29,468 nucleotides of DNA from a virus. The stretch lies in IMG/VR virus record IMGVR_UViG_3300021376_000254, positions 1 through 29,468 of that record; one strand, given 5' to 3'. The notes beneath the pieces were generated by a model. The model searched no databases, had not been told where the DNA came from, and saw only the letters and a program-made list of their open reading frames with translations. Below, piece after piece: positions 1-29,468 of this stretch (the stretch's first letter is position 1; the number at the start of each line of letters is the position of its first letter). Both the position numbers and the translations under genes were made by a program.

Positions 1-1506
1 TTCAGCAAGTGCTAATGCAGCTGCTAGTTTTTCTTCATCTAATTTACCAAACCTTTCTCTAATTCTTTGTTGATTGACCAAAGAATCAAACTCCATACCT
101 GTTGCTTCTGTTAAAGCATCTTGTTGGTATTTATTTAATTTTGTTATGTCACCTAATTTTGCAACTTGGTCATTTACAGCTTGTTGAGCTCCTAAAATAT
201 CATTATTAGCTGCTAAATATCTTGCCTGTGATAGATTGATATTTGTACCTAATATTGCAGATGCTTCTAATTCTTTTGTAATTGAACTTTCAAAATCCAA
301 TAAACCATCAGCAACTTTACCTGCTTCTTTTATAGAAGTACCTAATTTAGCAGCCTGTACTGCTGCTTGTGCAAGTTTTTCAGGCGAACTTTGAAAATAA
401 CGATATGCATATTCCGAATTTTCGGCCATATCTTTTATTACTTGTCCAGGTGCAACTCCTGCAATTTTTGCCATAGAAACTGCTTGGCCAATTAGATATT
501 GAGATTGTTCAGCAGTTAATCCACCAATGTTTTGAAATACTTTATTAAGTTTTGCTGCCTCATCTACTCCTACACCAAAGTTTTTATTTAATGTTACTAT
601 TGAACCTAAAACTTCTTTTGATGGTTGTTCTAAACCTCCAAATTCATTTGTAAATTCAGCTGCTGCTTTTGCTGCATCTTCGGCACTTACACCTAAATTA
701 CCAAAATCAACATTCGCATTACGAATGTTTTCCTGCATTCCTCTTGTTTGTGAAACTAATAAACCAGTTTCTTCTCTAAAAGCTTTTGCGGCTTGGTCAA
801 GTTCAGAGAATCTCTTTATTGCCGCAACGATTGTTGCAACTACAACAGCAAGTGCTAAAACAATTATAGCTATAATAGCTTGTGGTCCTGAAAATGCAGC
901 AACTAATGCTTTTCCAACAGAAGTTCCAGCTCCACCCAATGCTTGCATTGCTCCTTGTCCAGAACGAAGGTTTGTAGCAAAAGAAGTTGTGAATGTTTTT
1001 GCGGCTCCACCAATTTTATTCCTAAACATTGAAGAAGCTGAGTCACCAAGTTTGGATAACATACCACCAATAATAGGAATATTATCAAATGAACCAACCA
1101 AACCATCAAAAGCACTACTCATGCTATCTGATAACCCTTGTGCAGCTTCATCAACCTTTTCAATTAAATCTAATCTTTGGCCTTCAATTGCAAGAGATCT
1201 ATTTATAGTTTGTAAAGCCTTAATTTTTTCTTCACCAACTTTTTTATTTGAACCAAAATAAGATTTTGCTATTCTATCTATTTCTTTCTCATTATCTACT
1301 ATTAATTTTTGAACATCTTCTGATGTTTCTAATTGAGAAACTGTTGATTTTAAATCATTAAGATAATCTTTTACTTTTTTTCCTAAAGTTGTTCTTTTAT
1401 CTATTTGTTCATCTAAATCTTGGGTTATGGCAGTAGTAAGAGATTGAGACATTTTTAGTGCCTCATTATATTCATTTTGTATTTTTAAATCTTGTTTATT
1501 TGCCAT
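1..1506 (-). CDS. Tail tape measure protein, N-terminal part (cut by window edge)
   Basis: The reading frame is open from the ATG at 1506 to base 1 without a stop, giving 502 residues of a longer protein. The first 120 residues are highly charged and look alpha-helical. A long hydrophobic segment follows at about residues 200-230 (core AIIAIIVLALAVVVATIVAA). After it comes an Ala/Gln-rich, helical stretch typical of tape measure proteins, which set tail length and are ejected with the DNA. Position supports the call: it lies after sheath, tube and the frameshifting chaperone-like gene, the usual order in contractile and siphophage tails. An AGGA lies about 6 bases before the ATG. The missing 3' part would hold the remainder of the helical region and any lysozyme-like domain. 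The identification rests on composition and position, not on a sequence motif. Confidence 0.78.
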   Translation of the reverse strand, partial: MANKQDLKIQNEYNEALKMSQSLTTAITQDLDEQIDKRTTLGKKVKDYLNDLKSTVSQLETSEDVQKLIVDNEKEIDRIAKSYFGSNKKVGEEKIKALQTINRSLAIEGQRLDLIEKVDEAAQGLSDSMSSAFDGLVGSFDNIPIIGGMLSKLGDSASSMFRNKIGGAAKTFTTSFATNLRSGQGAMQALGGAGTSVGKALVAAFSGPQAIIAIIVLALAVVVATIVAAIKRFSELDQAAKAFREETGLLVSQTRGMQENIRNANVDFGNLGVSAEDAAKAAAEFTNEFGGLEQPSKEVLGSIVTLNKNFGVGVDEAAKLNKVFQNIGGLTAEQSQYLIGQAVSMAKIAGVAPGQVIKDMAENSEYAYRYFQSSPEKLAQAAVQAAKLGTSIKEAGKVADGLLDFESSITKELEASAILGTNINLSQARYLAANNDILGAQQAVNDQVAKLGDITKLNKYQQDALTEATGMEFDSLVNQQRIRERFGKLDEEKLAAALALAE

Positions 1507-1514
1507 TTAAAATC

Positions 1515-1766
1515 CTATCTAATGTTTAAAATAGCCTTATATGAATGTGGAATTTTTTCTCCTCTTTTTTTCATATCTTCAACTTCGTCACGAAGTTTTT
1601 GCATATCATCATCTAATTTTTTTGCCATCGCTAAAAAATCTTTATCTTTTTCTAACTTTGAAATCATTTTTTTTCCAAAAATGTAATCAACAATACCTTC
1701 TTTCATATCGTGTTTTTTCGATATAAATTCTTTTATTTTCTTTTTATTAATTTCACTTATTCGCAT
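1515..1766 (-). CDS. Small charged helical protein upstream of the tape measure
   Basis: 83 residues, very rich in Lys, Glu and Asp, probably almost entirely alpha-helical, with a likely coiled coil at about residues 35-70 (DDDMQKLRDEVEDMKKRGEK). There is no membrane segment and no recognised family. The ATG is preceded by GGAG at 8 bases, a good ribosome site, and a TATATTTATA element lies 23 bases upstream. The tape measure begins 8 bases after its stop, so the two are probably cotranscribed. A chaperone or tail-tip accessory role would fit the position but is only a guess. Confidence 0.7.
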   Translation of the reverse strand: MRISEINKKKIKEFISKKHDMKEGIVDYIFGKKMISKLEKDKDFLAMAKKLDDDMQKLRDEVEDMKKRGEKIPHSYKAILNIR

Positions 1767-1789
1767 GTAAATTTCTCCATTTATACTAT

Positions 1790-1799
1790 TATAAATATA
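1790..1799 (-). promoter_or_regulatory. Late-type promoter element (TATATTTATA)
   Basis: Minus-strand TATATTTATA, 23 bases before the ATG of the 83-aa gene and just after a terminator. It would restart transcription for the 83-aa and tape measure genes. The same element recurs before most structural units of this window. Promoter function is inferred. Confidence 0.5.
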
Positions 1800-1805
1800 A
1801 TATAT

Positions 1806-1836
1806 AAAAAAAGTGAGGAAGTTTTCACCTCCTCAC
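1806..1836 (-). terminator. Rho-independent terminator after the chaperone gene
   Basis: On the minus strand GTGAGGA pairs with TCCTCAC (1836-1830 with 1819-1813), followed by seven T (1812-1806). The upstream arm overlaps the last codons and stop of the frameshifted frame (stop 1827-1825). Confidence 0.75.
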
Positions 1837-2049
1837 ATTTACATTTGGACCATTTGCAGGTTTTTTAGATTTTTGGGATTTTTTAAGTTCTTCTTGCTCT
1901 TTCTTTTTAGTATCCAATAATTGTTTATAATAAAAATTTCTTAAATGGATAGGTAATCGATAAACACCTTCTTGTGTAAACCCATTTCCAAAATAACATA
2001 ATTCAAAAATTTGTTTATGTAATACAATAGAATAATTACTCGGAAGGCC
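1825..2049 (-). CDS. Frameshift extension of the gp26-like protein (no start codon of its own)
   Basis: A 74-codon open frame, +1 relative to the 251-aa gene, running from the T7 tract (2056-2050) to TGA at 1827-1825. It begins GLPSNYSIVLHKQIFELCYF, then GNGFTQEGVYRLPIHLRNFY, then a Lys/Glu-rich helix. This is a protein-like composition with an LP..LR..Y pattern reminiscent of phage tail-assembly T domains. In this frame a TAG lies directly before the T tract, and there is no ATG, GTG or TTG near the beginning. It can therefore only be made by shifting from the upstream gene: GGG TTT TTT (T) GGC. The fusion would be about 321 residues. This mirrors lambda G/GT and P2 E/E+E', where the frameshifted chaperone precedes the tape measure gene. 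Alternatives are transcriptional slippage or a homopolymer sequencing error. Confidence 0.7.
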   Translation of the reverse strand, partial: GLPSNYSIVLHKQIFELCYFGNGFTQEGVYRLPIHLRNFYYKQLLDTKKKEQEELKKSQKSKKPANGPNVNVRR

Positions 2050-2791
2050 AAAAAAACCCTACACCCATTGGAATTGGGCGTACCTCCTTTTCTCCTGTTT
2101 CAGGGTTTTCATATTCAAATTCCATATTAATATCTGGTTGAATTTTTTTAACTTGATCTCTAAATGATTTAGTATCTCTCGTTAAAAATTGATTATTAAT
2201 AAAATTTGTAATAGATCCAGTGTCGGTTTTTCCATTTACTGATAAAATCATATATCTATAACGAACCGTAAGTTCAGATGTAACCCCACCTTTATTTAAT
2301 CGTTGAAGTGCTTTAATATCTGCATCTATTTTCTTTTCATCACCATGAGATAGTAATTTATATTCTAATACTGTACCATTTGAAGTTGTAAACTTATACT
2401 TATTTTCTCTATTAATTTTAGTTTCATCAATTTCTTTAGTTGATACTTTACCCAAATCAACAACTACATCTTCTTTTTGTCCATCTTCATTTGTAATTTG
2501 TATTGAATATTCTGGTCCATATCCTAAAATACGAGTTGCTAACATAATAGCATTTTTATCACCAATTAAAATATCATCTATATTAACCTTTGAATCAACT
2601 ACTATTGATTCAAATAATTTATCTAATACAACACCTTTTTTGATTAAATTTTGTGAAGTAAGTATTTCTTCTTCTTTTGCGGTCATATATTTTATTTCTA
2701 ACTGACCAGAAGATAGTGGATTTGATTCAGGATAACATAATCCTTTTGATGGAAGTGAAATTACCTCCGTTGGAAAATCATAATTTGCCAT
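2036..2791 (-). CDS. T4 gp26-like baseplate/tail assembly protein (probable tail assembly chaperone)
   Basis: 251 residues. The N terminus carries the LPSKGLCYP motif and the KYMTAKEEEIL segment typical of the T4 base-plate protein family (gp26-like, PF12322 type). The C terminus ends GVGFFWPSE; FFWP-type ends are, from memory, common in this family, so the stop looks natural. It sits between tail tube and tape measure, the slot of tail assembly chaperones in other phages. Its last codons contain a GGG TTT TTT TGG slippery tract leading into a second open frame (1825-2049). The ATG is preceded by AAGG at about 9 bases and a TATATTTATA element 28 bases upstream. The family assignment is from remembered motifs; the exact role, baseplate hub or chaperone, is not decided by sequence. 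Confidence 0.8.
   Translation of the reverse strand: MANYDFPTEVISLPSKGLCYPESNPLSSGQLEIKYMTAKEEEILTSQNLIKKGVVLDKLFESIVVDSKVNIDDILIGDKNAIMLATRILGYGPEYSIQITNEDGQKEDVVVDLGKVSTKEIDETKINRENKYKFTTSNGTVLEYKLLSHGDEKKIDADIKALQRLNKGGVTSELTVRYRYMILSVNGKTDTGSITNFINNQFLTRDTKSFRDQVKKIQPDINMEFEYENPETGEKEVRPIPMGVGFFWPSE
2050..2059 (-). other. Candidate programmed frameshift site GGG TTT TTT T
   Basis: Seven T on the minus strand after GGG, five codons before the zero-frame stop. With a +1 slip both the P-site and A-site Phe tRNAs re-pair with UUU, so +1 is favoured on pairing grounds. A -2 slip reaches the same frame but breaks P-site pairing. A strong SD-like AAAAGGAGG (2091-2083) lies about 26 bases upstream inside the gene. 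Confidence 0.6.
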
Positions 2792-2819
2792 AATTATAAA
2801 CCTTTATTTTACATTTATA

Positions 2820-2829
2820 TATAAATATA
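2820..2829 (-). promoter_or_regulatory. Late-type promoter element (TATATTTATA)
   Basis: Minus-strand TATATTTATA, preceded by TGG, 28 bases before the ATG of the gp26-like gene and directly after a terminator. No TTG stands 20 bases upstream. Confidence 0.5.
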
Positions 2830-2845
2830 CCATTTAAAAAAAGTT

Positions 2846-2869
2846 AAAAAAAAGAGCATCATTGCTCTT
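2846..2869 (-). terminator. Rho-independent terminator after the 91-aa gene
   Basis: Minus-strand stem AAGAGCA / TGCTCTT with a 4-base loop, followed by a run of eight T (2853-2846). It ends the 91-aa gene unit whose stop is at 2903. Confidence 0.8.
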
Positions 2870-2902
2870 CTTTTAAACTATTTAGTTCCATTTTCAATTA
2901 TT

Positions 2903-3178
2903 TTAATCTACCGGCCAAAATTTTGTACTCAATATCACATTCTCTGGTTTGGTAGCCACTAAATTCTCTACCAATTTATTGGCTCTCTCTCTAGCTCCGA
3001 AGTGTCCAAACTCCATTACATCAAAGAATGCCAAAGCCACCTTGTATAAAGTGGTTGGGTACTTACCACCGTAATATACCCTAGTCTCTATATTCTCCCG
3101 CTTCACATTCGGAAGTTTCATTAGGGATTTGATTGAAGAAGAGGAAGCGGAGACGGAGAAGAAATCGAAGTCATTCAT
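2903..3178 (-). CDS. Small hypothetical protein inserted in the tail module
   Basis: 91 residues, soluble, starting MNDFDFF and followed by a Ser-rich stretch, then a mixed alpha/beta-looking region. No family recognised. It has its own promoter of host type (TTG-N20-TATATTTA, 3245-3215) and its own terminator (2869-2846), so it is an independent cassette between tail tube and gp26-like genes. The leader shows no Shine-Dalgarno sequence (a C-rich stretch precedes the ATG). Its base composition looks less AT-rich than that of its neighbours. It is probably an early-expressed accessory gene unrelated to the virion. Confidence 0.7.
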   Translation of the reverse strand: MNDFDFFSVSASSSSIKSLMKLPNVKRENIETRVYYGGKYPTTLYKVALAFFDVMEFGHFGARERANKLVENLVATKPENVILSTKFWPVD

Positions 3179-3214
3179 ATTATAGGGGGGTTAGGTTGAA
3201 CTCTTATTACATAG

Positions 3215-3245
3215 TAAATATACACAATTCTGAATTAAAAGTCAA
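3215..3245 (-). promoter_or_regulatory. Bacteroidota-type promoter of the 91-aa gene
   Basis: Minus strand: TTG at 3245-3243, exactly 20 bases, then TATATTTA at 3222-3215. This fits the TTG / TAnnTTTG consensus with a final A. The spacer holds the palindrome AATTCAGAATT (3236-3226), also present in the promoter at 27660-27690. Confidence 0.65.
3226..3236. promoter_or_regulatory. Palindromic operator candidate in promoter spacer
   Basis: AATTC-A-GAATT, a perfect inverted repeat around one base, lying between the two promoter elements. An identical 11-mer occurs in the spacer of the promoter at 27660-27690. A repressor or activator site is possible. Confidence 0.3.
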
Positions 3246-3257
3246 GCTTTTTCTTAA

Positions 3258-3548
3258 TTATTTTATTACTGCTTGGTACGCATCAAAGAACATTTTGTTG
3301 ATTTGATTGTTGATTTCTCTATCCAACTCTCTTTGTTTCTTTCTTACTATGGAGTTTTGTACTCTAACAATTTCGTTAAGAACTTTGATGATGGAGTTTC
3401 TATCTTCTGCAATCACACCCACTCTCCACTCAACCCCATCTATTCGGAGTATCTCGCCCAGTTCTCTACTGAACTTTGATTCAAAATACTGAACCTCAAT
3501 CACTCTCTCACCACTCATTCTTACTAATCCTAATTTCATATCTCTCAT
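3258..3548 (-). CDS. Small hypothetical protein (MRDMK leader), inserted in the tail module
   Basis: 96 residues. After the MRDMKLGLVRM start there is a probable beta-rich half (residues 5-50, with GVEWRVGVIAEDRNS) and a long, charged, probably helical half (residues 55-96). No family recognised. The first 15 bases of the gene are identical to those of the gene at 27362-27649, although the proteins then differ. A second in-frame ATG lies at codon 4 and could be used instead. The promoter is TTG-N20-TACCTTTA; no Shine-Dalgarno sequence is seen. It is likely an early accessory gene inserted between late genes. Confidence 0.7.
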   Translation of the reverse strand: MRDMKLGLVRMSGERVIEVQYFESKFSRELGEILRIDGVEWRVGVIAEDRNSIIKVLNEIVRVQNSIVRKKQRELDREINNQINKMFFDAYQAVIK

Positions 3549-3562
3549 TTTTTATTACAAAA

Positions 3563-3593
3563 TAAAGGTAAAAAAAAAAATTGAAAAAAACAA
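3563..3593 (-). promoter_or_regulatory. Bacteroidota-type promoter of the 96-aa gene
   Basis: Minus strand: TTG at 3593-3591, 20 bases (mostly T), then TACCTTTA at 3570-3563, 14 bases before the ATG. Confidence 0.55.
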
Positions 3594-3614
3594 GTGTTTT
3601 TGAAAATATTTTAT

Positions 3615-3646
3615 AAAAAAAAAGGATACCATTTCTGATATCCTTT
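3615..3646 (-). terminator. Rho-independent terminator after the tail tube gene
   Basis: Minus-strand stem AAAGGATA / TATCCTTT with a 10-base loop, then a run of nine T (3623-3615). It closes the tail tube unit, whose stop is at 3668. Confidence 0.75.
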
Positions 3647-3667
3647 TGTAATTTATATTGGTAGTTA

Positions 3668-4159
3668 TTAGAATTCCAATATCGCGTAGTCGTAAGAGAG
3701 TGTCAATGTAATTTCTTGTGGGTCTGCTTGATTTGCCCAATCTACATCATTGAAAACTGCGTTATTAATAAATGCACCTTTTAAAGTCCATTGTTCAATT
3801 TTATCACCAACTGGTCCTAAAGAATAGATTTGTACGTCTTTTTTGTAAAAATCTGCGTATCCATCTCTACCAGTTAAAGATTCATGAGATAAACGTACCC
3901 ATTCCATTACAGCTTGTGCTCCAGATGGGACAATTGGGTCATAAAGAGTAATTTCAACGTCTTGCCATTCACCTTTACCTTTTAGTTTTCTCTTTACATT
4001 TATATGTTCAAGAGTTACTACTTCGAATTGTATGCTTGGTTTATTTGCCGTTTTTATTAAATATGAAGGGATTCCACCAATTTCCATGATGAAACGATTC
4101 TTCATCTTTGGTTCGAAGTTCGTATAGAACATCTGATCAAACTCTAATACTTCTGCCAT
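3668..4159 (-). CDS. Tail tube protein (T4 gp19-like)
   Basis: 163 residues, the same size as T4 gp19. The family pattern is visible: F.P...NRFIMEIGGIPSYLI near the start, TLEHINVKRKLKGKGEWQDVEITLYDPI in the middle, a YSLGPVGDKIEQWTLKGAFI strand pair, and a C-terminal PQEITLTLSYDYA. Such proteins form the hexameric rings of the inner tail tube inside the contractile sheath. It directly follows the sheath gene, as in T4 (18-19). An AGGAG lies 9 bases before the ATG, and an AATATTTAT element lies in the 52-base gap to the sheath gene, so it may be transcribed independently at high level. A terminator follows. Confidence 0.92.
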   Translation of the reverse strand: MAEVLEFDQMFYTNFEPKMKNRFIMEIGGIPSYLIKTANKPSIQFEVVTLEHINVKRKLKGKGEWQDVEITLYDPIVPSGAQAVMEWVRLSHESLTGRDGYADFYKKDVQIYSLGPVGDKIEQWTLKGAFINNAVFNDVDWANQADPQEITLTLSYDYAILEF

Positions 4160-4179
4160 TTTATTTTTCTCCTATTATA

Positions 4180-4188
4180 ATAAATATT
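4180..4188 (-). promoter_or_regulatory. Late-type promoter element before tail tube
   Basis: Minus-strand AATATTTAT, about 20 bases before the tube ATG, in the gap between sheath and tube genes. It is a variant of the TATATTTATA element. Confidence 0.4.
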
Positions 4189-4211
4189 CTTTTTTTACTT
4201 TTTTTTATATA

Positions 4212-6569
4212 TTACGCTGAAAATGATGCTCCAGTCGGTAATATGTTGAAATCTAACACAATGAATTCCGCGGTTTTTGTTGGTTGTAAGAAAATCTGTC
4301 CAGACAAAATGTTTCTATCAATTACATCCGGTGTATTATTTGATTCATCCATAACCACTCTGAACGCAAATAAACCCTGTCTTTGTTGAACACTTTCTAA
4401 ATAAGGGTTTACAGTATTAAGGAATCTTGCTCTAGTTGTAGATGTGTTTTGTTCAAATACAAGATATCTTGATGTTGAAGCGATGAATTTTTTAACTTTA
4501 ATAAGTAATCTTCTAACATTGATTCTATCTAATGCAGATGCTTTATCTTGTAAAGTTTTTTGTCCAAATGCTACAATACCTTCACCAGGGAAAGAAGCGA
4601 TTGGGTTTACTTTACCTTCATACAATTCATCTCTTTCGGCGTGTGTTAATCTATTCAATACACTAACCGCTCCGGTAATACCACCTCTATTTAAACCAGC
4701 TGGTGCGAACCATTCAGCTGCAATTGCATCATTGGCTGCGTAAATTCCTGGCATCAATACTGATGGTGGAACTGCGATTAATTTATTAGTGTTTCTATCG
4801 ATTGTTTTAACCCAAGGATAGTATGTACCAACATAATTAGAATCTATTGAATTTGCTTCATCAATTGCCTGTGTAATTGTATCATTTACTGATGTTACAT
4901 CACCAATGAAGAATGCATCTTCTCTTGATTCAACCATATCAATTACTTTATCAAATACATAAGAATGTAATCTACGAACTATACCAGGTACAGATACTAA
5001 ATTAATATCAAAATCATCTGGATTAGATACTGAATTTATTGCTTTTAAATAAGCAATCGAACCACTTGATGTTGAATTAGAACAATTAAATCCTTGAGTA
5101 TTTCCAGGTCCAAAATTATCAGATGATGCTAAAGCGATTTCAGTTGTAGGTGAGTTACCATCAAAACCTTCTTGAAAACCTATTGTAAATTGTCTTTTTA
5201 CAACATCATTTGCAGATGAACCAGTTAATTCATATCCAAATGAATGTGTACCACCGTTTATAGAAATACTACTTTGGTCAAACGCAAATACACTATTAGT
5301 ACCAGTTGATGCATCATTTGGAATTGGTGATAAGAAATGTCCATTATCCAATTTTACTAATGTTGTATCTAAATCAATACCAGAATATTTTGTAGAATTT
5401 GATGAGTTATTTTCAGCAGAACCAGTTGAGAATACAACTGATGGAGTGATTGAATCATTTCCTGCTATTGGTGAAAGATATGGTTGGTGTCCAAACGGTC
5501 CCGCTATAATTGGGAATGAACCTTCAGCTTTTACTTCAACTCTAATGAATTTTGAACGATTAGCATAATCACCATTAAGAGTTTGTTTACCATTTGAATC
5601 AATAGTAACGTTTTGGTCACCAATTACTTTTACGATATAATTTGGTGATGCAGGGTCCAAATTAACATTATTATAAGTTTCTAATACACTCTTTTTTCTA
5701 TCAGTATCAGAATAACCTCTTACAGTAATAGAGAATGTAGCGTAATCAGTAGCGTTTGATTCACCTGCTGCTTTTACGTTAAAAATTGATATTTTAAATT
5801 CTTTGTTATATGCATTACCATCTCCTAATGTATGGAAACGGAAAAGTTCATGTCTTTGATTAGAAATTTTTTGTGATACAATATAAGGAGTAGATGCGTG
5901 TTGTACATCTTGTCCAATGAAACTTTGTTCAGCTAAAGGAACAATTGAAACTACTGAACCAGAAGCTTGTTTAAATGTTTTAGTTGCAGAATTTTCAAAA
6001 TATTGAGAAACATATACACCTTTTGGACCTCTTGCAGATTCACCAAAAACGTCTGATAAATCATTTCCAGCTGAAGGTAAAACTGATGCCGATAAATCAG
6101 TTTCATCATATTCAGTTCCAGTTCCGTTTAGTGTAATTGCAAATGCTGATGAAGATGGTTGTGCGGATACACTTGCTACAAAAGCATCTCCATTTCCAGA
6201 AGTAGACCAATGATAAGTTGGTTTTATTACACCTACTAATTTATGTCCTGCTCCTGATCCGGATACTACGATACCATAAGAACCTGATTCTTCAACGGTA
6301 TAACCACCTACGTGACCAACTCTTACAATTGTAACAGTTCCAGCCTCTCTTAAATAATTTTGTACTGTATATCCTGTGTAGTAATCTCCATTAGGAACAC
6401 CGAATATAGATTCGAATTCTGATTGTGTATTTACAACGGTTGGTACGAAAGCAGGGCCTTTAGAGAAAGGTCCAATAATTGCTGCTCCGATTTCACCAAT
6501 ACCTTGAGATAAGAACGATTGGTCATTTTCTCTTGTAAAAACACCTGGTGATACAATCTTTTCTGCCAT
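4212..6569 (-). CDS. Contractile tail sheath protein (T4 gp18-like)
   Basis: 785 residues, longer than T4 gp18 (659). The N terminus SPGVFTRENDQSF...AAIIGPFSKGPAFVPTVV and the FGVPNGDYYTGY segment match sheath proteins. The conserved C-terminal domain begins near residue 560 (YYPWVKTIDRNTNK, PPSVLMPGIYAANDA, AGLNRGGI) and ends with a tube-contact region containing RRLLIKVKKFIASTSRYLVF and the final strand TAEFIVLDFNILPTG. The middle (about residues 100-520) is Ser/Asn/Gly-rich and variable, probably surface-exposed insertion domains that account for the extra length. AGGAG lies 9 bases before the ATG. It stands immediately before the tube gene. Confidence 0.93.
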   Translation of the reverse strand: MAEKIVSPGVFTRENDQSFLSQGIGEIGAAIIGPFSKGPAFVPTVVNTQSEFESIFGVPNGDYYTGYTVQNYLREAGTVTIVRVGHVGGYTVEESGSYGIVVSGSGAGHKLVGVIKPTYHWSTSGNGDAFVASVSAQPSSSAFAITLNGTGTEYDETDLSASVLPSAGNDLSDVFGESARGPKGVYVSQYFENSATKTFKQASGSVVSIVPLAEQSFIGQDVQHASTPYIVSQKISNQRHELFRFHTLGDGNAYNKEFKISIFNVKAAGESNATDYATFSITVRGYSDTDRKKSVLETYNNVNLDPASPNYIVKVIGDQNVTIDSNGKQTLNGDYANRSKFIRVEVKAEGSFPIIAGPFGHQPYLSPIAGNDSITPSVVFSTGSAENNSSNSTKYSGIDLDTTLVKLDNGHFLSPIPNDASTGTNSVFAFDQSSISINGGTHSFGYELTGSSANDVVKRQFTIGFQEGFDGNSPTTEIALASSDNFGPGNTQGFNCSNSTSSGSIAYLKAINSVSNPDDFDINLVSVPGIVRRLHSYVFDKVIDMVESREDAFFIGDVTSVNDTITQAIDEANSIDSNYVGTYYPWVKTIDRNTNKLIAVPPSVLMPGIYAANDAIAAEWFAPAGLNRGGITGAVSVLNRLTHAERDELYEGKVNPIASFPGEGIVAFGQKTLQDKASALDRINVRRLLIKVKKFIASTSRYLVFEQNTSTTRARFLNTVNPYLESVQQRQGLFAFRVVMDESNNTPDVIDRNILSGQIFLQPTKTAEFIVLDFNILPTGASFSA

Positions 6570-6611
6570 TTTATATTACTCCTGTTAAATTTTCAATTAT
6601 AATGATACGAA

Positions 6612-6621
6612 TATAAATATT
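6612..6621 (-). promoter_or_regulatory. Late-type promoter element before sheath
   Basis: Minus-strand AATATTTATA, about 42 bases before the sheath ATG. An inverted repeat ATCTTT/AAAGAT lies a few bases upstream (6626-6641). Confidence 0.45.
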
Positions 6622-6650
6622 AATATCTTTTTGTAAAGATAATTTTTTAT

Positions 6651-6938
6651 TTATTGGTTTTTGTTTTGAATATCGTTAGATGGTGTAAAAAGTCCTGTGT
6701 TTAGATCATAACTACCATCACCATATTTTTCATTTAATTTTTGGAACACTAATTGTTCATCCTGTATTAGAGCAAAGTATTTATTGTGTAAATCACTTTC
6801 TATGAGGTCTATTTCATCTAATCTCTTTTTTCTTTCTAAATTTAATTGACCTAATTGATAAAGAACCTCACTTACGTTTTTTTTTAATTCATTGATTTCT
6901 AAAACTTCTTGCTCAGTAAACTTAATTGTATTTTCCAT
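6651..6938 (-). CDS. Coiled-coil structural-cluster protein of unknown function
   Basis: 95 residues. Residues 5-70 form a strongly predicted coiled coil with heptad-like Leu/Ile spacing (EVLEINELKKNVSEVLYQLG, then QLNLERKKRLDEIDLIESDL). They are followed by LNEKYGDGSYDLNTGLFTP, a tail I remember from small hypothetical proteins of marine T4-like phages. No catalytic motif. It sits between the Hint protein and the sheath. A TATATTTATA element lies 33 bases upstream; no clear Shine-Dalgarno sequence is present. A role in tail or neck assembly is inferred from position only. Confidence 0.75.
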   Translation of the reverse strand: MENTIKFTEQEVLEINELKKNVSEVLYQLGQLNLERKKRLDEIDLIESDLHNKYFALIQDEQLVFQKLNEKYGDGSYDLNTGLFTPSNDIQNKNQ

Positions 6939-6971
6939 TTTGATATATTTGTTAATTAACTATTCTATATA

Positions 6972-6981
6972 TATAAATATA
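6972..6981 (-). promoter_or_regulatory. Late-type promoter element (TATATTTATA)
   Basis: Minus-strand TTGG then TATATTTATATATA, 33 bases before the 95-aa gene. The surrounding TGG-TATATTTATATATA matches the copy at 2820-2829. Confidence 0.5.
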
Positions 6982-7005
6982 CCAACTTTGAGAAAACGTA
7001 AAATA

Positions 7006-8277
7006 TTATCTCGTAAATGTTAATGTTGCAGAGTAAGTACCTTTTAATCCAGCTTCAATTGCTCTTACTCTAAAATAGTATGTTCCTGCGGATAAAATAG
7101 TATTTACTTCAACTTCGGTTGTACTCCATTCATCTGCTGTATTTACAATAGTGGAAAATCCACTATCACTTGCTATTTGATATTGATAAGCAGTAATACC
7201 TAATGTTAAAGTTTTAGCTGGTGCAACCCACGTTATCAATGGTGAGGAATAAGTTACAGATGTTGGAGCTCCTGGTCCAGCAAAGTCGGTATGTGAATTT
7301 CCACCTTTATTATGTGTTATATATCCATTTACAAGGTATGTATCTTCTTCTTCTACATCAATTGAAATAATTTCAGTTGTTTTGTTTACAACTTCTATTG
7401 ATGTTACATCTACTTCAGTACCATCACCTTTGATAAGTTTATCACCGGAAACAATGTTAAACATTTCTTTGAAAAGATAATTTCCACTTACTATATCTTT
7501 TACTAAAAGTGGATGTTCCGATGTTGCGGTAATTTGACCATTATTAATATTGTAATATCTCGAAGCAAAAGAATAAGTAAGGTTTACTATGGTAACATCT
7601 TTTGGAGTTTTATTTAATGTGTTTGAAGACCAATTCAAAAATGTTTCGTCTGAATTTTGTCCTAAACCTTCAATTAAAAATCCTTTTAATAAATCCCCTT
7701 CATTTAAATCACCAGCCTCTACAATTGTGCCATCTGCCAAAGTGATTGGAGAATCTATCGTCAAACATAATGCAGCAGAGTTTCCATCATATGAATCTAC
7801 CGAGTAAACAGTTTTATCTTTATTTGTATTGTAACCAGTTGCGTGGTCATTAAATCCATCAGCAAATTTTGCTCTTACGGTATGTGTTTCAATTGTTTGA
7901 AGAACTGTTTGAGTTGCAGCGTTAGTCATAGATGAAACGGCTAAAGTTGCCGTTTTACCATTATTTGCACTTACAGATAATTTACTACCAGCTGGAACTG
8001 ACCAAGTTACATTTTGGCTTCTATTACCAACTTTTGAATCAAAAAGAGTTCCAGAACCAGTTGTGAATCCTAATGTAAAAGTTTCAGATGTTGATTCAAC
8101 TGCATAAGTAAATCCTGTTACTGAATCGACACTGTCAATAGAAAAAGCAGACATTGAAATGTTATTACCTGACGATGGAGAACCTTTTATAGTTCCTAAA
8201 GAAATATTTGTTAATCCAGTTCCAGTCGCACCTGCTAAATTGTAAAGTGATAATGTATCTCCTGATGATCTAGGCAT
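7006..8277 (-). CDS. Virion-type protein with internal Hint (intein-like) domain and C-terminal fibronectin-III domain
   Basis: 423 residues in three parts. Residues 1-170 are Ser/Thr/Gly-rich, beta-type, like phage structural proteins. Residues 171-323 form a Hint domain: Cys171 opens CLTIDSPITLADGTIVEAGD (block A), ATSEHPLLV holds the block B His255, and VEEEDTYLVNGYITHN ends in His322-Asn323 (blocks F/G). There is no room for a homing endonuclease. Asn323 is followed by Lys-Gly-Gly, not Cys/Ser/Thr, so ordinary protein splicing is not expected; self-cleavage is more likely, as in bacterial intein-like proteins. Residues 335-423 look like one fibronectin type III domain (PGAPTSVTYSSPLITWVAP..., GTYYFRVRAIEAG). 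It lies between a glycosyltransferase and the sheath module, so a tail-associated role is probable. Confidence 0.85.
   Translation of the reverse strand: MPRSSGDTLSLYNLAGATGTGLTNISLGTIKGSPSSGNNISMSAFSIDSVDSVTGFTYAVESTSETFTLGFTTGSGTLFDSKVGNRSQNVTWSVPAGSKLSVSANNGKTATLAVSSMTNAATQTVLQTIETHTVRAKFADGFNDHATGYNTNKDKTVYSVDSYDGNSAALCLTIDSPITLADGTIVEAGDLNEGDLLKGFLIEGLGQNSDETFLNWSSNTLNKTPKDVTIVNLTYSFASRYYNINNGQITATSEHPLLVKDIVSGNYLFKEMFNIVSGDKLIKGDGTEVDVTSIEVVNKTTEIISIDVEEEDTYLVNGYITHNKGGNSHTDFAGPGAPTSVTYSSPLITWVAPAKTLTLGITAYQYQIASDSGFSTIVNTADEWSTTEVEVNTILSAGTYYFRVRAIEAGLKGTYSATLTFTR
7309..7767 (-). other. Hint/mini-intein-like domain coding region
   Basis: Encodes Cys171 to Asn323 of the 423-aa protein: N-terminal Cys, block B T-S-E-H, penultimate His and terminal Asn are all present. 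The +1 residue is Lys. About 153 residues, the size of endonuclease-free Hint domains. Confidence 0.85.
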
Positions 8278-8289
8278 ATTATTTATTCC

Positions 8290-9288
8290 CTATATATTAT
8301 AAATATTAAGTAAATCCTTCACCCATATTTCTTTATTGGTGTAGTTTTTTACCATATAATTTTTTATTTGTTTAAACCAGTAAAGTTTTTCTTCAAATGA
8401 TTCATTACAAATCTTATTATAAATATTAACAAACTCTTTTTTAGATGATGCTCTATAAGGATACTCTAAATTTTTCAAATATAAACTATTAATAATTGGT
8501 AGTTTTCCTCTATCTACTGCTTCAAAAATTCCATATCCAAATGGTTCTGACGAAAAACATGAGTGAGATATTCCCCAATCCATTTGGTAAAATTTATTTT
8601 TAAATTCAGATTTATAATGATATATTTTTGATTTTGATGTATCGAGTTTCACACCACCTTTCCAAATCGCATTAAATTCATGTGAATCAGTAAAAATAAA
8701 AGATTTTAGACCATCTAAATAGTGTGGGTTTTTTCTACCTTCACATCTAGAGGCAAATCCTAATGAATTTGATTCAGAAAGTGGTAAATTATGTTTAAAT
8801 TCGTAAAAATTAGGAATACTTTGATTTTTAAACAAAATTTCAAATAATCCAACCCATATTGTGTGTTTAGACCAATCATTTACTTCCATTTCCCATTCTG
8901 AACTTATATACGGATGCCAAGCTAAAGAAGCATCAGTTCCAATTTGTGATTTTAAAATGTGGTCTACTGAATTATGTAAAACATTTGAATGAATTTTATG
9001 TTTATTATCAACTATGACTTTCATAGGTGTATAATGTCCATGTAAAATATTTATTCTACGGGCACCATTACAAATTTCTTCAAATTTTTGAATATTATCA
9101 CCATGCCAATAAGTTTCTATTGAAAATTTGTAATCTTCATGTCCTTTTGGTTTGTTCCTATGGATTAAAAGTATTGGTTTTACTTTTAATTTTGGTGCAA
9201 CCAATTCCATCCATAAATTTACCCAAGTATCAGAACCAGCATTTACCCAAGGGCCGCCTCCGGTAGTATAATAAATATCGTAAACCAT
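8290..9288 (-). CDS. GT-B fold glycosyltransferase (GT4-like)
   Basis: 332 residues. The C-terminal half carries the retaining-GT E-x7-E motif: E248-PFGYGIF-E256, followed by AVDRGKLPII, the nucleotide-sugar binding signature of GT4-type enzymes. LGFASRCEGRKNPHYLDGL (about 176-194) corresponds to the start of the second Rossmann domain. The N terminus contains a Gly-rich GGGPWVNAGSDTW segment and HGH (83-85), plausible acceptor-domain loops. It lacks a signal peptide or membrane span. It starts 4 bases after the stop of the 764-aa fibre gene and is followed by the Hint protein, so it is probably cotranscribed with virion genes. A modification of the phage's own fibres or of host surface glycans are both possible; the sugar and acceptor are unknown. 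Confidence 0.8.
   Translation of the reverse strand: MVYDIYYTTGGGPWVNAGSDTWVNLWMELVAPKLKVKPILLIHRNKPKGHEDYKFSIETYWHGDNIQKFEEICNGARRINILHGHYTPMKVIVDNKHKIHSNVLHNSVDHILKSQIGTDASLAWHPYISSEWEMEVNDWSKHTIWVGLFEILFKNQSIPNFYEFKHNLPLSESNSLGFASRCEGRKNPHYLDGLKSFIFTDSHEFNAIWKGGVKLDTSKSKIYHYKSEFKNKFYQMDWGISHSCFSSEPFGYGIFEAVDRGKLPIINSLYLKNLEYPYRASSKKEFVNIYNKICNESFEEKLYWFKQIKNYMVKNYTNKEIWVKDLLNIYNI
8298..8307 (-). promoter_or_regulatory. Late-type promoter element before the Hint gene
   Basis: Minus-strand AATATTTATA, 20 bases before the ATG at 8277, overlapping the 3' end of the glycosyltransferase gene. Confidence 0.4.
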
Positions 9289-9292
9289 TAAT

Positions 9293-11587
9293 TTATTTTT
9301 TAACTATTACTAATCCACTAAAATTTGAACTAAATGTTACACTTATTGCATTCACCGATAAAGATTCAATAATTGAAGGAACTTCTTGCCTTTTTGTAGA
9401 AGTATTATATGCCTGAACTATTGGATATTCTTCATTTAAACTATGTGTAATACTATATACGGAATTTCCTGTTATAGATTCTTTATATGTAGTTAAATTT
9501 GTAATTTGAGTTGATCCAGAAATTAAACCAGTTGGTATATTTGCTAAATTTGCCCATTCAGTTGAACCGCTCACAATATGGCCACCTTTTGCAACAACTG
9601 CGAATCCACTTTGAGCTGAAGAGAGAGTTATTGTAACATTATTATCATTAGTTAATGTAACTGATGTTGGAATTAATTGTGCGTTAGTATTATCATATAC
9701 TGAAACGATTACATTTTTACTATTAAAATTATGTGTTACAACAAAAGATGATTGATTATCAAATGATGATGTTACGGTCGCTACTTCTGCTATTTCAGTA
9801 ACTACATTTGTAATTTGAGATCCATCTCCTTTGAAAAAAGATGCAGTAATTGCACCACTTCCTAAATTTATTGATTGATTTACTAATGAACTTACTATTT
9901 GTGTTGAAGATGAAACTATCCCGCTACCTTTTACTTCGTATGATGAAGTTGCATTAATTAAAGATGAAGTAACATTTTGTAGTGTACTCCATTTATTATC
10001 ATTAGAACCAGTATAAGTTGCAAGAGTTACAAATTTATTATCAATAGAACTTGTATAAGTTGCTAATGTAGAATTTTTTGATTCTTCAGATGAAGAAAAT
10101 AAATTTAAAGAAATTATCCTTGAATCTACTGATGAACTATAAGATGTATATCCATTAGTTTGTGTAAAATCAATTTGTGATGAGCCAGATACTACCGAAT
10201 CTCCATTCGAAAGTAATACTTTACTTTCAGAACCACTTATACCAGCCTTCCAATAATCATTATTTACATCCCATACAAAAGATCCAGAGTTTGTATTACC
10301 ACCAGTTGCATCTCTTACAATTAAACCACCGTTTGATGTTCCTGCGGCATTTAGAGAAATAATATTATCATCTAATTGAATTGTAGTTGAATTAATTGTA
10401 GTAGTTGTACCTCTAACATTTAAATCTCCCAAAACTACCACATTTGAACCAGTCAATTCAAATGCAGTTTTTAATGATGATGAGTATAAATTAAGTGAAT
10501 CTAAAATATTAATTACTTGTGAGGATCCAGAAACAGTTCCGGTTGGTAATGAACTTACTACTTGTCCTGATCCCGAAATAGTTCCATTTGGTAAAGATGA
10601 AACAACTTGTGAAGATCCTGATATTACTCCACCTATAAGTTCAGCAGTAATTACACCATTTGTAATTGAAAAATCTACCGTAGACGAATCAGTCGAAGAT
10701 GATACTATATTTGTAGGAATAGAAGATATTCCTAAAAAGCTTATTTGAGATGAACCAGAAACTACGGTTTCTGCATTTAATCTGTCTTTAATACCACTTA
10801 CATAGTTGGTAGTTTGGGTAAGATTAACTTGTGAAGAACCCGATACAACACCTGTTGGTAAAAATGATACAACTTGTGATGAACTACTAACTATATTAGA
10901 TGGTATATTTGTAAAATTGTTATAATTTAAATAATATGAACCCGCTTCACCATTTAATAAATTTGAATCAGATGCTGCACCACTAACAATATGACCACCT
11001 TTTGCAATTACCACATATCCACTTTGTGCAGATGATAGTGTTATGGTTGCACTATTATCATCCGTTAGGGTAATTGATGTTGGTATAATTTGGGAATAAT
11101 TAGTATCATATACTGATATAATTACGTTTCTTGTATCAAAATTGTGAGATACCGAAAAATTTGATGAATTTGAAAAAGATGAGTTTACAGTAGAAACTTC
11201 TGCAATATCAACAACTAAATTTGTTAAATTTGAACCATCACCAGAAAATGAACCAGTAAATGAACCTGAAATAGTCCCTTCGCCTGTAACATTTAAATAT
11301 CGTGAATCAAATGAAGATGTAAGTTGTGATGAACCACTAACTACACCATTTGTAGAGTGTATAGCACCAAATAAAACTGATGCTGTAATTTGACCAGTAA
11401 TGTTTAATGACCCGGTAGTAACAGCATCTGTTGTAACAACTTGTTGTATTGATGGTGTTCCATTATCTTTCTCAAAGAAAATTCTACCATCGTAAGTATT
11501 TATCGCTAGTTCCCCTAATTCTAAATTAGAAGTAGACGGAACTTTACCTTCAACAGCTGTCCTTTTTAACTTTACTACTTGTGCCAT
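9293..11587 (-). CDS. Modular tail fibre/spike protein (764 aa)
   Basis: The N terminus MAQVVKLKRTAVEGKVPSTS with LELGELAINTYDGRIFFEKD is a fibre head type common in marine myophages. About ten VSGSSQ-type linkers are spread along the chain. Two full copies of a roughly 75-residue beta module occur (about residues 130-205 and 595-670), with H.F...NVI.SVYD, IIPTS.TL, TITLSSAQSG and ending AKGGHIVSG. A shorter third version forms the C terminus (SVYSITHSLNEEYPIVQAY ... SGLVIVKK). One TTTTINSTTIQLDDNIISLN cassette lies in the middle. Low complexity and Ser/Thr content suggest a trimeric beta fibre. There is no S74 domain, unlike the next fibre. It belongs to the large fibre cluster; receptor binding is inferred. 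Confidence 0.8.
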   Translation of the reverse strand: MAQVVKLKRTAVEGKVPSTSNLELGELAINTYDGRIFFEKDNGTPSIQQVVTTDAVTTGSLNITGQITASVLFGAIHSTNGVVSGSSQLTSSFDSRYLNVTGEGTISGSFTGSFSGDGSNLTNLVVDIAEVSTVNSSFSNSSNFSVSHNFDTRNVIISVYDTNYSQIIPTSITLTDDNSATITLSSAQSGYVVIAKGGHIVSGAASDSNLLNGEAGSYYLNYNNFTNIPSNIVSSSSQVVSFLPTGVVSGSSQVNLTQTTNYVSGIKDRLNAETVVSGSSQISFLGISSIPTNIVSSSTDSSTVDFSITNGVITAELIGGVISGSSQVVSSLPNGTISGSGQVVSSLPTGTVSGSSQVINILDSLNLYSSSLKTAFELTGSNVVVLGDLNVRGTTTTINSTTIQLDDNIISLNAAGTSNGGLIVRDATGGNTNSGSFVWDVNNDYWKAGISGSESKVLLSNGDSVVSGSSQIDFTQTNGYTSYSSSVDSRIISLNLFSSSEESKNSTLATYTSSIDNKFVTLATYTGSNDNKWSTLQNVTSSLINATSSYEVKGSGIVSSSTQIVSSLVNQSINLGSGAITASFFKGDGSQITNVVTEIAEVATVTSSFDNQSSFVVTHNFNSKNVIVSVYDNTNAQLIPTSVTLTNDNNVTITLSSAQSGFAVVAKGGHIVSGSTEWANLANIPTGLISGSTQITNLTTYKESITGNSVYSITHSLNEEYPIVQAYNTSTKRQEVPSIIESLSVNAISVTFSSNFSGLVIVKK

Positions 11588-11634
11588 ATTTATGCATTAC
11601 CGATTTCATTATATAATTACTTCGGTTTAAAATA

Positions 11635-11649
11635 TCCTTATATAAGGAT
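11635..11649 (-). terminator. Weak hairpin between two fibre genes
   Basis: Inverted repeat ATCCTT / AAGGAT with a 3-base loop in the gap after the 608-aa fibre gene. The following sequence is only moderately T-rich, so terminator function is doubtful. Confidence 0.3.
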
Positions 11650-11667
11650 TTTTAACCTTTATTTTAT

Positions 11668-11976
11668 TTAGTGTTTTTTCAAACTCTCAATTTCAACTTT
11701 CATATCGTTGATTTGAATTTGTTGTTCTTTAATACCTTCAATTAATAATGCTACTAATTTATCGTATTTAACAGCTTTATAACCACTTTCTCTTGTTTGA
11801 ACTAATTGTGGTAATACCGCCTCTATTTCTTGTGCGATTACACCCACATCGTTTCCTTCGTATCCGTGCTCAATTTTGTTTTCTTCTTTCCAATCATAAG
11901 TGTTACCACTAATTTTTTTAATCTTATCGATGGCGTTTTCGATTGGTTTGATGTTTTCTTTGAAACGAATATCAGA
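11668..11976 (-). other. S74 self-cleaving chaperone domain
   Basis: Codes for residues 507-608 of the fibre, with the S-D-x-R-x-K cleavage dyad at the start and the GVIAQE core. Predicted to be removed from the mature fibre. Confidence 0.85.
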
Positions 11977-13494
11977 AGATGAGAATGCTACAACATCATT
12001 TGTTGCATCAATTCTTCCCGCAGTTGCACTCGCTGCCATTCCAACACCTATTGAGTTAAATTGAACGTTAGATGAGGTTGATACCGCTTGTCCAATAGAG
12101 ATAGTTACTGCACCGGTTGCTCCACTCACACTAATACCTGTTCCGGCAACGTTTGAAGTTACACCACTATTTGCAATTGTTACCGCAGAACCACCATTAT
12201 ATGATGTTCCGCTTAATCCAGTACCAATTGTTAAGGTTGCCAAATTAGAACCTAAAGAAATACCACTTATTGTTGAATTAGTCAATGATGCGTTTGCAAT
12301 ATTACTTAAAGTATTATTTGTACCACTTATTGTTTTATTTGTTAGGGTCTGAGTGCCAGTTGTAGTCACTAAAGGAATTTCAGAACCACTTAATCCTGCT
12401 ACCCAATTATCATTTCCCTCATCCCAAATCAAAGTTGCATTTGCAGATGTACCTCTTTCAATTTCAATACCTCCGTTTTGAGATGGAATACCTGTTTCAT
12501 CTGAATTTAGAACGATTAAGTTATCACCAATATTTACGGTATTTGAGTTTACAGTTGTAGTTGTTCCATTTACAGTCAAATCACCAGTAATAGTAACATT
12601 ATTTGAGAATGTTCTATTTCCTGTAATTGTATCTGCTAAACCAACAGTTACAGTTCCACCACTACCCAAAGTAATTGATGAACCACCATCTATTGAAATT
12701 TCATTTGTTGTTCCTGCAAATGCTAAAGTAGTATTACCTTGTACTGCGGTGTTTGCAGAAGAACCATAGTTTACTGCAATTGTAGGTGATGAACCTTCAC
12801 CACTATTTGAAGCTATAGTCACACCCGTTCCACTACCTAATGATGCTACATAATCACCTGTTGTATCAGTACCCAATGCTACTGAATTTGCTTGTATCGT
12901 TGAAACTCCATTTGATGCAATCAGTACATCACCACTAATATTTGAAAAAACTTGTGAAGAACCTGATACAACACCACTTACAAGTGAAATGGTTGCGGTT
13001 GAACCTTCGCTTGGTGTATGTGAAATAACAATACCTGCATTTCCTGCAGATACGTCAGTCATATAGTTACCCGTTGTATCAGTACCCAATGCTACTGAAT
13101 TTGCTTGTATCGTTGAAACTCCATTTGATGCAATCAGAACATCTCCACTAATATTTGAGAATACTTGAGATGAACCGGATATAACACCGGAAGGTAATAA
13201 ACTAGTTACTTGTACAGATCCAGAAACTACGGTTTCAGTATTAAGTTTATTTTTTATTGTGGTATCAATAGATGAAGTAAATGATTCGATACTATCAAGT
13301 CTTGAATCTTGTGAGCCCGTATCGGTTTTTAAACTTTCTATTTTACTATTTAATGATGCTGAAAAATCTGCAGTATCACCAATACCTGAAACTGAACCAC
13401 TAAACGAACCAGTGATTTGTCCATTAGCTGAAACGAATGTTGCACCACTTGCAAAAGTTAATGAACCTGAAATAATTGGACTATGTATTATCAT
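11668..13494 (-). CDS. Tail fibre protein with C-terminal S74 intramolecular chaperone (608 aa)
   Basis: The body consists of Ser/Gly/Thr-rich beta repeats with VSGSSQ linkers and a TTTTVNSNTVNIGDNLIVLN cassette near the centre. Residues 507-608 are a peptidase S74 domain: S507-D-I-R-F-K512 gives the Ser/Lys dyad used for self-cleavage in endosialidase-type fibres. GNDVGVIAQEIEAVLPQLV and GYKAVKYDKLVALLIEGIKE are the family's conserved core, followed by a C-terminal coiled coil. The domain normally drives trimerisation and then cuts itself off. A direct repeat of 71 codons is seen inside the gene. An AGGA lies about 8 bases before the ATG and a TATATTTATA element 21 bases upstream. Confidence 0.88.
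   Translation of the reverse strand: MIIHSPIISGSLTFASGATFVSANGQITGSFSGSVSGIGDTADFSASLNSKIESLKTDTGSQDSRLDSIESFTSSIDTTIKNKLNTETVVSGSVQVTSLLPSGVISGSSQVFSNISGDVLIASNGVSTIQANSVALGTDTTGNYMTDVSAGNAGIVISHTPSEGSTATISLVSGVVSGSSQVFSNISGDVLIASNGVSTIQANSVALGTDTTGDYVASLGSGTGVTIASNSGEGSSPTIAVNYGSSANTAVQGNTTLAFAGTTNEISIDGGSSITLGSGGTVTVGLADTITGNRTFSNNVTITGDLTVNGTTTTVNSNTVNIGDNLIVLNSDETGIPSQNGGIEIERGTSANATLIWDEGNDNWVAGLSGSEIPLVTTTGTQTLTNKTISGTNNTLSNIANASLTNSTISGISLGSNLATLTIGTGLSGTSYNGGSAVTIANSGVTSNVAGTGISVSGATGAVTISIGQAVSTSSNVQFNSIGVGMAASATAGRIDATNDVVAFSSSDIRFKENIKPIENAIDKIKKISGNTYDWKEENKIEHGYEGNDVGVIAQEIEAVLPQLVQTRESGYKAVKYDKLVALLIEGIKEQQIQINDMKVEIESLKKH
12856..13188. repeat. Direct repeat inside the 608-aa fibre gene, offset 213 bases
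   Basis: About 120 bases from 12856 recur from 13069 with few changes; both encode FSNISGDVLIASNGVSTIQA plus NSVALGTDTTG. The offset of 71 codons keeps the frame. It reflects internal duplication of a fibre module. Confidence 0.8.
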
Positions 13495-13515
13495 CTTCTT
13501 TTTCCTTTTATACTA

Positions 13516-13525
13516 TATAAATATA
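13516..13525 (-). promoter_or_regulatory. Late-type promoter element before the 608-aa fibre
   Basis: Minus-strand TATATTTATA, 21 bases before the ATG at 13494, in the 37-base gap between two fibre genes. Confidence 0.45.
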
Positions 13526-13531
13526 TGTTTT

Positions 13532-14146
13532 TTAAATTGAACCTCCATCTATTTGAGAAATTACAGTTGCATCTGCCGTTCCTGTCACATCACCACTTAA
13601 AGTTATTTGAGATGAACCCGAAATTAATGTTGGTTTGTTAATAATACTGGCATATTCTACCGAACCACTTACTATATGACCACCATTCGCAACTACTACA
13701 TATCCACTTCTAGATGATTCAAATGTAATAGTTATAGTATTATTATCAGTAATTCTTAAAGTTTGAGGTATAATTTGATAATAATCATTATCATAAACCT
13801 GAACTATTGCATTTTCAGTATTAAGATTGTGGTCTACAACCCATGTTGACTGATTTGTAAATGATTTTTGAACTGTTGCTGTTTGTCCAATTGTCACATT
13901 TGTCAATTGAGAACCATCTCCTTGAAAAAATGAAGCAGTTATTGAACCTGTAATACTTAATGATCCAGTTAAAGTTCCATTATGGTTTAATGTTACTAAA
14001 TCTACAATTTCATCTACACTACCACTTTTTCTTGTGAAAACTCTACCATCATAAACATTAATTGCTAATTCACCAGTTTCTAATGAACCAACAGTTGGCT
14101 TAGACCCACTCGAAGTGGAACGTTTTAATCTTATAATTTGGGCCAT
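13532..14146 (-). CDS. Short fibre/spike protein (204 aa)
   Basis: The head MAQIIRLKRSTSSGSKPTVG and ETGELAINVYDGRVFTRK matches that of the 764-aa fibre. It then has one copy of the shared beta module (about residues 95-160: HNLNTENAIVQVYD, IIPQTLRI, SGYVVVANGGHIVSG) and one ISGSSQ linker. It ends DATVISQIDGGSI, an IDGG-type C terminus also present on two other fibres. It may be a short adaptor or a truncated fibre. It starts one base after the stop of the 1377-aa fibre, so the two are translationally close. A TGGA stretch precedes the ATG. Confidence 0.75.
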   Translation of the reverse strand: MAQIIRLKRSTSSGSKPTVGSLETGELAINVYDGRVFTRKSGSVDEIVDLVTLNHNGTLTGSLSITGSITASFFQGDGSQLTNVTIGQTATVQKSFTNQSTWVVDHNLNTENAIVQVYDNDYYQIIPQTLRITDNNTITITFESSRSGYVVVANGGHIVSGSVEYASIINKPTLISGSSQITLSGDVTGTADATVISQIDGGSI

Positions 14147-14147
14147 T

Positions 14148-14438
14148 TTATTTTTCCAATTTATTTTTTAGTTCTTTTACTTCATTAGATAGTTCTTTTA
14201 TACCTTCAATAAGAAGTGAAACTAATCTATCGTATTTTACTGCCTTATAACCATTATCTCTATTTTCTACAAGTTCTGGTAATATAGATTCAATTTCCTG
14301 TGCTATTACACCATAATCTTTACCTTTATAAATATTTTGTTTTTCTTCGTCCCATATAAAAGCATAACCGCCAATTTTATTTATTTTTTGTAAAGGATTA
14401 GAAATTAATTCTAAATTATTTTTTAATCTAATATCAGA
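14148..14438 (-). other. S74 self-cleaving chaperone domain of the 1377-aa fibre
   Basis: Residues 1282-1377; the SDIRLK dyad and the GVIAQE core are both present. Close in sequence to the S74 domain of the 608-aa fibre (about 3 kb downstream in transcription). Confidence 0.85.
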
Positions 14439-17400
14439 GGATGCATAAGCAACAATATCACCACCTGCAAATATATCACCACTTGTCCCAATACCTCCAC
14501 TTACAATTAATGCTCCAGATGTTTTTGAAGTCGATGTAGTATTATTTGTAATTGTTACAGAACCAGTTACAAGTAAAGAACCAGTAATTTGTGTATTGGA
14601 GTTTATAGATACATTTGTACCACTATCACTAATATTTGAATCATTTAAGTGGTGATTATCTACTGCCTTTGGTATTCTATTAGTTGATAGATAGGCTGGT
14701 GAACCTTTTGTTGAATATTCTGGTCCAAAAATTGATACTCCAAAATCAATTCCATTAGAAGATGAATATTCAAACCCCCAATCATTTGTTTGACCATCAA
14801 AAAAGAATGATGCTGTTGAAGGATTAGAACCCGAATCAATAACTATAATACCAGCGTATCTTTCACTTGGAGTGTTGTTATTTAATTGTACAAATGCATC
14901 ACCTATCATTTTTACCGAACCAGTCACTTGTTCAATATATGCAAATGAACCAGTTCCATTTACAATTATATTATTAAATGTTTTTGTTCCAGTAATTGTT
15001 TGTGAACCACTTAAATTTACATATCTTGTATCATAAGATGAAGAAAGTTGAGATGAACCTGAAACGATTCCTGTTGGTATATTTGATAAATTAGGATACG
15101 ATACTTGAGATGAACCTGAAACGATTCCTGTTGGTATATTTGATAAATTAGGATACGATACTTGTGATGAACCAGATACTACCCCACTAGGTAATAAAGT
15201 AGTTATTTGTGATGAACCAGAAATTACACCTTCTACATTTAACTTATCTTTTATTGTAGTATTAATAGAAGATGTAAATGAATTAAATGACGAAGTTGTA
15301 GTTAATGTATCTATTCTTAATGTATTGATTTCATTACCCATACCACTATGATGTGCACAGTAGTAATACAATTTAGTGGGAGTATCATAATTTACTTCAA
15401 TTTGTATGAAATTAGATCCGCTAATTACTCCTGTTGTATATTGGGTAGGGCCATCTGGAGAGGTAGAGAATTTAAACGGATGAGAACCTTCAACAGCAGA
15501 GGTATTAAACCTATAAGTAGCACCAGGTACAAATGAAAGTATTGGTTGAGATATACTATCTATTACAAATACACCGCCACTATCAGTTACAACATGTGTA
15601 AATAGACTTTCAGTTAAATTATTAATTCTACTATCAAATGATTGAGAATCGGTATTGTAAGAACCAGTATTTAATTTTGTTGCTATTGAATTTATTAATG
15701 AACCAGTTGCACTTCCTAATTCTTGTTGTGTTACAAACCCACTATCAAGTGAAGATGAGAATGATTCTAACGAATCTAAACGAGTATCTACTGATTGTGA
15801 GAAGGTAGATATTGTTGAATTTACACCATTGATAAAATGAGCAGAACTTGTATCCAAAGAAAGTGTTGCTGGTCCTGAAACTGCTCCACCACTAATACCA
15901 TTTCCTGCAACCACAGCTGTAATATCACCTGCACCAACAACTAATAATTGTTCATCGATATAATCTTTAACTGCTCCCGCACTACCTAAAACTGCAGGGT
16001 TACCATCTGATATAGATGAAGAAACATTATACCAAGCTGCAGAACCTAATGAACCAGATGTTGTTCTAATTCCAATTAAATCTGCAACTGAACCACTAAC
16101 TTCATATAAACTATCTAAAGAAGAAGTTAATTGATTTGAACTAGATATTATCCCACCAATCACATTTCCACTAATTACACCATTTGTAATTGTAAAATCA
16201 ATTGTAGCTGAATCACTCGAAGAAGAAACAACACCTTCAGTATTTATTTTATTTTTGACTATTGTTTGAATTGAAGAACTAAATGAATAGTATTGTGATG
16301 CTGTATTAAATAAATTATTTACATTTGTATCATTTGATTGAGTGTAAGAATGTAAACTATTTAAATCTGAATTTACTGAAGCTGTATAATTTTCTAATGA
16401 CAAAAACTTACCATCAACCGAAGAAGTATAATTTTGTAATGATAAAAATTTACCATCAACTGAAGCTGTATAGGCTGCTAATGTTGAATTTTTACTTTCT
16501 TCTGAAGCGGTAAATAATTGTAAAGTATCTAGTCTAAAATCTACTGATGAACTAAATTGTTCAAAGTTTTCATTTGATGATGATAATAAACCACTACCAT
16601 TTGTAATTTGAGAAGAACCTGAAAGTACACCTTCTGCATTTAATCTATTCTTAATACCACTTACATAGTTGGTAGTTTGAGTTAAATCAATTTGAGAAGA
16701 ACCAGATACAACTAAATCTCCTTCAATCATTAAATACCTAAAATCTAATGATGAAGTTACTTGACTAGAACCACTTACTAATCCACTACCATTAAATGAT
16801 ATATTTGAATGTTGTATATTAGTTAATTCAGAACCATCTCCTTTAAATCCATATGATGATGATAATTTTGAGTTTGTATGTAAGAGTGTTTCATTATCTT
16901 TCCATAAAATTGAAACATTAGCTCCTGAAATATGTAATCCTGATCCATCTGCTTGTGCGGAGGTTGTAGAACCCGAAGCAAGTGATAAAACTTTATCTTC
17001 AATAACTAATTCAGTAGTATTAAGAGTTGTTGTAGTACCTTGTACAGTCAAATCTCCAAATATAATAATATTTTGACCGTTTACATCAATCGCATCTTTT
17101 AATGATTGTGAATAATCATTGAGATAGTAAATTGAATTTGATACCGAACTTGTATAATTTTGTAATGATAAAAATTTACCATCAACTGAAGCGGTATAGG
17201 CTGCTAATGTTAAATTTTTACTTTCTTCTGAAGCGGTGAATGATTGTAAAGAAGCGGTTGTTGTTCCTATTGTTAAATTTTTACTTTCTTGTGAGGAAGT
17301 AAATTCTAAAATTGATGAAGTTGTTGATGAAAGGGTTATAAATTTATTATTTATTGAACCCGTATAATCTGCAAGTGTACTATTTTTTCCTTCTTCTGAT

Positions 17401-18281
17401 GAAGAAAATGATTCTAAATTATTAATTCTTATTCCATAAGAATAATCAATTGATTCTAAACTATCGATTCTACTTTCATGATCTGATGAAGAATAAAACA
17501 ATTCATAAAAATCAGAATAAACTGATTGTGAAAATGATGTATTTAAATATGATGATGTAGATTCTACTTCGTCTAATCTAAAATCAACTGATTGTGAGAC
17601 TGTAGTTGCTAAATAAGAAGAGGTTGTTTCTAATTCAGAAATTCTTGAATTATGAAGGCTACTAGTAACTTGTAAAGAATATATATCATCAGCGTGATCT
17701 GAAGCCGTACTGAATAATTCAGTAATATCTAAATCATTTGATTGAGTATATAAATGTAATTTATTTAAATCAGAATTAATTGAAGATGTATAACTTGCTA
17801 ATGTTACAAATTTAGAATTTATAGATGATGTAAATTCATTTGTTGATCCAGTATAAGATGCAAATGTTATATTAGATGAGGATAATATTCCACTTCCTGG
17901 AAGTGATATACTATCTATTGATGCAGATACAACAAACAAATTTCTATATTTCTTAACTGATGTGCCTAAATCATATACACTTGTTGTTTCAGGTATTATA
18001 GAACCACTTAAACTTGCATTAACTATGATTTCATCAGATGAACTATTATCACCTAAAATTATTGTACCACCCAATGTAATATTTTCAGAAACTAATATAT
18101 TTGATGCAGTGATGTTTCCTGAAATATAAAAAGATCCAGTGTTAATAGAATCCATTTTTGCTAAAGTTACTGTACCTACACCTGTACCTATTTGTAGAGT
18201 GTCTTTTTGGGTATTAAAATACGGTTCAGTTTGTGTAGTTGAGGGTGTTGTACCTCTTCTTAATAATAATATTGCAGCCAT
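14148..18281 (-). CDS. Long tail fibre with internal cupredoxin-like domain and C-terminal S74 chaperone (1377 aa)
   Basis: The N terminus LLLRRGTTPSTTQTEPYFNT is a typical virion-attachment head. The body is a long series of SSL, YTASVDGKFLSLQNYTSS-like helical/beta repeats, with about eight SGSSQ-type linkers and a TTTTLNTTELVIEDKVLSLA cassette. At about residues 895-995 lies a cupredoxin-like domain: H934 in GSHPFKF, and C975-A-H-H978-S-G-M981, an amicyanin-like ligand set. The end (S1282-D-I-R-L-K1287, GVIAQEIESILPELV, GYKAVKYDRLVSLLIEGIKE) is an S74 self-cleaving domain followed by a coiled coil. It is the largest gene of the window and a likely long side fibre. Promoter-like TATATTTATA lies 25 bases upstream; a terminator precedes it. 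Confidence 0.88.
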   Translation of the reverse strand: MAAILLLRRGTTPSTTQTEPYFNTQKDTLQIGTGVGTVTLAKMDSINTGSFYISGNITASNILVSENITLGGTIILGDNSSSDEIIVNASLSGSIIPETTSVYDLGTSVKKYRNLFVVSASIDSISLPGSGILSSSNITFASYTGSTNEFTSSINSKFVTLASYTSSINSDLNKLHLYTQSNDLDITELFSTASDHADDIYSLQVTSSLHNSRISELETTSSYLATTVSQSVDFRLDEVESTSSYLNTSFSQSVYSDFYELFYSSSDHESRIDSLESIDYSYGIRINNLESFSSSEEGKNSTLADYTGSINNKFITLSSTTSSILEFTSSQESKNLTIGTTTASLQSFTASEESKNLTLAAYTASVDGKFLSLQNYTSSVSNSIYYLNDYSQSLKDAIDVNGQNIIIFGDLTVQGTTTTLNTTELVIEDKVLSLASGSTTSAQADGSGLHISGANVSILWKDNETLLHTNSKLSSSYGFKGDGSELTNIQHSNISFNGSGLVSGSSQVTSSLDFRYLMIEGDLVVSGSSQIDLTQTTNYVSGIKNRLNAEGVLSGSSQITNGSGLLSSSNENFEQFSSSVDFRLDTLQLFTASEESKNSTLAAYTASVDGKFLSLQNYTSSVDGKFLSLENYTASVNSDLNSLHSYTQSNDTNVNNLFNTASQYYSFSSSIQTIVKNKINTEGVVSSSSDSATIDFTITNGVISGNVIGGIISSSNQLTSSLDSLYEVSGSVADLIGIRTTSGSLGSAAWYNVSSSISDGNPAVLGSAGAVKDYIDEQLLVVGAGDITAVVAGNGISGGAVSGPATLSLDTSSAHFINGVNSTISTFSQSVDTRLDSLESFSSSLDSGFVTQQELGSATGSLINSIATKLNTGSYNTDSQSFDSRINNLTESLFTHVVTDSGGVFVIDSISQPILSFVPGATYRFNTSAVEGSHPFKFSTSPDGPTQYTTGVISGSNFIQIEVNYDTPTKLYYYCAHHSGMGNEINTLRIDTLTTTSSFNSFTSSINTTIKDKLNVEGVISGSSQITTLLPSGVVSGSSQVSYPNLSNIPTGIVSGSSQVSYPNLSNIPTGIVSGSSQLSSSYDTRYVNLSGSQTITGTKTFNNIIVNGTGSFAYIEQVTGSVKMIGDAFVQLNNNTPSERYAGIIVIDSGSNPSTASFFFDGQTNDWGFEYSSSNGIDFGVSIFGPEYSTKGSPAYLSTNRIPKAVDNHHLNDSNISDSGTNVSINSNTQITGSLLVTGSVTITNNTTSTSKTSGALIVSGGIGTSGDIFAGGDIVAYASSDIRLKNNLELISNPLQKINKIGGYAFIWDEEKQNIYKGKDYGVIAQEIESILPELVENRDNGYKAVKYDRLVSLLIEGIKELSNEVKELKNKLEK
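15051..15164. repeat. Exact tandem duplication, 2 x 57 bp
   Basis: 15051-15107 and 15108-15164 are identical as far as read. They encode two copies of the 19-residue unit VSYPNLSNIPTGIVSGSSQ (phase-shifted) in the 1377-aa fibre. The absence of differences implies a recent duplication. Confidence 0.9.
15296..15600 (-). other. Cupredoxin-like domain coding region in the fibre
   Basis: Encodes roughly residues 895-995. Codons 934 (His, 15482-15480), 975 (Cys, 15359-15357), 978 (His, 15350-15348) and 981 (Met, 15341-15339) have the spacing of a type-1 copper site, C-x2-H-x2-M, as in amicyanin. Metal binding is untested. Confidence 0.65.
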
Positions 18282-18306
18282 CTATTAGATTTCCATTAAT
18301 TTTAAG

Positions 18307-18316
18307 TATAAATATA
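18307..18316 (-). promoter_or_regulatory. Late-type promoter element before the 1377-aa fibre
   Basis: Minus-strand TATATTTATA, 25 bases before the ATG at 18281, downstream of a terminator. Confidence 0.5.
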
Positions 18317-18385
18317 TTTTCTCTTAAATTATTAGAGAATTAAAAAACATTTTCACATATATAAGTATAAAAAAAACAAAAGTAT

Positions 18386-18417
18386 AAAAAAAATCCCCAA
18401 CCTTTCGGAGGGGGATT
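18386..18417 (-). terminator. Rho-independent terminator after the 873-aa fibre gene
   Basis: Minus strand: AATCCCC...GGGGATT stem with an inner CC-GAAA-GG hairpin and two mismatches, followed by a run of eight T. Confidence 0.8.
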
Positions 18418-18439
18418 TTAATTTTAATTTATGTTTTAT

Positions 18440-21061
18440 TTAGAAAGTACCACCATCAATAGTGTTTGATGCCACAAATGATGAACCATTCCATTGAATC
18501 ATATCACCTGCGTTTGTTGGAACAACCGAACTAATAGTTTTTGATGAATCCGCGAATAGGAATGAATTTGCAGTCAATCCGTTGATAATTAAATCAGTAG
18601 TGATTGTAACATCACCTATATCTGAAATATGAGAATTAACTAATAAACCACTCGCTCCAATTACTTGCACTGAACCAGAAGTTGGTGTAGCGTTTAATCT
18701 TGCAAATTCTTTTTCTGAACCTAATGCTCCACCTTTCCAATGGTCATTAGTAGAGTCCCACAAAAATGAACCCGAAACAGTGTTTGGTGCAGTTGGGTCT
18801 TTAATTAATAAACCACCATTTGCTGCTCCTGTACCATTTAATTCAATAATGTTATCACCTAACTGAATTGTAGTTGAATCTACAGTTGTAGTTGAACCCT
18901 GAACAAACAAGTTTCCAGTAACCGTAACACTTCCACCTACCGATAAGTTATTTTGGATTGATGCAGTCGCAATTGTTACTGAATCAGGTAATCCGATTGT
19001 TACGGTTCCGCCAGAACCCAATGTTATTGTACCATTTGTTATTTGAATCTCATTAGCAGTGCCCGCGATAATCAAGCTTGTATTACCTTCTACTGCAGTT
19101 CCCGCTGTAGAACCATAATCAACTTCAATTGAATTATCAACACCATCCAATGAAATACCAGTACCAGCAACATCAGCATTTAAGTTACCAGCTCTTACAC
19201 CACCATTTTTAATTGATACATTACCCGATGATACTGAAAAATCATCAGCATCAAATGATGCAACACCTTTTTGAGATGTGGATGAATCAACAACTGAAAG
19301 AGTTACTTTATTATCAGTAATGACAGAAGTTACTATTCCACTACCGGTAATTGTCAATATATCGGTTAACAAATCTAATGAATCATTTGAACCATTAGAA
19401 CCACTTATTTTAAGTGCAGTTACCAATCCTGTCAATTGAGAACCATCACCAACAAATGAACCAGTAAATGAACCACTTGCTTCAACAGAAGTTAATTTAA
19501 ACCCACTTACAGATGTGTTATTTAATTGGGATGAACCAGAGATGACACCATCTGCGTTTAATTTATCTTTTACATTGGTATCAAAATTAGTAATTGAATC
19601 TGCATTTACTTGAGATGAGCCTGAAATAACTCCTTCTGCATTTAATTTATTTTTGATTGTTGTATTAATTGAACCACTAAATGATTCTAAAATAACAATA
19701 CGTCCATTTAATGATGAAGAAAAATTTGTTAATTCAGCTTCAGTTACAAATCCACCATCCAATGAAGAACTAAATGCTTCTAAATCATCAATTCTTCCTT
19801 CGTGATTTGATGCGGTTGCGAATAATTGTGCATCTTTAGCTGCTAATGAAGAAGAGAAATCAGAGAATCCAGTAGTAGAAGAAATTGTAATTTGAGAAGA
19901 ACCTGAAACTACCGAATCACCATTTTCTCTCAATATCTTACTTTCAGCTCCTACTACTCCTGCTTTCCAATAATCGTTTGTAGAATCCCAAAGTAATGAA
20001 CCACTTGCAGTGTTTGGTGCAGTTGAATCTTTAACCAATAAACCACCGTTTGCTGCTCCAGTTCCATTCAATTCGATGATATTATCACCTAACTGAATTG
20101 TTGTTGAGTTTACTGTGGTAGTTGTGCCAGATACTGTCAAGTTACCTGCAATAGTAACATTCGTACCACTAATATCAAATGCAGTATCAAATGAAGAACT
20201 AAAACTTTCTATGTTATTTAATCTATTATTATGACTACCACTGGTTGTTTCTAATGAAGCAACTCTTGAACCAAGTGAACCAGCTCCACCTATTGAATTC
20301 TCAATTGTATCAATTCTTGATTCATGATCAGATGCAGTAGCAAATAATTCAACATCTTTTACAGTTAATGAAGAAGAGAAATCAGAGAATCCAGTAGTAG
20401 AAGAAATAGTTACTTGAGATGAGCCTGAAATTACCCCATCTGCGTTTAGTTTATCCTTTACATTAGTATCAAAATTAGTAATTGAGTCTGCGTTTACTTG
20501 AGATGAGCCTGAAATTACCCCATCTGCGTTTAGTTTATCCTTTACATTGGTATCAAAATTAGTAATTGAGTCTGCGTTTACTTGAGATGAACCAGAGATT
20601 ACAGTTTCGTCATTTAATTTATCTTTTACATTGGTATCAAAATTAGTAATCGAATCTGCGTTTACTTGTGATGAACCAGATATAGTACCTGTTGGTAATA
20701 AAGAAATTACCTGAGCAGAACCGGAAACAATTCCACTTCCATCGGTATTTGGTGTTGCTTTAACTTCAACATTACCACCTTTATTTAATATAAAAAATTT
20801 ATTGACTGAAGTGTTATAAAATGGAATACCGTTTACTGAAGTATCATAAGATGCACCACTTAAATTTGGTGTTGATGAACCTTGTAATATTTTGTTAGCA
20901 GGTGTTACAGTTGAACCATCTATACCTACAAATAAAAGCGATCCACTATTATCGGCAGAAATTCCTGATGAACCTGTAACAACTAACAATTCTCCAGCAC
21001 GTTTGATAGCTCCACTTATTGATTCTAACGAACCACGTCTGTGTTTAATTATTTGTGCCAT
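18440..21061 (-). CDS. Modular tail fibre protein (873 aa) with 28-residue tandem repeats
   Basis: The head MAQIIKHRRGSLESISGAIK with RAGELLVVTGSSGIS differs from the other fibres but has the same start logic. Near the N terminus three full copies plus flanking parts of a 28-residue unit (NADSITNFDTNVKDKLN + ADGVISGSSQV) follow each other, and a further copy lies near residue 490. Two near-identical cassettes TTTTVNSTTIQLGDNIIELN with TGAANGGLL(V/I)KD occur, and a FTGSFVGDGSQLTGLVTALK segment lies between. The C terminus ends ASNTIDGGTF, matching the IDGG-type ends of the 204- and 390-aa proteins. There is no S74 domain, so folding may depend on another protein. AGGA precedes the ATG; the leader is A-rich. 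A terminator follows. Confidence 0.82.
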   Translation of the reverse strand: MAQIIKHRRGSLESISGAIKRAGELLVVTGSSGISADNSGSLLFVGIDGSTVTPANKILQGSSTPNLSGASYDTSVNGIPFYNTSVNKFFILNKGGNVEVKATPNTDGSGIVSGSAQVISLLPTGTISGSSQVNADSITNFDTNVKDKLNDETVISGSSQVNADSITNFDTNVKDKLNADGVISGSSQVNADSITNFDTNVKDKLNADGVISGSSQVTISSTTGFSDFSSSLTVKDVELFATASDHESRIDTIENSIGGAGSLGSRVASLETTSGSHNNRLNNIESFSSSFDTAFDISGTNVTIAGNLTVSGTTTTVNSTTIQLGDNIIELNGTGAANGGLLVKDSTAPNTASGSLLWDSTNDYWKAGVVGAESKILRENGDSVVSGSSQITISSTTGFSDFSSSLAAKDAQLFATASNHEGRIDDLEAFSSSLDGGFVTEAELTNFSSSLNGRIVILESFSGSINTTIKNKLNAEGVISGSSQVNADSITNFDTNVKDKLNADGVISGSSQLNNTSVSGFKLTSVEASGSFTGSFVGDGSQLTGLVTALKISGSNGSNDSLDLLTDILTITGSGIVTSVITDNKVTLSVVDSSTSQKGVASFDADDFSVSSGNVSIKNGGVRAGNLNADVAGTGISLDGVDNSIEVDYGSTAGTAVEGNTSLIIAGTANEIQITNGTITLGSGGTVTIGLPDSVTIATASIQNNLSVGGSVTVTGNLFVQGSTTTVDSTTIQLGDNIIELNGTGAANGGLLIKDPTAPNTVSGSFLWDSTNDHWKGGALGSEKEFARLNATPTSGSVQVIGASGLLVNSHISDIGDVTITTDLIINGLTANSFLFADSSKTISSVVPTNAGDMIQWNGSSFVASNTIDGGTF
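19525..20690. repeat. 84-bp in-frame repeats in the 873-aa fibre gene
   Basis: Units begin at 20413, 20497, 20581 and (partial) 20665, exactly 84 bases apart. The first two differ at a single base. A diverged extra copy lies at about 19525-19608. Each unit encodes NADSITNFDTNVKDKLN plus an SGSSQ linker. This is in-frame module amplification, not a CRISPR array. Confidence 0.9.
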
Positions 21062-21141
21062 TTTCTTTTTTTTTCCTTTTTTTAGTTATTTTTGTTACTA
21101 CGAAAACCTTTATTTCAGGACATTTGCCTTTTTTTTATTAT

Positions 21142-21166
21142 AAAAATTTAAGTGCTATTTAGCACT
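21142..21166 (-). terminator. Rho-independent terminator after the 390-aa gene
   Basis: Minus-strand stem AGTGCTA / TAGCACT with a 2-base loop, followed by TAAATTTTTA. The T tract is interrupted, so strength is uncertain. Confidence 0.6.
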
Positions 21167-21177
21167 AATTTATTTTA

Positions 21178-21187
21178 TATAAATATT
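21178..21187 (-). promoter_or_regulatory. Late-type element upstream of a terminator
   Basis: Minus-strand AATATTTATA between the stop of the 390-aa gene and the terminator at 21166-21142. A transcript starting here would meet the terminator before the 873-aa gene, so this copy may be fortuitous or attenuated. Confidence 0.25.
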
Positions 21188-21203
21188 ATTAATTTTTAGT
21201 TTA

Positions 21204-22376
21204 TTATATCTGTCCACTATCTATTATGTAAGATCCTGAAGAAATCCAATATTGAACCCCCTCTGAAAAGTGTGCAGAACCTGTATTTACTGAAACAGCA
21301 TCTGCCGTCACACTTATACCATTACCTGCTCCAACATTCAGGGTTACACTACCAGCAAATCCTCCACCAACTAAACCACTACCCGCTATTACTGCAGTTA
21401 TATCACCACCTGCTAATGCAAATCCAAAAAATTCATTCCAAGTTACACTATCTGTAAAAGTAGTTGGAGGATTTGCTAATGTAATTACCGCTTGGTATGT
21501 TTGTTCGGCTTCTTCTACCCAAACAATTTGATTATTTGATATTCTTGATATTGGAATAGTTGCCAAATCAGAATATAAAGGAACACTATAAAAAGCACCC
21601 TTTATATATTCAATATCAGCAAGAGCAACACCAGAAGCAGATGCAGCTGAAGTTAAAGTAATTTTGTTACCTATTTCACCGCCATTAAATGAGCTTGTTT
21701 GATATCTTGAATCAAATGATGCGGTTAGTTGAGATGAACCAGATATAATACCTGAAGGTAATAAATTTATTACTTGTGCAGATCCAGAAACGGTTCCAGC
21801 TGGAACTCCTGATTCAGGACCAATTGATGAATTACTTACTGAAATAACCCAATAACCATCATAATAAATATAAAGATTGCCATCATTAGAACTCCACCAC
21901 AAATCCCCTTCATTTGGAGAAGCTGGTGGTGTATTTGATATATTTGTAGTTGTTTCGCTACCACTTAAAGCGTATCTTGTATCATAAGATGCGGTCAATT
22001 GTGCAGAACTACTTATTATTCCATTTGGTATATCAGATAAATTATTATATGATGAAATTCCAATTGAACCACTTAAAGCGTATCTTGTATCATAAGATGC
22101 GGTCAATTGAGAAGAACCGGAAACAGTTCCTAATGGAACGCCTCCCCCGCCACCAACATTGGTTATTGTAATGTCATCACCTAATTGTGTTATTGATATT
22201 CCGGTACCCGCAACAAAATTTGGAGTATCGATAATATCACCATAATTAACACCCAATACTTGTGATGCTGAAACAACACCGGATGCAGTAATATTATTTG
22301 TAACAAGAAAATCACCCTGTATAACTGATGCGGTTACTACACCCTGAATCTGTTTTGCTTGAATTAGTGATGCCAT
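21204..22376 (-). CDS. Fibre/spike structural protein (390 aa)
   Basis: Starts MASLIQAKQIQGVVTASVIQ, a head repeated in other form by the fibres that follow. It contains four SGSSQ/SSSAQ linkers, two LTASYDTRYALSGS copies, and a PPASPNEGDLWWSSNDGNLY segment, the WW-NDG-LY motif of phage fibre sugar-facing or collar domains. The C-terminal third is beta-rich and ends ISSGSYIIDSGQI, the same type of IDxG end as the 204- and 873-aa fibres. It starts 5 bases after the stop of the 142-aa gene and is probably cotranscribed with the neck block. TAGG precedes the ATG by 8 bases. It could link fibres to the neck or baseplate. Confidence 0.75.
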   Translation of the reverse strand: MASLIQAKQIQGVVTASVIQGDFLVTNNITASGVVSASQVLGVNYGDIIDTPNFVAGTGISITQLGDDITITNVGGGGGVPLGTVSGSSQLTASYDTRYALSGSIGISSYNNLSDIPNGIISSSAQLTASYDTRYALSGSETTTNISNTPPASPNEGDLWWSSNDGNLYIYYDGYWVISVSNSSIGPESGVPAGTVSGSAQVINLLPSGIISGSSQLTASFDSRYQTSSFNGGEIGNKITLTSAASASGVALADIEYIKGAFYSVPLYSDLATIPISRISNNQIVWVEEAEQTYQAVITLANPPTTFTDSVTWNEFFGFALAGGDITAVIAGSGLVGGGFAGSVTLNVGAGNGISVTADAVSVNTGSAHFSEGVQYWISSGSYIIDSGQI

Positions 22377-22381
22377 TTTTT

Positions 22382-22810
22382 TTACCTACTTACTATTTTA
22401 CCTTTAATTATAAAATCACTTGATACAATATCATCTGGATCATAAGTGATTGCTTGATTAAAATTTATTATAATATTTGTTCCGTTATCTATAACTGAAT
22501 ATGTATCTGCTGTTTTTTTTACACCCATCAAATACACATCAACATAATCAGATAAATTATCTACTTTAATTTCTTCAAAAACAAATTTTTTGTTATTAAG
22601 AACTAAAGTAAATAATTCTCCATTCAAAGATAAAGAATCCACATTATGTGAAAATATTGCAGTATCATTAATAACTTGCAATACTAAATTTTTAAATCTT
22701 TTTTTATGGTCAATAATATCATTAATAAATGGAGAATCATCTAATGAAGATGTTGCTTCATAAGATGAACTTAATATAGGAACAATAATATTTGGTTTTG
22801 TTTTACTCAT
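22382..22810 (-). CDS. Beta-rich neck-block protein, unknown (142 aa)
   Basis: No known family recognised. The second half reads as a small beta module: DVYLMGVKKTADTYSVIDNG, then NIIINFNQAITYDPDDIV and a final FIIKGKIV. The same pattern (a YxNG-like turn, a Tyr-containing strand, an alternating I.I.F strand, then D-D-I) ends the gp15-like protein and the 108-aa protein, suggesting three related modules in a row. Its ATG overlaps the stop of the preceding gene as ATGA, so translation is coupled; AAGGAG also lies about 13 bases upstream. A structural role at the tail or neck is inferred. Confidence 0.65.
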   Translation of the reverse strand: MSKTKPNIIVPILSSSYEATSSLDDSPFINDIIDHKKRFKNLVLQVINDTAIFSHNVDSLSLNGELFTLVLNNKKFVFEEIKVDNLSDYVDVYLMGVKKTADTYSVIDNGTNIIINFNQAITYDPDDIVSSDFIIKGKIVSR

Positions 22811-23133
22811 ATTGTATCTATATCTCCTTCTAATTTTATATCATCATTACTAGCAAGATTATATGCAAAATTAGATTTAATAAATCTTATATGAAATTCA
22901 TTATCTACTTGTTCTGCAATATAATCTTTTTCTAAAATATACTGACCATTAATAAATATATCAAAACGAGCGTGCTCCTTTCTTAATGGTCTTAAATTTA
23001 GATTTAAATCTTTCATTTTTACACCACTAACTTTCCAAATCCAATACGTTGGATGTGTTAAGTTATGAGGCACCAAACGATATTCATCTGGTTCGTGAAC
23101 TTGCTTCAATATTTTATTTAATTCATGTATCAT
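22807..23133 (-). CDS. Beta-rich neck-block protein, unknown (108 aa)
   Basis: 108 residues. About residues 55-105 carry the module FDIFINGQYILEKDYIAEQV ... FHIRFIKSNFAYNLASNDDI ending LEGDI, resembling the C-terminal ends of the flanking gp15-like and 142-aa proteins. The N-terminal half (HNLTHPTYWIWKVSG) is of unknown type. The ATG overlaps the stop of the gp15-like gene (ATGA) and its own stop overlaps the next start, giving a tightly coupled trio. No Shine-Dalgarno sequence is seen, consistent with coupling. Confidence 0.65.
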   Translation of the reverse strand: MIHELNKILKQVHEPDEYRLVPHNLTHPTYWIWKVSGVKMKDLNLNLRPLRKEHARFDIFINGQYILEKDYIAEQVDNEFHIRFIKSNFAYNLASNDDIKLEGDIDTI

Positions 23134-24275
23134 AATTCAATAAATTTGCCAGTGATACCAACTTCATCGGTATTTTCGATAATATAACCCAATTCAGTAG
23201 AAGTTGCTACTAAATCATTAGGATATGTTCCTCCCGCAGAAAGTGACCCACTATTGAAATTAAAAATTATTTCATTATCACCATAAGAGCCCGTATATGA
23301 ATATTTTGTTTTTGGAATTAAAACTCCATTTATATAAACTCTAAACCATTCATCTGTATTAAATACACCCACCAATTCAGATGGCATTTTTGGTAATTCA
23401 ACATTTGTTAGTTTTACTGAATCTGAATCAATATACTCTGCTTGTTGAGAACCTCTTATCGCCATAAAATTAATAACATCTGCATATTCATTATAAACTT
23501 TTTGAGTAAGTATATTTTGAGTTACACTACCACCTGTTAAATCAGTTTCTACACCCCAAACTACTTTTTTTGGAGAAATAGATTTTTTTGTTGTAAATTC
23601 ATTATCAAATTTTTCAGGAAGTAAATATGCATTTGCTACCATACTGAAAGTTGTTCTTATAATTCTTTGAGTTCCTTCTCCAACTTCAGTTGTGTTATCA
23701 AATGAATCAATTTTTACTCTGAATTTAAACCCATTCTTATCTCCCCAATATTCATCAGTAGCATATTGAAACGCTTCTATAATCTTATTCATGTGTTCTG
23801 TAAAATCCGTCCATATCATTACTTCATAAGTAATACTAACATAATCAGGTATAGTAATATTGTATTGTTCAACTGGTCTTTGTGTTCCAGTCATAGCTGA
23901 AAATCTATCGTACTTATGTTTTTTAGAATATTTTGAAACTGCAGGATAGAAAAAATTTCTATTCATTGAGTTAGGATGTGAATCATCTCTTGCAATAGAA
24001 TTTCTTTTAAACATTATTAATGGAAGTTGTATTTGTCCTTTTTTATCTCTCAAATACCCTTCTTTTTGTACAGATTTCCATCTTTCAGCATTTCCATATA
24101 AAACTGGAATGCTTATTTTTTCATTTTTTATTTCTACGGTAGGAACAACAACATCAATCATGTGTTCAGCTATAGCCAAATCAACATCATACAATTTTAC
24201 ACCTTTGTGATTTTTTACATCGGTTTTAAGTTGTTCTGCCCTATTAAGTTTTCTTTTTAATGGATCTATACTCAT
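23130..24275 (-). CDS. Proximal tail sheath stabilising / tail terminator protein (T4 gp15-like)
   Basis: 381 residues, longer than T4 gp15 (272). Alignment by eye to gp15: ISIPVLYGNAERWKSVQKEG matches RVPITYASKEHFM, and TIPDYVSITYEVMIWTDFTE with HMNKIIEAFQYATDEYWG matches PSPIKMIYELSIFTRYEDDM plus FQIVEQILPYF. The FRVKIDSFDNTTE...RIIRTTFSMVANAYLLP part corresponds to the gp15 C-terminal core. Such proteins cap the tail tube and sheath and join tail to head. The extra 100 C-terminal residues (VYINGVLIPKTKYSY ...) form a beta module that recurs in the next two proteins. It overlaps its upstream neighbour by one base; AGGG lies 7 bases before the ATG. Confidence 0.85.
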   Translation of the reverse strand: MSIDPLKRKLNRAEQLKTDVKNHKGVKLYDVDLAIAEHMIDVVVPTVEIKNEKISIPVLYGNAERWKSVQKEGYLRDKKGQIQLPLIMFKRNSIARDDSHPNSMNRNFFYPAVSKYSKKHKYDRFSAMTGTQRPVEQYNITIPDYVSITYEVMIWTDFTEHMNKIIEAFQYATDEYWGDKNGFKFRVKIDSFDNTTEVGEGTQRIIRTTFSMVANAYLLPEKFDNEFTTKKSISPKKVVWGVETDLTGGSVTQNILTQKVYNEYADVINFMAIRGSQQAEYIDSDSVKLTNVELPKMPSELVGVFNTDEWFRVYINGVLIPKTKYSYTGSYGDNEIIFNFNSGSLSAGGTYPNDLVATSTELGYIIENTDEVGITGKFIEL

Positions 24276-24829
24276 TATCTTACCCTATCTTCTATTTGAA
24301 CCTGTGAACGTCTTACTAAATGACAAATTGCTGTTAAGAACATTCTAGTATCTTCAAATTCGTTTGTAGTTTTATTAAAAATTTGTTGTTGTCCACCAAT
24401 TAGTCGTGTTGATTGAAGATTGTCTATTTCATAATAACTTTCATCAAAATGAATTATATCTCCAATTTCAGGATAACCATATTGTGTATTCTGAATTGCT
24501 TCAGTAGGAATTAAAGTTCCATTAATATCTCTTAATTTTGGTAATGTTTCAGTTCTTAATCTCATTCTATTAAATCTAAATTCAACAGCTTGAGTTATAT
24601 CAGCACCAAATCCTTCATATTGTACACCCGTTGGATTTCTATCTACAATAGCCATTAAATTTGCTGGAGCATAATAAACTTTACCTAAAGATTCACCATA
24701 TAAGTTTGTTTTTGTTTCACCTATGGAAACTTTGAATAAAGTTATAGCTTGTTCCACTACATAATCAACAACTTCTTCTGAAATTGTTTTAATAAATTTT
24801 AAATCATTTGAGTTAAAAAATTTAGGCAT
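24275..24829 (-). CDS. Neck protein (T4 gp14-like head-tail connector)
   Basis: 184 residues against 256 for T4 gp14. GYPEIGDIIHFDESYYEIDN matches the GDLIYFPMDNSLFEINWVE region of gp14, and VQYEGFGADITQAVEFRFN agrees with its middle. The order gp13-gp14-gp15, as in T4, supports the call. Such proteins form the neck onto which the completed tail docks. The C-terminal part of T4 gp14 is missing or replaced. The start of the gp15-like gene overlaps the stop by one base. Confidence 0.75.
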   Translation of the reverse strand: MPKFFNSNDLKFIKTISEEVVDYVVEQAITLFKVSIGETKTNLYGESLGKVYYAPANLMAIVDRNPTGVQYEGFGADITQAVEFRFNRMRLRTETLPKLRDINGTLIPTEAIQNTQYGYPEIGDIIHFDESYYEIDNLQSTRLIGGQQQIFNKTTNEFEDTRMFLTAICHLVRRSQVQIEDRVR

Positions 24830-24842
24830 CTTAAATTATTTT

Positions 24843-25994
24843 TTATCCAATATAAATTGCTAATGGAACTTTACCAATTATTTTTTGTTGTTGATCAACA
24901 ATATTTGCTTCATTTTCCATTCTTTTTTTTCTACTTACTTCTTCCAAATTTTCTCTCAATTGTTCAACCAATTTATCCTTTTCAGTTTGAGCTTCTGCTC
25001 TTAATGCCGCACCATCTAATGATACATCTGAACCTGGAATTGGAATTTGATTATATTTTTCTCTAATAGCACCTAACAATTCTTTTGAAAGTGCAAGTGT
25101 GTATTTTCTAATCCATTGTTTACCAACATCATTTATAGTTGAATAATTTGTAAAATTATAATCTACATTTGAATAATCAGCAACTACACTATTTGTTACC
25201 ATTGTTGCGTTTGATGTAAAATCTTTATCTACATAATATTCAAAATGTAATTTATACCTTTGTTGTGGTATTGGAAATATTTGTAATTTGTTATTTACAA
25301 TATGAAAAGTATGTGCAGATTTTCTATATTGGTCATTAAATTCAATAGCCTGAATTCTTAACATATCTTCATATATCGGCATTAATATAAATTGTGCAGC
25401 TGGAGAGAATGAACCAAATCCAAATTCATCAATTAAGTTTAATGTACCCTGTCCACTTACTGAATAAGGGTCAAAAAATCTTTGAATTGCAGGAGTTGCT
25501 TCATAAAATACTCTTGTTATTGTAATTCTCTCACCACTTTCACTAACATTTGCAAATAGTTCCTGTAAATCATAATCTTGTGAACCTGTTTGTAAATCAA
25601 TAGAACCAGATTTTATATCGGTTCTACCACCCACCCCCGCTTGTGTTGCATAAGCTTGTGAAATCTCAATTATATTATTTAATTCTGAGCCATTTACTAA
25701 CTTATTAGTATAATTACTTCCAGTAGGTCTTCCCTGTAAAGCTCCTAAATTATTTCTAATATTAAATTGATTTACTTGTGCTGAATATTCTGAAACCGCT
25801 TCTTCAAATACAGCAAAAAATGATCCAGATTCTAATTCTACATCAACTATTGGGTAACCCAATCTTTTTGCACACCATTTAGCAACCTTTGGTGCATCAG
25901 TTACAAACTCTGAATCTGAATCAAAAATTCCAAAAGGTGTTGATGAACCTGATATAAAAATAGCTTCATCCGTCCAAATTTTTGCTTGAGACAT
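24843..25994 (-). CDS. Neck protein (T4 gp13-like head-completion/connector)
   Basis: 383 residues (T4 gp13 has 309). KVAKWCAKRLGYPIVDVELE then FFAVFEEAVSEYSAQVN is the hallmark N-terminal region of gp13 (DVILRRLGAPIINVEL..., EEAL-like helix). The C terminus carries WIRKYTLALSKELLGAIREK and a long charged helix, also as in gp13. The middle (150-280) is beta-rich and longer than in T4. It binds the portal vertex and completes the DNA-filled head. It opens the neck operon with TATATTTATA 33 bases upstream and GAGG at 10 bases; a strong terminator lies upstream. Confidence 0.85.
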   Translation of the reverse strand: MSQAKIWTDEAIFISGSSTPFGIFDSDSEFVTDAPKVAKWCAKRLGYPIVDVELESGSFFAVFEEAVSEYSAQVNQFNIRNNLGALQGRPTGSNYTNKLVNGSELNNIIEISQAYATQAGVGGRTDIKSGSIDLQTGSQDYDLQELFANVSESGERITITRVFYEATPAIQRFFDPYSVSGQGTLNLIDEFGFGSFSPAAQFILMPIYEDMLRIQAIEFNDQYRKSAHTFHIVNNKLQIFPIPQQRYKLHFEYYVDKDFTSNATMVTNSVVADYSNVDYNFTNYSTINDVGKQWIRKYTLALSKELLGAIREKYNQIPIPGSDVSLDGAALRAEAQTEKDKLVEQLRENLEEVSRKKRMENEANIVDQQQKIIGKVPLAIYIG

Positions 25995-26027
25995 ACTTTA
26001 TATTCCTCTTTTATACAATTATACACC

Positions 26028-26037
26028 TATAAATATA
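26028..26037 (-). promoter_or_regulatory. Late-type promoter element of the neck operon
   Basis: Minus-strand TATATTTATA, 33 bases before the gp13-like ATG and just after a terminator, in a clean position for a new transcript. Confidence 0.55.
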
Positions 26038-26043
26038 AAGCAT

Positions 26044-26069
26044 AAAAAAAGGGAGTGAAAATCACTCCC
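26044..26069 (-). terminator. Strong Rho-independent terminator after the 117-aa gene
   Basis: Perfect minus-strand stem GGGAGTGA / TCACTCCC with a 3-base loop, then seven T (26050-26044). Confidence 0.9.
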
Positions 26070-26097
26070 TTAAAAATATCAAGTTAAAAAAATGGTA

Positions 26098-26451
26098 TTA
26101 GTTTAAGTATTTTAATTTATAAAGTGTTGAATAAATTAATGATTCTATTTCCTGTACCATATTATCTATAAAAGTGTCTTTAATTGGTCTTGTTTTTTCT
26201 ATTATTTTTATGATTTTATTGTAATATTCAATTAATTGTTCTTTTGATTCGTATTGTTCAATCTTTGATACATTTTTATATTTTAGGATACCATATTTAC
26301 CTTGATATGCCTCTGCAAGTCTATCGGTCAAACCACCAATAATTTCATAATAATTACCTAAAGCTTTATGTTCAGCAAAAGATTTTGTTTGTAAGTGGAA
26401 AACATGAACCTGATTGACCGAATGTAATAATACTGAAATTAAATCTTCCAT
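26098..26451 (-). CDS. DUF5856-type, ferritin-like small phage protein
   Basis: 117 residues, all-helical in appearance. The segment HVFHLQTKSFAEHKALGNYY followed by EIIGGLTDRLAEAYQGKYG matches, by memory, the DUF5856 family of marine T4-like phages. Its HxxHxxTxSFxxHxxLxxYY pattern recalls Dps/ferritin-like four-helix proteins. The helices carry several His/Glu/Asp that could bind metal, but a ferroxidase site is not proven. It has its own TATATTTAT element 27 bases upstream and a strong terminator downstream, so it is a single-gene unit. No good Shine-Dalgarno sequence. Confidence 0.7.
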   Translation of the reverse strand: MEDLISVLLHSVNQVHVFHLQTKSFAEHKALGNYYEIIGGLTDRLAEAYQGKYGILKYKNVSKIEQYESKEQLIEYYNKIIKIIEKTRPIKDTFIDNMVQEIESLIYSTLYKLKYLN

Positions 26452-26478
26452 TTAGTATATATTTTTCTTTTACTAATA

Positions 26479-26487
26479 ATAAATATA
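26479..26487 (-). promoter_or_regulatory. Late-type promoter element before the 117-aa gene
   Basis: Minus-strand TATATTTAT followed by TATTAG, 27 bases before the ATG at 26451. Confidence 0.45.
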
Positions 26488-26502
26488 TAATAAAATGGTT
26501 TT

Positions 26503-26517
26503 ACCTAATTTTTAGGT
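26503..26517. other. Hairpin between accessory genes and the 117-aa gene
   Basis: ACCTAA / TTAGGT with a 3-base loop, followed on the plus strand by five T. It could stop transcription from the plus side; on the minus strand the T tract is missing. Confidence 0.3.
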
Positions 26518-26553
26518 TTTTGCAATTACTTCCAAGTTATTAATACCACTTCA

Positions 26554-26808
26554 TTAAACATAACAATTCATATTACACATTGCCAATAAAAAAATGTTGT
26601 TTCTACACTCACTATCTGCTCTACTCATAGCCAAATAAAGATTATTCTCTACTACCGCCTCTACAAACCCACCACCGGAATAAGATGATTTATCTCTGGT
26701 ACACATAATTGATACCATAATATCCAAAATGTGGGAACTTGGGTTTTCATAACCCCAATCTTTAGCGAACTGAATCGCCTTTTCTCTACATTGTTCTCTA
26801 ATATCCAT
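26554..26808 (-). CDS. Small hypothetical protein (84 aa), second gene of an early pair
   Basis: 84 residues with five Cys (CREK, MCTRD, ECRNN, MCNMNC). The first half looks helical (QCREKAIQFAKDWGYENPSS). The Cys spacing does not make a recognised zinc ribbon. It starts 6 bases after the stop of the 76-aa gene and shares its promoter. No Shine-Dalgarno sequence is visible. No family recognised. Confidence 0.6.
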   Translation of the reverse strand: MDIREQCREKAIQFAKDWGYENPSSHILDIMVSIMCTRDKSSYSGGGFVEAVVENNLYLAMSRADSECRNNIFLLAMCNMNCYV

Positions 26809-26814
26809 TTTTTT

Positions 26815-27045
26815 TTATTTAGTGTAAAATTTATAAGAGTACAAAGTTCCACAATCATCATCATCTAAATCATCTTCTACGATTACCACTTCATTACCAA
26901 CGATTTTTTGAAGTTTGGAATAATTGACTCGTTTCCAATATCCAAAACGGAAGAAATTATCACCGGATCCCATATTTACTTTGTCGATGATAAAAGAACC
27001 GAACTCGGATTCTATTTTTGAAAGGGTTTCAGAGGAAAAACTCAT
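26815..27045 (-). CDS. Small acidic hypothetical protein (76 aa)
   Basis: 76 residues. A beta-looking core holds FGYWKRVNYSKLQKIVGNEV; an acidic stretch EDDLDDDD sits near residues 58-65. No family recognised. It is first in a two-gene unit driven by the clearest Bacteroidota promoter of the window (TTG-N20-TATATTTG). The leader has no Shine-Dalgarno sequence. Low size and acidic patch would fit a host-takeover protein or a DNA mimic, but that is speculation. Confidence 0.65.
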   Translation of the reverse strand: MSFSSETLSKIESEFGSFIIDKVNMGSGDNFFRFGYWKRVNYSKLQKIVGNEVVIVEDDLDDDDCGTLYSYKFYTK

Positions 27046-27084
27046 AATTTTAAGGGTTTAAGGGGTTTAAATTTTATTACAATA

Positions 27085-27115
27085 CAAATATATGAAAAAG
27101 ATTTCATATAAACAA
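27085..27115 (-). promoter_or_regulatory. Bacteroidota-type promoter (best match)
   Basis: Minus strand: TTG (27115-27113), 20 bases, TATATTTG (27092-27085). The second element matches TAnnTTTG exactly. It drives the 76- and 84-aa genes. Confidence 0.75.
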
Positions 27116-27135
27116 GCATTTTTTAAAATATTTTT

Positions 27136-27354
27136 TTATTCATCATCGATTTCACCATAAATGGCTGTCCATTCTTCTGGTGTAATACCTGTCATCAAAA
27201 ATTCTCTTTGAGCAGGTGTCAAATTCGGTACAATATTCTGAATAAGTTCAGCTGTATATCTTCTATTATCGATTCTATACAATTGCTCATAAGTAACATC
27301 CAATTCCATAGTGTTTGTTTTACCTGAAAAAGAGGAAACCATTTCTACTAACAT
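27136..27354 (-). CDS. Small conserved-type phage protein (72 aa)
   Basis: 72 residues. The C-terminal part LTPAQREFLMTGITPEEWTA resembles small proteins I remember from many tailed phages, of unknown function. The N-terminal part (MLVEMVSSFSGKTNTMELDV) forms likely strands. An ATG at codon 5 is an alternative start. It lies 7 bases after the 95-aa gene and is cotranscribed with it. Confidence 0.7.
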   Translation of the reverse strand: MLVEMVSSFSGKTNTMELDVTYEQLYRIDNRRYTAELIQNIVPNLTPAQREFLMTGITPEEWTAIYGEIDDE

Positions 27355-27361
27355 ATCTTTT

Positions 27362-27649
27362 TTAATTTAAGTTAAATTCTACGTTTTTATGAATCTCTTT
27401 ACGAAGTGGATTTTCACTTAACCAAAGATTATACACATAATCATAAGAAGTTCCAAGTTCTTCTGCTAACTTCTCAAATAATCTTTCTCTTATAATACTA
27501 TCACCAACACCGATATACTTATACACATCTCTATCAACAATCAATTCGTTTAACAAACCTGCAAAAGTTGTGTTTTCATTAAGTTCAATACCCAATTCAT
27601 CGGTTGGGAAGGCTTCTAAATAAAATTCTTTAATTTTCATATCTCTCAT
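27362..27649 (-). CDS. Small hypothetical protein with MRDMK leader (95 aa)
   Basis: I start the gene at the ATG at 27649 and not at an upstream in-frame ATG (27748), because the promoter TTG-N20-TACATTTA lies between them and the extra 33 residues look non-coding. The product begins MRDMKIKEFYLEAFPTDELG and contains helical stretches (VYKYIGVGDSIIRERLFEKL). It has no known family. Its first 15 bases equal those of the gene at 3258-3548. No Shine-Dalgarno sequence. It is first in a pair with the 72-aa gene. Confidence 0.7.
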   Translation of the reverse strand: MRDMKIKEFYLEAFPTDELGIELNENTTFAGLLNELIVDRDVYKYIGVGDSIIRERLFEKLAEELGTSYDYVYNLWLSENPLRKEIHKNVEFNLN

Positions 27650-27659
27650 TGTTATATAG

Positions 27660-27690
27660 TAAATGTACGAATAAATTCTGAATTTTCCAA
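27660..27690 (-). promoter_or_regulatory. Bacteroidota-type promoter with palindromic spacer
   Basis: Minus strand: TTG (27690-27688), 20 bases, TACATTTA (27667-27660), 10 bases before the ATG at 27649. The spacer holds the palindrome AATTCAGAATT (27684-27674), as in the promoter at 3215-3245. Confidence 0.65.
27674..27684. promoter_or_regulatory. Palindromic operator candidate in promoter spacer
   Basis: AATTC-A-GAATT, identical to 3226-3236 and likewise between the two promoter elements. Confidence 0.3.
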
Positions 27691-27724
27691 GTATTTTGTA
27701 ACAAATTTTTACTTTTTTTGTGAC

Positions 27725-27755
27725 AAAAAATAACCCATTGAAAATCAATGAGTTA
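27725..27755 (-). terminator. Rho-independent terminator after the polymerase gene
   Basis: Minus-strand stem TAACTCATTGA / TCAATGGGTTA (one G-U pair) with a 3-base loop, then six T (27730-27725). Confidence 0.8.
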
Positions 27756-27777
27756 TATTATATTGGTTATCAATAAG

Positions 27778-29436
27778 TTAGAAAAACTTCTCCATTTTGT
27801 GTTCCATAGAACCTTTTAGATTATAGCATCGAATATCTTGAACCTCTATATGAGATGAATTGTACTGTTTCTTTTCAAACCCCCACCCTTCTATACACGT
27901 GTAATAACCAAAAGGATATTTTTTGTTTATAATTAGGTCTAAATACTCCCCATTTCCAACTCCAATAGTTAATAATACACAAGATTGTTTGCCTCTATTT
28001 AGTTTTCTGAAATTTCCAACTATTCCACTAAACCAAACTTGATCACCTTCTCTTTCCAATCCCATGTGTGGTAAAAATTCATAATTATCCCACCAACCCG
28101 TTTTTGTAAACTGGTCATATATTGATCCATATTGTTGATTTTTAATCCATACACCATTATTTAGGGCCTCTCTCATGTGAACCCATTTTTTATACGAAGA
28201 ATTACAATGTTTTAATGTAGATTCCCAAAATTCTTTTGGACTTCTTGCTTTATGATATGCCAAAGCCCAAACCATTTGCCCATAAGCAATAGAATGACCT
28301 TTTGCAAAAGAATATTTTCGTAAATGTGTAAGTTCTTTGTATATAGATTCATTATTTATTTTGGATTTAAATTCTTCCATTACCTTTTTATCTAAATTTT
28401 TAAATCCTCTTCTATATCTATCTGCTTCTGATAATGAACACCCTAAAGTAGTTGATATAAATGTAAGAGCATCTTCATCATAAACAAATGTAGATTTACC
28501 ATCTCTAAAATAACTTGCTTTTCTACCCCCATCTGCTGCGGCGGGTCTAATCAATGCTAAAGCAAGTGCAACATCATACATTGTTTTGGGTTGAAGTGCA
28601 AGAATAGTTTTTCTCATCGTTCTACTCTCACTTTGTGTCAACCCTAATACATCACCTTTACATAATAATTCTGATGTAAGTGTATCATCAAATGGATAAT
28701 CAGATAGTTTTGTTATCGGGTCTAACTCTCTTAATTGAGCCAATCCTCTATTACAAAGAAGGTCAATCTTTATCCAATTATGTTCTTCTACATCATACTT
28801 ATCTACTGCTATTTGATTTTCTTTCAGTATAAGTTTTTCTGGTATTCCATCTTTCCAAATTACAATACCCCCACAATGTTTACTCCAATTTCTTTGTTCA
28901 CCTAATAGTTGTTCTGCAATTTCATAACACTTTTTTTGTGTATCTTTATCTTTGAATATATTTTCTACTTTAAAATATTTGGGAACGAACTTACGATAAC
29001 CACATTGACGAATTGCCTCTCTTAATGCGGATTTTTCGGTATATTTTACTCTGTTTGATATTCTCGAAACCATATTAGGATATTCTTCACCCAATTGACT
29101 CATAATAGAATCTCTAATATCGTATGGTACATCTATATCAAAGTCAGGTTGGTCCTCTCTTGTCCAATTTAGGAATCTTTCTAATGGAATATTTTCTTTT
29201 ATAGGGTCAATATCATGTATTCCCATTAAATATGCTACTAATGATGATGCCCCACTACCTCTTAATAACCAAAGTGAATTATTTCGTTTGATTATTTGAA
29301 TAATAGTATGAACCTGACGATATGTTTCTTCAAATCCTTTCGCCTTAATGATTTCCAACTCTTGCTTTAACCTTTTTATATATTCAGTCTGGGTTGGATA
29401 AGGTCTTTCGAATAACCATGTAAGTGGTTGTTTCAT
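27778..29436 (-). CDS. Minimal C-family DNA polymerase (DnaE/PolIII-alpha-like), no PHP domain
   Basis: 552 residues from the ATG at 29436 (a TTG one codon earlier is less likely). The palm is clear: RGSGASSLVAYLMGIHDIDP (59-78), ERFLN, PDFDIDVP with D100 and D102, HCGGIVI (187-193), and WIKIDLL with D225, equivalent to E. coli DnaE D401, D403 and D555. Fingers: LGLTQSESRTMRKTILALQP, GCSLSEADRYRRGFKNLDKK and YSFAKGHSIAYGQMVWALAY. The C terminus looks like a short OB fold (VWFSGIVGNFRKLNRGKQSC...). The PHP exonuclease domain (about 270 residues) and most of the clamp and tau-binding regions of the 1160-residue E. coli enzyme are absent. It may be a stand-alone short polymerase, or one half of a split enzyme whose PHP part lies beyond the window. 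TATATTTAT lies 16 bases upstream; a terminator follows. Confidence 0.88.
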   Translation of the reverse strand: MKQPLTWLFERPYPTQTEYIKRLKQELEIIKAKGFEETYRQVHTIIQIIKRNNSLWLLRGSGASSLVAYLMGIHDIDPIKENIPLERFLNWTREDQPDFDIDVPYDIRDSIMSQLGEEYPNMVSRISNRVKYTEKSALREAIRQCGYRKFVPKYFKVENIFKDKDTQKKCYEIAEQLLGEQRNWSKHCGGIVIWKDGIPEKLILKENQIAVDKYDVEEHNWIKIDLLCNRGLAQLRELDPITKLSDYPFDDTLTSELLCKGDVLGLTQSESRTMRKTILALQPKTMYDVALALALIRPAAADGGRKASYFRDGKSTFVYDEDALTFISTTLGCSLSEADRYRRGFKNLDKKVMEEFKSKINNESIYKELTHLRKYSFAKGHSIAYGQMVWALAYHKARSPKEFWESTLKHCNSSYKKWVHMREALNNGVWIKNQQYGSIYDQFTKTGWWDNYEFLPHMGLEREGDQVWFSGIVGNFRKLNRGKQSCVLLTIGVGNGEYLDLIINKKYPFGYYTCIEGWGFEKKQYNSSHIEVQDIRCYNLKGSMEHKMEKFF

Positions 29437-29452
29437 CAACGTAACATTTTTA

Positions 29453-29461
29453 ATAAATATA
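29453..29461 (-). promoter_or_regulatory. TATATTTAT element before the polymerase gene
   Basis: Minus-strand TATATTTAT, 16 bases before the ATG. The window ends 7 bases further up, so a TTG 20 bases upstream cannot be checked. Confidence 0.4.
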
Positions 29462-29468
29462 CAAATTA

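Follow-up and report, generated by a model that had tools for sequence, protein, structure and literature searches.

Lambda (G/GT) and P2 (E/E+E') make a short tail-assembly chaperone and a frameshifted long one from genes located between those for the tail tube and the tape measure. Most shifts in chaperones of this type are -1 and fewer are +1. The heptamer X XXY YYZ is the usual, but not universal, slip site among frameshifted tail-assembly chaperones. Lambda-type G/GT frameshifting was described as widespread in long-tailed phages 'except T4', and the same report considered the frameshift of the haloarchaeal myovirus HSTV-2 very likely to be +1 (PMC5009743). In an actinophage training set, 350 of the 2718 annotated slip sites were forward (PMC10885494).

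The T4-type tail-assembly chaperone genes were identified by Vladimirov, Gautam & Davidson (2022, Virology 566:9-15), as cited in PMC10885494 and PMC12846349. According to a passage in PMC10885494, some T4-like phages encode the long form in a fused gene of its own, in addition to a short gene, with no frameshift, and poly-T -1 signals in the short-form genes of T4-like phages are described in a passage of PMC12846349. As these passages present it, the system class (T4-type short and long chaperones, with -1 shifts in some relatives) is already published. T4 gp51, an essential protein with no function assigned as of 2010, is absent from the finished particle (PMC3004832), as expected for an equivalent of lambda GT.

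We found that a gp26-type gene from a virus distantly related to phage T4 has a similar arrangement, with the second frame in +1. The window is the whole stretch of DNA that was analysed, 29,468 nucleotides of the IMG/VR record IMGVR_UViG_3300021376_000254. We propose, with a probability of about 0.88, that the gene makes short and long tail-assembly chaperones through a +1 ribosomal slip at a tract of seven Ts. We liken the window to lambda and P2 by layout and claim no sequence relation; as in those phages, a role in setting the ratio of two products is likely. The relevant features, all on the minus strand, are as follows.

4212..6569 (-): tail sheath, gp18-like (phrog_23, E 5.4e-68); upstream context
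3668..4159 (-): tail tube protein, gp19-like (PF06841, E 1.8e-7; phrog_4542, E 1.1e-26); upstream context
2903-3548 (-): two small open frames (91 and 96 aa) between the tail tube and gp26-like genes, with no Pfam match
2036..2791 (-): 0-frame gene, 251 aa, assigned to the T4 gp26 family, putative short tail-assembly chaperone, 'G'-like (PF12322, phrog_150, AlphaFold)
2059..2061 (-): +1-frame TAG directly upstream of the tract
2057..2059 (-): GGG codon preceding the tract; its last base is never T in the +1 group
2050..2056 (-): slippery tract, codons TTT TTT and the T of TGG (A7 on the plus strand)
2036..2038 (-): 0-frame stop TAA, four codons past the slip codons
1825..2049 (-): +1-frame extension, putative 'T'-like domain, 74 aa plus stop (open frame, dN/dS, fold, homology to the cyanophage -1 extension)
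1515-1766 (-): 83-aa gene between the gp26-like and tape-measure-like genes
1..1506 (-): tape-measure-like gene, running off the window (position and composition only); downstream context

The gp26-like gene sits between the tail tube gene and the tape-measure-like gene, and a second, overlapping frame that has no start codon is open from near its 3' end. The gene ends GTA GGG TTT TTT TGG CCT TCC GAG TAA. The +1 frame contains 74 open codons (from GGC at 2049 to 1828), and its first ATG, GTG or TTG is a TTG 46 codons downstream. Because of the TAG at 2059-2061, this frame can be entered at the tract alone. The chance of 74 codons staying open is approximately 0.001-0.003 in a dinucleotide model; conservation, described below, is stronger evidence. 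A model that had seen only the letters and their open reading frames (the sequence-only reading) had described this startless 74-codon frame with a TAG just before it, and the window sequence bears this out. It had also placed the gene between tail tube and tape measure. The tube is confirmed by PF06841 and phrog_4542, and the tape measure is supported by position, composition, and the annotation of the gene at the equivalent position in Flavobacterium phage immuto as a tail tape measure protein.

The gp26-like identity given in the sequence-only reading was upheld by profile and model matches, by which we assign the 251-aa gene to the T4 gp26 family. The protein matched PF12322 with an E value of 2.2e-5 (24.7 bits, cut-off 24.5) and phrog_150 with an E value of 1.8e-9. 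The window fusion matched phrog_150 somewhat better (E 6e-10), and 44 of 45 fusions matched this family. An AlphaFold model of the 251-aa protein (pLDDT 89.7) matched gp26-type baseplate hub proteins in BFVD (e.g., that of Bacillus phage SP-15, E 1.2e-16). A comparison of this model with the PDB gave nothing convincing; the HK97 tail-assembly chaperone 2ob9 appeared at E 1.3, which is not usable.

We found that the two-frame layout is conserved. A protein search of viral contigs gave at least 600 related stretches. The best 80 of these were used, and removal of near-duplicates left 66 non-redundant sequences, including the window. Contigs ending inside the region were left out of the layout comparison, as was one (L002) that is identical to the window over the gp26-like gene and is not counted as independent proof because it may stem from the same sample. 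The +1 frame was open for 62-116 codons in all 66 sequences (from the best 80 of at least 600). In control frames of the same DNA, the -1 frame reached 60 codons in 12%, and the 0-frame did so past its stop in none. The 0-frame stop lies 3-6 codons past the slip in all relatives, and the 0-frame product ends in FFWP, FFYP or a close variant. The +1 frame of the relatives is of the type GLP.NYS..LH.QIFE..YGNGFT...VY.MP..LR.FY..KL...KKKE. Bacterial genome bins supplied a further 11 loci with both frames, several of these from Bacteroidota (Saprospiraceae, Flavobacteriales, Winogradskyella). Four distant phages also have both frames. The cultured phages with this arrangement are Flavobacterium immuto, Microcystis Mel-JY01, Bacillus SP-15, Listeria LIS04 and Streptococcus GXN1. 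Thus the layout that the sequence-only reading had proposed to look for in relatives is present throughout. Every one of more than 60 distinct relatives with a readable region has this layout, which is therefore genuine and no artefact of sequencing.

The second frame is under purifying selection. Its median dN/dS was 0.25 over 514 pairs, and all 25 usable pairs that included the window had values below 0.7. Differences fell mostly at third positions of +1-frame codons (12435, 9291 and 20101 at positions 1, 2 and 3, respectively). The 0-frame gp26-like part and the extension were modelled separately. The AlphaFold model of the 74-aa extension, built from 63 relatives, is a three-helix domain with a pLDDT of 86.5 (88-95 in a block across residues 1-60). 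Searched against the viral library, this model matched no fold significantly.

We found constraint on the nucleotides of the putative slip site. UUU followed by U or C was kept in 70 of 70 sequences tested, including four types of broken T tract in which the layout is intact (TTTCTTT, TTCTTTT, TTCTTTC and TTTCTATTC). Natural variants include TTC TTT TAC (L049), TTT CTT TGG (L075 and Flavobacterium immuto), TTC TTT CGT (Streptococcus GXN1), TTT CTA TTC (a 484-kb phage), TTT TTT CAC (Bacillus SP-15) and TTT TTT AGT (LIS04). Both Phe codons were TTT in 62 of 66 sequences, compared with 63% expected from TTT use elsewhere in the genes (nominal p 4e-9, ignoring shared ancestry); taken alone, this preference is modest. 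Where the codon before the tract was Gly, it was GGG in 19 of 24 cases; in the rest of these genes, 110 of 951 Gly codons were GGG (p 1.4e-13, again ignoring shared ancestry). The base preceding the tract was T in none of 65 sequences, although 38.6% T would be expected from third positions (nominal p 1.7e-14, shared ancestry ignored); it was G, C or A in all 65, and G or C in 57. With no T ahead of the tract, a U UUU UUU heptamer that would allow a -1 slip does not form in the +1 group, and the canonical -1 heptamer X XXY YYZ was absent from all 65 sequences of the window group. We also looked for stimulatory elements. There was no strong RNA structure, folding being only slightly stronger than expected by chance (mean folding z of -1.2 downstream and -1.0 upstream, and -0.3 in a control stretch), and Shine-Dalgarno-like words occurred in 17 of 66 sequences with no consistent element.

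These features are most consistent with forward slippage of a single tRNA. Normal reading would give the 251-aa short form, gp26-like and equivalent to lambda gpG. In a fraction of ribosomes, with tRNA-Phe on a P-site UUU and UGG (UAC in relatives) waiting in the A site, the P-site tRNA would slip one base forward onto UUU or UUC and so bypass the nearby stop. Addition of 74 residues would yield a 321-aa long form, the presumed equivalent of lambda gpGT and T4 gp51. On the lambda model, the short form would coat the tape-measure protein, and the extra domain of the long form would recruit tail-tube subunits. We infer the slip, its direction, its frequency and the lambda-like function from the conserved arrangement. 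Pairing of tRNA-Phe after a move of one base from UUU to UUU or UUC is preserved in 70 of 70 sequences. Together with the retention of both frames in relatives, this supports the proposal of the sequence-only reading that the T tract is a +1 recoding site. That reading had both Phe tRNAs re-pairing; one P-site slip is enough, because the layout is retained in relatives whose tract reads TTC TTT T or TTT CTT T.

The predicted event resembles that in prfB (release factor 2), in which a single P-site tRNA slips +1 from an NUU codon followed by U, beside a slow A-site codon. P-site re-pairing one base forward is the common feature, and the predicted pairing is good in all 70 sequences. However, the prfB site combines an A-site stop codon with a Shine-Dalgarno stimulator, whereas the window group has UGG or UAC and no consistent Shine-Dalgarno element.

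The same two products might arise by slippage of another kind. RNA polymerase could slip at the T7 tract, so that some mRNAs with six or nine Us would encode the fusion with no ribosomal shift. The tract is a homopolymer in an AT-rich genome, and the retention of TTT for both Phe codons in most relatives also speaks for such slippage. However, the layout persists in the broken runs listed above, which are too short for polymerase slippage, and the exclusion of T before the tract makes sense for ribosomes and not for polymerase; we regard this route as unlikely. A -2 ribosomal slip would enter a downstream frame identical to +1, and the phage Mu tail chaperone is a known case of a -2 shift. On TTC TTT TAC or TTT CTT TGG, however, it would leave tRNA-Phe or tRNA-Leu on mismatched codons, whereas the +1 move of tRNA-Phe is well paired in every sequence tested, and we consider a -2 slip quite improbable. 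Because UUU followed by a pyrimidine is present in every broken tract, a +1 slip of tRNA-Phe fits better than either.

Alternatively, the second frame could be a separate gene expressed by re-initiation past the gp26 stop. Some relatives have ATG or TTG codons in the second frame, and relatives in the Ackermannviridae have a TAATG-like junction. Against this, the window and its four closest distinct relatives have no second-frame start before codon 28 to 74, the other relatives share no start position, and conservation begins at the tract; re-initiation therefore seems very improbable. The sequence-only reading had raised a related possibility, that an ancestral separate gene had lost its start. 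Such decay is unlikely since there is no conserved start position in relatives (in many, a stop adjoins the tract) and selection is maintained from the junction onward. It had also suggested a homopolymer error within one continuous gene. Homopolymers are error-prone, but seven Ts or a broken, slip-competent tract in the same frame relation occur in dozens of independent assemblies and in cultured isolates, leaving this explanation a negligible probability. We therefore favor the +1 ribosomal slip.

Relatives of the gene appear to recode in the other direction. In the Kyanoviridae (S-RIM50, S-CREM1) and KVP40-like phages, gp26 genes end nnT TTT TTC GNN TAR, with a -1-frame extension. All of the distinct cyanophage and KVP40-type sequences examined (29 of 29) contained the heptamer U UUU UUC. 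These genes share with the window the same gene, the FF site, the kind of extension and the close stop after the slip. In contrast, the base before the tract is always T in the cyanophage and KVP40-like genes (-1) and never T in the window group (+1).

Annotations of these relatives also bear on gp51. The 'gp51' of the S-RIM50 record starts at an internal ATG within the conserved domain, and so the true product is probably the -1 fusion. In cyanophage and KVP40-like contigs (L088, 3235-3372; L092, 2908-3075), 'gp51' is annotated as a separate short gene; judging from the sequence, the annotated starts are probably wrong and the product is a -1 fusion with gp26. Cyanophage gp51 was reported to be only about 20% of the usual length (PMC3037559). 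In Ackermannviridae relatives (L090, L091 and L093), the extension is in the -1 frame with no clear heptamer, and one has an ATG overlapping the gp26 stop; the mechanism there may be re-initiation.

The gp26 (208 aa) and gp51 (249 aa) proteins of T4, like their counterparts in its close relatives, are paralogous across all of PF12322. gp51 is a continuous protein with an extra C-terminal stretch, and its paralog gp26 lacks the extension. T4 and the window thus have the same family (PF12322, phrog_150) and the same two predicted products, the domain alone and the domain with a C-terminal extension. However, T4 has two diverged genes on opposite strands, whereas the window has one gene with a putative +1 slip. 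Our comparison points to gp26 and gp51 as the T4 pair, in agreement with the published description of T4-type chaperones.

Profile comparisons connected the three groups. Probabilities were 99% for gp26 with gp51, 99% for the cyanophage fusion with gp51, and 96% (E 1e-9) for the window-type fusion with the cyanophage fusion. With extension-only profiles, the window type matched the cyanophage type at 84% and the cyanophage type matched gp51 at 97%; the direct match between the window type and gp51 was weak (5%), and the proposed link of the window extension to the gp51 C-terminus runs through the cyanophage extension. The sequence-only reading had proposed comparing the 74-aa frame with phage proteins. 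The window extension alone had no match in Pfam or PHROGs; the relation to the cyanophage extension comes from the profile comparison. The chaperone-like type of fusion that the sequence-only reading had predicted is supported, and the T4 homologs of the gene, gp26 and gp51, are known short and long tail-assembly chaperones.

A tree built from the N-terminal part placed the +1 users in one group (support 0.996). The gp51 sequences formed another (0.991), nested in a group of gp26 and gp51 (0.958). Two -1 sequences, presumably the KVP40-like pair, joined the +1 group ahead of the other -1 users. Because the tree is midpoint-rooted and the divergence is deep, the order of events is uncertain. 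We think it reasonably probable that recoding at the same Phe-Phe site switched direction (-1 in cyanophages and KVP40-like phages, +1 in the Bacteroidota-type phages and their relatives with Gram-positive hosts), largely through the bases before and after the T run, and that the T4 lineage dropped recoding by duplication into gp26 and gp51.

The conserved +1 version appears to be new. We found no report of it, or of the contrast in the base before the tract, in a search of mostly open-access literature. Conserved +1 frameshifts are easily overlooked, and the number known from bacterial viruses is comparatively small. The +1 layout is widespread, with at least 600 related stretches in one viral collection, and the long chaperone is missing from current annotations (e.g., the records of Flavobacterium immuto and Bacillus SP-15).

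Several other observations concern the contigs themselves. The two-frame T7 layout also occurs in a gp26-type gene (L195, 3001-3928) of a 2.8-Mb record labelled as a candidate division WOR-3 chromosome, possibly as part of a prophage or tail-like element. In the structural region of the window, a 423-aa gene (7006-8277, minus strand) contains a Hint/intein-like stretch (Pretoxin HINT, E 9e-5; Intein splicing, E 0.0016; both under curated cut-offs) and, after it, a weak match to fibronectin type III; the gene might encode an intein or auto-processing domain in a tail gene. Several long fibre-like genes made of repeated 'VSGSSQ' segments occupy 9293-22376 (minus strand). One of these (11668-13494) has a C-terminal Peptidase_S74 self-cleaving chaperone domain (E 1.1e-17), and another (14148-18281) has a similar end. 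Near the tail genes, at 27778-29466 (minus strand), the window encodes a bacterial-type DNA polymerase III alpha (NTPase and finger domains, E 2e-42), in contrast to the family B polymerase of classical T4 relatives.
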